45,654 bases of DNA, from positions 1-45,654 of IMG/VR virus record IMGVR_UViG_3300009506_000059, one strand, 5' to 3'. How positions within the stretch are numbered: position 1 is the stretch's first letter; the number at the start of each line of letters is the position of its first letter. Under the pieces are notes generated by a model. It had not been told where the DNA came from, did not search any database, and saw only the letters and a program-made list of their open reading frames with translations. Both the position numbers and the translations under genes were made by a program. This stretch comes from a virus. Shown one piece after another: positions 1 to 45,654 of the stretch.

Positions 1-82
1 CATCAGTGTTTACGGCGAAGAAAAGTGGAATCAGAACCTCTGGCACTTCGTTTACTGGTGGGAAGAAATCGAGGTTAAATAA
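1..82 (+). CDS. C-terminal fragment of ASCH-like phage protein (second copy of the end of the 44969 gene)
   Basis: Reading from base 2, this stretch encodes the last 26 residues, ending in WWEEIEVK, of the protein that is complete at 44969-45592. It is partial only because the circular molecule was opened inside the gene. The stop codon TAA (80-82) directly abuts the ATG at 83. Confidence 0.9.
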   Translation, partial: ISVYGEEKWNQNLWHFVYWWEEIEVK

Positions 83-144
83 ATGGCTAAAGTAGAAGAA
101 GAAATCGAAAAGATAAATAAATATCAGGCCGAAAAAGACGAGAA
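1..144. repeat. terminal direct repeat, left copy
   Basis: The first 144 bases are identical to the last 144 (45511-45654). The repeat joins the end of the 44969 gene to the start of the 83 gene, both of which read through the junction. This is what a circular assembly of a circular or circularly permuted genome gives. It is also compatible with a short exact terminal redundancy. Confidence 0.95.
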
Positions 145-352
145 TCGCCGGGCCAAAGAGCTTGTAATGATAGACCGGCCACTATGTAAGGACTGTCAGA
201 GGCTCGACTGCAAGGAAGGTCTATTATTCTGTCGAAAATACAACGTATATCGAGACATTGACTCAAGGCAGATAACCTTATACTCGACCCCAGAAGAAAC
301 GAAGCTCTGCGACTTTACACCAAAGATAAAAGGAAAAGATGGAACTGAATAA
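83..352 (+). CDS. small cysteine-rich hypothetical protein
   Basis: This is an 89-residue charged protein with a lysine/glutamate-rich, probably helical N-terminus. A central cluster, CKDC-x4-C-x6-C, could bind zinc, with another cysteine near the C-terminus. The ATG directly follows the stop codon of the ASCH-like gene, so the two are probably co-translated. I do not recognise a family. Such small Cys-cluster proteins are common among phage early genes and may bind nucleic acid or host proteins. The first 62 bases recur at 45593-45654. Confidence 0.75.
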   Translation: MAKVEEEIEKINKYQAEKDENRRAKELVMIDRPLCKDCQRLDCKEGLLFCRKYNVYRDIDSRQITLYSTPEETKLCDFTPKIKGKDGTE

Positions 353-404
353 GATAGTACAAGGAGCAGGCCAAAGGCCAGATGGCATTATTTAGGAGAT
401 AAGT

Positions 405-503
405 ATGCTATTAGAGACTACTATCGGTGACGGAATTTTAGGTTTTGGAGCGTGTTTGAGCATAGCCCTGATGTTTTATGCACTGATGAAATATAGAAAA
501 TGA
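405..503 (+). CDS. 32-residue membrane miniprotein
   Basis: The ATG at 405 follows a good Shine-Dalgarno sequence (AGGAG, 394-398). The product has one hydrophobic stretch (roughly residues 10-27, GILGFGACLSIALMFYAL) followed by a basic tail (MKYRK), as expected of a single-pass inner-membrane peptide. Its TGA overlaps the next gene's ATG in an ATGA junction, which supports real translation. The function is unknown. A holin-like role is possible, but nothing specific shows it. Confidence 0.6.
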   Translation: MLLETTIGDGILGFGACLSIALMFYALMKYRK

Positions 504-961
504 TACCCCCGACACTACAGGAAGTTGAGACTTACGTTAAAGATAACGGCTTTCATTTCTCGCCGATAAAGTTTATCAGGTATTATGAAGAGGCCGAACC
601 GCCGTGGACTTACAAAAAGGGCAAGAAACGTGTCCCCGTTGAAAACTGGAAGCACAAGGCGCGAATGGTCTGGGAAGAGATAGCCATAAAACAGCCGCAC
701 CGCTGTTCTCACGGCTCGTGGGGCAGTTGTAAGAAGCCCGGAGTTTATGTAAGCGGTCAGGACAGGGACGGGCACCCTTATTACTACTGTATCGACCACA
801 AGCCCCAACCCAAACCGTTACCCAAAGACCACATAGTAAATACTATCAAGTTCAAGACGATACCTTCACCTGAGGTAAATGTAAATAACGAAAGAAACAG
901 GCAGTTGGATAAATTAGAAAGGAACGAAGATGGATGTAAAAGAAAAAACAAAGTTACTTAA
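500..961 (+). CDS. replisome-organiser-like protein with Cys/His cluster
   Basis: The first ~55 residues match the pattern of C-terminal motifs in phage replisome organisers and DnaD-like proteins: PPTLQEVETYV, then a Phe/Tyr-rich helix, then NWKHKARMVWEE. A potential zinc site follows (CSHGSWGSC about residue 69, then YYYCIDH about residue 95), and then a basic tail. In this family the motif helps load the host helicase at the phage origin. That is the only visible hint of a replication function in the genome. The start overlaps the 405 gene by ATGA. Homology is inferred from pattern alone. Confidence 0.6.
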   Translation: MIPPTLQEVETYVKDNGFHFSPIKFIRYYEEAEPPWTYKKGKKRVPVENWKHKARMVWEEIAIKQPHRCSHGSWGSCKKPGVYVSGQDRDGHPYYYCIDHKPQPKPLPKDHIVNTIKFKTIPSPEVNVNNERNRQLDKLERNEDGCKRKNKVT

Positions 962-1343
962 AGAACTTGGGATGGATGCTGTGGCCGAGACTATCCTGAA
1001 AAAGAAGCGTGGCCGAGACAGGCTGTTAAAAGCAGTCGAGAAATATCAATATGCTACAGGTGAGGACATTGATGATTTTAACGAGGAAATCAAATCTCAG
1101 GGTAGAAGGCTTGTAATTGTTGAGATTAAAGACTACAAGCGCCTTCCCCCTGATGATGTACTTGAAGCGCTCAAAAAGGCTCAGGCAGATGATTTATTCG
1201 ACTCTTTTCATATTGCTTATATTGAACGTGTCAAAGACCCGATTCTTTTCGGTAAAATCAAGGCATTTAAGAATCTGTTTTTCTATATTGCTCAATGGGG
1301 CGATGACGTGAAATTCGAGGAAATATTAGGGACTGAATATTGA
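930..1343 (+). CDS. hypothetical protein, early region
   Basis: This 137-residue protein starts inside the 3' end of the preceding gene (32-base overlap) and has good codon structure. It has a basic helical N-terminus (KKKRGRDRLLKAVEKYQ) and a mixed alpha/beta remainder, with no catalytic motif I recognise. Its TGA overlaps the TTG start at 1340. Function unknown. Confidence 0.7.
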   Translation: MDVKEKTKLLKELGMDAVAETILKKKRGRDRLLKAVEKYQYATGEDIDDFNEEIKSQGRRLVIVEIKDYKRLPPDDVLEALKKAQADDLFDSFHIAYIERVKDPILFGKIKAFKNLFFYIAQWGDDVKFEEILGTEY

Positions 1344-1741
1344 GTTATTTTCAGGCACAATTGTTGGTGGGGGAATCAATATTTAAGATTGAAGCTATTG
1401 ACAGTCCAGTGGACTATTTACGAATATTTACCCCATTGCCAATACCAATAAGGGCGTATGAGAATCATTATGGGTTCTCTTCGTTAACAGTAGATACTGC
1501 AATATTGGTTTTCAAGTTAGACCACAGCGCTTCTTATGGGCAGACTTATGCAACTAAGCCAATGCTTACATACCGCTTTGTTTACTCGGAGGGAACGGAG
1601 AAACATTCCTGTCCGATGCAAAATACAATTGATATTGATTTCCCGCCAACTGATAAAGTGAACCTTAATAACCTTAAAGATAAATTCCGCAAAGGTGAAA
1701 AGATGGTAGAATTATTAAAAAGCTACTATCAGACTGGATAA
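1340..1741 (+). CDS. hypothetical protein, TTG start
   Basis: The 133-residue reading frame begins at a TTG that overlaps the TGA of the previous gene (TTGA), with AGGG about nine bases upstream. No ATG lies near the N-terminus, so TTG is the most likely start. The sequence looks like a beta-rich globular protein and I recognise no family. Confidence 0.65.
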   Translation: MSYFQAQLLVGESIFKIEAIDSPVDYLRIFTPLPIPIRAYENHYGFSSLTVDTAILVFKLDHSASYGQTYATKPMLTYRFVYSEGTEKHSCPMQNTIDIDFPPTDKVNLNNLKDKFRKGEKMVELLKSYYQTG

Positions 1742-1756
1742 ACTGGAAGGCAGAGC

Positions 1757-2137
1757 ATGAGTTTGTATATAAAAAACATTAATTGCGGGGACGTATTGTG
1801 TTGTAAAAAGAAGCCTGAAAATGCTTATATCGTGGTTGGCTTTGACGACAAGCATATTCACCTTGCAGCGATATTTTATATTGAGGACGGCTGGAATGAT
1901 GCCGTAGCAATGTACGGGTGCGGTTTGAAGGTTGACGGTTTATATCTTAATGCGATTGACGATATATCTTCGGAATACAAGCGGGTTGGCAATATTTATA
2001 AATGGCGGGAAATATTCAAAAAGCAAATCGAAGAAATAGTTAATAAACCGCGAAGATTCTGTAATAAATGTATCCATCGTAAATGTAAGAATTGCCGAAT
2101 AATGGACGCTATAAAAAAGCAGGAAGGCAGAGCATGA
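1757..2137 (+). CDS. hypothetical protein with C-terminal Cys4 cluster
   Basis: This is a 126-residue protein. The N-terminal ~90 residues look like a small beta-barrel-type domain, with GDVLCCKKKPENAYIVVGF near the start. The last 25 residues carry C-x2-C-x3-C-x2-C (CNKCIHRKCKNC), a probable zinc knuckle in a strongly basic context that suggests nucleic-acid binding. AAGGCAGAGC precedes the ATG, and the same AAGGCAGAGC motif precedes the next gene. Confidence 0.7.
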   Translation: MSLYIKNINCGDVLCCKKKPENAYIVVGFDDKHIHLAAIFYIEDGWNDAVAMYGCGLKVDGLYLNAIDDISSEYKRVGNIYKWREIFKKQIEEIVNKPRRFCNKCIHRKCKNCRIMDAIKKQEGRA

Positions 2138-2391
2138 TCCACAGATACATACCGGAAGAGGGCGATAAATTCAGGGTTTATGTTATCACAAGAATTGAGG
2201 ACGGAAAGTATTACGGCAAGGACATTAACACGGGCCAGATATTCACCTGCACCGACAGAACTCCTATATATATCCATGCAGGAGACAGGAGGTTCAGGCA
2301 CAGTTTTATAGAGCATAAGAATAAGAAGAAGCCGAAAAAGCTGGTATTCAACTATCTGTTTGAAAAAGTAAGCCACCAGGACTCACTCTGA
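2134..2391 (+). CDS. small hypothetical protein
   Basis: An 85-residue protein starting at the ATG that overlaps the preceding TGA (ATGA), with AGGAAGGCAGAGC as ribosome binding site. A longer TTG-initiated reading is possible but would lack such a site. The sequence (IPEEGDKFRVYVITRIEDGK) suggests a small beta-barrel. It is the last rightward gene before the leftward operon. Confidence 0.65.
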   Translation: MIHRYIPEEGDKFRVYVITRIEDGKYYGKDINTGQIFTCTDRTPIYIHAGDRRFRHSFIEHKNKKKPKKLVFNYLFEKVSHQDSL

Positions 2392-2422
2392 GGGCTTAAC
2401 GGGTGTATTATGTATCGCAATG

Positions 2423-2438
2423 CTCTGATATATCGGAG
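2423..2438. terminator. weak bidirectional terminator-like hairpin between convergent genes
   Basis: CTCTGA (2423-2428) pairs with TCGGAG (2433-2438) across a UAUA tetraloop, including one G-U pair, and TTTA follows. It sits in the 48-base gap between the rightward gene ending at 2391 and the leftward operon ending at 2440. The U-tract is short, so termination efficiency is doubtful. Confidence 0.35.
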
Positions 2439-2439
2439 T

Positions 2440-2670
2440 TTAGTTATCGCCAATTATTTCCGTGTAAAGATAAACAAACTCCATAACCTCACAAAAATCT
2501 ATACCGCATTTTAGGCAGGTTGCTGTTTGGTGCGCCGTTGAAGGCTCGCCCCAAGCAATATCCGTAGCGTCCCAATCAAGATCATTACCCGTTGCTCCAC
2601 ATTTCGGGCACTCACTTAAACATCGTTTCTGGTTTTCTTCCAATTCAAATTGTGTTGTTTCTGCTTTCAC
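2440..2670 (-). CDS. zinc-ribbon miniprotein, GTG start
   Basis: A 76-residue protein with CPKCGATG near residue 21 and CLKCGIDFC near residue 53, forming a two-knuckle zinc ribbon. The start is a GTG overlapping the TAG of the upstream gene (TAGTG), so translation is coupled. Phages often carry such ribbons as small transcription or host-interaction factors. The specific function is unknown. Confidence 0.7.
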   Translation of the reverse strand: MKAETTQFELEENQKRCLSECPKCGATGNDLDWDATDIAWGEPSTAHQTATCLKCGIDFCEVMEFVYLYTEIIGDN

Positions 2671-2996
2671 TATTCTGCTCCTTTCGCAGCGGCGAGGGCT
2701 TGCTCAAGAGTTTTCTGCAATTCAATATCGGCCTCACAATTACTTCCGTAGTTTTTCTTTTCAGAAAGCAATATTTCTCTGATATAATCATTGCTCGCCT
2801 CTAATGCTTCCACCATCTTATCAAATGTGCCTGAATTAAGTAGGTTTACTGCCTGTACTATCCGATGGGCGTTGGCCTCATCAGTTGTTCCGCATCTGCA
2901 TCGAGCGATTGTCATTGAAAACGGTTCACTGTCTAATATTATCCTGTGTTCTGCGCCGCTTGTAACAACAATCCATTTCCCTTCTGTGTGTTTCAT
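2670..2996 (-). CDS. small phage protein of the HTEGxW...ANAxRIVxAVN family
   Basis: This 108-residue protein begins KHTEGKW and contains DEANAHRIVQAVNLLN near residue 39. I recognise that layout as a very widespread small phage protein family of unknown function. The C-terminal half is a charged helix ending EQALAAAKGAE. The ribosome binding site is AAGGCAAGG. Confidence 0.75.
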   Translation of the reverse strand: MKHTEGKWIVVTSGAEHRIILDSEPFSMTIARCRCGTTDEANAHRIVQAVNLLNSGTFDKMVEALEASNDYIREILLSEKKNYGSNCEADIELQKTLEQALAAAKGAE

Positions 2997-3018
2997 TTTA
3001 TACCTTGCCTTTCTGCTT

Positions 3019-3186
3019 CTAAGAGTTCAATGGTTTTGGGTTTCTTTCTCTGTATTTTCTTTCGATGGAGCAATCTTCATAATAACTACTCCACAACTGG
3101 CATTTCTCTTTCTGGCAGTCAACCATCATTGTCTTATAACCCCTATCAAGTATCGGTCTGCTCATAATTGGACATATCTTTTCCAT
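3019..3186 (-). CDS. 55-residue Cys-rich phage miniprotein (CPxMS / CQLW type)
   Basis: The product starts MEKICPIMSRP and continues with DCQKEKCQLWSS and DCS, giving four spaced cysteines. This CPxMS...C...CxLW...C layout is common in small phage zinc-binding proteins. AAAGGCAAG lies just upstream of the ATG. It belongs to the leftward operon. Confidence 0.7.
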   Translation of the reverse strand: MEKICPIMSRPILDRGYKTMMVDCQKEKCQLWSSYYEDCSIERKYRERNPKPLNS

Positions 3187-3217
3187 TTTACTTGCCTTTC
3201 TGCCCTGTATGCGGGCT

Positions 3218-3233
3218 GGTTAATTAATTAACC
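3218..3233. repeat. 16-base perfect palindrome
   Basis: GGTTAATTAATTAACC is a perfect palindrome that covers the stop codon of the small membrane-protein gene at 3220-3381. It could be an operator or protein-binding site, or by transcription a short AU-rich hairpin. Nothing else indicates which. Confidence 0.4.
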
Positions 3234-3381
3234 ATATAATAATAAACGGTACATTCACCGCAGCCATTAAAAGGCATATTCCAGTAGTTATAGCGCGAAC
3301 TTTTTTTGGGGTGCAAGGAAAGCAATACCAATTAACGACAGCTAATGTTGAACAAAATACAAATGTAATTAAATTACACAT
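3220..3381 (-). CDS. 53-residue two-pass membrane protein
   Basis: I chose the ATG at 3381 because AAAGGAAG lies just before it. A longer GTG-initiated form lacks such a site. Two hydrophobic segments (about residues 3-18 and 29-52) flank a short basic, Cys/Pro-containing loop (CFPCTPKKVR), as in a hairpin membrane protein. Function unknown; a holin or superinfection-exclusion-type role is only a possibility. Confidence 0.55.
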   Translation of the reverse strand: MCNLITFVFCSTLAVVNWYCFPCTPKKVRAITTGICLLMAAVNVPFIIIWLIN

Positions 3382-3404
3382 AATTCCACTTCCTTTCTCA
3401 AAAT

Positions 3405-3475
3405 AGCCCCCGACCACAATAAATGACCAGTTTATCGAAAGGATTGCCTTGCGGCAATGCTGACAGCCGGGGGCT
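3405..3475 (-). ncRNA. intercistronic branched hairpin element
   Basis: AGCCCCCG (3405-3412) is perfectly complementary to CGGGGGCT (3468-3475). Inside it are ATAAA/TTTAT (3419-3423/3431-3435) and ATTGCC/GGCAAT (3443-3448/3453-3458). On the leftward transcript the latter closes a GCAA tetraloop. Together they make a compact branched fold between two leftward genes. It may stabilise mRNA or regulate expression. Confidence 0.45.
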
Positions 3476-3487
3476 GAAGTTTATGGT

Positions 3488-3667
3488 CTATACTGTCTTT
3501 ACGGTTTTTGTTTCGCTGTTGTATAAGAAACGGTCTCCGTCTTTTATATGTTCAGTTTCATATAGTAAACACGGGCACTCCACGCCATCCCTGTTATAAA
3601 GGTAGTTGTTACAGTGCAGGGCATCTCCTCTCGTTTTACAATGATATTTTCGATATTCTCTTAACAT
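3488..3667 (-). CDS. small hypothetical protein
   Basis: A 59-residue protein from the ATG at 3667, which has GAAAGGGG five bases upstream. It has cysteines at HCKTRGDALHC and ECPC, so a metal site is possible. It lies between two hairpin-bearing gaps of the leftward operon. No family recognised. Confidence 0.6.
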   Translation of the reverse strand: MLREYRKYHCKTRGDALHCNNYLYNRDGVECPCLLYETEHIKDGDRFLYNSETKTVKTV

Positions 3668-3701
3668 TTTAACCCCTTTCAATAAAGTTGGTCAATATTC
3701 A

Positions 3702-3732
3702 CAAGGCGCAGGCTGCGAACAGCCCGGCCTTG
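3702..3732 (-). other. intercistronic hairpin with UUCG loop
   Basis: On the leftward transcript CAAGGC pairs with GCCTTG, and inside it GGCTG-UUCG-CAGCC forms an extra-stable UUCG tetraloop hairpin. No U-tract follows, so an mRNA-processing or stability element is more likely than a terminator. Confidence 0.5.
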
Positions 3733-3738
3733 AGGATA

Positions 3739-3894
3739 TTAAGAGCTTGCCTTAATTAGACATTCTACAATGCTTTTATATGGGCCTTTACATTCATACT
3801 GGGGCTGTAGTTGATTGCGGTGTTTCTCACTAAGTTGATAAGCTGTCCATCTTTCCTCTGTACCTTTTTTCCGAATAATATACCATTTTTTCAT
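3739..3894 (-). CDS. 51-residue hypothetical protein
   Basis: The ATG at 3894 follows GAAAGGATAATGAG. The product begins MKKWYIIRKKGTEERWTAYQ and carries two cysteines (YECKG, VECLIK). It is probably a small alpha/beta protein. Placement, spacing and ribosome binding site match its operon neighbours. Function unknown. Confidence 0.55.
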   Translation of the reverse strand: MKKWYIIRKKGTEERWTAYQLSEKHRNQLQPQYECKGPYKSIVECLIKASS

Positions 3895-3932
3895 CTCATT
3901 ATCCTTTCAATAAAATAAATGGTCTTTAATAT

Positions 3933-3969
3933 ACACACTCCGCTCTATCCGAGATAGAGGGCGGTGTGT
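3933..3969 (-). other. intercistronic two-segment hairpin
   Basis: ACACAC (3933-3938) pairs with GTGTGT (3964-3969), and CTCTAT (3943-3948) pairs with ATAGAG (3954-3959). A four-by-four internal loop separates the two stems. The hairpin lies in the gap between two leftward genes, like those at 3702-3732 and 3405-3475. Confidence 0.45.
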
Positions 3970-3974
3970 TTATA

Positions 3975-4148
3975 TCAATTACCACTGTCAAACACTACCC
4001 GATGTTTAGAATCTTTTACTTTTATGCCTTCACCTACAGGCCAATCTGGATGATGCAGAGCTTTTGCCGATTTGACAGCTTGTGCCTTTGTTTCAAATTT
4101 ATCTAAGCAGTGAGAGTTCTGATTGTGATATTTAATTGTGTAATACAT
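3975..4148 (-). CDS. 57-residue hypothetical protein, first gene of leftward operon
   Basis: The ATG at 4148 has GAAAGGA six bases upstream. The product begins MYYTIKYHNQNSHCLDKFET and looks like a small beta-alpha-beta protein, comparable to other tiny phage proteins with no known function. A putative leftward promoter lies about 45 bases upstream. Confidence 0.55.
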   Translation of the reverse strand: MYYTIKYHNQNSHCLDKFETKAQAVKSAKALHHPDWPVGEGIKVKDSKHRVVFDSGN

Positions 4149-4190
4149 GATTCATCCTTTCAATTAAGTTTACTGGTCAATTCTTTATAT

Positions 4191-4220
4191 ATAATACGAC
4201 AGATAAGCCCTGCTTGTCCA
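4191..4220 (-). promoter_or_regulatory. putative sigma70 promoter for the leftward operon
   Basis: On the minus strand TGGACA (4220-4215) is followed after 18 bases by TATTAT (4196-4191), five of six matches to each consensus box. Transcription would begin near 4184, about 35 bases upstream of the first leftward gene. The AT-rich context makes chance matches likelier. Confidence 0.45.
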
Positions 4221-4328
4221 GAAAAATATGCTAATACTAAGATAAGAATAACTAATATTGTATTAAGTGTATATAAACAATAGACTTGTGTAATGTGTTT
4301 CCTTGATATTTTTACATCAAAAATTGTT

Positions 4329-4357
4329 TTGACAAAATAAACTTTCACTTGTAATAT
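4329..4357 (+). promoter_or_regulatory. strong sigma70-type rightward promoter
   Basis: TTGACA (4329-4334), a 17-base spacer and TAATAT (4352-4357) make the best sigma70-like match I found in the window. It points toward the terminase and virion genes and diverges from the leftward promoter at 4191-4220. The predicted start of transcription is about 4364. Confidence 0.7.
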
Positions 4358-4363
4358 TCTATT

Positions 4364-4446
4364 TTATGGAAGTAATTACTTATGTTACGGATGATATTAA
4401 GGGTGGGCCCAACTCTTTTTTTGACTTGCAAGCCCGCCCTTTTTTT
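4364..4446 (+). ncRNA. short promoter-to-terminator RNA (~83 nt)
   Basis: A transcript from the promoter at 4329-4357 would reach an intrinsic terminator after only ~83 bases. I see no ribosome binding site or plausible gene inside it. It could be an independent small RNA. It could also be a leader whose terminator must be overridden to express the late genes, as with the lambda pR' leader, 6S RNA and tR'. The second reading is inference from layout. Confidence 0.5.
4401..4446 (+). terminator. intrinsic terminator
   Basis: GGGTGGGC (4401-4408) pairs with GCCCGCCC (4432-4439), with one G-U, across a 23-base loop, and T4440-4446 follows. This is a canonical GC stem plus U-tract. The loop itself also contains a run of seven T. 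Confidence 0.75.
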
Positions 4447-4740
4447 ATAGACAATGCAGGCAGAAAAAGAGTAGCTCAGTACTCGAATAGCCGTCAAAAC
4501 AGGGGCCTGAACTGGCAGGGTGACGGACAACAGCCAGACAAGCACTATCAACAAAAGCCAAAGAGCTCCGAAAGTGTTTGTCCTGTTGTTGATATAAGGT
4601 ACTCGGCAGGATATAAGGGGTTAAGATATAAAAACCTTTGCCCTGCTTGCTGTTATAATAGTAATAATTCTCAGATAGCTGCTTAAAGTTATTATAAGGG
4701 GAATATCTGGGAAAACCCTGAAATATCAAGAAAGTTAGTT
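4447..4740. other. stretch without a supported gene
   Basis: I find no convincing gene here. A 106-codon frame opens at 4366, but it would start at the transcription start site, has no ribosome binding site and runs through the terminator. Small features are a GAGTA/TACTC hairpin near 4470, direct copies of ATATAAGG near 4592 and 4612, and GTTAGT-TATG-ACTAAC (4734-4749), which puts the next gene's start codon in a hairpin loop. Confidence 0.5.
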
Positions 4741-4869
4741 ATGACTAACAAAGTTAAAAAGAGAAAACAAAAAAGGCCTCACTGGACAGAATATAAGAAA
4801 ATCCCCTATGAGGACTGGAAGCATCTCAAAAGTATTATAGGCAAGGATTACACAAAGGTATCGGCTTAG
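4741..4869 (+). CDS. 42-residue basic miniprotein
   Basis: The reading frame begins MTNKVKKRKQKRPHWTEYKK and is strongly basic at the N-terminus, which would suit RNA or DNA binding. The ATG lies in the UAUG loop of a perfect GTTAGT/ACTAAC hairpin, which may control initiation. The ribosome binding site is weak. Function unknown. Confidence 0.4.
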   Translation: MTNKVKKRKQKRPHWTEYKKIPYEDWKHLKSIIGKDYTKVSA

Positions 4870-4882
4870 TTGTAGGGCTGAC

Positions 4883-5062
4883 ATGGATATATTAAATAAA
4901 GGTTGTTTACAGAAAGCTAAACCTCAGACAATACAGAAGGTTAATAAAGCAAGAGCTCACATGAATTGTCCTGAAAAGCTAAGAAGCTGGGTATTGAATG
5001 AAGAAAGAAAAATTGACCAAAAATACAAAATACAAGAGCCAGAGAATAGACTCAACAAATAA
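4883..5062 (+). CDS. 59-residue hypothetical protein
   Basis: ATG at 4883 after TAGGG. The product is rich in lysine, asparagine and glutamine, with two isolated cysteines (NKGCLQK, HMNCPEK). It overlaps the 4998 gene in another frame by 65 bases, so one of the two starts may be wrong. No family recognised. Confidence 0.4.
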   Translation: MDILNKGCLQKAKPQTIQKVNKARAHMNCPEKLRSWVLNEERKIDQKYKIQEPENRLNK

Positions 5063-5132
5063 AAAGGACTGGCAGCAGAGGATCATGGATAAAAACCCGT
5101 GGCTGACCTCGGTAAAAAGGTTATTTGAATGA
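4998..5132 (+). CDS. 44-residue protein resembling the N-terminus of a phage HNH-type protein
   Basis: The C-terminal part, KKDWQQRIMDKNPWLTSVKR, resembles the KxWQxRVMxxxPWL segment that starts many small phage HNH-like proteins. Here the frame stops before any catalytic motif. Its TGA overlaps the next ATG (ATGA), which argues that the frame is translated. It may be a remnant or a stand-alone domain. Confidence 0.4.
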   Translation: MKKEKLTKNTKYKSQRIDSTNKKDWQQRIMDKNPWLTSVKRLFE

Positions 5133-5287
5133 ATGAGTTATACGAACAAGCAAAAAGACTAAGACCAACGATAATATCACCAAACAAGGGCGATTTCATC
5201 AAAGAATGGATAAAAGCACATAGAGATAGTGCATGGAAGTATAAAATTATCACCCCTGAACAACTTAAAAGAGGTATATCTGAATAA
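5129..5287 (+). CDS. 52-residue hypothetical protein upstream of TerS
   Basis: The gene starts at an ATGA overlap with its upstream neighbour, and its TAA overlaps the ATG of the TerS gene (TAATG), so all three are probably co-translated. The product (GDFIKEWIKAHRDSAWKYKI in the middle) is charged and probably helical. Function unknown. Confidence 0.55.
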   Translation: MNELYEQAKRLRPTIISPNKGDFIKEWIKAHRDSAWKYKIITPEQLKRGISE

Positions 5288-5721
5288 TGGCAAGTAGAAT
5301 GACACAGGAAAAAGCTGAATTAATAGCTAAACAGCTTATATTGAATAACTTCGATAAAGCAGCTACATTAATAGCCTGTGGATATAGCCCTCTATATGCA
5401 AAGTGCGGAAGAAGAGAAGAAACCTACAACAATGTACTCGTTAAGGCAGAAATAGCTAAAATAAAGGCCGAAACAGAGGAAAAGTACATAATAGATAGAG
5501 ATAAACAGCTAAAACACCTGATTGAAGTAAGAAATGAAGAACATGAAAAAGGCCTTTATTCGGCCTTAAACACAACTAACGACCAGATCAATAAGAATTT
5601 AGGGCTCTATGAAGCAGATAACGAGCAGCGTAAGGAACAAAATGAGCTTGACCTTGAACAGCAGGCCTTAATTGAGGAGTTTATGGCCTTCAGACGGCTT
5701 AAAATGTTAAATGTGTCCTAA
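5287..5721 (+). CDS. terS: terminase small subunit
   Basis: This 144-residue protein has the terminase-small layout. An N-terminal helix-turn-helix-like region (residues ~8-45) contains NNFDKAATLIACGYSPLYAK. A helical oligomerisation segment (DRDKQLKHLIEVRNEEHEKG, then ALNTTNDQINKNLGLYE) and an acidic coiled tail follow. TerS recognises the packaging site and delivers DNA to TerL, here at 9139. The gene order supports the call even though about 3 kb of small genes and an HNH gene lie between the subunits. Confidence 0.75.
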   Translation: MASRMTQEKAELIAKQLILNNFDKAATLIACGYSPLYAKCGRREETYNNVLVKAEIAKIKAETEEKYIIDRDKQLKHLIEVRNEEHEKGLYSALNTTNDQINKNLGLYEADNEQRKEQNELDLEQQALIEEFMAFRRLKMLNVS

Positions 5722-5761
5722 TGTACTTAAATATAGAGATTGTCCATTACAGGGGCTGTGA

Positions 5762-5974
5762 ATGGCCTTAAACGATAAACTGTACTACTGTATGAAGTGT
5801 GAAGCGTATCATTCAGCCAATGACTGTGTCGTAGACGTGCCCTGTTTGGGCTTTCCACAAGGGGGGGCCTCTAAAGAGGAGGTAAAACCCCCAATGGGGG
5901 CGGTGTCTTTTAATGATAGTAACCCCCTCCATGCCACTAAAAAACCAAATACCTTAAAAGGTCTTGACATATAG
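5762..5974 (+). CDS. small CxxC protein
   Basis: A 70-residue protein beginning MALNDKLYYCMKCEAYH, a single CxxC knuckle, with a Pro/Gly-rich low-complexity remainder. A possible 16-codon reading frame (5711-5761) precedes it. Its stop codon lies within the 5' strand of the long RNA stem described at 5969-6086. Function unknown. Confidence 0.5.
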   Translation: MALNDKLYYCMKCEAYHSANDCVVDVPCLGFPQGGASKEEVKPPMGAVSFNDSNPLHATKKPNTLKGLDI

Positions 5975-6086
5975 AAGAGGCAGTAATGCTGAAAAATGGG
6001 GCTTTATTCAGTATGGGAAAGAAATTTGAAATAATTCTGGTTCTCCGCGACCCCAACCGAGACCATTCCTACTGCCTTTTCTATAT
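5969..6086 (+). ncRNA. structured RNA candidate: three-way junction with complementary loops
   Basis: Bases 5969-5985 pair with 6070-6086 over 17 bp, with one G-U and no mismatch. Directly inside, 5986-5993 pairs with 6007-6014 (8 bp, one G-U). GGAA (6016-6019) pairs with TTCC (6066-6069), and within that arm GGT/CTC (6039-6045) pairs with GAG/ACC (6059-6064). The two terminal loops carry TGGGG (5997-6001) and CCCCA (6051-6055), which could form a 5-bp kissing interaction. No gene is visible inside. The position just after terS invites comparison with packaging RNAs, but that is conjecture. Confidence 0.6.
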
Positions 6087-6132
6087 TTTAGGAGTCCTTG
6101 ACTATGCTTGACAGGTGTAATTTCATTAAGTT

Positions 6133-6198
6133 ATGTGTAATAATTGCGGTCAGATTATAAGGTATGTTAAATTTGAAAAAACGCATTATAATACGTAA
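6133..6198 (+). CDS. possible 21-residue CxxC peptide
   Basis: ATG at 6133 opens a short frame reading MCNNCGQIIRYVKFEKTHYN. The CxxC start resembles the beginning of the zinc-ribbon genes nearby, but no good ribosome binding site is present. It could be a real micro-gene or a truncated remnant. Confidence 0.2.
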   Translation: MCNNCGQIIRYVKFEKTHYNT

Positions 6199-6358
6199 AA
6201 CAGCCTGTATGGGGCCTACAACGGTTGACACGGAGCATTTACGTCCTGATTGGATTCCCACAGATGAGGCATGGAACAAGTGGTCTGAGAGCATGTGTAA
6301 GATATTGCTTAAAAAGCTTGAAAAACCTTCATTTCTATCGAAATATACGGGAGAATAG
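6164..6358 (+). CDS. 64-residue hypothetical protein
   Basis: The frame has a basic N-terminus (MLNLKKRIIIRK) and a Trp-rich middle (RPDWIPTDEAWNKWSESM). AAGG lies only one base before the ATG, which is tight. Initiation at the internal ATG (codon 16, MGPTTVDTEHLRPDW) is possible. Function unknown. Confidence 0.45.
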   Translation: MLNLKKRIIIRKTACMGPTTVDTEHLRPDWIPTDEAWNKWSESMCKILLKKLEKPSFLSKYTGE

Positions 6359-6362
6359 AATT

Positions 6363-6512
6363 ATGACCCCTGATAATGAGCCAATAAAGCAGTTTTGGGA
6401 AGCGTATTACGCCTTGAGCAATACATTTGTAGCCTTAGAGTATGCAATATCAGGCATAAATATACTCAAAAACCCCTCTGAGGCTCAGGAAACACGGGAG
6501 AATACAAAATGA
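6363..6512 (+). CDS. 49-residue hypothetical protein
   Basis: The ATG at 6363 follows CGGGAGAATAGAATT. The product is a helical protein (PIKQFWEAYYALSNTFVALE) with no recognised motif. It overlaps the next gene by ATGA. A longer frame-open region upstream lacks a start with a ribosome binding site. Confidence 0.5.
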   Translation: MTPDNEPIKQFWEAYYALSNTFVALEYAISGINILKNPSEAQETRENTK

Positions 6513-6703
6513 GTGAAGTGGCATTAATACCACATTGTTTTGATTGCAGAATTAAGCTCATATTAACTGAGTTTTCAAACGGAGTCATAAGGATTTTTTG
6601 TCCAAAGTGCAAAAAGAAGATATTTTGTATTCAGAAAGATGGCGGCGTTGCGATGCGTGCCAATATATTTGAGATAACAGAGGCGCAGGGATACTTTACA
6701 TGA
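6509..6703 (+). CDS. zinc-ribbon miniprotein
   Basis: 64 residues with CFDC near residue 10 and CPKCKKKIFC near residue 31, a standard zinc-ribbon pair. It starts at an ATGA overlap with the 6363 gene. Together with the 6744 and 6988 genes it forms a run of Cys-knuckle proteins of unknown function. Confidence 0.65.
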   Translation: MSEVALIPHCFDCRIKLILTEFSNGVIRIFCPKCKKKIFCIQKDGGVAMRANIFEITEAQGYFT

Positions 6704-6743
6704 CCTTTTACTAAAGGAAACACTTGTGAGACAGGAAGGTTTT

Positions 6744-6902
6744 ATGGCTGATATGTATTTTGAATGTTATTGCGGTGAGAGTATATTTTTGGAAAAGGAG
6801 CCTGTCAAGGGTGAAAAGAGGAAGTGCCCCGAATGTGACAGGGAATATACCTACAAACACAGGAATTTTGTAACAGATATTGAGCCGGTTATTATAAAAT
6901 GA
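6744..6902 (+). CDS. 52-residue zinc-ribbon miniprotein
   Basis: The ATG at 6744 follows ACAGGAAGG. The product has CYCGES near residue 8 and CPECDREY near residue 28, a compact zinc ribbon of the kind often seen in phage and transcription-factor-like small proteins. The stop overlaps the next ATG (ATGA). Confidence 0.6.
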   Translation: MADMYFECYCGESIFLEKEPVKGEKRKCPECDREYTYKHRNFVTDIEPVIIK

Positions 6903-6991
6903 CTGAATTTAGACCTCCATTCTGGCTATACACATTAAACTGGTTTCGCCGGTTAAGGATAAAGTATTATATTTGGAAGGAAAAGATATGA
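6899..6991 (+). CDS. 30-residue basic aromatic peptide
   Basis: A micro-gene joined by ATGA overlaps at both ends to the 6744 and 6988 genes. The peptide is rich in Trp, Tyr, Arg and Lys (WLYTLNWFRRLRIKYYIWKE), so it may be membrane-active or RNA-binding. It could also simply carry the GGAAGGA ribosome binding site for the next gene. Confidence 0.4.
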   Translation: MTEFRPPFWLYTLNWFRRLRIKYYIWKEKI

Positions 6992-7179
6992 GATGTGAGA
7001 ATTGCAGGTATTGGGTAAACAGTAACAAGAGTTCCGGCGACGGCAAGCGCAGGGGGTTATGTCATTTCAACCCTCCCGCGGCTGGAGCTGCCCAGCCGTT
7101 TCCTAATGTAAACCACGACGAGTTCTGTTCGAGGTTCAAAAGTAATATAAAGCCCGGAGAAGTGATAGAGAAAAAATAA
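6988..7179 (+). CDS. Cys-cluster phage miniprotein (MRCENCRYW family)
   Basis: 63 residues starting MRCENCRYW, with GLCHFNPP and DEFCSRFK following. This CxxC...C...C layout is one I recognise as widespread in phages and prophages and of unknown function. I chose the ATG at 6988 over an upstream TTG because TTGGAAGGA precedes it. Confidence 0.7.
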   Translation: MRCENCRYWVNSNKSSGDGKRRGLCHFNPPAAGAAQPFPNVNHDEFCSRFKSNIKPGEVIEKK

Positions 7180-7202
7180 ACTAAAGTTCCTTAAATATCG
7201 CA

Positions 7203-7997
7203 ATGAGAACGGCTGGTAGGAGCCTACCCTCACTACCAGTCGTTTTTTATTGCGCAGGAGAAAGAAAAATAGCAGAATTAATAGATAAAAATTCACCTGA
7301 AAATCTAAGCGAAAAGGACAGGTTAATATTTAAGAAATGGCTTATTGATAGATGGTCTATTGATTACAAGCAAGATTACTGCAAGACAGACCACTGGAAT
7401 GTTGTAAAAAAAGAGACTGCGATATGGTCAGAAGGTAGATGTCATTATTGTGGTCAAAATAAAGAACCAAAAATGTATCATCATAACCATTATTGCCTTA
7501 ATAATCCATCACTGTTGCAGGACGGTGGACTGTGGCGTGAAAGATACAATGATGTTTTTTGCAGTTGTCTTTCTTGTCACTTAAGGCATCACGATATATG
7601 GCCAGATATTAATTGTAATTATAAAAATTTTGGTGGCCAAGTAATATTATCAGAGATTTTAGGAAATATTTCTCAAATATATGGCAATCGAAAATCCCAG
7701 AAAATAAGACATTTACAATTTATTAATACTTTAATTAAAGATTGTTCTTCTCCAGACAAATTATGTCGTGAAGGTGGCAGATTTTATTTGGAACTGACAG
7801 TTTTGAATGCTTTATCAAGAAAATATGATTATGCAAATTGGATTAAGTATTCTCTTATATTCGCACTTATCTCCTCCGTTAATATAAAAAATAATGATTC
7901 TATGTATGATTTCATAAGAAACATAGACGCTGAAAAAGCAAGACATGAATGGGAATGTTATTTAGAGAAAAAAAATGAGCAGAAAAGTAATAGCTGA
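7203..7997 (+). CDS. HNH-type endonuclease, AT-rich, start uncertain
   Basis: The open frame encodes an HNH-like core: CHYCGQ near residue 80, YHHNHYC near residue 92 and CLSCHLRHHDIWP near residue 121, i.e. zinc knuckles around the His-rich catalytic region. Such nucleases near terminase genes are common and may be homing-type or packaging-associated. The gene is clearly AT-richer than the late genes, which suggests transfer. The only early ATG (7203) lies under a terminator hairpin. After AGGAG (7256-7260) the best-spaced codon is ATA (7269), an unusual start. The true N-terminus is unresolved. Confidence 0.6.
   Translation: MRTAGRSLPSLPVVFYCAGERKIAELIDKNSPENLSEKDRLIFKKWLIDRWSIDYKQDYCKTDHWNVVKKETAIWSEGRCHYCGQNKEPKMYHHNHYCLNNPSLLQDGGLWRERYNDVFCSCLSCHLRHHDIWPDINCNYKNFGGQVILSEILGNISQIYGNRKSQKIRHLQFINTLIKDCSSPDKLCREGGRFYLELTVLNALSRKYDYANWIKYSLIFALISSVNIKNNDSMYDFIRNIDAEKARHEWECYLEKKNEQKSNS
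7208..7248 (+). terminator. intrinsic terminator overlapping the start of the HNH frame
   Basis: AACGGCTGGTAG (7208-7219) pairs with CTACCAGTCGTT (7233-7244) over 12 bp with one G-U, and a run of six T (7243-7248) ends the element. It would end transcripts of the small-gene run before the HNH gene. Confidence 0.7.
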
Positions 7998-8232
7998 GCT
8001 TGAAAAGGATTTAGACAAGGTTCTGGTACGGTACGAGACCGAATACGAGATAACCACGGCTGAGATGGCAGGTGTTTTAGAGACCTTAAAGACTATAAGG
8101 CTGGTAAAGGCCGCTCTGCCGTTCATGGCAGGTGATTTGAAGGAAGTGCTCGAAGAGCCTGTACTTAGTCAGGCGGGCGCTCCTGAAGGCGAATTTCTGC
8201 ATCTGGACGTTCCTGACGCAGACGAAGATTAA
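7975..8232 (+). CDS. small hypothetical protein between HNH and SRR protein
   Basis: 85 residues, starting inside the end of the HNH gene. The N-terminal ~55 residues look like a helical hairpin (AELEKDLDKVLVRYETEYEI) and the tail is acidic. Codon use resembles the late genes rather than the HNH gene, so it probably belongs to the late module. Function unknown. Confidence 0.55.
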   Translation: MSRKVIAELEKDLDKVLVRYETEYEITTAEMAGVLETLKTIRLVKAALPFMAGDLKEVLEEPVLSQAGAPEGEFLHLDVPDADED

Positions 8233-8268
8233 CCCTCGGAAGGGGAATGAGCCTGGAGAAATGTAAAA

Positions 8269-8877
8269 ATGGCGATTACTACTATTGAAAGAATTTTTAC
8301 AAGCACCAGCCCCGGCGGGAGACCGTGGATAGTACCGTTCTATTCCGCTGACGCCACCGGCAAGGAGATTATCAAGGCTGGAGTTGCTAATGACAGGCAC
8401 TATATAAAGGCCGTCCACGTGACCTACACACCCGGGACCACCCACAAATACTGGACCCTGATAGACGATAACGAGGCCGAGATATTCCCCCGTATAGAGT
8501 CCGTCGATTACAGTCCTCATTACGACCACAGGTTCATCGTTGCGGTGCCCTGTGAGACCGGTCATGGGATACGGATAGTCTCGGAGCTTACCGGCGATAT
8601 ATGCGGTTTCATAGAAGGTTTTTCGAGGACCGAGCAGCCTGCCTACAGACAAGACCTCGACCTTGCCGGAAGTGCATCCACATCGGCGAGCGTGAGCTCT
8701 TCACTGAGTGCATCGGTGAGCCTCAGCCCGTCGGCCTCGCCCTCTGTGAGTGCGTCATTGAGTCCTTCTATAAGTGCGAGTCCTTCGATAAGCGGTTCGG
8801 TCTCACTGAGTCCTTCAGCCTCTATAAGTTCCTCGCCGAGCGCATCTATAAGCGCCTCGCCGAGTGTGAGTGGATAA
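8269..8877 (+). CDS. virion-type protein with serine-rich-repeat tail (SRR-1)
   Basis: 202 residues. The first ~130 look like a compact beta-sandwich domain (MAITTIERIFTSTSPGGRPW at the start). From about residue 132 to the end the protein alternates Ser with Ala, Val, Ile, Leu or Pro in SPSASISxS-like units. The same repeat recurs in the proteins at 21846 and 25621, so I infer a shared surface role such as decoration or adhesion. Ser-alternating repeats in bacterial SRR adhesins are O-glycosylated, and this phage carries its own glycosyltransferases. Its stop overlaps the next start (TAATG). Confidence 0.65.
   Translation: MAITTIERIFTSTSPGGRPWIVPFYSADATGKEIIKAGVANDRHYIKAVHVTYTPGTTHKYWTLIDDNEAEIFPRIESVDYSPHYDHRFIVAVPCETGHGIRIVSELTGDICGFIEGFSRTEQPAYRQDLDLAGSASTSASVSSSLSASVSLSPSASPSVSASLSPSISASPSISGSVSLSPSASISSSPSASISASPSVSG
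8667..8874 (+). repeat. serine-rich (SX)n coding repeat, copy 1
   Basis: About 70 codons in which nearly every second residue is Ser and Pro recurs regularly. Both TCN and AGY serine codons are used in mixture, so the DNA is not a clean tandem repeat. The peptide pattern rather than the nucleotide pattern looks conserved. Confidence 0.85.
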
Positions 8878-9182
8878 TGAATAGAAGAATATTTCTAAAA
8901 CTTGTTGGCGCCGCTGTTTTAGCACCGTCACTGCCTTGCGACGAAAAACAGAGCAGGCACAAGACCTTTGTGTACAGGGGACAGGAGTTTATTGCGACCC
9001 ATCGCCCCGAAATTCCGGCAATACAGCTTTATATGAAAGCAGTTATAAACGGCGAAACATACTGTAACGCCTTTTGGATAGAGCCGGAACATTATGAGAA
9101 GTGCCGCAATATGTACTGCGATGTGCTTTTGAAGTCTCTTGAAAGAAAAAAACGTGAACTTAGCGGAAATAGCACAATCTAA
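8877..9182 (+). CDS. small exported protein with Tat-like or lipoprotein-like signal
   Basis: 101 residues starting MNRRIFLKLVGAAVLAPSLPC. NRRIFLK matches the twin-arginine consensus (RRxFLK), and the hydrophobic stretch ends at a Cys. The residue before it is Pro, so the lipobox is poor. The remainder is globular with further cysteines (ETYCNAF, EKCRNMYCD). The gene starts on the stop of SRR-1 (TAATG) and overlaps TerL. Phage-encoded exported proteins can act in exclusion or lysis; the function here is unknown. Confidence 0.5.
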   Translation: MNRRIFLKLVGAAVLAPSLPCDEKQSRHKTFVYRGQEFIATHRPEIPAIQLYMKAVINGETYCNAFWIEPEHYEKCRNMYCDVLLKSLERKKRELSGNSTI

Positions 9183-10854
9183 AGACGCCGCTATCTGGGC
9201 TGTGGACAATAAGGTAAAGCTCCAGGCCGGAAGGTTCACCTTTCACGGCAGGGAGTATCAGTTAGAGCCTCTTACCTCTGTAAAGAGAAAGGACGCCGAG
9301 GGCAACGATATTACGAGCGCCCCGAGAAGAACGTGCTATATGAAGGCCACTCAGTTAGGTTTTACCGAAATGGAGGTCTTAAGGTCGCTTCACGGTCTTA
9401 TCCACGGCCATTACCCCAAGGGGATAGGGTATTACTTTCCGACTAATGATGATGTTCAGGAGTTCGGCAAGTCGAGGTTCAATCCTCTTATTCAGGCCAA
9501 CAGGAACGCTATAGGAAGGTTCGTCAAGCCTATGGGCAAAAAGAGCACCGATACCGCCTCTCTCAAGAAGATAGGAACAGGGTTCTTATGGCTGAGAGGT
9601 GCCAGAATGCCCCGCAAGATAGACGAGCAGGCGGTATCCTCCAAGACTTCCTCTATTCCTCTGGACAGAATCATATTCGACGAGCTTGACCTGATGGCCG
9701 ATACCGACTCCGAGTTCAAGGTTGTCGGCAAGGCGAGGGGAAGACTGGGCGACTCTTTACTGAAAGAGGAATGCTATATTTCCAATCCCACTACCCCCAA
9801 CTTCGGGATAGATACCTTCTTTGCCAGGAGTGATAAAAGGCATTGGTTCCGTCATTGTGACCACTGCGGAAAATTGACGACTTGTGCCGAACTGTTCTTC
9901 ATGGAAGACCCCGAAAGGTGTGTCGGCCTCAAAGACGGGTGCGGGTATATAAGATGCAGGTCATGCGAAAGAGAGGTTCCCATCTTCCCGGGCGAGTGGG
10001 TTCCGCAGGAGCCGTCAAAGACCGAGTACATGAGGGGCTATCAGTTATCCCAGCTGTCCTCGTCGAGAAATGACCCCTATGAGATACTCCAGCAGTACAG
10101 GAACCCGCCGGAGGACAACCTCTCGGAGATTATAAGATTAAGGCTCGGCTGGCCCCACATCTCCAAGGCCGAGCAGCTGAGGGCGGAGGACGTTCTCGAA
10201 TGCTGCAATATCAATAAGATTCCTATTAATTCCCATCCGGGCCCGTGCGCAATGGGGCTCGACTGCATGAAGACCAAGAACCTCATCATAGGCGCCAGGA
10301 CCGGCTCCGACAGGTTCGAGATATTCAAGACCTTCGTTATAAGAGGTCAGGGCATGGACTCATGGAACGAGGTAAGGGACATCTGTCAGAGGTTTAATGT
10401 CAGAAGCGGTGTTATCGATATAAGGCCTTACGAGGACATGGCGAGACACTTTCAGAAGACCTGCGGGTTTAAGGTGTGGCTGTGCGAATATAAGGAGACC
10501 ACTCCTTTAGGGACTATCTATAACCCCAATACCGGAATAGTAAACGTCTGCCGTACCGAGATAATGGATGCCACTCACAGGCTCGTAGTGACCCCGGGCC
10601 AGCTTATTCTGCCGAGAAGAAGCGATACCATGATAGAGTTCGCAAGACAGGTTGCCTCGCCCTTCAAAGTTCTGGAGACCAACAAAAAGACCTTACAGAG
10701 AGTTTACAGGTACAGAAAGACCAACCATCCCGACCACTTCAGGCATGCGCTTAACTATTTCTACTTAGCTGCCTCCGGCGGTAAGGTCGCCCAGATAAGG
10801 GACACCCGCAAGAGAACAGGAAAGAAGGCGAATAACAATTATGCACGGATTTAA
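9139..10854 (+). CDS. terL: terminase large subunit
   Basis: 571 residues. The ATPase has a GpA-like Walker A, KATQLGFTE (about 69-77), and a Walker B, RIIFDELD (about 177-184). A Cys-rich zinc insert (HCDHCGK, GCGYIRCRSCE) follows. The C-terminal part carries GLDCMKTKNLIIGAR and DIRPYEDMARHF, consistent with the RNase-H-like nuclease, and ends near DHFRHALNYF. It pumps DNA into proheads with TerS (5287). Two starts are possible: TTG at 9139 or in-frame GTG at 9154, the latter with GAAAG eight bases upstream. The length is normal for the family. Confidence 0.85.
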   Translation: MKEKNVNLAEIAQSKDAAIWAVDNKVKLQAGRFTFHGREYQLEPLTSVKRKDAEGNDITSAPRRTCYMKATQLGFTEMEVLRSLHGLIHGHYPKGIGYYFPTNDDVQEFGKSRFNPLIQANRNAIGRFVKPMGKKSTDTASLKKIGTGFLWLRGARMPRKIDEQAVSSKTSSIPLDRIIFDELDLMADTDSEFKVVGKARGRLGDSLLKEECYISNPTTPNFGIDTFFARSDKRHWFRHCDHCGKLTTCAELFFMEDPERCVGLKDGCGYIRCRSCEREVPIFPGEWVPQEPSKTEYMRGYQLSQLSSSRNDPYEILQQYRNPPEDNLSEIIRLRLGWPHISKAEQLRAEDVLECCNINKIPINSHPGPCAMGLDCMKTKNLIIGARTGSDRFEIFKTFVIRGQGMDSWNEVRDICQRFNVRSGVIDIRPYEDMARHFQKTCGFKVWLCEYKETTPLGTIYNPNTGIVNVCRTEIMDATHRLVVTPGQLILPRRSDTMIEFARQVASPFKVLETNKKTLQRVYRYRKTNHPDHFRHALNYFYLAASGGKVAQIRDTRKRTGKKANNNYARI

Positions 10855-11125
10855 CATAATCGAAAAGAGGGTCGGTAAGACCCAGAAGGGCGAAGAGCAG
10901 AAGATTAAAGACCTTATCGTAAAGGCCAGAGACGCCGGGGTCTGTACTAACGAGGGAAGAACGATAGAGAAGAAAGGCCCTGACGGAAGGGGATTGGGCC
11001 CCGTCTGGAACCCCGGCAAAGGTGACAGGAACAGGTCTAAAAGGACTATGGACTATCCCTTTCTGAGTGAGAAATTAAACGTATGGCCGCGCGACGAGAA
11101 CGGCAATTTGATAGGAGATAATTAA
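10841..11125 (+). CDS. hypothetical protein between TerL and portal
   Basis: 94 residues, basic, overlapping the TerL stop by 14 bases. It has a helical N-terminus (KTQKGEEQKIKDLIVKARDA) and a Gly/Pro-rich middle. Genes of this size are common between TerL and portal in such phages. No function assigned. Confidence 0.6.
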   Translation: MHGFNIIEKRVGKTQKGEEQKIKDLIVKARDAGVCTNEGRTIEKKGPDGRGLGPVWNPGKGDRNRSKRTMDYPFLSEKLNVWPRDENGNLIGDN

Positions 11126-11304
11126 TGGGACAGTTGTTCAGTTCTCCGAAGAGTATTAAAACGCCCCCGGTTCCCGACCCCGAGCCTATACCGGAGATAG
11201 GCAAAGAGGACAAGAACACCCGCAAGCGAAGGAGCGGGCGCACAGATACTATTCTGACGGGCGAACTTGAACCGGTAACGAGTAAAAAGACATTATTGGG
11301 TTAA
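11125..11304 (+). CDS. 59-residue virion-module protein (RRSGRTDTILTG / TLLG type)
   Basis: The ATG overlaps the preceding TAA, with TAGGAGATAATTA as ribosome binding site. A Pro-rich N-terminus (TPPVPDPEPIPE) is followed by KRRSGRTDTILTG, and the protein ends KKTLLG. I recognise this layout from small proteins encoded next to the portal gene in many podovirus-type phages. Role unknown, probably head-related. Confidence 0.7.
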   Translation: MGQLFSSPKSIKTPPVPDPEPIPEIGKEDKNTRKRRSGRTDTILTGELEPVTSKKTLLG

Positions 11305-11305
11305 T

Positions 11306-12946
11306 ATGGACTACGAAGAACAAAAAAGAGCCGAAGGGCTGATAAGACTCTACGATAACGCTTTCCGCCTGAACAGCAATTTTCGTTCTCTCTGGCAGGA
11401 GACAGCCGATTTAATGTTTCCCCGCGAGAGCAATATCACTACGAGTCTGGTGCCCGGCTCAAGAAAGACCGAGGGCATCTACGATACTACGGCGATAGTT
11501 GACTCGAAGGAAATGGGCGACGGCATGCTGAGCGCCCTTATTCCTACAGGCGAGTATTTTTACCAGTGGAACGTCTCCAAAGACAATCCCTACGGCAATA
11601 ATGAAAAGTATATCGACTGGTGTGCAAGGGCTACGGACAAGCAGCACAGGGCTTTATTCGCCTCGAATTTCATGCAGCAGTCGGGCGAGACCATGAGGTC
11701 TCTGGTGACTTTCGGGACGGGCTGTCAGTATTCCGAATGGTCTTACAAAAAATTAGGCCTGAACTTCAGGGACTACGATATAGCCATGTACGTCGTCTGG
11801 CTGGACGAGGATGGCAATATCGAGGGTGTGGGGGTAAAGTTCCCCTATACCGCGAGACAGGCTTACGGACGGTGGGGCGAAAACGCCGGTAAACAGGTAG
11901 CCAAAAACGCGCAGGACAAGGACAAGCAGGAAGAGATATTCCAGTTCATTCACTTAGTCAGACCCCGAAGGAAAAGAAATATCCTAATGAGAGACGTTCT
12001 TAACTATCCTTTCGAGTCTGTTTATATAAACGAAAAAGAGAAGAAGATAGTCGATGAAGGAGGTTATATCGATTTTCCATATCATATCCCGAGATGGATG
12101 GTCACTTCAGGTGAGGTAATGGGCCGCGGCGTGGGAACCGAGATACTCCCGCAGGTAAAAGTCCTGAACCGCGCAATGCAGGACTGGATTGAGGTAAGTA
12201 ATAAGAGGGTCAATCCCCCATTAGAGGCATTGGAAAGTTTCGATGGCGAGGTGAATACAACGCCCGGCTGGGTCAATGTAGTTCAGGAAATACCTTCCAT
12301 CAAGGCGATAGAGAACGCAGCCTTGGGTTCTCAGGTAGCCGGCGAGAAGGAAATCCGGATGTTAAGGGAATTTATAGATAAGGCGTTCTTCAAGGACGTT
12401 TTTTCTCCCATCTCTGATTTGACGGGTGACCGAAGGACTACCTTAGAAATCCGCCAGAGGATACGCGAGGGACTAAAACGTGTAGGTCAGCCCGTGGGAA
12501 GGGTGCAGTCGGAATGGTTCGAGCCTCTCCTTCAGAGGACTCTGAGACTCCTTATCCAGCACGGCGAAATACCCGCTCCTCCGCCCGGCTTGGAGCTTCT
12601 CGAAATAGAGTATATGGGACTGATGAGTAATACTCTTTCATCCGGCCAGACCACGGCGTTTCAGCAGTGGGTGGCGATAGGCCAGCAGATGGAAGAGACT
12701 TACCCCGGAACTATAGATAATGTAAACGTGGACGGCGGGTACAGGAGACTCGGACGGACTCTGGGAGTCCACGCCGATGATATGAACACACCCGAACAGC
12801 GTGCCGAGATACGCAGACAGAGACTCGAGGAGTATCAGAAGAAACAGATGGCCGAACTCGCACAGATGGCCGCTCAGGGCTACTCCCAGACCACCGGCGC
12901 TCCCGAGCCGGGCAGTGCTGCCGGACAGATTATGGGGTCACAATGA
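11306..12946 (+). CDS. head-to-tail connecting (portal) protein
   Basis: 546 residues, typical for the T7 gp8-like connector family. The start (KRAEGLIRLYDNAFRLNSNF, then LWQETADLMFPRES) and the DSKEMGDGMLSALIPTGEYF region are characteristic. A C-terminal ISDLTGDRRTTLEIRQRIRE segment precedes a Gln/Met-rich tail. It forms the dodecameric ring through which DNA enters and leaves the head. The flanking genes (TerL, Bbp19-like, scaffold, capsid) fit. Confidence 0.85.
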   Translation: MDYEEQKRAEGLIRLYDNAFRLNSNFRSLWQETADLMFPRESNITTSLVPGSRKTEGIYDTTAIVDSKEMGDGMLSALIPTGEYFYQWNVSKDNPYGNNEKYIDWCARATDKQHRALFASNFMQQSGETMRSLVTFGTGCQYSEWSYKKLGLNFRDYDIAMYVVWLDEDGNIEGVGVKFPYTARQAYGRWGENAGKQVAKNAQDKDKQEEIFQFIHLVRPRRKRNILMRDVLNYPFESVYINEKEKKIVDEGGYIDFPYHIPRWMVTSGEVMGRGVGTEILPQVKVLNRAMQDWIEVSNKRVNPPLEALESFDGEVNTTPGWVNVVQEIPSIKAIENAALGSQVAGEKEIRMLREFIDKAFFKDVFSPISDLTGDRRTTLEIRQRIREGLKRVGQPVGRVQSEWFEPLLQRTLRLLIQHGEIPAPPPGLELLEIEYMGLMSNTLSSGQTTAFQQWVAIGQQMEETYPGTIDNVNVDGGYRRLGRTLGVHADDMNTPEQRAEIRRQRLEEYQKKQMAELAQMAAQGYSQTTGAPEPGSAAGQIMGSQ

Positions 12947-13077
12947 TAGTCAAAGTAAAGGAAAAAGGAAAAGTAAGGTACAGGGTAGTCACCCACCAGA
13001 CCCATCGTAATATGGGCACTTACAATACGAGGGCGGGCGCTAAGAAGAGGCTCGGCCAGATGAAGAAATACAGATGA
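12943..13077 (+). CDS. 44-residue basic phage protein
   Basis: It starts at ATGA on the portal stop. The product reads THQTHRNMGTYNTRAGAKKR, then LGQMKKY, a pattern seen in small phage proteins (RxxGTYxTxxxAxKRLxQ) encoded near portal genes. It overlaps the next gene (ATGA). Function unknown. Confidence 0.6.
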   Translation: MIVKVKEKGKVRYRVVTHQTHRNMGTYNTRAGAKKRLGQMKKYR

Positions 13078-13298
13078 TAGAACGTGACTATAAGGAAACA
13101 TTCGCTCCCCCGGCGGGACTAAGGGTACTCGACGACTTAAAGAAGTCCACCCGCGCAATGGTTGCTAATGTCCCTACAGACAACAACCCGTTACTAATGG
13201 CCTTTCGTGAAGGCCAGAGAAGTGTAATGATACACATATATCACAAACTGAATAAGGATTTAAGTAAACCCAGACAGGAAAGGGCAATAAATGACTAA
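13074..13298 (+). CDS. Bbp19-like protein
   Basis: 74 residues with FAPPAGLRVLDDL near residue 10 and FREGQRSVMIHIYHKL near the end. That matches the Bbp19 pattern of a small protein encoded between portal and scaffold in Bordetella phage BPP-1-type podoviruses. The molecular role is not established. It starts at an ATGA overlap. Confidence 0.75.
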   Translation: MIERDYKETFAPPAGLRVLDDLKKSTRAMVANVPTDNNPLLMAFREGQRSVMIHIYHKLNKDLSKPRQERAIND

Positions 13299-13581
13299 AC
13301 AAAGTGGGCAGGCCGAAGCAGCTCCACAAGAGGACAAGATTGAGCTGCAAATAATGGAAATGATGGTAGAGGCATTAACTAAAAATTCCGAGATACAGCA
13401 GAAGATACTGGAAAGACTGGAAACTTCCGTAACGGTCTCGGGCAAACTGACTCAGCCTCCGAAGACCGACAAGGAAAAGGAGATTGACAAAATCAACAGG
13501 GAGCGTCTCGCCAGGTTCAGGGACGACAAGATAAGACTTCAGGAAGAGGCTCTCGCTGAGCAGAAGAGGAGGGAGGGATAA
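13291..13581 (+). CDS. coiled-coil hypothetical protein
   Basis: 96 residues, mostly helical and highly charged (KNSEIQQKILERLETS, then KEIDKINRERLARFRDDK). It overlaps the Bbp19-like gene and ends one base into the scaffold ATG. It could be a small scaffold partner or head-assembly factor; no domain is recognised. Confidence 0.6.
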   Translation: MTKQSGQAEAAPQEDKIELQIMEMMVEALTKNSEIQQKILERLETSVTVSGKLTQPPKTDKEKEIDKINRERLARFRDDKIRLQEEALAEQKRREG

Positions 13582-14426
13582 TGTCTGACGAAGAAAACAT
13601 TGATTCAAACGAATCTCAGGAAACTCCCGCCGCTCTGGTAAATGCCGACGGCTCGTTCGCCGAGAACTGGAAAGAGAGTCTTCCCGAGGACATACGTCAC
13701 GAGAAGATACTTGATAACCTCGGCGACTTTCACGGTACGATGAAGCAGTTAGTCCACGCCCAGAGGATGATAGGCAAGAATAAGGTAGTCATTCCCGACG
13801 ACAAATCGCCGGACAGTGACTGGGATGTTTTTTACAACGCCATCGGACGACCGAAGACTGTAGGTGACTATAAGTTTGTTAAGGACGAGAACCTTCCCGA
13901 AGAGCTTTATGACGATGGTATGATAAGCAGGTTTCTCGAAGGTGCTCATAAGGTGGGTTTCACCCAGAAGCAAATGGACTATCTAAATCAGTTCGAGAAC
14001 GAACGTATAAAAATGGCGCAGGAAGCTTATCAGAACCAGAAGATTCAGGACAAGGCCGAGGCCGAGCGTGCGGTAAAGGCTTTATGGGGTGCCGCTTATC
14101 CCGAAATGGACCATCTTGCGAACCTGTTCGTTAATGAGACCACCGAGGAGGGTGCGGACAGGGACTCTATCCTTGATATAATAGGCAACAACCCTGTCAT
14201 TGCCAACTGGTGCGCCCAGAACGCCAAAAAATACATTGCGGAACACAAGGCTGTTATAGGCCAGATGACTACTCCAACCCCGAAAGAAGCGATGGCCGAG
14301 ATAGCGGACTTGCAGAATACCGAAGGATATATGACGGGCGAACTTTATAATAAGAACCCCGCGAAACATAACCAAATTAAAGCAAGAATACAAGAATTGT
14401 ATGAAATAGCCAATAAAGGCAGCTGA
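13581..14426 (+). CDS. scaffolding / capsid assembly protein
   Basis: 281 residues, acidic, with long helical segments, placed directly before the capsid gene. The N-terminal NADGSFAENWKESLPEDIRH and the LVHAQRMIGKNKVVIPDDK stretch are typical of T7-like and Bbp-like scaffold proteins. A C-terminal basic helical end (HNQIKARIQELYEIANKG) would bind capsid subunits. It is needed transiently to build the prohead. Confidence 0.75.
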   Translation: MSDEENIDSNESQETPAALVNADGSFAENWKESLPEDIRHEKILDNLGDFHGTMKQLVHAQRMIGKNKVVIPDDKSPDSDWDVFYNAIGRPKTVGDYKFVKDENLPEELYDDGMISRFLEGAHKVGFTQKQMDYLNQFENERIKMAQEAYQNQKIQDKAEAERAVKALWGAAYPEMDHLANLFVNETTEEGADRDSILDIIGNNPVIANWCAQNAKKYIAEHKAVIGQMTTPTPKEAMAEIADLQNTEGYMTGELYNKNPAKHNQIKARIQELYEIANKGS

Positions 14427-14531
14427 TAGCCGAAAGGTCAGCCGTCCATCGGACGTAAAGCGAAGATTTAGGTCTCTGTGTAGGAGGTAGCCAAATCGCC
14501 ACAACTGGTTACTTTTGTATGGAGACTTAAA
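14427..14531 (+). promoter_or_regulatory. capsid-gene leader with GNRA hairpin
   Basis: GCTGA (14422-14426) pairs with TCAGC (14438-14442), and inside CC-GAAA-GG forms a GNRA-capped tip with a TAG bulge. GTCC/GGAC (14444-14453) makes a second small hairpin. GGAGACTT precedes the capsid ATG. This leader is long for this compact genome and may stabilise or boost capsid mRNA. Confidence 0.4.
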
Positions 14532-15458
14532 ATGCCTCAAGCATCAACAGTTTCAACTGCCTTCGTACAAAACTACTCTGCGAATGTGTACATGCTCTGT
14601 CAGCAGGTCGGCTCCAAGATGCGCAATAAAGTGCGTCTGGAAACGGTCAGCAGGGCGGAGAACGCATATTTCGACAGACTTGGCGAGGCAGACTGCCAGG
14701 AGATAACCTCCAGGCACGGTGATACGCCGCTGAATGAGATACCTCACAGCCGTAGGCGGCTTACACCGGCAGACTACAATACGGCTACACTTATCGACAA
14801 CGCCGACCAGCTCAAAATGCTCATCGATCCGCGCAGTCCGTACGCGCGGGCGCAGGCTATGGAGCTGGGGCGCAAGACCGATGATGTGATTATCGCAGGC
14901 GCTTTCGCAGACGCCGTTACCGGCAAGGCCGGTACGGGAACTGTGACTTTCCAGAGCGACTCGGTCAGCATCAACGGCGATGGTACGGTAACTACACTCG
15001 GGACGCTCGCTGTTTCGGGCACAGAGGTCGATATGTCCCTCAATAAGATGCTTCTTATGATGGAGATATTCAACCTCGCGGACGTTGACCCCGACATTCC
15101 CAAGCACTGGATGATAGCGCCGAAGACAGTAAGGGACATGCTCCAGCTCACTCAGGTTGGAAGCGCCGACTACAACACGGTCAAGGCCATCGTTGAGGGT
15201 AAGGTGGAATACTGGGGCGGCTTCAATTATTTTTGGAGCAACCGTATCACGAAAGACGCCGCATCGAGCGCGGCCTACAGGTCGCTCGCATGGGCGCAGG
15301 ACGGAATTATTCTCGGCCAGGCTGAGGGTATCATGTCCAGAATTACAGAAAGAGCGGATAAGAATTACTCAATGCAGGTATATTCTGAAATGTCAATAGG
15401 GGCTATCCGGCTCGACGGCGACAAGGTTCACGAATGTCTTAACGACGTTACGGCTTAA
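14532..15458 (+). CDS. major capsid protein
   Basis: 308 residues, with the pattern of the podovirus capsid family found after a scaffold gene. It has an N-terminal STAFVQNYSANVYMLCQQVG, an early VRLETV...AYFDRLG stretch, a SRHGDTPLNEIPHSRRRL segment, and a C-terminal EMSIGAIRLDGDKV. It is expected to adopt the HK97 fold and form the shell. The gene has GGAGACTT as ribosome binding site and its own structured leader. Confidence 0.85.
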   Translation: MPQASTVSTAFVQNYSANVYMLCQQVGSKMRNKVRLETVSRAENAYFDRLGEADCQEITSRHGDTPLNEIPHSRRRLTPADYNTATLIDNADQLKMLIDPRSPYARAQAMELGRKTDDVIIAGAFADAVTGKAGTGTVTFQSDSVSINGDGTVTTLGTLAVSGTEVDMSLNKMLLMMEIFNLADVDPDIPKHWMIAPKTVRDMLQLTQVGSADYNTVKAIVEGKVEYWGGFNYFWSNRITKDAASSAAYRSLAWAQDGIILGQAEGIMSRITERADKNYSMQVYSEMSIGAIRLDGDKVHECLNDVTA

Positions 15459-15472
15459 GAAAGGAGGCTAAT

Positions 15473-16240
15473 ATGACTTTGGTATATGATGAAACTCAGA
15501 TTTTCGGGCCTCATGGACAGCCGAAAAACGACATTTATACCCCGAGTGCTACTCAGGAGTATCGCCTCGGCACTCGTTATGTCAAAGGTGACGGCAGGGT
15601 CTTTCATTACGCCCTTGCGGGTGCTACCGCCCTCGTAGCAGGTGACCTGATTCAGTCTCAGGCCACTGGTGCGGTGGCTACCGAGCAGCAGGACCTGACT
15701 ATCGCTACTGCAAGCGCGGTCGGTGACGACTTCGCTTACGCGACTATTAAGACCGATACCACAACCACTCAGGACTACTTCAAAGACGGATGGTATGCAG
15801 TTACCGACGGCACGGCGGCCCAGGGATGCGGACAGCTTTACCAGATTAAGTCCCATCCGGCCGTAGGCGCGGCTTCGTGCAAGTTCACCCTTTACGATAC
15901 CGTTAAGGTGGCGATTTCCACCTCGGCAAAGGCGACTGTTCGCAGAAACCAGTATCAGGGATGTATTCAGGCTCCGGTAACCACACCTACGGGCATGGTT
16001 GTCGGCGTCGCTCCGGTAGCGGTGACGGCAAGTTACTACTTCTGGATTCAGACGTGGGGAGTATGCAATGTCTTAATTAAGACGGCACTTACTCCGGGCC
16101 AGAGCGTTATCGTTGACGTTGGCGCTGCGGGTTCCGCCGGTATAAGCGGCGGTTCCGAGGCCGAAGCTGTCATCGGTATCGCCATGCAGACTGTGGATAC
16201 TACCGACAATGGTTTGGTTTTCTTGCAGATAGCACCGTAA
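15473..16240 (+). CDS. head-associated / capsid decoration protein
   Basis: 255 residues following the capsid gene, with AAAGGAGG upstream. The product is beta-rich, alanine- and threonine-rich and without enzymatic motifs (GTRYVKGDGRVFHYALAGAT near residue 33). Position and composition suit a capsid decoration or head-completion protein. An insertion-like segment (about residues 80-200) seems to carry additional beta structure. Confidence 0.6.
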   Translation: MTLVYDETQIFGPHGQPKNDIYTPSATQEYRLGTRYVKGDGRVFHYALAGATALVAGDLIQSQATGAVATEQQDLTIATASAVGDDFAYATIKTDTTTTQDYFKDGWYAVTDGTAAQGCGQLYQIKSHPAVGAASCKFTLYDTVKVAISTSAKATVRRNQYQGCIQAPVTTPTGMVVGVAPVAVTASYYFWIQTWGVCNVLIKTALTPGQSVIVDVGAAGSAGISGGSEAEAVIGIAMQTVDTTDNGLVFLQIAP

Positions 16241-16249
16241 GAGTTTTTT

Positions 16250-16291
16250 GGGAATGGGGCCTGCTCATTCTTTCCTTTCAGGCCCCTTCCC
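16250..16291 (+). other. 13-bp hairpin between head and tail genes
   Basis: GGGAA-t-GGGGCCTG (16250-16263) pairs with CAGGCCCC-TTCCC (16279-16291) with a single bulged T. No U-run follows, so it is an attenuator or mRNA-end-stabilising element rather than a plain terminator. It would help set the ratio of abundant head mRNA to downstream tail mRNA. Confidence 0.6.
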
Positions 16292-16305
16292 TCTTGGAGT
16301 TAATT

Positions 16306-17091
16306 ATGGCTTCACCGAGTACAGAAACAGATGTAATAAACCTTGGATTCAGAAGAATAGGAAATACCGGCATTACTGTTGCTGAACTTGCTGCCGGAAC
16401 ATCGGTAAATGCTATACACGCCAATCTTCAATACGCACAGACCAGAGACGCTTTACAGAGGTCTCATGCGTGGCGGTTCAATAAGGCGAGAATAAAGCTC
16501 GCCTCCGCCTGGGCGACGGCAAAGGCATATACGACCGATATGTACGTTACGAACAATTCCGTCTGGTACAAGTGCGCAACCGCTCATACCTCGGGTACTC
16601 TGGACGACGAGCCGGGCGTCGGTGCCGTAGCTTCTACTTACTGGACGACTCTCACAACGGCTCAGGTAACTCCGGCCTTTGAATATACTTATCAGTTCGA
16701 CCTTCCATCTGATTACCTGTGCCGGAGATATACGTGGGAGGACAATACCGCCCAGAGGACTTTTTATTCTTATGACATGGAGGGAAGCAAGTACCTGACA
16801 GATGATGCTACTGTTAATCTGGTCTATTCAAAACAGGTAACTGACGTAACGTCTTTCGACGCGCTCTATATAGAGGTTTTGTACCTTACTCTGGCGAAGA
16901 AATTCGCTACTGCTATCGCTCAGGACGCCAAGCTCGAAGAGGGGATACGCAACGAGTTGAAACCCTTAATGAGCAAAGTTCGCGCACTCGACAAGCAGGA
17001 GCAGAATACGAAAGGCCGTTACGATTTATATACGCATAACGACGCGAGGAGGGGATATGACGGGCGAATACCATCTCAGATGGGTTCTTAG
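16306..17091 (+). CDS. tail tubular protein A (T7 gp11-like) with CBM-like insert
   Basis: 261 residues. The start is the ATG at 16306, preceded by TTGGAG. The frame core matches gp11-like gatekeepers: INLGFRRIGNTGITVAEL, ARDALQRSHAWRFNKAR-type helices (here TRDALQRSHAWRF) and a LTLAKKFATAIAQDAKL C-terminal helix. Residues ~68-115 form an inserted module, AWATAKAYTTDMYVTNNS, then WYKCATAHTSGT...YW, with the spacing of small CBM5/12-like carbohydrate-binding modules. It joins portal to nozzle. Confidence 0.8.
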   Translation: MASPSTETDVINLGFRRIGNTGITVAELAAGTSVNAIHANLQYAQTRDALQRSHAWRFNKARIKLASAWATAKAYTTDMYVTNNSVWYKCATAHTSGTLDDEPGVGAVASTYWTTLTTAQVTPAFEYTYQFDLPSDYLCRRYTWEDNTAQRTFYSYDMEGSKYLTDDATVNLVYSKQVTDVTSFDALYIEVLYLTLAKKFATAIAQDAKLEEGIRNELKPLMSKVRALDKQEQNTKGRYDLYTHNDARRGYDGRIPSQMGS

Positions 17092-17102
17092 AAAGGAAAA
17101 GA

Positions 17103-17891
17103 ATGTTAAGCATATTAATACCGTCCCGAATGGAAGTGTATTTACAGAGGACAATAGATGACATACTGGAAAAGGCTCACGGAGAAATCGAAATAATAGT
17201 CACCCTTGACGGTTACTGGCCGAAGCCGGCACTGAAAGAAGATAAGAGACTGACTATAGTTCACTTCGTTGAACCCATAGGTCAAAGACAGGCGGTGAAC
17301 CGAATGGCCGAGATTGCCAGGGGTGATTATTTAATGAAGCTCGACGCGCACTGCTGCCTGAGTCTCGGCTTCGACGTGATCCTGACTAAAAACGTAAATG
17401 ACAACTGGACTGTCGTACCGAGAAGATACGACCTCGATACCGAAAAGTGGGACAAGAAAGACCATACGAAATGCGATTATATGTACTTGACGGCGCTCGA
17501 TGCAGAGGGCGGGCCTCTAAGGGCCAAGAAGAGGAAGGGCAAAGAGACCTCTCCGACACCGCTCATAGACAGTGTAATGGCGTGTCAGGGTTCGTGTTTC
17601 GTAATGACGAGAGACCGGTTCTTCGAGTTGGGCGGTCTCGACGAGGCTCACGGTTCGTTCGGATGGCTCGGCTGTGAAATAGCCTGTAAGTCGTGGCTGT
17701 CCGGCGGAAAGCTGAAAGTGAATAAGGCCGCGTGGTACGCGCACTGGCAGAAGGGCACCAAGGGGCACAGGTTCCCCATTAAACGTGAAGATATAGACTT
17801 CGCAAGGGACTATGCAGTTGATTTATGGACGAATAACAGATGGCCGAAACAGGTAAAGAAATTCAGCTGGCTTATGAAGAAGTTCAGATGA
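17103..17891 (+). CDS. GT2-type glycosyltransferase with DxH motif
   Basis: 262 residues, GT-A fold pattern. It has an N-terminal nucleotide-binding strand (MLSILIPSRMEVYL), LDGYWP near residue 35, EPIGQRQAVN (57-66), a metal motif D81-A-H83, CQGSCFVMTRDRFFELGG (161-178), and GWLGCEIACKSWLSGG (187-202) before AHW. The DxH motif and WxGxE-type loop recall polypeptide O-glycosyltransferases (ppGalNAc-T) of family GT27 and related GT2 enzymes. Substrate is unknown. Its neighbours and the serine-rich virion proteins make protein O-glycosylation a testable inference. Confidence 0.75.
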   Translation: MLSILIPSRMEVYLQRTIDDILEKAHGEIEIIVTLDGYWPKPALKEDKRLTIVHFVEPIGQRQAVNRMAEIARGDYLMKLDAHCCLSLGFDVILTKNVNDNWTVVPRRYDLDTEKWDKKDHTKCDYMYLTALDAEGGPLRAKKRKGKETSPTPLIDSVMACQGSCFVMTRDRFFELGGLDEAHGSFGWLGCEIACKSWLSGGKLKVNKAAWYAHWQKGTKGHRFPIKREDIDFARDYAVDLWTNNRWPKQVKKFSWLMKKFR

Positions 17892-18424
17892 AAGTCTCCG
17901 ACGTTTACAGAGACCGCATGAAATACTCTCTCAGGAGAAAGACGAGGGAGTATATGGAAAAATATCTTTCTGAGCACAGGGTAAATCACAGGAACTTTCT
18001 CAAGATAAATCCCGCCAAGGCCATAGAGAACTTCTTCGAGTTCTTCAGAATATTCGTACAGAGAACCTTATATGAAAAGACCTTCGATGTCAGGCAGACC
18101 GCCTACTTTCAGTATTTAATAGTTCATCTCAATCCCGTATGGCTGATGCCTCTCACTCAAAGGGGAATTAATCATGCGATGCGCAAGGCACAAGACTCAA
18201 TCGACCTGATAAATGATATTAAACAAAACGGAATGAAAGACCCTCTCGATATGTGGTATTCCAAGGGCAAGTTAAAGATTATCAGGGGATACCGGCGCCT
18301 TGTGATACTTGAGGTCATGGGTGTAAGGGAAATGAAAGTAAGGGTCTGGCCGAACGAGGAAGTTTACTACCGTAATCAGACCGGAAGGATACCTACTAAA
18401 TGGCGGAAAAAATTTTCGGTATAG
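17888..18424 (+). CDS. ParB-like nuclease-fold protein
   Basis: 178 residues from the ATG that overlaps the glycosyltransferase stop (ATGA). A helical N-terminal half precedes a ParB/Srx-like core: SIDLINDIKQNGMKDPLDM followed by KIIRGYRRLVILEVMGV, where GYRR matches the GxRR-type phosphate-binding box. The fold supports nuclease, CTPase or kinase (SerK-like) chemistry in other proteins. The same domain is fused to a glycosyltransferase at 18920, so its role here is probably tied to glycan or substrate modification. Confidence 0.7.
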   Translation: MKVSDVYRDRMKYSLRRKTREYMEKYLSEHRVNHRNFLKINPAKAIENFFEFFRIFVQRTLYEKTFDVRQTAYFQYLIVHLNPVWLMPLTQRGINHAMRKAQDSIDLINDIKQNGMKDPLDMWYSKGKLKIIRGYRRLVILEVMGVREMKVRVWPNEEVYYRNQTGRIPTKWRKKFSV

Positions 18425-18930
18425 GTCTGGGAAAGACGGGTACGCATTCGCTCTGTGAGGCGATGTCGATACTCGGCTATAAGTCCAAGCACCATCCGCA
18501 CGGCAAAGACCTGAACAAGTCCATAGAGAAATACGATTTTCTTAACGACTTAATCATAGCATGGCAGTTCGAGTTTCTGGATGCGAACTATCCCGATTCG
18601 AGGTTTATAATGACCGTTCGTGAGATAGAGGACTGGCTCGAATCCTACCGCAATACGAAGACAGGTCACGGCTCGTTTTTCACAAGACAGTCGAGGTTCA
18701 TGCTGTATGGAAGGCAGGACTATGATGAGGATGTATTCAGGGACGCGTATCACAGGTATCATGAGAGAGTTTATAAATACTTTATAGGCAAAGACTTATT
18801 GGTAATGGATATAAACGCGGGTGACGGCTGGGAGCCTCTGTGTAAATACCTTGGCAGGGAAATACCGGACGTACCGTTTCCGCATTTAGGTTCATGGAAG
18901 ACCAGAAAGGAAAGAGAGAATGGACGTTAG
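18400..18930 (+). CDS. sulfotransferase-family protein
   Basis: 176 residues. KIFGIGLGKTGTHSLCEAMS (4-23) is the PAPS 5'-phosphosulfate-binding loop pattern of the Sulfotransfer_4-like family, and SRFIMTVREIEDWLESY fits the 3'-phosphate-binding strand and helix. GDGWEPLCKYLGREIPDVPF is the characteristic C-terminal segment. It would transfer sulfate from PAPS, possibly to glycans made by the adjacent glycosyltransferases. It overlaps both neighbours and so belongs to the same translational unit. Confidence 0.75.
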   Translation: MAEKIFGIGLGKTGTHSLCEAMSILGYKSKHHPHGKDLNKSIEKYDFLNDLIIAWQFEFLDANYPDSRFIMTVREIEDWLESYRNTKTGHGSFFTRQSRFMLYGRQDYDEDVFRDAYHRYHERVYKYFIGKDLLVMDINAGDGWEPLCKYLGREIPDVPFPHLGSWKTRKERENGR

Positions 18931-21040
18931 TGTAATTATACCGGCGAGGAATGAAGAATATCTCGCCAAGACTGTAGAGGACATATTGCTTAACAGCAGG
19001 GCGGACACGGAGGTCATAGCTGTATGCAACGGCTACTGGCCCAACCCGAGAGTGCCGGACGACCCGCGAGTAATACTGGTGCATACCACCGAACCTATAG
19101 GCCAGAGGCAGGCGGTAAACCTCGGAGCGAAACTGTCACGCGCCAAATACATCCTGAAGTGTGACGCTCATACCGCCTTCGATGAGGGATTCGATAAGAA
19201 GCTGATGGAGGACTGCGAGTACGACTGGACCGTCATACCGAGGATGTACAACCTCGATGTAGAAACATGGACGCCCAAGAAGAAAAAAGTCACCGACTAT
19301 ATGTGGATAAGGTCCATAGACGCTCCCGATAAACCGTTCCGGCACTGCTACTGGGACGCCAAGGCCCATAAAGAGTGTCCCGATGAGAGAAACGCACACA
19401 AGGAATGGGCGGCCAGAGAGGGTGACATTTCCGACGTGATGACCGGTCAGGGGGCATGTTTTTTCATGCACAGACAGAGGTTCTGGGACCTGGAAGGTAT
19501 GGACGAAAAGCACGGCCAGTGGGGCCAGATGGGTGTTGAGATAGCCTGTAAAGCATGGCTTTCGGGCGGAAGGCAGGTAGTAAATAAGAAGACGTGGTTC
19601 GCCCACTGGTTCAGGGGCGGGGGGGGCCCGGGCTTCCCCTGGCCCGCCTCGGGCCGCAAGCAGCAGAAGGCCAGAGAATACTCTCAGGACTTATGGCTGA
19701 ATAATAAGTGGCATTTACAGAAACGGCCTCTCTCGTGGCTGGTGAAGAAGTTCATGCCTTTGCCCGACTGGGACAGGTATCTCGAAACACATAACGGAGA
19801 ATTTATGGCTAAACCAAGGAAGATGAGTGAAGGTGAGACCCCTCAATATACTCAGGAGTTCTGTAAGAGGCAGCTCACCGAGGAAGAGCAGAACGTAAAG
19901 TATGAACCAGCCTACCTTAAAACGGCGAGAAAGAACGATTCGAGATACTTCATGCAGGGCAGGGAACTCAGTGTAACCGATATGTACGAGAACCGTATAA
20001 GGTACTGCCGGCCCGAGAAGCATTACGGAATAATGTGGCAGCAGAAGATAATTCCCCCATTCCTCGAAAGAGTCCTTAAGGGCGAGCAGTTCACGGACGA
20101 GCAGTTAAAAGAGTTCGAGTATTATACCTATCTCGTTTCAAGACTTAATCCTCAGAATAATATCGATGGTGAGCCCGACGATAAGGGTGTCAAGCACTGC
20201 ATAGGCAAGATGAGGGACTATATCAATCTCGCCAATGACATTAAGAAGAACGGGCTTAAGGCACCCATAGATTTGTTCTGTTACGATAAACCCTTCAGAA
20301 AAGAGGGCAAATGGTGGGACAAGGTCATTATAGTCAGGGGCAGCAGGAGAATAGCCATCCTCTATCATCTGGGGGTAAAGAAAGTCCCCGCCCGTATCTG
20401 GCGCGACGAGTGGCTCGCCAAGAGATTTATCCCCGACTCCCACTGGCCTGTGGACGATAACAGTATCCACGCCCACGCGGTAAGGCAGTTCGTTAAAATG
20501 GGGGCAAGGTCAACCGACAAATACTGGCGGCATAACTATACCCCGTGGTACGATAATCATATAGGAAAGTTTCAGAGGGGCTTTCATACCAAATACATTC
20601 TCGAACTGGGCGTTAAGACGGGCGTTTCACTTCTGTTATGGCACGATGCTTTCAGGGCGGCTGAGATTTACGGACTCGACAGGAGGCCCGATTTGTGCCT
20701 GCCCGAAATCAAAAAGAAAAAGAGAATACATCTGATTCAGGGCGACCAGACCGATACCGAGCTGCTCCATAAGATAGGCAAAGAGACGAAGTTTCACGTG
20801 ATTATAGATGACTGCTCTCACCGTCCCAGACATCAGAGGATAAGTTTCGACGTACTGTGGAACTATCTTTACCCGGGCGGTGTTTACGTTTTAGAGGATA
20901 TGCAGAGTAACTACCGCTCGAAGTACAGGCAGGACTCCATCGTCCCCCACGTGGCCTCGATGATAGAGGAAATATACGAGTCTCACAAGGTAAGGGAAAT
21001 ACAGTTTTATCCCAATATTATATTCATAACAAAGGCATGA
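18920..21040 (+). CDS. glycosyltransferase / ParB-like / methyltransferase fusion
   Basis: 706 residues in three parts. Residues 1 to ~270 are a GT2-type glycosyltransferase paralogous to the 17103 product (VSVIIPARNEEYL, EPIGQRQAVN, D82-A-H84, GQGACFFMHRQRFWDLEGMD, VEIACKAWLSGG). Residues ~310-515 are a ParB-like domain (YINLANDIKKNGLKAPIDL near 433, IIVRGSRRIAILYHLGV near 475). Residues ~550-706 are a class I SAM methyltransferase (YILELGVKTGVSLLLW near 558, IIDDCSHRPRHQ near 627, YPGGVYVLEDM), similar in pattern to Methyltransf_24 or macrocin O-methyltransferases. The fusion suggests sequential modification of one substrate. Confidence 0.75.
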   Translation: MDVSVIIPARNEEYLAKTVEDILLNSRADTEVIAVCNGYWPNPRVPDDPRVILVHTTEPIGQRQAVNLGAKLSRAKYILKCDAHTAFDEGFDKKLMEDCEYDWTVIPRMYNLDVETWTPKKKKVTDYMWIRSIDAPDKPFRHCYWDAKAHKECPDERNAHKEWAAREGDISDVMTGQGACFFMHRQRFWDLEGMDEKHGQWGQMGVEIACKAWLSGGRQVVNKKTWFAHWFRGGGGPGFPWPASGRKQQKAREYSQDLWLNNKWHLQKRPLSWLVKKFMPLPDWDRYLETHNGEFMAKPRKMSEGETPQYTQEFCKRQLTEEEQNVKYEPAYLKTARKNDSRYFMQGRELSVTDMYENRIRYCRPEKHYGIMWQQKIIPPFLERVLKGEQFTDEQLKEFEYYTYLVSRLNPQNNIDGEPDDKGVKHCIGKMRDYINLANDIKKNGLKAPIDLFCYDKPFRKEGKWWDKVIIVRGSRRIAILYHLGVKKVPARIWRDEWLAKRFIPDSHWPVDDNSIHAHAVRQFVKMGARSTDKYWRHNYTPWYDNHIGKFQRGFHTKYILELGVKTGVSLLLWHDAFRAAEIYGLDRRPDLCLPEIKKKKRIHLIQGDQTDTELLHKIGKETKFHVIIDDCSHRPRHQRISFDVLWNYLYPGGVYVLEDMQSNYRSKYRQDSIVPHVASMIEEIYESHKVREIQFYPNIIFITKA

Positions 21041-21594
21041 AAAAGATACTCTATTATACGGACAACAACATCGACCCGGAGATAAGGGATTTATGTATCA
21101 AGTATCTCTTAATGACGGAGATTCCCATTGTCTCGGTCTCTTTCAAGCCTATGGATTTGGGTACGAATATCTGTGTAGGCGAGCAGCCCCGCTGCGATGA
21201 AACCATTTTCTGGCAGATAACTACAGGTGTAATGGAATGTCTTAATGATATAGTCTATCTGGCGGAGCATGACGTACTGTACCATCCGAGCCACTTCAAT
21301 TTCATACCTTCCTTGAGAGGGACACTCTATTACAACGTCAATCGGTATAGGTGGCGGGTTAAAGATGACAGGAAGTGGTTCTGGAAGTCAAGTCATATAG
21401 CGGGAAGGTCTCAGATAGTGGCGTGGGGCGGTACGCTTTCCGACCATTACAACGGTATTCAGGCGAAGAAAAAGACCTTCAAATCCGAGTACCCCAACGT
21501 GGACATACGGCATGACAAAAACTTCACGAAAGGAAGAGAACCCGAGAAATTCGTTGAAGTAATACCCGGCTGGGAAAATCTATGGCAGGAATAA
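21037..21594 (+). CDS. glycosyltransferase-like protein
   Basis: 185 residues overlapping the upstream fusion gene (ATGA). YLAEHDVLYHPSHFNFIP (about 93-110) has an EHD in the place of a GT-A metal motif, LYYNVNRYRW follows, and VDIRHDKNFTKGREPEKF near the end resembles the RHGxNxT segment of small phage glycosyltransferase-like proteins. Function as an enzyme is inferred from pattern and position. Confidence 0.6.
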   Translation: MKKILYYTDNNIDPEIRDLCIKYLLMTEIPIVSVSFKPMDLGTNICVGEQPRCDETIFWQITTGVMECLNDIVYLAEHDVLYHPSHFNFIPSLRGTLYYNVNRYRWRVKDDRKWFWKSSHIAGRSQIVAWGGTLSDHYNGIQAKKKTFKSEYPNVDIRHDKNFTKGREPEKFVEVIPGWENLWQE

Positions 21595-21845
21595 AAAGAA
21601 TATTCGGCGGTAACTCAAAATCGGTAGTGGCCTTCGAGATAGAGTTTACTGACGGCTCGAAAGTCTCGGTCAATAAGGCACAATTGGTTGGGGGTCAGTT
21701 TAATACGGATGCTAAATTGAATAATTATACTAAAACACTTTTATCTAATAAAACGACCACTCCGGTTTATATACACAGGAACAGGAGTGGTACTTTTGCT
21801 ATCGCTTTAGGAGAGCCTCCGGCGGTTTGGCCGGAAGACGAGTAA
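21582..21845 (+). CDS. small hypothetical protein
   Basis: 87 residues, starting inside the preceding gene and ending one base before the ATG of SRR-2. A beta-rich small fold is likely (KSVVAFEIEFTDGSKVSVNK). It is somewhat AT-richer than its neighbours. Function unknown. Confidence 0.55.
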   Translation: MAGIKRIFGGNSKSVVAFEIEFTDGSKVSVNKAQLVGGQFNTDAKLNNYTKTLLSNKTTTPVYIHRNRSGTFAIALGEPPAVWPEDE

Positions 21846-23147
21846 ATGGCTACGATAATAAACGCAACCTGGGAATCGAACAGCGGCTTAACGGCTGCCG
21901 ACGGTTTCGACAATATAACGGACGCCGATGGTGATATGTCCGTAGCCGCAGGTGCGGCCCTCGGCGGTACGAATTACGGTGTTGCATATCTCGTTGATGA
22001 TACCAATGCGATGGTCGGTCGTTTTACGCAGGCCGATACCGGCACGGGCGATTTCAGGGTAAGGTTTTATTTTGACTGGAATTCGCTTACGATGGGCAAC
22101 TTCGAGGAATTTACATTAGGCGATTGGATCATAAATCCTGCTCCCTATTTTATATTCAAGCTTACATTCAGTAGAATTAGTGGAACAAGGTATTTGAATT
22201 TTACACCTTATTCTGATGCTGGTGGTTTAACGGCCGATTCTGTTGCAGTTTCAGATGCAGAACATTGGATAGAGATATATGTCCATCAGGCAGCGAATAG
22301 TTCATCCGCTGACGGTTCTTATGCCTGGTATATGGATGACTTGGGAACTGCTTTAGGTACATGGACAGGTGTTGATAACTATGACGTGTTTGCAGGAGGT
22401 GTCGAGTTCAGGCTCGGTGCGATGGCTGGAACGATAGACGCCGGCACTTCCGGCACTTTCTATATAGATGAGGTTAAGGCAAACGACGACGGCTCTGCGA
22501 TAGGGCCTATAGCTACGGGCAGTGTAAGTGCAAGTATTTCGGCGTCGCCGAGCCAGACCCCTTCGGCCTCGATTAGTTCTACACCCTCAGCGTCAATATC
22601 AAGTACACCATCGGCCTCGATTAGTGCCTCAGTATCCAGTACGCCGTCTGCTTCGCTAAGCTCTTCACCGAGTACCTCGCTTTCCGCGTCAATCAGCTCT
22701 ACACCCTCTGCTTCGCTTTCAGCGTCTATAAGCTCCACTCCTTCGGCAAGCTTGAGTGCCAGTATTTCATCTACGCCTTCAGCGTCAATATCACCGTCAA
22801 TATCTACGAGTCCGTCTGCGAGTATAAGCTCGTCACCATCTACATCTTTAAGCGCGAGCCTTTCACCTTCGATTAGTGCCTCGGTTTCGGCCACGGGCAG
22901 TATCAGCGCCTCTCTGTCGCCTTCGATAAGCGCCTCGCCTTCAGTTTCCGCTTCTATTAGTGCATCACCGTCGGCGTCTATTTCGGCCTCGCCAAGTTCT
23001 ACTCCTTCGGCTTCCCTGTCGGCCTCGATAAGTGCGAGTGTTTCCGCGTCACCTTCGGTATTAGTGAGTTTCGAGGGATATGTAAACTGGATAAGTGTTC
23101 AGGACGGCCTCGTTCAGGATGCCCAGTGGAGAATATTAAATGAGTAA
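21846..23147 (+). CDS. LamG-like virion protein with serine-rich repeat (SRR-2)
   Basis: 433 residues. Residues 1 to ~220 read as a concanavalin-A/LamG-like beta sandwich, ending [19 protein letters not shown], then [10 protein letters not shown]. Residues ~222-405 are a Ser-every-second-residue repeat with regular Pro (SxSxSPSAS). The last ~28 residues form a cap ([19 protein letters not shown]). The gene follows the glycosyltransferase cassette directly and overlaps the tail protein gene. It is a candidate adhesin or fibre and a candidate glycosylation substrate. Confidence 0.7.
22512..23060 (+). repeat. serine-rich (SX)n coding repeat, copy 2
   Basis: About 180 codons of Ser alternating with Ala, Ile, Leu, Val, Thr or Pro; the longest run of this pattern in the window. 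Serine codons TCN and AGY are mixed, and local units such as [12 protein letters not shown] recur. The composition also leaves a long open antisense frame, which I regard as a by-product. Confidence 0.85.
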
Positions 23148-25338
23148 TGTACCAGTTATAAGTTTTAACGCAGGTCAGTTGAGTCCTCAAATTGAGGAGA
23201 GGACTGATATAGCGAAATATTCGTCCGGCTGTCGTGATTTAGAGAACTTCATTCCGAGAGTTTACGGCTCAGCCGAGCAGAGGCCCGGAACGGCATTTAT
23301 AGGAACGGCCAAAAACTCGGGCCAGACCGTGAGAATGGAGGACTTTTCTTATTCTGATACCATTGCTTATATGTGCGAGTTTGGCGAGGAGTATATAAGG
23401 TTCTATTACAACAGCGGCCGTGTGGTTGGCTCTACATCTCCCACCGCGTGGGCCACCGCCACGGCGTATGTGATGGGACAGTTTACAACATATTCAGGCA
23501 CTATCTACAGGTGTCTTGTAGCTCATACATCATCGAGTGGGGCGGGTGACGGTGCGGGCGGTGAGCCTGATACCAATTATACCGAATGGGTAACGGCAGA
23601 CCTTGACTCCAACAGCGCTCCTATCTGCGAGACCCCAACTCCCTATCAGGAAGGCGATTTGCTCGAATTGCAGATAAGGCAGGTGGCCGATACTATGTGG
23701 ATTATCCACAAGAACTACCAGCCGAGGAAACTGACGAGAACGAGTACAACCACTTTTGATTTATCGAAGATAACGGTAAACGACGGGCCGTTCAAGAAAA
23801 GGAACGACCTCGCCAAAGGCGACAGCGTAACTCTTACTCCGAGCGCAACCACAGGAACGATTACTCTTACCGCTTCTTCGGCCACTTTTACAGCCAACCA
23901 TATAGGGGCTTTATTCAAGATAAAACAGCCGAGAGCGACTACCTACGTTTCGGGAACATCAACACATCCCGGAGCGAATGATGCCCTGACAAGTGCTATA
24001 AGTGTCAAGGGCGAGTTTTCCTTTAATACTCACGGCACATGGGACAAAGTAGTATCTTTGCAGAGAAACGTCAATTCCGAGGGCTGGGAGACCTACCGGA
24101 CGTGGATAAGTAAATCAGGCGCTTTAAGAAACGTCAGTTTTACGGACACCGAGGAAGAGAGTGGGGTACAATACAGGGCGTATTTAGGCACTTCCACCAG
24201 CGGTACTGTTTATTGTGATATTAACGTGCACGACTCCACTCAGGACGGTATCTGCCGCGTGACCGGCTTTACGAGCTCAACTGTGGTAACGGCGACCGTA
24301 TTGCAGACCTTCGCATCCACCAGCGCCTCTTACAGATGGTACGAGGGGGCATGGTCTGACGAGGCGGGCTGGCCGGGCGCTTTTACGTTCTTCGACGAAC
24401 GCGCCGTTTACGGCGGGACAGATAGTGAGCCTCAGAATATATGGTTCTCGGCATCGGGTGACTATGAGGACTTTGATGAAGGAATTTTCGACGACGACGC
24501 CTTCTGGCTTACCCTGGGTTCTGATAAGAGAAACGGCATCCGCTGGCTGTCGGGACTGAACCACCTGTGCGCGGGAACAAACGGCGGAGAGTGGATAGTA
24601 AGGGCGACCTCACTGGACGAGAAGATTACTCCCACCAACTATACGGCGAGACAGCAGACCTCCTACGGCTCTAAGAAAATACAACCTTTACAGGTGGGCG
24701 ATTCGGTTCTTTTCGTGGACTTTGTGGGCAGAAAGATAAGGGAATATACATTGTCCCAGACATCGCCGGAGGTCAAGTACGTCGCCCCCGACCTTACAGC
24801 ACTCGCCGAGGACATTACGGTAGGCGGGATAACCTCAATAGCGTTCCAGAAGAACCCCGACCTGATAGTATGGTGTACCCTCGCTACGGGCGGGTTGCTG
24901 TCGATGGTATATGAAAGAGAGCAGAACGTCATAGCATGGTCTAAGCATCCTTTAGGCGGAACGAGCGCATCCTGCGATTCCGTGGCGGTAATACCCGGAA
25001 CCAACGAGGACGAGGTATGGATATGCGTATCGAAGACGGTCAATAGTGCCACCGTAAGGCATATAGAGCAGTTACAGCCGAGGGTGAGCGTGGCTTACGA
25101 GGATTCGTGGTACGTTGACGACGGGCTGGGCTTCGACGGCGGTGCGGCGCAGACTATTACAGGTGCTACCAAGGCCAATCCCTGCGTGATTACAGTCGCC
25201 TCTCACGGCCTTAGTAACGGAGACCACGTTTACATTACAGGCGTGGGTGGTATGACCGACCTTAACGGCAACTATTATACAGTTGACGACGTTACGACCA
25301 ATACGTTTACTTTGAGAACTTATGAAAAATATACTTAA
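23140..25338 (+). CDS. tail/stabilisation protein, N-terminal part
   Basis: 732 residues. The start ([20 protein letters not shown], then [27 protein letters not shown]) is the hallmark of the large podovirus tail protein often called phage stabilisation protein. Residues ~103-148 carry a CBM5/12-like module ([25 protein letters not shown]). The end is an FCCH-like domain ([34 protein letters not shown]), cut off after LRT. The conserved C-terminal domain that normally follows is found on the 25621 gene instead, so this gene is truncated relative to its family. Confidence 0.7.
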
Positions 25339-25624
25339 AATAGGAATACTAATCGTGGGACAGTTACTTTCGATATTCTCAAAACCTAAACCGAAGTTCG
25401 TACCCAGCCACTTGAGACCGGGATACGAGAGTCCGTTCGCCAAGCCAATGACGAAAGAGCAGAAAGACAGGCTCCAGAGAGATGTCATATTATATTTGGG
25501 CACTCACCGCAAGACTATGAAGTACGAGAAGCAGGCGAGAAAACTAAAGGATTCAGGCGATAAGAGACCTTTTAAGAGTATAGTGGCCGACCTGTCGCTC
25601 GAAGATATGAGGAGTAAAAAATGA
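25322..25624 (+). CDS. small basic hypothetical protein in the split region
   Basis: 100 residues starting 17 bases before the end of the tail-protein gene. A hydrophobic N-terminal helix ([16 protein letters not shown]) could be a signal anchor. The rest is basic and helical ([20 protein letters not shown]). It lies exactly at the break in the tail protein and overlaps the next gene (ATGA). Function unknown. Confidence 0.55.
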
Positions 25625-27279
25625 CAGCTCCCGTATATCAGTCATTTACACAAACATCGAATGGCAGTAACTCAACGAGTATTACATTAACTAAGCCAAC
25701 AGGAACGGCAGCGGATGAGGATTTGTGTTTCGTTATTGTGACTGACGGCGACTGCGGCAGTGCAATTTCACCGCCAGATGCTAATTACACCCAGATACAG
25801 GGAACGAGAACTGCGGCTGTTTCCTGCTATGTTTTCAGGAGACGAGCAGCCAACCCGCCTAACGCAAGTCATGTTTTTACATGGACTAATTCCGAGCAGG
25901 CTTATGGTATATGTATTCGTATCAATGGTCAAAGCCTTACGTCCGCTATAAATGCAAGTGCCTTATCAACTGGCTTGTCTTCAACTCCAACCTGTCCTAC
26001 AGTTACTACTACAAAAGAAGATTGTTTAATATTAAGAATATTCGGTGCAGACGATGATGATATAACGTATGGTGCGGGCTATCCTTCCGGTCATACCGGA
26101 ATAACAGTTAATAAATCCACTTCGGGGACTGAAACGTGCAGCGGCAGTGCAGCATGGGTAAATAAGGCCAATCCCGGTGCAACGGGAACAGCAGCCTTTT
26201 CATTAACGGCCTCCGAAGACTGGATAGGCATAACGGTAGCCTATAATTCTCCCGAAGGCCCGAGTGCATCAATCAGTTCAAGTCCTTCGGCGTCTTTGTC
26301 GGTAAGTGCAAGTCCCTCCGCTTCATTATCTGCCTCGGGTTCGGTCAGCGCTTCCATTAGTTCTACACCATCAGCCTCAATAAGCTCAAGTCCCTCGACC
26401 AGCGTTTCGGCTTCAATAAGTTCTACGCCATCGACCTCTCCGTCTGCGAGCATATCGTCAAGCCCGAGTGCCTCGATAAGTTCAACACCGTCAACTTCAC
26501 CGAGCGCAAGTATCTCTTCGTCACCCTCGGCTTCAATATCTTCGACACCATCTACGAGCCTGTCAGCGTCGCCGTCCGCTTCACTGTCGGTGAGCGCCTC
26601 TCCGAGCGTATCGGAGACGGCCTCTGCCTCACCGTCAACCTCTCCATCTGCTTCGATTTCATCGAGTCCGAGCGCTTCGATAAGCTCAAGTCCTTCGGTG
26701 AGCGCCTCCGTATCGGCCTCACCGTCCATAGGCACAGGTGACTATATAAACAGTACCTCTTACGGCACTTATACGTCAGGCGGTACGATTCAGCAGGTAG
26801 AAGCGAGGTTCGAGAACCTTGACCATCTGGTAGGAGAGACGGTATCCATTCAGGGTACGGACGTAAATGACAGTACGACTAAATACACCAATCAGACCGT
26901 AACTGATACGGGCGTAGTCGATTTAGCTACGGCCTCGGCGAATAATCTCGTAAGACGTGCGGTGATAGGACTGCCCGTAACGCCGAAGTTAAGACCTATG
27001 AGGGTGGTATTTAACACGGGTGAGGGAACGAGTATGGGTTCGGTAATGAGAATATCCGAGGTTGTGGTCAGTGTTTATAATACAGGCGCACTTAAATACG
27101 GGCTTACAATGAGTGACTTAAAAGACGTTACCCTTCCGTCAACACCATATACCGGCGATGTGGTTATAACACCGGATACTGGTTTTGATGTGAATACCGA
27201 TTTATATTTATCAAGCGATTCGCCTTTACCATTAACCGTAAGAGCAATAATTCCAAGGATACACAAGACAGGAAGATGA
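25621..27279 (+). CDS. SRR-3: beta domain, serine-rich repeat, then C-terminal domain of the tail protein
   Basis: 552 residues in three parts. Residues 1 to ~210 are a Thr/Ser-rich beta-sandwich. Residues ~213-372 are the SPSAS-type serine repeat. Residues ~375-552 are the C-terminal domain typical of the stabilisation protein: [51 protein letters not shown] and [26 protein letters not shown] would complete the FCCH-like domain broken at the end of the 23140 protein. I infer that a cassette inserted into the ancestral gene and the C-terminal part is now carried by this hybrid. Confidence 0.7.
26260..26735 (+). repeat. serine-rich (SX)n coding repeat, copy 3
   Basis: About 158 codons of Ser alternating with small or hydrophobic residues and regular Pro, with SISSTPS and SISSSPS units alternating. 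It links the N-terminal beta domain to the relocated tail-protein C-terminus. Mixed serine codon families are used. Confidence 0.85.
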
Positions 27280-27686
27280 AGTTTCGTGAAATGACAAGTG
27301 AAGATTACGAGTACCTGAAAGACCATTCGGCCTCAAGAGGGATATTTAAGAACACCCCCGAGGTGACGGAATATAATTTCTCTCTGGAGCATGAAGGCAA
27401 ACTGCTCGCCTCGGGCGGGTTCAGGCTGATTAATTTAACGAGTGCATGGTGCTGGCTCGATATGACCTACGATGCGGGAAATCATATCCATACTCTGTAC
27501 AGGGTAATAAAAGAGTGGATAGACATATTCGTTTCCGAGCATGGAATTATAAGATTACAAGCGTATATAGACCCTGAGTTTCCTGAGGGAGTAAATACTG
27601 TTCAGCATCTGGGTTTTAAGAGGGAGTCTAATATGGAAAAGTTCTATGGCGACAGGGACGCCTATTTGTATGTGAGGATAATATAA
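27276..27686 (+). CDS. GNAT-fold protein (T7 gp13-position)
   Basis: 136 residues, ATGA overlap with SRR-3. The layout fits a GNAT acetyltransferase-like fold: [17 protein letters not shown] at the N-terminus, [11 protein letters not shown] in the beta4 position, and [12 protein letters not shown] near the C-terminus. Many podoviruses encode such a protein between tail and internal virion genes, often with doubtful catalytic activity. The acetyl-CoA loop is not clearly canonical here. Confidence 0.65.
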
Positions 27687-28198
27687 TGGCAACATTTTTA
27701 TTTATAGCTGGGACAACTATTGCCGCCGCCGGAGCGATTCAGTCCGGTCGCCAGGCTGCAGGAACGGCGAGGAACCAGAAGAAAATATCCGATTACAATT
27801 CTCTTTTAATGGAACGCGAAGCCAAGGCTATCGAACAGAAGGCAAAATTCGACCAGCTTCAGCACGCCAAGTTCTCAAGAGAGAAGATGGGCCAGTTGAG
27901 GGTTGCTCAGGCTACTTCCGGCACGACAGGCAGCGGTCTATTGGAAGAGGAGCAGGCCGCCGAGCTTGAACTTGAGAATATGCAGATAGGATATGAGGGG
28001 CGTGTAGGAGCAGGGAAAGCGAGGTCTCAGGCCGGAATTGACAGATTATCAGGTGACATAGCCCTTCAAAGAGGGCGAAACGCCCGGACAGCCTCCGCAT
28101 TTCAGGCGGGCAGTACACTTCTTACCGGATTCGGCCAGGCTTACTCCCCATCTAATATGGACGATTACCTGGCGAGGAAACACGGAATTAGGAAATAA
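27686..28198 (+). CDS. internal virion protein B-like (T7 gp14-like)
   Basis: 170 residues. A hydrophobic, Ala/Gly-rich N-terminal segment (FLFIAGTTIAAAGAIQSG) precedes a long charged helix (REAKAIEQKAKFDQLQHAKF) and a Gly-rich SGTTGSGLLEEEQAAELELE stretch. This is the usual arrangement of gp14-like ejection proteins, which form a membrane channel for DNA entry. Position between the GNAT protein and two larger internal proteins supports it. Confidence 0.7.
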   Translation: MATFLFIAGTTIAAAGAIQSGRQAAGTARNQKKISDYNSLLMEREAKAIEQKAKFDQLQHAKFSREKMGQLRVAQATSGTTGSGLLEEEQAAELELENMQIGYEGRVGAGKARSQAGIDRLSGDIALQRGRNARTASAFQAGSTLLTGFGQAYSPSNMDDYLARKHGIRK

Positions 28199-28200
28199 AA

Positions 28201-29664
28201 ATGGCTTACAGAATACAGAGAACAAGAACGTCTTTACCCGGCACTGCCGGAGGCGTAAGGGCCAATATTAATGTAGATACCGGCAGTCAGCAGGTGTCAC
28301 AGGCTCTTTCGGGGTTTGGTGAGGCTTTAGGTAAAGAAGGATTAAGACTTGATATGATCGAGGCCGATACTCAGTTCACCGCAGCTAAGGCTGCGGCGAG
28401 GCAGGAGCATTACAAGTTCTTAATGTCCCTTGAGAGTATGAGTCCCGACCAGTATTACGAGGCATACGAGAAATCCAAGGAGGCCAGAAGTAAATTAGTG
28501 CCCAAGAACGGGCGTGCGGCCCACGCTTTCGATAACTGGTCAACTTCGATCGAGCCTTATTTCTACGAGCAGGCATCCGGCGCGTGGCAGGCGAGACTAT
28601 ATGACGATTACAGGGCAGAGGGTTTCAGTAGGCGTCAGGAGTTTATCGAGACGGGCAACGGTGAGTATTTTGGCCATCTTGTCAAGGGTGTAAAGAACGG
28701 AGCTTACGATGCGGAGGAAGCGGCCAAACTGAGGCAGGGCGCTATCGACAACAGGAATTCATATATGAAGTTTCAGGAGGCGCAGGCAAAAGCAAGGCGG
28801 AAAGAAGAACTCGACGCTTACGTGGAGGAGAATGAACAGGAATGGTTTACCGATTTAATAGGTAATAAACTTGATATAACCAAGATAAAAAACTCTACCG
28901 TTCCCGCTAATGTCAAATTGAGGTGGAAAGGGATATATGACACTTGGCAGAAGAACACGTTGGCAGGCAAAGAGGCCGAGACTGATATTGTCCTTAAAGG
29001 CCAGCTTGAGGACATGGCTATAAATTTACGTCAGGGAACGGTGGGAATGCCTGAAGCGAGAGCAAAACTCGCCGAGGCTTATGCCCAGAAGAAGCTCAAA
29101 GATACGGACTACGAGGCGGTCCTCGACCTTATGAGAAGGGAGTTTAGAGCGGGCCAGCTTGAGACTCTTGACGGCAGGTTCAAAGCCAATCTGCCCCAGC
29201 TGGTCGATTTACCTTCGGAGTACGACCTTGAACAGAGACTCGAAATACTTAAACCTTCTGAGCGCGAAACCGTTATCAGCTTGAGACAGAGGCAGTTAAA
29301 GAACTACGACAACTACAAGCAGGCCCTCTTAAAGTACCACAAGGACAACCCTGAAGCAACAATCGGGGAAATATACGAATACGGAGAGAACCTTTTGAGT
29401 GTTTATCTGGGTTATAAGAACCAGTCTCAGGAAGAGATGGAGGGTCGGGCGGCCCTGCGTTCCGCAACGAAAAAACATGGACAGGAAGAGCTTGCCAAGG
29501 CCAAAGATGTAATGAAGGAAGGCAAGCCTGACTATACGAACCAGATAGACTATTTGAGACTGACATTTAATCTTACGCCCGAAGAGGTGGAAACGGCAAA
29601 GCAGTGGCTCGAAAAGGGTGAATCTCTCGACAGCCTTACCAGATATTTACAGAGCATAAAATGA
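28201..29664 (+). CDS. internal virion protein C-like (T7 gp15-like)
   Basis: 487 residues, almost entirely helical and highly charged, with Gln- and Ala-rich repeats of helix (KFQEAQAKARRKEELDAYVE in the middle). Position after the gp14-like gene and before the very large gp16-like gene, plus size, match gp15-type ejection proteins. The C-terminus overlaps the next gene (ATGA). Confidence 0.65.
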   Translation: MAYRIQRTRTSLPGTAGGVRANINVDTGSQQVSQALSGFGEALGKEGLRLDMIEADTQFTAAKAAARQEHYKFLMSLESMSPDQYYEAYEKSKEARSKLVPKNGRAAHAFDNWSTSIEPYFYEQASGAWQARLYDDYRAEGFSRRQEFIETGNGEYFGHLVKGVKNGAYDAEEAAKLRQGAIDNRNSYMKFQEAQAKARRKEELDAYVEENEQEWFTDLIGNKLDITKIKNSTVPANVKLRWKGIYDTWQKNTLAGKEAETDIVLKGQLEDMAINLRQGTVGMPEARAKLAEAYAQKKLKDTDYEAVLDLMRREFRAGQLETLDGRFKANLPQLVDLPSEYDLEQRLEILKPSERETVISLRQRQLKNYDNYKQALLKYHKDNPEATIGEIYEYGENLLSVYLGYKNQSQEEMEGRAALRSATKKHGQEELAKAKDVMKEGKPDYTNQIDYLRLTFNLTPEEVETAKQWLEKGESLDSLTRYLQSIK

Positions 29665-32600
29665 CGAACAGATTACTCGAATACAAACCGAACAGACTGG
29701 CCGGTTATGAGCCGAATTATACCGAGCCGATAGCCGACCCGAACGATGTGTCCATAGAATCGAAGCAGACATTTCAGATAGCCAGAGATGCCAAGCTGCC
29801 GTTGACTGCCGCCAAAGAGATAAACGATACACTTATTTCCAATAAAAAGACATATAAAAGACCTGGTCTTTACAAAAGAGCCTTGTACAGCCTGACTAAT
29901 AAGATACTCGTTCAGCCGTTTAAGAACATTTATAAAAATAGCACATTCGGCGAGATGGACTCCATAATGCAGACTATGAAGGACATCGAGGCTTATGAGA
30001 AAAGATACGGAGTGGAATTTCCTTCGGAGAAGATACCCGAACAGCTCGTAAAGTCAAGAGAGAAAGTCCATAAGCGGATACAGGCAATGCTCCCGCACCT
30101 TCAAACTCCTCCGCCTGAAGGGGCACTGGAAAAGGTTATTGAAACGGAGACGGGACTGTTTTCTTTTGTAGCTAAACTCTGGATAGCAAGAAAGATAGTG
30201 GGCGGCGTGGATGATAAAGTATCCGAGATAGCGGCGTTCGAGGCCGTTAATATGTCAGAAGGCGGTCAGCCGGGCATGGGCGTTTTGCTTGGTGCGGCAC
30301 TCGGTATTACCTCTGATATTCCGGCGGCTACCACTTTAGGGAAGATAGGAAAATCCGCTGCTCAGGGTGGGGTGTTGGCGACAGCCGCAGCAGCTCAGGG
30401 CGGTAACGCCGAGGATATTGCGGTTGCTTTTCTTTTGCCGGGAGTACTGAGGGTACTGGGCGAATATCCGAACCTGGTTAAAGGCAGGAACTTCGAGAAG
30501 ATAATAGCCAAAGAGGTCGAGTCCAAAGGATTTACCACGAGCGAGGCCAAGTCTGTCGCCAACGCCGTCCGTGACGCCGTGAAGGTCAAGGGCGGTAATA
30601 TGACGCCTAAACAGTGGGGAGCCAAACACGGAAGGCCGCTGAGAAAAATAGATGCCAAGTACAATAAAACTATCAATGAAGTATCTCAGCAGTTACTTCC
30701 GCCTGAAACTGCTCCCAAAAAATTCAATCAGATAGAATCCGAGAAGTTCGGGGCAAGGGCGGCGGCGGGAATAGTTGGCGAAAAGCCCTCTTACGAGCGA
30801 TTCAATGCTGAAGAATACAAAAAAAAGATTCAGGAGAAAATCCGTCAGCGGCAGGGGGAAGTCGAGCCGGAAGAGCCTGTTCGCAAGCAGGTAGAATCTA
30901 AGGAAGTAACAGCCAAGCAGCCTGCGGAAAGAGGGGAAGGGGAAAAGCGTAAACTTACCAGTTTTGGGAAGCCAATAAAGACAGACAGGGGAGCAATAGT
31001 TGATGCAAGAAAAGATGTAAATGTTGGTGATTATGTTACTGGTACTGTTTTAGATATGGAACGGGGAGTTGGAGTTTATCACGCTGGTAAAGTGGTAAAA
31101 GTATTAAAGCAAGCAGTTGATATTATAAACCCCGAAGGAAATAAAGTAAGACTTACTGGCAAAATAGGGGTCTTAGAAGGCGATAATATTGATATTATAA
31201 AAGAATTAATGGGAGAGCAACAGCCCGCCGCCGCTCCGAGGCCTACAGAACAGGCCAATTCATATATAGAAGAGGAGCCCGAAGATATTACCCCTGAAAT
31301 CGAGCAGATAAGACAGAGGAACAAAGGATTTGCGAGGATACCCGCAGTCTCTGATTTTCAGGACATATCGAGAAAACTGAAGGATAATTACACCAAGTTA
31401 AAATCACCTGATTTGGACGTAATCTCGAACGCTTACGGTGCAGTGGAGAAATGGCGGGCGGAGACCAATAAGGCCGGACTGCTCACGGACTGGGCGATGA
31501 AGAGTCTCAAAGAGGCAGGAGCAACACCGGAGCAGTTAAAAGCGATAGACGACTACCTCGATAATCCTACAGTTTATCAGGGTGAGTATGACAATCTTCC
31601 CGATGAGATTAAAGAGGTACACAAGGCGTTAAAGGAAGATTTCGATGAAATGCACGCCCTCGCCAAAGAGGAAGGTATTCTCGAATCTTATATAGAAAAT
31701 TATACTCCCCACTTATACTCGGACAGTGAATCTGCGATTAAGAAGGCTCTCTATCCGCAGGGCGGCAAGCTTGGCACTAAGTTCAAGTTCAGTAACCAGA
31801 GGAAGATTCCCACCAAGGATGCCGCAAGAGAACTCGGCCTTCACCCGATAGACGATCCTATTGCCAAGAACGCTGTTTATAAATTCCAGTTATTCAAGAC
31901 CCTCGCCAATAAGAACCTCATAGAGACCCTGAAGAAATTGAAGCGCGAGGACGGAATGCCGTTGATAATGGGCAGACCGAAGAAAGCTGACAAATTGAAG
32001 GTCTGGGAGAACGAATATCAATGGGTGAATGTGGATGCCCTCGGCAGGTATATGTACGTAGGTGAGACCGGCGAGAAACCCATGCTGATAAAAATGAACG
32101 CCAAGGCCGAGCCGGAAGTAGCTAAGATGCTGAACGACGCCTTCGCTCCGTGGCGCAAGCGTTCGGACTGGGAAAAGTCGTATCTCTGGCTCAAAGGCCG
32201 TATTAAGAGAGTGGTAATGTATAATCCTCTTATCCACAGCTGGAATATATGGTCTGATACTCTCGATGAGGTCAATTTCAATCCATACTCGGCCTATAAG
32301 GTTCAGAAGCGGGGCAAGGAGCTTTATGACCGCAAAGACGAGATTGTGGAATACGCCGTGGACTCCGGCCTTAATCTCAATATGGGATTCAGTGTCGCCA
32401 AGGACATCAGGAAGGCGTTAGGCGACGCTCCTGTAACTAATAAATTTCTCAAGCCACTCAGTAAACTGGAGGAATGGTCTGATAAGAACCTCTGGGAAGG
32501 TGTTGTCAAGCATAACCAGCTGGGCATGTTCGAGCTGATGACCGAGCAACTTTCACGTAAACACCCCAACTGGAGCAGGGAGAAGGTAGGTCAGACCGCC

Positions 32601-33662
32601 GCCAATTATATCAATACTCTTTACGGTACTCTGCCCCATACATGGTTTACGAGGGCCTTGCATGAAACGACCTCTATTGCCTTGTTCGCAAGGAACTGGA
32701 CCGTATCTAATATCAATATGCTGACTGAGGCCGTCACCTTGGGGCATAAAGGACTGGGCACTAAATATCTTTCCGGTGACCAGCAGTATGAGATAGGCAC
32801 GAGATACATAAAACACATCATTAAGGGTATATTCGGTTTAGTGGCAATGGCTAATATCGGCCAGCTGCTTTCACTTCTGATTACCAATAAGATGAAAAAG
32901 GACGGTATAATAGAAGGTCAGGAAGTTCCCCTGCACACTACATTTCAGAACGAAAAGGGCAGGTACTGGTTTGACAGTGAGACTGGGCTTACCAATAATA
33001 AAGGCCAGAAAATATATGTTATTAATCCGTATTTCAGATATATCAGAGACTATATCGGCTGGACTACCGAACCGGCCAAGACGATGTATAACAAGTTAGA
33101 CCCGCTCCTCAAGCAGACCGCTGAGCAGATATTCAATTACAGCAAATGGCGGGAAGAGCAGATTGTTCCCAAAGGTGCTCCGACCTGGGACGCTATAAAA
33201 CTGAGGGCCAAATATTTTATCGAAGGCGTTACTCCTGTAATACAGCTTTCGGGGCGTAAAGGCGACGTAAGAACTCTGCCCGAGATATTCATACCCTTTA
33301 CCGGAACGTGGATACGCAGAGGCGCCCCGGGCGGCAGGTTCACAGGCTATATATTCGATTTCCGCAGTGAAAAGGGATACGAGCAGAACCAGATTGATAA
33401 AGAGATTGACGAGGAGCTGCAGAAAAAAGACCTCGACGCATATATACAGAAGATTATCAGTAACGAAAGATACAAAGATTCGGATGCCGCATTTATGAGG
33501 GTATTACAGAATATAGCCCCTCTGAACTATTACTGGGAAACAATGAGCAGAGACGAACAGGACGAGTTTGTCGGCTGGCTTGAGAAAAAAGGCCAGAAGC
33601 GGGAAGATTTAACGAAAGCACTTAAAGATGAACTAAATACATTGGCAGAGAGAGGTGATTAA
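29661..33662 (+). CDS. large internal virion protein D-like (T7 gp16-like)
   Basis: 1333 residues. The N-terminal 400 include a Gly/Ala-rich membrane-seeking region (GVLLGAALGITSDIPAATTL). A region around residues 435-520 is much AT-richer in codons and reads as a small beta-barrel (DVNVGDYVTGTVLDMERGVG), so it looks inserted. The C-terminal part carries FARNWTVSNINMLTEAV and a hydrophobic helix (IKGIFGLVAMANIGQLLSLL). I see no lytic transglycosylase motif. Size and place match the gp16-like ejection proteins that cross the cell envelope. Confidence 0.65.
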   Translation: MTNRLLEYKPNRLAGYEPNYTEPIADPNDVSIESKQTFQIARDAKLPLTAAKEINDTLISNKKTYKRPGLYKRALYSLTNKILVQPFKNIYKNSTFGEMDSIMQTMKDIEAYEKRYGVEFPSEKIPEQLVKSREKVHKRIQAMLPHLQTPPPEGALEKVIETETGLFSFVAKLWIARKIVGGVDDKVSEIAAFEAVNMSEGGQPGMGVLLGAALGITSDIPAATTLGKIGKSAAQGGVLATAAAAQGGNAEDIAVAFLLPGVLRVLGEYPNLVKGRNFEKIIAKEVESKGFTTSEAKSVANAVRDAVKVKGGNMTPKQWGAKHGRPLRKIDAKYNKTINEVSQQLLPPETAPKKFNQIESEKFGARAAAGIVGEKPSYERFNAEEYKKKIQEKIRQRQGEVEPEEPVRKQVESKEVTAKQPAERGEGEKRKLTSFGKPIKTDRGAIVDARKDVNVGDYVTGTVLDMERGVGVYHAGKVVKVLKQAVDIINPEGNKVRLTGKIGVLEGDNIDIIKELMGEQQPAAAPRPTEQANSYIEEEPEDITPEIEQIRQRNKGFARIPAVSDFQDISRKLKDNYTKLKSPDLDVISNAYGAVEKWRAETNKAGLLTDWAMKSLKEAGATPEQLKAIDDYLDNPTVYQGEYDNLPDEIKEVHKALKEDFDEMHALAKEEGILESYIENYTPHLYSDSESAIKKALYPQGGKLGTKFKFSNQRKIPTKDAARELGLHPIDDPIAKNAVYKFQLFKTLANKNLIETLKKLKREDGMPLIMGRPKKADKLKVWENEYQWVNVDALGRYMYVGETGEKPMLIKMNAKAEPEVAKMLNDAFAPWRKRSDWEKSYLWLKGRIKRVVMYNPLIHSWNIWSDTLDEVNFNPYSAYKVQKRGKELYDRKDEIVEYAVDSGLNLNMGFSVAKDIRKALGDAPVTNKFLKPLSKLEEWSDKNLWEGVVKHNQLGMFELMTEQLSRKHPNWSREKVGQTAANYINTLYGTLPHTWFTRALHETTSIALFARNWTVSNINMLTEAVTLGHKGLGTKYLSGDQQYEIGTRYIKHIIKGIFGLVAMANIGQLLSLLITNKMKKDGIIEGQEVPLHTTFQNEKGRYWFDSETGLTNNKGQKIYVINPYFRYIRDYIGWTTEPAKTMYNKLDPLLKQTAEQIFNYSKWREEQIVPKGAPTWDAIKLRAKYFIEGVTPVIQLSGRKGDVRTLPEIFIPFTGTWIRRGAPGGRFTGYIFDFRSEKGYEQNQIDKEIDEELQKKDLDAYIQKIISNERYKDSDAAFMRVLQNIAPLNYYWETMSRDEQDEFVGWLEKKGQKREDLTKALKDELNTLAERGD

Positions 33663-33875
33663 ATGGCTTTAAGCGAAGGTGATAAAGCGATTTGTATGGA
33701 AATAGCAAGAGAAATCATCGAAAAGACCATTGAAAAACATATTGAGTGCTGTCCTGTGAAACAGCGGCTTTTAATAAGCAAGGCCAAGCTCGTAGGAATA
33801 ATTATAGGCGTAGGAGTATGCAGTGGTTTGGGCAGTGGTTCTGTCATAATGTTAATTCTGGACATATTTAAGTAA
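33663..33875 (+). CDS. holin-like small membrane protein
   Basis: 70 residues. A polar N-terminal half (EGDKAICMEIAREIIEKTIE, then HIECCP) is followed by one hydrophobic stretch (VGIIIGVGVCSGLGSGSVIM). This layout is common in late-module phage membrane proteins that are candidate holins or antiholins. The gene starts one base after the stop of the large virion protein and precedes a lipoprotein, which fits a lysis position. Confidence 0.5.
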   Translation: MALSEGDKAICMEIAREIIEKTIEKHIECCPVKQRLLISKAKLVGIIIGVGVCSGLGSGSVIMLILDIFK

Positions 33876-33886
33876 AGGAGTATAAA

Positions 33887-34360
33887 ATGAAACAAGTATA
33901 TTTAAGTATCATATTGTTGTTTATGATGGGCTGTATGCCCGCCTCTCAGGACGAGGTGTTAAGACTAACCGAGGTGGTCAATACTATCGTCCCGACCGTA
34001 AGAGAGGTGGTATCAGACTCCTCACAGGAGACGAAAGATAAAGTAGAAGTCGTCTTAAAACAGGTAGAGGACATTAACAAGGAAGTGGCTACTGCCGATA
34101 ATCCATTGGACGCTGCCGAGAAGGGCTGGGACGCCACAGCCCCCTTTAACCCCTACTATGGGTACGGAGCGGCGGCCATCGCCATCCTGAAGGCTTTACA
34201 GCTTGGAAAGAGAAAGAAGGAAACGGAAACGGCTTTACAGGAAGTAGTCAAGGGCGTCGAAGGTGCCGACAAAACACAGGCACTTAAAGATTCCCTGAAT
34301 AAAGCCCAGTCTGTAGCTACGAGAAATATGGTGTCACTAATATGTAATCAGATAGCTTAA
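33887..34360 (+). CDS. lipoprotein, possible spanin-type or virion protein
   Basis: 157 residues. MKQVYLSIILLFMMGC is a lipoprotein signal with cysteine at 16. The mature part is helical and charged (DSSQETKDKVEVVLKQVEDI), with a short hydrophobic segment (YGYGAAAIAILKAL near 93-106). TAAAGGAG precedes the ATG. It is the last gene of the late module, immediately before a strong terminator. An outer-membrane lysis role is plausible but not shown. Confidence 0.6.
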   Translation: MKQVYLSIILLFMMGCMPASQDEVLRLTEVVNTIVPTVREVVSDSSQETKDKVEVVLKQVEDINKEVATADNPLDAAEKGWDATAPFNPYYGYGAAAIAILKALQLGKRKKETETALQEVVKGVEGADKTQALKDSLNKAQSVATRNMVSLICNQIA

Positions 34361-34382
34361 AGTTCATCTCATCCTCCTCGAA

Positions 34383-34418
34383 GTGTCCTCGGAAACGGGG
34401 GCACTTTTATTTTATTTT
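34383..34418 (+). terminator. late-module intrinsic terminator
   Basis: GTGTCCTCG (34383-34391) pairs with CGGGGGCAC (34396-34404), with two G-U pairs, across a GAAA tetraloop. A long T-rich tract follows. It is the clearest terminator in the window and ends the late genes. Confidence 0.9.
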
Positions 34419-34439
34419 CGGGGTGACATTGGACGTAAC

Positions 34440-34559
34440 TGTCTGATATATATAGCCTTACAGTATATAAGTAATTCTAATATCTACTATAAGTATTATT
34501 AATTTGACAGAATTAAAGTTATAACTTATTTTTTCCGATATACTTTATAAGTTAATTAA
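34440..34559. promoter_or_regulatory. AT-rich control region with repeated TATAAGTA boxes
   Basis: TATAAGTA occurs at 34466-34473 and 34488-34495, exactly 22 bases (about two helical turns) apart, and TATAAGTT at 34546-34553. A 12-base palindrome AAGTTATAACTT lies at 34516-34527, and TAACTTAT/ATAAGTTA (34522-34529/34547-34554) is an inverted pair. This could be an operator cluster controlling the early genes or an AT-rich origin with iterons. Confidence 0.45.
34504..34532 (+). promoter_or_regulatory. putative rightward promoter for the early block
   Basis: TTGACA (34504-34509), 17 bases, then TATTTT (34527-34532). The -35 box is perfect and the -10 box matches four of six. The 12-base palindrome lies between and partly over the boxes, as an operator might. 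No better promoter was found for the following rightward genes. Confidence 0.4.
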
Positions 34560-34659
34560 GGGACGTGAAATGAGACACACACAACCAACAAAGCCAATAC
34601 ACCAACTGGGGCGTGTACGTCCAGTTCTCCTCTACTGCAAACGTGTCTCAGCACGTCCC
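34560..34659 (+). ncRNA. nested-stem leader RNA before the RNA ligase gene
   Basis: GGGACGTG (34560-34567) pairs with CACGTCCC (34652-34659). Inside, GAGACAC (34572-34578) pairs with GTGTCTC (34643-34649), separated by AAAT on one side and AG on the other. AACTGG/CCAGTT (34604-34609/34621-34626) forms a third hairpin within. No gene is seen in this stretch. It is followed by AGTTTTATT and the ribosome binding site of the ligase gene, so it may regulate that gene or be a separate RNA. Confidence 0.6.
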
Positions 34660-34684
34660 AGTTTTATTGAAAGGTGAGTGAATT

Positions 34685-35317
34685 ATGGAAAAGTACCCAA
34701 AGATAAATACGGTATTCAAACGTGATATGTTAAACAAGGGACGCATTATCGAAGAGTGTTATGCACAACCGGAATTTGAATATCTCAAGGACAATAAGTG
34801 GGTATTTACCGAAAAGGTTGATGGTACAAACATACGTATTGAATGGCATCGCGGCGTCAGCAGATTTTTTGGTGGCAGAACGGATAATGCTCAGATACCA
34901 GCCTTTTTGATTTCCCGTCTCGAAGAATTGTTTTCGGTGGATAAGCTTGATAGTGTCATCACATCGAAAGTTGACCATTTATGTCTTTATGGCGAAGGAT
35001 ACGGAGCAAGGATACAAAAAGGCGGCGGAAATTACAAATCTGATGGAGTGGACTTTGTATTGTTTGATGTTCTCGTTGATAGCTGGTGGCTCAAAAGAGA
35101 AGACGTTGTTGAAATAGCACATAGTCTGGGAATAGAAGTTGCACCTAAAGTAGGCACGGGAACACTTCTGGAAGGAATTGAATTAGTCAGACATGGTTTA
35201 AGGTCTTATTGGGGTGATTTTCTTGCAGAAGGAATAGTAATGAGACCAGAGGTGGAGCTAAAAACACGAGCAGGCCACAGAATAATAACAAAAATAAAGC
35301 ATAAAGATTTTTACTAA
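34685..35317 (+). CDS. RNA ligase (Rnl2-like nucleotidyltransferase)
   Basis: 210 residues, the size of a minimal catalytic domain without a C-terminal extension. TEKVDGTNIRIEW contains motif I with the adenylated lysine K44 (KVDG). VDFVLFDVLVD fits motif III/IIIa, EGIVMRPE motif IV, and ITKIKHKDF motif V (K203, K205). The enzyme should seal RNA ends with ATP through a lysyl-AMP intermediate. It is the first gene after the AT-rich control region and the nested-stem RNA. Its partner repair enzyme (Pnkp) is not visible. Confidence 0.8.
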   Translation: MEKYPKINTVFKRDMLNKGRIIEECYAQPEFEYLKDNKWVFTEKVDGTNIRIEWHRGVSRFFGGRTDNAQIPAFLISRLEELFSVDKLDSVITSKVDHLCLYGEGYGARIQKGGGNYKSDGVDFVLFDVLVDSWWLKREDVVEIAHSLGIEVAPKVGTGTLLEGIELVRHGLRSYWGDFLAEGIVMRPEVELKTRAGHRIITKIKHKDFY

Positions 35318-35359
35318 CCCAATCGGCAGGGCGACGGAGCAAGATAGAAGGGGCTTAAA

Positions 35360-35869
35360 ATGAACCGTGAACAAATGAATGAATTTATCAAGGCAGGTGA
35401 AGAATTTCAGGTGGCTGCCGACCGGATATTAGAAAATATACAAACTTTGAAGAATGAACTCCAATCCCAGCTTTCCGAGCCTGAACCGCTAAGGCATGGG
35501 GACTGTGGACTTACCGGAGAAAATGTTCCGTGGATAACTTTACATAGAAAAAAAACATTGGAATTATTTAGTGATTTAGGCGGCGTTGGTTTACCTCCTG
35601 CTGGCAAAGAGGGGATGTTGCAAGAACCTTTCTTCAACATCTTTGACTTTTTGCAGTCACTGGCAGAGCCGGTAGAGGAGTTCGAGATAGAGACTAACAG
35701 CAGGGTAGTAAAGATAGAGCCTTGTGCTCGTACAGGCGGTGCATTTATCGCAATTATAGATTCTCTAAATCCTTCTAATAGAAAAGGCGTACAATTAACT
35801 CTTGATGAGGCCGAGCAATTCTGGCTCAAGCTCGGCTCTATGGTTTTGCAGGCGAAGGGGAAGAAATGA
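35360..35869 (+). CDS. hypothetical protein, early block
   Basis: 169 residues; GAAGGGGC precedes the ATG. A helical N-terminal segment (AADRILENIQTLKNELQSQL) is followed by a mixed domain with a Gly-rich stretch (LGGVGLPPAGKEG) and a C-terminal beta/alpha part (GVQLTLDEAEQFWLKLG). No known motif. It overlaps the next gene (ATGA). Confidence 0.6.
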   Translation: MNREQMNEFIKAGEEFQVAADRILENIQTLKNELQSQLSEPEPLRHGDCGLTGENVPWITLHRKKTLELFSDLGGVGLPPAGKEGMLQEPFFNIFDFLQSLAEPVEEFEIETNSRVVKIEPCARTGGAFIAIIDSLNPSNRKGVQLTLDEAEQFWLKLGSMVLQAKGKK

Positions 35870-36132
35870 ACAATGAAATGATTAAAGCCAAAATAGAGAA
35901 TTGTGAAAAGCGAATATCAGATGTAACAACTGTGATAGCCGAAATCAAGCTGGCTCTTGCCCAAAAACAAAAACTTGGATATTTTGAATTTGATGTCCAT
36001 CAGGCATATATTAATAAGGGCAGTAAATGGGCGGGCGCTGTCATACATTTTGCAGGCAATAACCACACAATTTCTGAGGCCGAGCTAATATACCACAAGT
36101 TAGGTGAATTAATAAAAATAGCAAAGCGATAG
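35866..36132 (+). CDS. hypothetical protein
   Basis: 88 residues, with AAGGGGAAG upstream and an ATGA overlap. The N-terminal ~35 residues form a probable coiled helix (KAKIENCEKRISDVTTVIAE), and the remainder is a small mixed domain. Its end carries a 14-base sequence repeated at the end of the next gene. Function unknown. Confidence 0.6.
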   Translation: MNNEMIKAKIENCEKRISDVTTVIAEIKLALAQKQKLGYFEFDVHQAYINKGSKWAGAVIHFAGNNHTISEAELIYHKLGELIKIAKR

Positions 36133-36142
36133 CACCCGCAGA
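36129..36142. repeat. 14-base direct repeat, first copy
   Basis: ATAGCACCCGCAGA here recurs at 36392-36405. Each copy starts at the stop codon of a small gene, so the two copies flank the 36153-36395 gene. This looks like a trace of insertion or duplication of that gene. Confidence 0.6.
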
Positions 36143-36152
36143 AGGAGAAGAA

Positions 36153-36395
36153 ATGAGTAAGAAATGCACAAATTGTGGATTGTGCTGTAAAGCAGAAGTA
36201 TGCAAAGCGGGCAAGTTGGCATTTGGAGAAATTACACCGCCATGTCCAGCACTTATAAACGAAAACGGGATTTATTTATGTGAAATAGTTATTACCGAAA
36301 AAGCCTTTTTTAATGAAACACCTATCTCAGATGCGTTAGGAATTGGAAAAGGTTGTACTAATGAAGAATTTGTAGGCTTATTAACTAAGCAATAG
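36153..36395 (+). CDS. cysteine-rich small protein
   Basis: 80 residues starting MSKKCTNCGLCCKAEVCKAG, with PPCPALI, YLCEIV and GIGKGCTNEE following. I recognise this as a family of short Cys-cluster proteins with a ferredoxin-like look that occurs in many phages and environmental bacteria. It may bind zinc or an iron-sulfur cluster. AGAAGGAGAAGAA precedes the ATG. Confidence 0.65.
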   Translation: MSKKCTNCGLCCKAEVCKAGKLAFGEITPPCPALINENGIYLCEIVITEKAFFNETPISDALGIGKGCTNEEFVGLLTKQ

Positions 36396-36405
36396 CACCC
36401 GCAGA
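36392..36405. repeat. 14-base direct repeat, second copy
   Basis: Identical to 36129-36142. It ends 22 bases before the large structured region begins. Confidence 0.6.
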
Positions 36406-36427
36406 TATTTGACAAGTTAATATTGAA

Positions 36428-36803
36428 GGCTTGAATATTGCTCCCCCCTCCTCCTTATTCAAGCCATTATATGAGACTGACGGCGGCGTTTCTGGGAGCC
36501 TTAAAACCTCTGTATGCAAGGCCAAAAACAGAGTCAGATAGCCGAGGGGTGGCAGGAAGTGTATAACGAAACGGCTGAAGTACGACAGTCGGCCTTTGTA
36601 CCCGTCAGTCTCTCCTGAAACAAATGCGGAGTTGACAGTGTGGAGTCGCTTCCACGACCCTTGTGTGTGAGCGACAAGCAAGCGGCTTGAAGCTCTGGCC
36701 AACACATAAGGTTTTCAGGGACTGCAACCCTGCTCCGCATTCCAAACCAACGGGGCAGGTCTCTCCTCCTCTTATCTCTGTTCCCCGACCTGCCCTATTT
36801 ATT
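36428..36803 (+). ncRNA. large structured RNA candidate
   Basis: This gene-free stretch is packed with long complementary segments. GGCTTGAATA (36428-36437) pairs with 36456-36465. GAGACTGACGG (36473-36483) pairs perfectly with 36602-36612, enclosing TAGCCG/CGGCTG and CTCTGT/ACAGAG. AATGCGGAG (36623-36631) pairs with 36733-36741. Inside that lie GTGGAG/TTCCAC (36640-36655), a 10-bp stem 36659-36668/36702-36711, and CAGGG/CCCTG (36716-36720/36728-36732) with a 7-base loop directly abutting the closing stem, as in a tRNA T-arm. GGGCAGGT (36753-36760) pairs with 36788-36795, followed by a U-rich stretch. I match it to no class I know. Confidence 0.6.
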
Positions 36804-36837
36804 TGAAAACTGAATTTATAGAAAGGCAGGTGATTTT

Positions 36838-36909
36838 ATGATCCCGAGGTCTCAATTGTCTCGGAACAGAATAATAACGGGCGGCAGGGCGGGCATGGAC
36901 ATTAAGTAA
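36838..36909 (+). CDS. possible 23-residue peptide
   Basis: The ATG at 36838 has AGGTG six bases upstream and opens a short frame, MIPRSQLSRNRIITGGRAGM and four more residues. It sits between the large structured RNA and a GC-rich hairpin. It could be a leader peptide or a chance frame. Confidence 0.25.
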   Translation: MIPRSQLSRNRIITGGRAGMDIK

Positions 36910-36919
36910 TTCTAACAAC

Positions 36920-36941
36920 GGGGGCGGCTCAGGTCGCCCCC
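36920..36941 (+). other. GC-rich hairpin
   Basis: GGGGGCG (36920-36926) pairs with CGCCCCC (36935-36941) across GCTCAGGT. No U-tract follows. It immediately precedes the AAAGGAAG ribosome binding site of the 36960 gene, so it may act as a translational or mRNA-stability element. Confidence 0.5.
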
Positions 36942-36959
36942 AGCAGAAAGGAAGCAAAG

Positions 36960-37064
36960 ATGGTATACTCTTCATATAATCTGATTATAGATATCTTACA
37001 AAATATCGGAATAGTAACAATTGTTGTAGCCATTATCATTCACAAGATAAAACATAAAGATTAA
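36960..37064 (+). CDS. 34-residue membrane miniprotein
   Basis: ATG at 36960 after AGAAAGGAAGCAAAG. The peptide has one hydrophobic helix (IIDILQNIGIVTIVVAIIIH) and a basic tail (KIKHKD), a single-pass membrane protein. It is similar in style to the 405-503 product. Function unknown. Confidence 0.55.
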   Translation: MVYSSYNLIIDILQNIGIVTIVVAIIIHKIKHKD

Positions 37065-37094
37065 CCCAGCGAGCGGGAGAGGAAGGACAGAATT

Positions 37095-37436
37095 ATGTTT
37101 GAAGACATGAATTATGCAGAACTGGAAGAGTGGCGAGATGAGTTGTTGTTGGAAAATGTCGGCGTAAGCTATGACGATCCGAACTTTGAGGAAAATAGGA
37201 AATGGATTGAGGCTATCAGCAGGGAAATGGAATACAGAGAATCCGAAGCGGCCAAAAGAATTAAAAAGACTGTCTGGGCAGTTAATATCCTTGTCCTTGC
37301 GGCTATTATCTTCCTGTCCGGCTGTACTACCGCCATCAGGGGTACAGGCCAGATGATAAGCGGAATTGGGCAAGGCACAGGAACAATAATAACAGGCGTA
37401 GGTGACTACCTACAGGAAGAAATGGAAGGAAAATAA
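37095..37436 (+). CDS. protein with internal lipoprotein/entericidin-like segment
   Basis: 113 residues. Residues 1 to ~60 are acidic and helical. KRIKKTVWAVNILVLAAIIF then leads into LSGC, a perfect lipobox, and the last ~35 residues (TTAIRGTGQMISGIGQGTGT, then IITGVGDYL) resemble the Gly-rich mature part of entericidin-type lipoproteins. Lipoprotein signals are normally N-terminal, so either the true product starts inside the gene (for example at the ATG near 37228) or the N-terminal part stays in the cytoplasm. It may act in lysis. Confidence 0.5.
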   Translation: MFEDMNYAELEEWRDELLLENVGVSYDDPNFEENRKWIEAISREMEYRESEAAKRIKKTVWAVNILVLAAIIFLSGCTTAIRGTGQMISGIGQGTGTIITGVGDYLQEEMEGK

Positions 37437-37438
37437 TT

Positions 37439-37714
37439 ATGGATGTAGTAATTGACGGTGTTCATTATATTCCAAAACCTGAGAGCGACAATAGAATGTC
37501 AGCAGATAATGATGAAGAAGCATATAAATTGTGGATAAATTATGAACCATTATGTCCTGAATGTAGCAGACGAGCATTTCCCACAAAATTCCCACACTCA
37601 TTATTTGGTGGCGAGAAAAAAAGTAAACGTACTGTTTGGTTTTGTTCCGATAATGGACATTGTGCTTTTACTATTGATAAAAACGTAAAATGGCAAAAGA
37701 AAAATAAGAAATAA
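37439..37714 (+). CDS. zinc-ribbon-like small protein
   Basis: 91 residues. CPECSRRAFPTKFP near residue 39 and WFCSDNGHCAFTI near residue 68 make a zinc-ribbon pair, and the C-terminus is strongly basic (KWQKKNKK). AAATGGAAGG-type sequence lies upstream. Function unknown, possibly nucleic-acid binding. Confidence 0.6.
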   Translation: MDVVIDGVHYIPKPESDNRMSADNDEEAYKLWINYEPLCPECSRRAFPTKFPHSLFGGEKKSKRTVWFCSDNGHCAFTIDKNVKWQKKNKK

Positions 37715-37743
37715 CCGTCAATTACGGCGGCGGAGCGTTGGAC

Positions 37744-37824
37744 ATGGAATGTAAGTCCAAAAACATAATGTTTCTTCTTTCTTATCTTGATGCGAAATAT
37801 AATGTTTCGGAAAGCAAGATATAG
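37744..37824 (+). CDS. possible 26-residue peptide
   Basis: The ATG at 37744 lies eight bases after CGGAG and opens a short frame (MECKSKNIMFLLSYLDAKYN). Size and lack of a recognisable motif make it uncertain, but spacing to both neighbours fits the packed gene layout. Confidence 0.3.
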   Translation: MECKSKNIMFLLSYLDAKYNVSESKI

Positions 37825-37882
37825 AATTCCCTAAGTGACAGTAAACAAACGGATTTCCGCCGCCCTTTTTGGAGTACGAGAT

Positions 37883-38140
37883 ATGGACAAAGAAACAGAA
37901 AAGGCAGCAAAGAAGCTATTAACGCTTACAGAGATAGTTAAGGGATTTAACGAGGCTTGGCACGAAAACGGCCAAACCGGAGATTTAATAATTTCAGGTG
38001 ACAATATTGAGGTCACAGAAAGTGAGGTTAAGTTGAAGTTTCAATGTATTATGACCATGACGGTCAAAAAGGACTCGGTTGATTTGAGTTCTCTGGAAGC
38101 TGTAAATCCCGCAGTAAGTCAAGGCAGCAGCAACAAGTAG
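37883..38140 (+). CDS. hypothetical protein
   Basis: 85 residues from the ATG at 37883, which has GGAG eight bases before it. A longer GTG-initiated form (37835) lacks such a site. The N-terminal half is a charged helix (KETEKAAKKLLTLTEIVKGF) and the C-terminal half is beta-rich (LIISGDNIEVTESEVKLKF). Function unknown. Confidence 0.5.
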   Translation: MDKETEKAAKKLLTLTEIVKGFNEAWHENGQTGDLIISGDNIEVTESEVKLKFQCIMTMTVKKDSVDLSSLEAVNPAVSQGSSNK

Positions 38141-38265
38141 GGTAACATTTTAGGCTATGCTATAAGCAGATGCCTATCGATAGAAATCCCGAAATGCGAA
38201 GTAAGACCTTGCCGTGAGTCGGCGTAGTAAGACTTCAAACGAGAAATTAAATGAATTGAGTAAAA
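38141..38265. other. gene-free stretch with small inverted repeats
   Basis: TAGGC/GCCTA (38151-38155/38172-38176) pair, GAAGT/ACTTC (38198-38202/38232-38236) enclose GCCG-tgagt-CGGC (38211-38223), and AGTAAGAC occurs twice (about 38201 and 38226). No gene is seen. The stretch directly precedes the 12-bp stem at 38266 and may be part of the same RNA. Confidence 0.35.
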
Positions 38266-38353
38266 TAGGGGACGCCGTATGAATAGATTTAAGTTTAGAA
38301 ACAATTTCTTCCACCCCGACCCTCCATCGGGAAGATTGTTGCGGCGTCCCTTA
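38266..38353 (+). ncRNA. structured leader / terminator-like element with 12-bp stem
   Basis: TAGGGGACGCCG (38266-38277) pairs with CGGCGTCCCTTA (38342-38353) over 12 bp with one G-U. The inner part can form TCTT/AAGA and CCCG/CGGG stems. TTTTG and the GAGGTGAAAG ribosome binding site of the 38368 gene follow at once. A 26-codon frame starts within (38279). The element could be an attenuator controlling the downstream genes, including the endolysin. Confidence 0.5.
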
Positions 38354-38367
38354 TTTTGAGGTGAAAG

Positions 38368-38760
38368 ATGGAATATGAATACATATTACCGTTACAAAAA
38401 CCAGTCGAAGAATATACCGAAGGTTGGTATTTCAAAGTTAGAGACGCTGGCGGTGCGTTGGTTTTTATGTGCGTCACAGAATCAGATGTTAAAAATATAT
38501 CTGAAATAGTGACCAAGTACGACGCCCTGAAAGCCTTAAACGATAGGCTGAAAGAGGCATTAAAACAGATAAGGGACTTGGAAACTGAGTGCTGTCCTCG
38601 CTGTGAGGGTAACGGAAATATATACGCAGATGGCAAGGCTCATTATATGTCCGAGAACGCGCCAACAATCCCCTGTGGAAATTGCGGCGGTTCAGGTCGT
38701 ATTTTACCGGAAGATGCTCAAATTATAGCCGAGCAAGCCCTCAAGGAGGCCGAGAAATGA
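38368..38760 (+). CDS. DnaJ-type zinc-finger small protein
   Basis: 130 residues. The C-terminal half has CPRCEGNGN near residue 76 and CGNCGGSGR near residue 102, the CxxCxGxG repeats of DnaJ-type zinc fingers. The N-terminal half is a small alpha/beta domain and a helix. The tail EQALKEAEK contains an AAGGAGG ribosome binding site for the next gene. Role unknown; DnaJ-like Cys modules are frequent in small phage proteins. Confidence 0.65.
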   Translation: MEYEYILPLQKPVEEYTEGWYFKVRDAGGALVFMCVTESDVKNISEIVTKYDALKALNDRLKEALKQIRDLETECCPRCEGNGNIYADGKAHYMSENAPTIPCGNCGGSGRILPEDAQIIAEQALKEAEK

Positions 38761-38918
38761 AAATAGTAATAGAACTTAGTCCCAAAGAACTTAAATTAGT
38801 ACGTCAAGCCCTCAAGGTATGGCGCGGTGACTTTTATGCTTCAGAAGGTTTTCAGCCTTCTCTTGTTTGGCAAAAAGAATTATCCGAGCTTATAGATAAA
38901 TTGGAAAAAGAAGAATGA
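38757..38918 (+). CDS. 53-residue helical protein
   Basis: It begins at an ATGA overlap with AAGGAGG upstream. The product (MKIVIELSPKELKLVRQALK, then KELSELIDKLEKEE) is helical and charged. It overlaps the endolysin gene by ATGA. Function unknown. Confidence 0.55.
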   Translation: MKIVIELSPKELKLVRQALKVWRGDFYASEGFQPSLVWQKELSELIDKLEKEE

Positions 38919-39301
38919 AACGAGCAATTAAAATATTCTGTGTAATTATACCACTTGCTATCGCACTTACGGTAACGATAGGCATGGGCATTGAGGCAGC
39001 TAAACAACAGGGCATGGAAGCCCGGCCTGTCGTTTATAAGGTCACGGCCTACTGCGTCTGTGAAAAATGCTGTGGCAAGTATGCAGATGGCATTACGGCC
39101 TCGGGCGCAAAGGCGGAAGGCAAGCTGATAGCAGCGCCGAAAGATATACCTTTTCACACTTGGATAAACGTACCCGGCTACGGCTGGGCAGAAGTTTTGG
39201 ATCGCGGCGGCTGTATCAAAGGCAGAAGATTGGATTTGCTGTTTCCAACTCATCAGGAAGCCCTTGAATGGGGCGTTCAATACTTAGAGGTAAGGATATG
39301 A
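38915..39301 (+). CDS. 3D-domain endolysin with N-terminal membrane segment
   Basis: 128 residues. A hydrophobic N-terminus (CVIIPLAIALTVTIGMGI, 9-26) acts as signal peptide or signal-anchor-release segment. The 3D (MltA-like) domain follows: VTAYCVCEKCCGKYADGITA (43-62), AAPKDIPFHTWINVPGYG, VLDRGGCI and RRLDLLFPTH. Its three aspartates are D58, D96 and D107. The family acts on peptidoglycan, in line with a lytic transglycosylase role. It is the best lysis enzyme candidate in the window. Confidence 0.75.
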   Translation: MKRAIKIFCVIIPLAIALTVTIGMGIEAAKQQGMEARPVVYKVTAYCVCEKCCGKYADGITASGAKAEGKLIAAPKDIPFHTWINVPGYGWAEVLDRGGCIKGRRLDLLFPTHQEALEWGVQYLEVRI

Positions 39302-39618
39302 ACCTATTCAAACTTAAAAAGGACGGCAAGACGGTAGGGTATTTGAAGATAGTTGATGGTAGAGTTTTACTCAATCCTATTGATAGGCCAGGATATTGGT
39401 GTACTTATGATGGTCATTTATGCAGGGATTTATTTGACGAAGCCCTGCCTTACGTCTGCGATGACAAGAACGGAGAGAAGGTGTTTGCGGGGGATAAGAT
39501 ATGCCGAAAAAACAAGCCAGTAGGTATCATCCAATATAACGATGAGCTTTTGTGGTATCATGTCGATGGCGAACCATTGTTTATACAGGAGTTTAAACTA
39601 ATCAAGGAACCAGAATGA
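39298..39618 (+). CDS. YopX-like C-terminal domain protein
   Basis: 106 residues from the ATG that overlaps the endolysin stop, with GAGGTAAGG before it. DDKNGEKVFAGDKICRKNKP (about 64-83) followed by IIQYNDELLW resembles the D-NG-x-GD segment of YopX-type phage proteins. Function of the family is unknown. A longer upstream frame lacks a ribosome binding site. Confidence 0.6.
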   Translation: MNLFKLKKDGKTVGYLKIVDGRVLLNPIDRPGYWCTYDGHLCRDLFDEALPYVCDDKNGEKVFAGDKICRKNKPVGIIQYNDELLWYHVDGEPLFIQEFKLIKEPE

Positions 39619-39800
39619 ATGATATTGTATCAATGAGAGTAAATGCTGTAGCCGAGGCACAGGAGGCCAACGCCTTCAAGCATAAGATACCCATAGCGAT
39701 ACCTGGCTACTGCCCTGAATGTCATTACTTTAACTTTTTAGAACACAAGTCGAAAGACGGTAAAGATATATGCGAAAGATGCTGGAGAAAGGAGTTATAA
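39615..39800 (+). CDS. small zinc-knuckle protein
   Basis: 61 residues. The C-terminal half has CPECHYFNF and CERCWRKEL, a two-knuckle zinc site. The N-terminal half is helical. ATGA-type overlaps at both ends place it in the same translational unit as its neighbours. Confidence 0.6.
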   Translation: MNDIVSMRVNAVAEAQEANAFKHKIPIAIPGYCPECHYFNFLEHKSKDGKDICERCWRKEL

Positions 39801-40138
39801 TGGAAGATGTATTTATGAAATGCGGACATACTGCACAGGGAACCCACCAAAACGAACACGATGATTTAGGGAAAGACCATCCTTGTTGTTTGATTTGTGA
39901 TTGCTGTGAAGTAGTAAAAGCAAAGCCTGATTTAACCGGACGAACTGCGAGGTGTGATTATTTTGGCAGAGAAAAGCCACGAAGACGATTCGCAAACGAT
40001 GAATGTAATTATGGATGTGAAGGGCAGGCTATATGCCAATGCGGAAACCTGCCATCAGACTTTGGGTTGGCTTTTTTTGAACATAAACCTAACGAAAAAC
40101 AAGACAAGTTTTATTGCGGGTGTCACGGATGGGACTAA
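39800..40138 (+). CDS. cysteine-rich phage protein (GHxAxG...CxxC type)
   Basis: 112 residues from the ATG preceded by GAAAGGAG. KCGHTAQGT and HPCCLICDCCEV at the N-terminus, then GRTARCDYFG, then a second cluster NYGCEGQAICQCGN. This arrangement (C-GH...PxCxxC...GRxAxC) recurs in small phage proteins of unknown function that probably bind zinc. Confidence 0.6.
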   Translation: MEDVFMKCGHTAQGTHQNEHDDLGKDHPCCLICDCCEVVKAKPDLTGRTARCDYFGREKPRRRFANDECNYGCEGQAICQCGNLPSDFGLAFFEHKPNEKQDKFYCGCHGWD

Positions 40139-40290
40139 CAGAAAAACAGATAGATGAATTACACAGAGGCTCAGTAGAGCCGATGTGCTGTATAAATGAG
40201 CCGCTGTATAAGTTATGGCGGGAAACTAAAATGCGTAAAAGAAGAATGAAAGCTAAACAAGAAATGGAGAATACAAATGAGACTGACTGA
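40129..40290 (+). CDS. 53-residue basic protein
   Basis: It overlaps its neighbours at both ends (10 and 14 bases). The peptide begins MGLTEKQIDELHRGSVEPMC and ends in a strongly basic helix (KMRKRRMKAKQEMEN). It could bind nucleic acid. No family recognised. Confidence 0.45.
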   Translation: MGLTEKQIDELHRGSVEPMCCINEPLYKLWRETKMRKRRMKAKQEMENTNETD

Positions 40291-40894
40291 CGTTTACAAT
40301 TTATCAGAAAAGACATATACGCCTAAAGGCAACGGCGTACAGGGGAAAATACTGTCCGTAGGGCCGGCAGCTCAAAAAAACGGGTGGTGGAATCAGGCCG
40401 TAATGCTCAAAGGTATCGATAATACACAATGTCTTATCGACCATTCGAGCCAGTACCCAGACACTATGCTAAACCAGTCGCACGTAGGGAAAGACTCTAC
40501 GTGGCGTTTGAAATGGTGGTTCAATAAGAACCAGCAGAAGAAAATAATGACCGGCTACCCGGAAGTTAAAATCGAAGGCGAAGGCGATATATTTAATCAG
40601 GAAAATCCTGCCGTGCCGTATGATGCCCCTCAGACGACCCGGAATGCCCCACAGCAGGCAAACTCTACTCCTGACTGGGACGCTATAGCAGAGGGCAAGG
40701 TCCGCCACGGCGTCGTCTGTGCGTTTATTCAAGCGGGCGTGGTGGAGCTGGACTATGACATAGTAGAAAGAATAACGAAGTATATTATGACAGGTCAAGT
40801 GCCTGCCCCCGAACCGGGCAGCCAGGAAGTATGCCCAAGCTGCCGATTACTGAGGGCCGACTGCTCTTGCCCTACCGAGCCGTATGTGAGGTAA
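40277..40894 (+). CDS. putative ssDNA-binding / recombination-associated protein
   Basis: 205 residues. The N-terminal ~105 residues look like an OB-type beta barrel (GNGVQGKILSVGPAAQKNG, then WRLKWWF). A Pro/Gln linker and a helical domain follow (DWDAIAEGKVRHGVVCAFIQ, then KYIMTGQVP). A C-terminal zinc-type motif is CPSCRLLRADCSCP. It lies just upstream of NinB-like and NinG/HNH-like genes, which supports a recombination or replication setting. The specific activity is inferred. Confidence 0.5.
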   Translation: MRLTDVYNLSEKTYTPKGNGVQGKILSVGPAAQKNGWWNQAVMLKGIDNTQCLIDHSSQYPDTMLNQSHVGKDSTWRLKWWFNKNQQKKIMTGYPEVKIEGEGDIFNQENPAVPYDAPQTTRNAPQQANSTPDWDAIAEGKVRHGVVCAFIQAGVVELDYDIVERITKYIMTGQVPAPEPGSQEVCPSCRLLRADCSCPTEPYVR

Positions 40895-40897
40895 ACG

Positions 40898-41374
40898 ATG
40901 GAATTTATCGGGACAAAACAGGGCGACAATATGATATTCGGTATCCACCAGATAACATTAAGGAAGCGTTATCTGACTTCTTTGACCGACGGTACGCCCA
41001 TTTCCGAAAAAATAGAGCCGATAAGAAAACATAAGACCCATCAGCAGGTTAAAACTATTTTCGGTCTTGCTATACAGACTTGTCTTGACGAATTTGAGCA
41101 TCGGGGCTGGGATACGTCAATTCTGTTGAATTTAGACAGACCTACGGGCGTGGAAATTACACAGGGTTTTCTTAAAGAGTATTTCTACGCCGTCTGCCCC
41201 ATTTACAGCGAAGAAGGTAAACGCATCACTTTATCTCACAGGAAATGCACTACCAAGTGCGCAAGCGACTTTATCAAAGCCATCGGTGCGTGGGCGGCTG
41301 CTTGGTGGGAAATATATATACCAGAACCGGGAGAATCAAATGGCACGGAAGCCCAGTCGAAAGACATTAGTTAA
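40898..41374 (+). CDS. NinB-like recombination protein
   Basis: 158 residues. KTHQQVKTIFGLAIQTCLDE near residue 46, EITQGFLKEYFYAV, and ASDFIKAIGAWAAAWWEIYI followed by P-x-P-G match the layout of NinB/Orf-like phage recombination proteins (RSxxQN...TTxxF..Y...I..WAA..G..IPxP), which bind single-stranded DNA. Several canonical residues differ. GAGG precedes the ATG. It overlaps the HNH gene downstream. Confidence 0.55.
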   Translation: MEFIGTKQGDNMIFGIHQITLRKRYLTSLTDGTPISEKIEPIRKHKTHQQVKTIFGLAIQTCLDEFEHRGWDTSILLNLDRPTGVEITQGFLKEYFYAVCPIYSEEGKRITLSHRKCTTKCASDFIKAIGAWAAAWWEIYIPEPGESNGTEAQSKDIS

Positions 41375-41726
41375 GAACTTGGACAAGATAACCGCTCAGA
41401 TAATAAAGCTGAGAGATAACTACACCTGCCAGCGGTGCGGAAGTAAATGTTCCGGTCAGGGCTGTCATTGGAGCCATATATATTCGAGGTCGAGATATTC
41501 GATGAGATGGGACTTACTTAATTCTATTGTTTTGTGTGCGGGCTGTCATTTCTGGTGGCATGGAAACCCCACAGAGGCAACAGAGTGGTTTAGTAAGAAA
41601 TTCTATTGGAGGGTATATTACTTAAATAGGCAACGAAAACTGCCTGTTGAAACCGTTCGCACATCAGAACTCGCCGAATGGCTTGAAGAAAGAAAATTAA
41701 AATTAAAGGAGTTGCAGGATGGATAA
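41340..41726 (+). CDS. NinG-like HNH protein
   Basis: 128 residues from the ATG with CGGGAG upstream. CQRCGSKCSGQGCHWSHIYS (about 28-47), RWDLLNSIVLCAGCHFWWHG (about 53-72) give an HNH core with two zinc knuckles, ordered as in lambda NinG (Rap) Holliday-junction or branch endonucleases. A basic C-terminal helix (EERKLKLKELQ) follows. With the NinB-like gene it forms a recombination pair. Confidence 0.65.
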   Translation: MARKPSRKTLVKNLDKITAQIIKLRDNYTCQRCGSKCSGQGCHWSHIYSRSRYSMRWDLLNSIVLCAGCHFWWHGNPTEATEWFSKKFYWRVYYLNRQRKLPVETVRTSELAEWLEERKLKLKELQDG

Positions 41727-42855
41727 CCCAAGCAGAACAGGAGAATGGAGCAAAATGTATAAAGGCGTCAGGGAATTACTGACCGAATACAAAAGCATCT
41801 GTGAAGGCCACGTCAATGACCATGAACTCAGAATTGCTAATGATGAGCGGAAAAAATACTGGCAGGATAAGGTCAAGGAAATACAAGCCCTGCTCGATGA
41901 ACCTGAAACTTTCCGCTCGGCAAGAGAAATATTCAAAAAGTATTTACCCGAAAACACAAAGGCCGAGGATGAATGCCCGACGCACGAAGGAATTATACAA
42001 AAATGCAAAAATAATCACCAATACATTGCTAATTCTCACGAATATCCTTGTCCAAGGTGTCAACTAATTGATGTGTATGGAGCATTAAGCGACATAAGAA
42101 CACTGGTAACCTCTTGTGTTTCACCTAATATTACAGGTGAATACTTGCAAACCTGCAAAGCCATACTGAAGCGTTCTTTAGACGTTGAATATGTAAGGCC
42201 GTCATGGTTTCAACATAGCTGGGAACAAGAAATATACGAACAGAAGAATTTGACTGATAGCCAAGAGCCTGACTGCCCGACGTGCGGCGGAACAAAGATA
42301 CAAAACTGTCCTGATACATTCGATACACCAAATCCCTGCCCCTACTGCCAGCCTAAATGCCCGACGTGCGGCGGAACAGAGGAAACTATGAAAACATTTA
42401 CTGATGATTTAAGTGGCGGCAAATATGGTGATAAGATTCCCTGCCCCAGATGCCAGCCTGCCGAGCCGGACAATGTTGAGTTTATAGAACGGATAAAAGA
42501 AAAGTGGAGAGATGTTCCAGAGGGTAAAGACAGCCGCTTGTGGATAGCATTGACTGATTTAATCATGGCACTCGACCGCCTCGAAGAGGCAGTGAAAGAA
42601 GGGGAGTATCAACGACAAAGAGCTTTTGACAAAAATATGCAACTCCAAGCCGAGACCAAGCGGGCGGATGAGACAGAAGCAAGAGGAAAAGCCCTTATTA
42701 ATGTAATACAAAGAGAAAACAGACGGCAGGCGGAGCAAATTCGCAGGCTGAAAGATTGGGCGGAGCATAAGGATAATTGCGGCTTATTTACTATGGAGAT
42801 TGAGGAAAAGAAATGTACTTGTGGCCTTGAGCAAGCTCTGAAGGAGGCTGAATGA
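41719..42855 (+). CDS. multi-zinc-knuckle helical protein
   Basis: 378 residues. The centre carries repeated CPTCGGT...CPYCQP and CPTCGGTEE...CPRCQP modules (about 186-250), preceded by a CPRCQ site near 112. Two 21-base identical DNA segments encode the CPTCGGT parts. A long helical region follows (ALDRLEEAVKEGEYQRQRAF). The C-terminus CTCGLEQALKEAE contains the AAGGAGG ribosome binding site for the next gene. Function unknown. Confidence 0.6.
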   Translation: MDNPSRTGEWSKMYKGVRELLTEYKSICEGHVNDHELRIANDERKKYWQDKVKEIQALLDEPETFRSAREIFKKYLPENTKAEDECPTHEGIIQKCKNNHQYIANSHEYPCPRCQLIDVYGALSDIRTLVTSCVSPNITGEYLQTCKAILKRSLDVEYVRPSWFQHSWEQEIYEQKNLTDSQEPDCPTCGGTKIQNCPDTFDTPNPCPYCQPKCPTCGGTEETMKTFTDDLSGGKYGDKIPCPRCQPAEPDNVEFIERIKEKWRDVPEGKDSRLWIALTDLIMALDRLEEAVKEGEYQRQRAFDKNMQLQAETKRADETEARGKALINVIQRENRRQAEQIRRLKDWAEHKDNCGLFTMEIEEKKCTCGLEQALKEAE

Positions 42856-43730
42856 GTAAGATAGAATGGACGGAAGAAAGTTGGAATCCTGTGGTCGGCT
42901 GCACTAAATGTTCGCCTGGGTGTTTGAACTGTTATGCTGAGAAAATAGCTCACAGATTAGCATATAACTTAAATACCCCACAATATCTTGGTGCGACATA
43001 TCCGGATGGCAAGTGGACGGGTGAAATAGAATGTTGCGAATGGCTTCTTGACAAGCCCCTTCACTGGCCAAAACCCCGAAAGATATTTGTATGCTCTATG
43101 AGTGACTTGTTCCATCCTAAAATGCCGTTTGAGTTTATTGATAAGGTGCTTGATGTAACACAAGATGCACCACAACATATATATCAAATATTAACTAAAC
43201 GCCCTGATATAATGCTCAAATATTATAAGTCATTAAGCAGGCATTCATTTTGGGATTGTTGTATAAGTGGACATAAGCACCGAAATCTCCACCTCGGCGT
43301 CACCGTCTGCAATCAGGCCGAAGCTGATGAGAAAACCCCGATACTCTTACAGATACCAGCGGCAGTCAGATTTGTAAGTATTGAGCCGATGCTGGGAAAT
43401 ATGTGGCTTGGCAATTATCTTGGAGTATCAGAAACTATTGTACCAAATCAATTTTATGGAGCTACGGAATACAGCAAATCAATAGGCAAGATGTGGTCTT
43501 TACCAGGGCTTAAAGAAGTACCCCCAGAGCTTGACTGGGTAATAGTCGGTGCTGAGAAAATCGGCAGTCGTGGCGTAGGCCGTGAATGCAAAATCGAATG
43601 GGTACAGAGTATAGTTGACCAGTGCAAAGCGGCCAATGTCCCCGCATTCGTCAAACAAATCCATAAAGACGGCAAGCTCATAAAGATGCCCGAAGAATTT
43701 CCGCAGGAGTACCCGAAATGTTCGACTTAG
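42852..43730 (+). CDS. DUF5131 (phage Gp37/Gp68-like) protein
   Basis: 292 residues. KIEWTEESWNPVVGCTKCSP, then GCLNCYAEKIAHRL, is the signature N-terminus of this phage family, whose CxxC-xxC layout has been likened to radical-SAM iron-sulfur binding. FVCSMSDLFHP, YQILTKRPDIM, VSIEPMLG and DWVIVGAEKIGSRG are further conserved blocks. The reaction is not established. The gene is coupled to its upstream neighbour by ATGA. Confidence 0.8.
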   Translation: MSKIEWTEESWNPVVGCTKCSPGCLNCYAEKIAHRLAYNLNTPQYLGATYPDGKWTGEIECCEWLLDKPLHWPKPRKIFVCSMSDLFHPKMPFEFIDKVLDVTQDAPQHIYQILTKRPDIMLKYYKSLSRHSFWDCCISGHKHRNLHLGVTVCNQAEADEKTPILLQIPAAVRFVSIEPMLGNMWLGNYLGVSETIVPNQFYGATEYSKSIGKMWSLPGLKEVPPELDWVIVGAEKIGSRGVGRECKIEWVQSIVDQCKAANVPAFVKQIHKDGKLIKMPEEFPQEYPKCST

Positions 43731-44074
43731 AAAAATTCCTGAATACGAGCGAGGATGAGCAGAGAATATGGCTTAGAGAATATGCCAAGAAAGACAATTC
43801 AAAGATATGGCGTGATTACTACGCTTATTCTCATTCATACAATGATACCCCGAAGAAGAAAGAAGAAAACAGGATGGCTTTGTCCGACCTTGCTTTCAGG
43901 CTCAGGGACGAAGCAAGAGGATATAGCTGGAATGGATGGTTTGATGCAACAAAAGAGGTTTGGAAAATAGCTCACGATTATTGGACTTGCGAACAATTTT
44001 GGATGGTACAAGCCAAGCCTATCCACTGGATCGCAGCGGCACTCGAAGCGATGAAGGAGAAGAACAATGACTAA
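43718..44074 (+). CDS. hypothetical protein
   Basis: 118 residues, overlapping both neighbours by short ATGA-type overlaps. It is helical and rich in Trp, Tyr and charged residues (IWRDYYAYSHSYNDTPKKKE). No motif recognised. Confidence 0.55.
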   Translation: MFDLEKFLNTSEDEQRIWLREYAKKDNSKIWRDYYAYSHSYNDTPKKKEENRMALSDLAFRLRDEARGYSWNGWFDATKEVWKIAHDYWTCEQFWMVQAKPIHWIAAALEAMKEKNND

Positions 44075-44297
44075 ACCGAGGAAAATATATCTCAAGAATG
44101 TCAATGTATCTGAAATTACCAACCATGAAGGCAAGTTTAGCTGGTCTTTCAAGGACTACGAAAAAAATCTAACTGTCGTATTAGAGCTTGACCGATGGTG
44201 GATAAATTTCCTTGCTGACGATTTATGGAAGGTAATGACAGATGAACAGAATGCTATTGATAAACTGAAAAAGCACATGAAGGGAGATTCAGAATGA
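44067..44297 (+). CDS. small hypothetical protein
   Basis: 76 residues with AAGGAGAAG before the ATG. The sequence (KFSWSFKDYEKNLTVVLELD) suggests a beta-sheet followed by helices. It ends in an ATGA overlap with the YopX-like gene. Function unknown. Confidence 0.55.
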   Translation: MTKPRKIYLKNVNVSEITNHEGKFSWSFKDYEKNLTVVLELDRWWINFLADDLWKVMTDEQNAIDKLKKHMKGDSE

Positions 44298-44731
44298 GAC
44301 CCTACAGAGGCTTTACAGGCAAGCGGTGGGTGTATGGTGACTTAGTTAGAACAGGCAAGTATTGCCATATTGTTCAGACCACACAAGATTATCAGAAGGT
44401 TCATGCTGTTATAAATGCAGCAGAAGGCGAATTTGAAAGAAATGATATTGCAAAAACATTTATTCTGGTCATTCCCTCCTCTGTCGGTCAATCGACCGGC
44501 CTGAAGGACATACATAAAAAAGACAGTTATGGCGGGGATATTATAGAAATGATTTATCGGGATGGCTCCAGAGAGCAGGGACATATTGAATATTTTGAAA
44601 ACAAAGCAAGGTTTCTATTTATATCACATGAAGAAGATGGAGGAAGTTATTCTTTTGACGACACCACAGAATTTGAAATCATCGGCAACACATACCAGAA
44701 CCCCGAACTGATGGAGAAAGACAATGTGTGA
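44294..44731 (+). CDS. YopX-family protein
   Basis: 145 residues. RGFTGKRWVYGDLVRTGKYC at the N-terminus, SVGQSTGLKDIHKKDSYGGD in the middle, and FEIIGNTYQNPELME at the C-terminus are the hallmark blocks of the YopX family, frequent in phages of Gram-positive and Gram-negative hosts. Function is unknown. It overlaps the next gene by eight bases. Confidence 0.8.
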   Translation: MRPYRGFTGKRWVYGDLVRTGKYCHIVQTTQDYQKVHAVINAAEGEFERNDIAKTFILVIPSSVGQSTGLKDIHKKDSYGGDIIEMIYRDGSREQGHIEYFENKARFLFISHEEDGGSYSFDDTTEFEIIGNTYQNPELMEKDNV

Positions 44732-44954
44732 TTGGTGTGAAGAAAACAATGGCGAACCACTTGGCTGTCAACAATGCGGTTGTATGATTTGCTGGGACGT
44801 AAAAGTTGGTGAGGGGGACGATATACTTTCCAGACCATTTGTAACATCAAGCGGCGATGTATATTGCACTGAATGCGGTATTGAAATGGAACGTGCCGAA
44901 CAGGAAGCAATGGAAGAAGAATCGGCGTTCTGGCCCAATGAGTATGGAGAGTAA
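44724..44954 (+). CDS. small Cys-cluster protein
   Basis: 76 residues. MCDWCEENNGEPLGCQQCGC is followed by MICW and a CTECGIEM near residue 52, so up to two zinc sites. The C-terminus is acidic. No specific function recognised. Confidence 0.6.
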   Translation: MCDWCEENNGEPLGCQQCGCMICWDVKVGEGDDILSRPFVTSSGDVYCTECGIEMERAEQEAMEEESAFWPNEYGE

Positions 44955-44968
44955 TGGAGTATAAATAA

Positions 44969-45592
44969 ATGGACAGAGGAATCATAATGAGTCAGCCTGA
45001 CGTGCTGGCGTTACTGCCGAATTATCCTGGCGAAAAACACAGGACGATGAGATTTGGTGGTTTGGGAGCAATAAATAAAAACCCTGACGATTGGGAATTT
45101 AGTAATTTTAATAACGAAGGCAAAGCTGTTTTTATTAATATATACACGGGCTATATTCTTGAAATCAAGCCCCGCTACGCAGTGGGCGACAGGCTCTATG
45201 TGAAAGAAACATGGAGAACTTGTTGTCCTGATAAGCATACAAGGCATCATATTGCTTATCGAGCTACACAAGATTCTGACAAGGAAAAGTGGAAACCCTC
45301 TATCTTTATGCCCAAATGGGCTGCCCGTATCTGGCTTCCCTGTACCAAAGTAACCGTCCAGAGACCGCAGGAGTTGAGCGAGGAAGAATGTATTGCCGAA
45401 GGCTTAGAAAGAACTGGAGGCGATAGGTACTGGCTTGGGTATGATTTACATAAAATACTTGGTACTCGCAAAGTCTATGGCTCACCAAAAGACGCTTGGA
45501 AATCCCTCTACATCAGTGTTTACGGCGAAGAAAAGTGGAATCAGAACCTCTGGCACTTCGTTTACTGGTGGGAAGAAATCGAGGTTAAATAA
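44969..45592 (+). CDS. ASCH-like phage protein
   Basis: 207 residues. RYAVGDRLYVKETWR near residue 68 is the GDRLYVRETW block typical of phage ASCH-like proteins, followed by KPSIFMPKWAARIWLPCTKV, ELSEEECIAEG and a WNQNLWHFVYWWE end that fits the WxxNPWVWVxxF pattern. The ASCH fold binds RNA or nucleotides; the role in phages is unknown. Two starts are possible: ATG 44969 (GGAG upstream) or ATG 44987 (AGAGGA upstream). The end is duplicated at 1-82. Confidence 0.7.
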   Translation: MDRGIIMSQPDVLALLPNYPGEKHRTMRFGGLGAINKNPDDWEFSNFNNEGKAVFINIYTGYILEIKPRYAVGDRLYVKETWRTCCPDKHTRHHIAYRATQDSDKEKWKPSIFMPKWAARIWLPCTKVTVQRPQELSEEECIAEGLERTGGDRYWLGYDLHKILGTRKVYGSPKDAWKSLYISVYGEEKWNQNLWHFVYWWEEIEVK

Positions 45593-45654
45593 ATGGCTAA
45601 AGTAGAAGAAGAAATCGAAAAGATAAATAAATATCAGGCCGAAAAAGACGAGAA
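45511..45654. repeat. terminal direct repeat, right copy
   Basis: Identical to bases 1-144; marks where the circular or permuted molecule was opened. Confidence 0.95.
45593..45654 (+). CDS. N-terminal fragment of the 83-352 gene (second copy)
   Basis: The first 20 codons of the small Cys-rich protein that is complete at 83-352, cut by the window end. Its presence shows that the reading frame continues across the closure. Confidence 0.9.
   Translation, partial: MAKVEEEIEKINKYQAEKDE

Follow-up and report, generated by a model that had tools for sequence, protein, structure and literature searches.

Why would a phage carry glycosyltransferase (GT) genes inside its tail operon, next to proteins with long tracts of alternating serines? 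A preliminary description of this locus had proposed that the phage decorates its own tail or fiber proteins with glycans. Our analysis largely supports this reading as far as sequence-based evidence reaches, and we consider it probable, at roughly 80%, that the locus encodes a mucin-type protein O-glycosylation system. The window analyzed here is the entire record IMGVR_UViG_3300009506_000059 (45,654 nt). Its late region is podovirus-like, with genes for terminase, head-tail connector, major head protein, tail tubular A, tail nozzle protein, and internal virion proteins, and the connector and tail proteins have distant kin in Pelagibacter phage HTVC010P and Manatee Spring podoviruses. All open reading frames (ORFs) between positions 17103 and 27279 lie on one strand, most of them with overlaps of a few bases, and the enzyme genes together with SRR-2, one of three serine-rich-repeat (SRR) proteins, sit between the tail tubular A and tail nozzle protein genes. 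Scans for sigma-70 promoters and terminators gave results at chance level. The features are as follows.

8269 to 8877, + strand: SRR-1, small protein encoded ahead of the terminase gene, with a C-terminal (SX)n tract at about 8668 to 8874
16294 to 17091, + strand: tail tubular A-like protein, bordering the cassette upstream (phrog_394, tail, E = 1.5e-28)
17103 to 17891, + strand: GT-A glycosyltransferase 1 (GT 1), GT27-like, with D81-A-H83, E192, G201-G202, and H214 (PF00535, E = 6.7e-11; AlphaFold2/Foldseek; profile)
17840 to 18424, + strand: stand-alone protein with a ParB/sulfiredoxin (Srx)-like domain at 18113 to 18364 (profile)
18400 to 18930, + strand: sulfotransferase (Sulfotransfer_4, PF17784, E = 3.9e-33)
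18920 to 19753, + strand: GT-A glycosyltransferase 2 (GT 2), GT27-like, N-terminal domain of the 706-amino-acid ORF 18920 to 21040 (PF00535, E = 5.2e-11)
20129 to 20416, + strand: ParB/Srx-like domain fused to GT 2
20510 to 20929, + strand: class I SAM methyltransferase domain fused to GT 2 (PF13578, Methyltransf_24, E = 6.9e-7; phrog_21658, methyltransferase, E = 1.3e-21)
21037 to 21594, + strand: GT-A-like protein without a Pfam family, E77 and D79 being invariant (EHD motif); candidate transferase for a second sugar (AlphaFold2 and Foldseek)
21846 to 23147, + strand: SRR-2, with an N-terminal domain, an (SX)n tract at about 22503 to 23096, and a short C-terminal tail
23140 to 25338, + strand: tail nozzle (tail tubular B-like) protein without its C-terminal domain (phrog_376 positions 7 to 579, E = 4.6e-152; alignment with intact homologs)
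25621 to 27279, + strand: SRR-3, with an N-terminal domain, an (SX)n tract at about 26227 to 26766, and then a tail nozzle C-terminal domain at about 26776 to 27264 (phrog_376)

The serine-rich segments noted earlier in ORFs 8269, 21846, and 25621 proved to be tracts of 80, 198, and 180 residues (smoothed edges counted), with serine at 81 to 85% of alternate positions and mostly A, P, I, V, L, or S in between. The 58 random viral loci (519 kb) and the 80 loci selected for the same tail protein (981 kb) contained no ORF scoring like them. All six serine codons are in use, with a third-position entropy of about 1.9 to 2.0 bits, and neighboring serines switch between TCN and AGY codons in 24/35, 40/91, and 44/85 cases in the three tracts. 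Identical codons between repeat units matched the shuffled expectation, with no excess at any repeat lag tested, and TRF reported one minor array. An origin of the tracts as DNA microsatellites was rejected on the basis of codon use, the repeat-lag test, and TRF. The randomization of codons with serine held at alternate positions indicates selection on the protein sequence and shows that the tracts are maintained at the protein level. Across the collected loci, 183 distinct SX proteins carry many unrelated N-terminal domains, the biggest related cluster comprising nine, so the (SX)n tract behaves as a module set on many scaffolds. In a related contig (L001), the counterpart of SRR-2 has a LamG-like N terminus (by eye) and resembles SRR-2 at its C-terminal end. 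SRR-1 is overlapped in a different frame by an ORF at 8601 to 9182, in which MNRRIFLKLVGAAVLA resembles a Tat signal peptide.

Both GTs match the Pfam family Glycos_transf_2, carry the DxH motif, and are 47% identical to each other, in agreement with their previous assignment as DxH-type GT2 enzymes. The AlphaFold2 model of GT 1 (pLDDT of 94) gave the GT27 match that the preliminary description had proposed looking for: its best 50 Foldseek matches in the PDB were all polypeptide GalNAc-transferases (ppGalNAc-Ts), with a best E value of 1.7e-14 and a TMq of about 0.7 to 0.8. A profile of 60 GT relatives searched against PDB sequences likewise retrieved polypeptide GalNAc-transferases first (GalNAc-T1, E = 3.3e-12). 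In these 60 aligned sequences the DxH pair D81/H83, E192, G202, and H214 are invariant and G201 is nearly so, and in the profile alignment the DxH, Glu, GG, and His residues line up with conserved residues of GalNAc-T1/T2. Identity to GT27 is about 18 to 20%, which is weak at the sequence level, and both window GTs lack the ricin-type lectin domain found in ppGalNAc-Ts; donor and acceptor are therefore not readable from the GT sequence. The GT 1 ORF (262 amino acids) stops after the catalytic domain, and that of GT 2 runs on into the ParB-like and methyltransferase domains. Since GT 1 and GT 2 fall into different clades of the family tree, it is plausible that one would transfer the first sugar and the other the second. 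Viral relatives were retrieved with the family alignment, as the single GT 1 sequence retrieved none from viral contigs; among INPHARED phages there was no GT 1 relative, and GT 2 gave only weak partial matches.

The product of ORF 21037, which had been listed as a further GT-like protein, has no Pfam family. Its AlphaFold2 model (pLDDT of 93) matched KdsB (6e-5), AvpGT (1e-4), and heparosan synthase (6e-4) in Foldseek with a TMq of about 0.5; the predicted fold is similar to those of GT-A nucleotidyl- and glycosyltransferases, with modest TM-scores. The family is present in 65 of the 80 viral GT loci, and loci retrieved by this family alone contained the GT in 77 of 79 cases; the two are often fused in one ORF. 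Fusions of the GT to ParB-like and methyltransferase domains also occur.

The sulfotransferase and the methyltransferase of the cassette, the latter located C-terminally in the second GT ORF, were both recognized as described before. As to the proposal that the glycans may be further sulfated or methylated, relatives of the window methyltransferase occur in 24/80 GT loci; the sulfotransferase has no homolog in about 460 other loci, and on this ground sulfation was rejected as a feature of the system in general. Methyltransferases are frequent near the GT, with one family, whose representative is a Methyltransf_24 protein, present in 79 loci. Other neighbor genes in GT loci encode sugar dehydratase/epimerase, DegT aminotransferase, and more GTs and methyltransferases. 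One GT contig of 32.9 kb (L034), which has no (S/T)X protein, contains sulfotransferase-like and sugar-nucleotide dehydratase-like ORFs at 12554 to 14250 (by eye).

For the two domains described as ParB-like, a single-sequence Pfam search gave no significant match, and ParB_N was matched in 5 of 17 family members with E values up to 0.1. The family profile (A8) matched ParB (1.1e-4) and sulfiredoxin (8.6e-4) in the PDB, and its invariant G59, R61, and R62 correspond to the GxRR-type loop of the superfamily, in line with the original assignment. The domain is present in 18/80 GT loci and is an optional add-on to the system. In the ParB/Srx superfamily, phosphoryl transfer would be possible should the domain be catalytic. 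ParB-like domains also occur near DNA-base hypermodification systems, which counts toward reading the GTs and ParB-like domains as such a pathway. Phage GTs can indeed glycosylate modified DNA bases, according to work cited in PMC12619734. We nevertheless regard a DNA hypermodification pathway as extremely unlikely, since the genes sit in a tail operon and are linked to (S/T)X proteins, the ParB-like domain is found in just 18 of the 80 loci, and a search of the window with working controls found no thymidylate-synthase-family gene. A Tet/JBP search came back empty, but so did its own controls, and it carries no weight here.

The link between the enzymes and the serine tracts was followed in both directions. 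GT homologs turned out not to be general in phages without serine repeats. An SX ORF was present in 59 of 80 viral loci retrieved by the GT alone and in 65 of 79 retrieved by the ORF 21037 family, and an (S/T)X protein (Ser/Thr allowed) in 41 of the 43 GT loci of at least 14 kb, counts that depend on pattern-based retrieval and on many GT loci being short fragments. None was found in the controls (0/58 random and 0/80 same-tail-protein loci, 0/138 in total), which were matched imperfectly for length and environment. All SX ORFs (88/88) lie on the GT strand. Within the lineage sharing the tail protein, an (S/T)X protein was present in 7/7 distinct GT contigs (two of them resolved from whole contigs) versus 0/83 loci without the GT. 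In one of the seven (L063), the SX gene lies beyond the retrieved flank and was seen in a second locus of the same contig (L238). One of the 80 tail-protein control loci (L326) has a GT at its edge, and beyond it the contig continues with the GT, a methyltransferase-like ORF, an ORF 21037 family gene, and then a mucin-like PSATPSVT protein.

Conversely, the GT was found in 14/21 contigs picked by their (SX)n tract (9/13 and 5/8 with two DNA patterns, the SX ORF being confirmed and one of the nine GT matches being marginal at E = 6e-10) versus 0/50 random contigs. Most (SX)n contigs without a GT are short fragments. Two longer ones (55 and 84 kb) share one SX protein, and one of them has only a marginal match to a GT2-type enzyme; a 50-kb contig without a GT has a Gly-rich tract. 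Fisher p-values on the pairing overstate certainty because related contigs are not independent; the comparison within the lineage and the spread of the tracts over many scaffolds are safer to rely on. The cassette, repeatedly paired with (S/T)X proteins in many unrelated viruses, points to a widespread system for sugar-coating virus particles.

This pairing also bears on the idea that the GTs modify host surface glycans, as in serotype conversion or superinfection exclusion, and that the (SX)n proteins are flexible linkers that lie nearby by chance. Serotype-converting phage GTs are well known (PMC12619734), and some GT loci also have sugar-nucleotide genes. Modification of host glycans does not, however, predict tight (S/T)X linkage on unrelated scaffolds in many lineages; moreover, the cassette genes lie inside the late structural operon and the folds match protein O-GalNAc transferases, not lipid-linked GTs, so that we give this idea little credence.

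A structural link to the virion came from the tail nozzle protein. ORF 23140 lacks the C-terminal domain, which is found instead at the end of SRR-3, behind the (SX)n tract (phrog_376 positions 556 to 708, E = 8.6e-14). In MW202898, a relative without the cassette, the tail nozzle protein is intact, and in L001 it is split as in the window. The SRR chain is thus placed on a tail structural domain. The putative (SX)n substrates look like virion proteins.

Fold, motif, and association are the grounds on which we infer the sugar, linkage, virion presence, and function of the system. One of the two GT27-like enzymes would, late in infection, put a sugar, probably HexNAc from a UDP donor, on Ser/Thr residues in the alternating tracts. 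The other one and the ORF 21037 family protein would add further sugars, the methyltransferase may cap or alter the glycan, and, in the window phage alone, the sulfotransferase may add sulfate. With virion proteins as substrates, one of them joined to the tail nozzle C-terminal domain, stiff, heavily glycosylated mucin-like stalks would form around the tail. The likely gain would be extended reach and adhesion, or a shield for the tail proteins.

In comparison with known systems, the cassette shares with eukaryotic mucin-type O-glycosylation (CAZy GT27) the GT-A fold, the DxH motif, the conserved Glu/GG/His residues, and acceptor regions rich in Ser/Thr/Pro/Ala, whereas the window enzymes are phage-encoded, would be cytoplasmic rather than Golgi-resident, and have no ricin-type lectin domain. 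Serine-repeat tracts are also the acceptors in SRR adhesin glycosylation (GtfA/GtfB, accessory Sec), for example of GspB, where glycosylation is intracellular and extra GTs add further sugars (PMC7948813). Here, by contrast, the putative first enzyme is GT27-like and the substrates are virion-like, not wall-anchored adhesins; no GtfA/GtfB or accessory Sec family was found by NCBIfam/Pfam in ten scanned window proteins, cassette included.

Phage protein glycosylation is known from a few actinobacteriophages. In mycobacteriophages (Che8 and others), phage GTs are implicated in glycosylating the phages' own capsid or tail proteins (Freeman et al. 2023, as cited in PMC12619734 and PMC11256854), and the linkage of GT genes to putative virion acceptor genes seen here is similar, as far as linkage alone can tell. 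The two citing papers describe no serine-repeat acceptors, whereas the putative acceptors here are dedicated repeat tracts, with the ORF 21037 family and the methyltransferase as recurring partners; this comparison covers acceptors and partner genes. The mycobacteriophage modifications, placed near the C termini of capsid and tail tube proteins with serine repeats unmentioned in these papers, also lend some support to the view that the enzymes glycosylate virion proteins outside the repeats and that the (SX)n tracts are spacers that bear no glycans and evolve under separate selection. Given that the GT and (S/T)X pairing is near-obligate and that the tracts recur on unrelated scaffolds together with the GT, this view appears very unlikely. 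We found no earlier description of mucin-like, GT27, or serine-rich-repeat phage systems in the open-access literature, and a sugar-coating system of this kind is apparently undescribed so far. With glycosylation of the tracts as the preferred reading, a recognizable, widespread enzyme-substrate pair with its own acceptor tract is now defined by sequence, which would make it possible to predict glycosylated virions among uncultured phages and opens the origin of mucin-type O-glycosylation to tests outside eukaryotes; with the cassette, bacteria could also be used to make mucin-like glycoproteins.

Relatives were also found in cells. A search of one genome per species yielded 61 loci, mostly in Patescibacteria metagenome-assembled genomes, with SX ORFs in 20 and the ORF 21037 family in 49; some lie on long contigs with chromosomal-looking genes around (by eye). 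Only 2 of 191 other sampled Patescibacteria genomes had the GT. In the GT tree, viral and genome sequences are intermixed, with well-supported branches requiring at least 14 switches, and the genes therefore appear to move between viruses and cells. Because of this mixing, and because the window GTs show no specific grouping with Patescibacteria, an assignment of the latter as host of the phage was rejected as unproven.

At somewhat less than even odds, and hence tentatively, phages and some gene-sharing Patescibacteria may run true mucin-type O-glycosylation, with a prokaryotic ppGalNAc-transferase branch, dedicated mucin-like acceptors, a new elaborating GT-A family, and sometimes ParB/Srx-like domains possibly phosphorylating glycan or serine. 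If so, mucin-like coats would be a general virion feature of uncultured phages.

Three Patescibacteria contigs of 240 to 744 kb (L455, L438, and L422) carry GT, ORF 21037 family, methyltransferase-like, and SX genes, and in L455 a TatC-like ORF follows the SX gene (by eye). Elsewhere in the window, we observed an RNA ligase (34685 to 35317, PF09414), an L-alanyl-D-glutamate peptidase-like protein that is possibly an endolysin (38915 to 39301), and a DUF5131/phrog_2045 protein weakly matching a radical SAM mobile pair protein (42852 to 43730).
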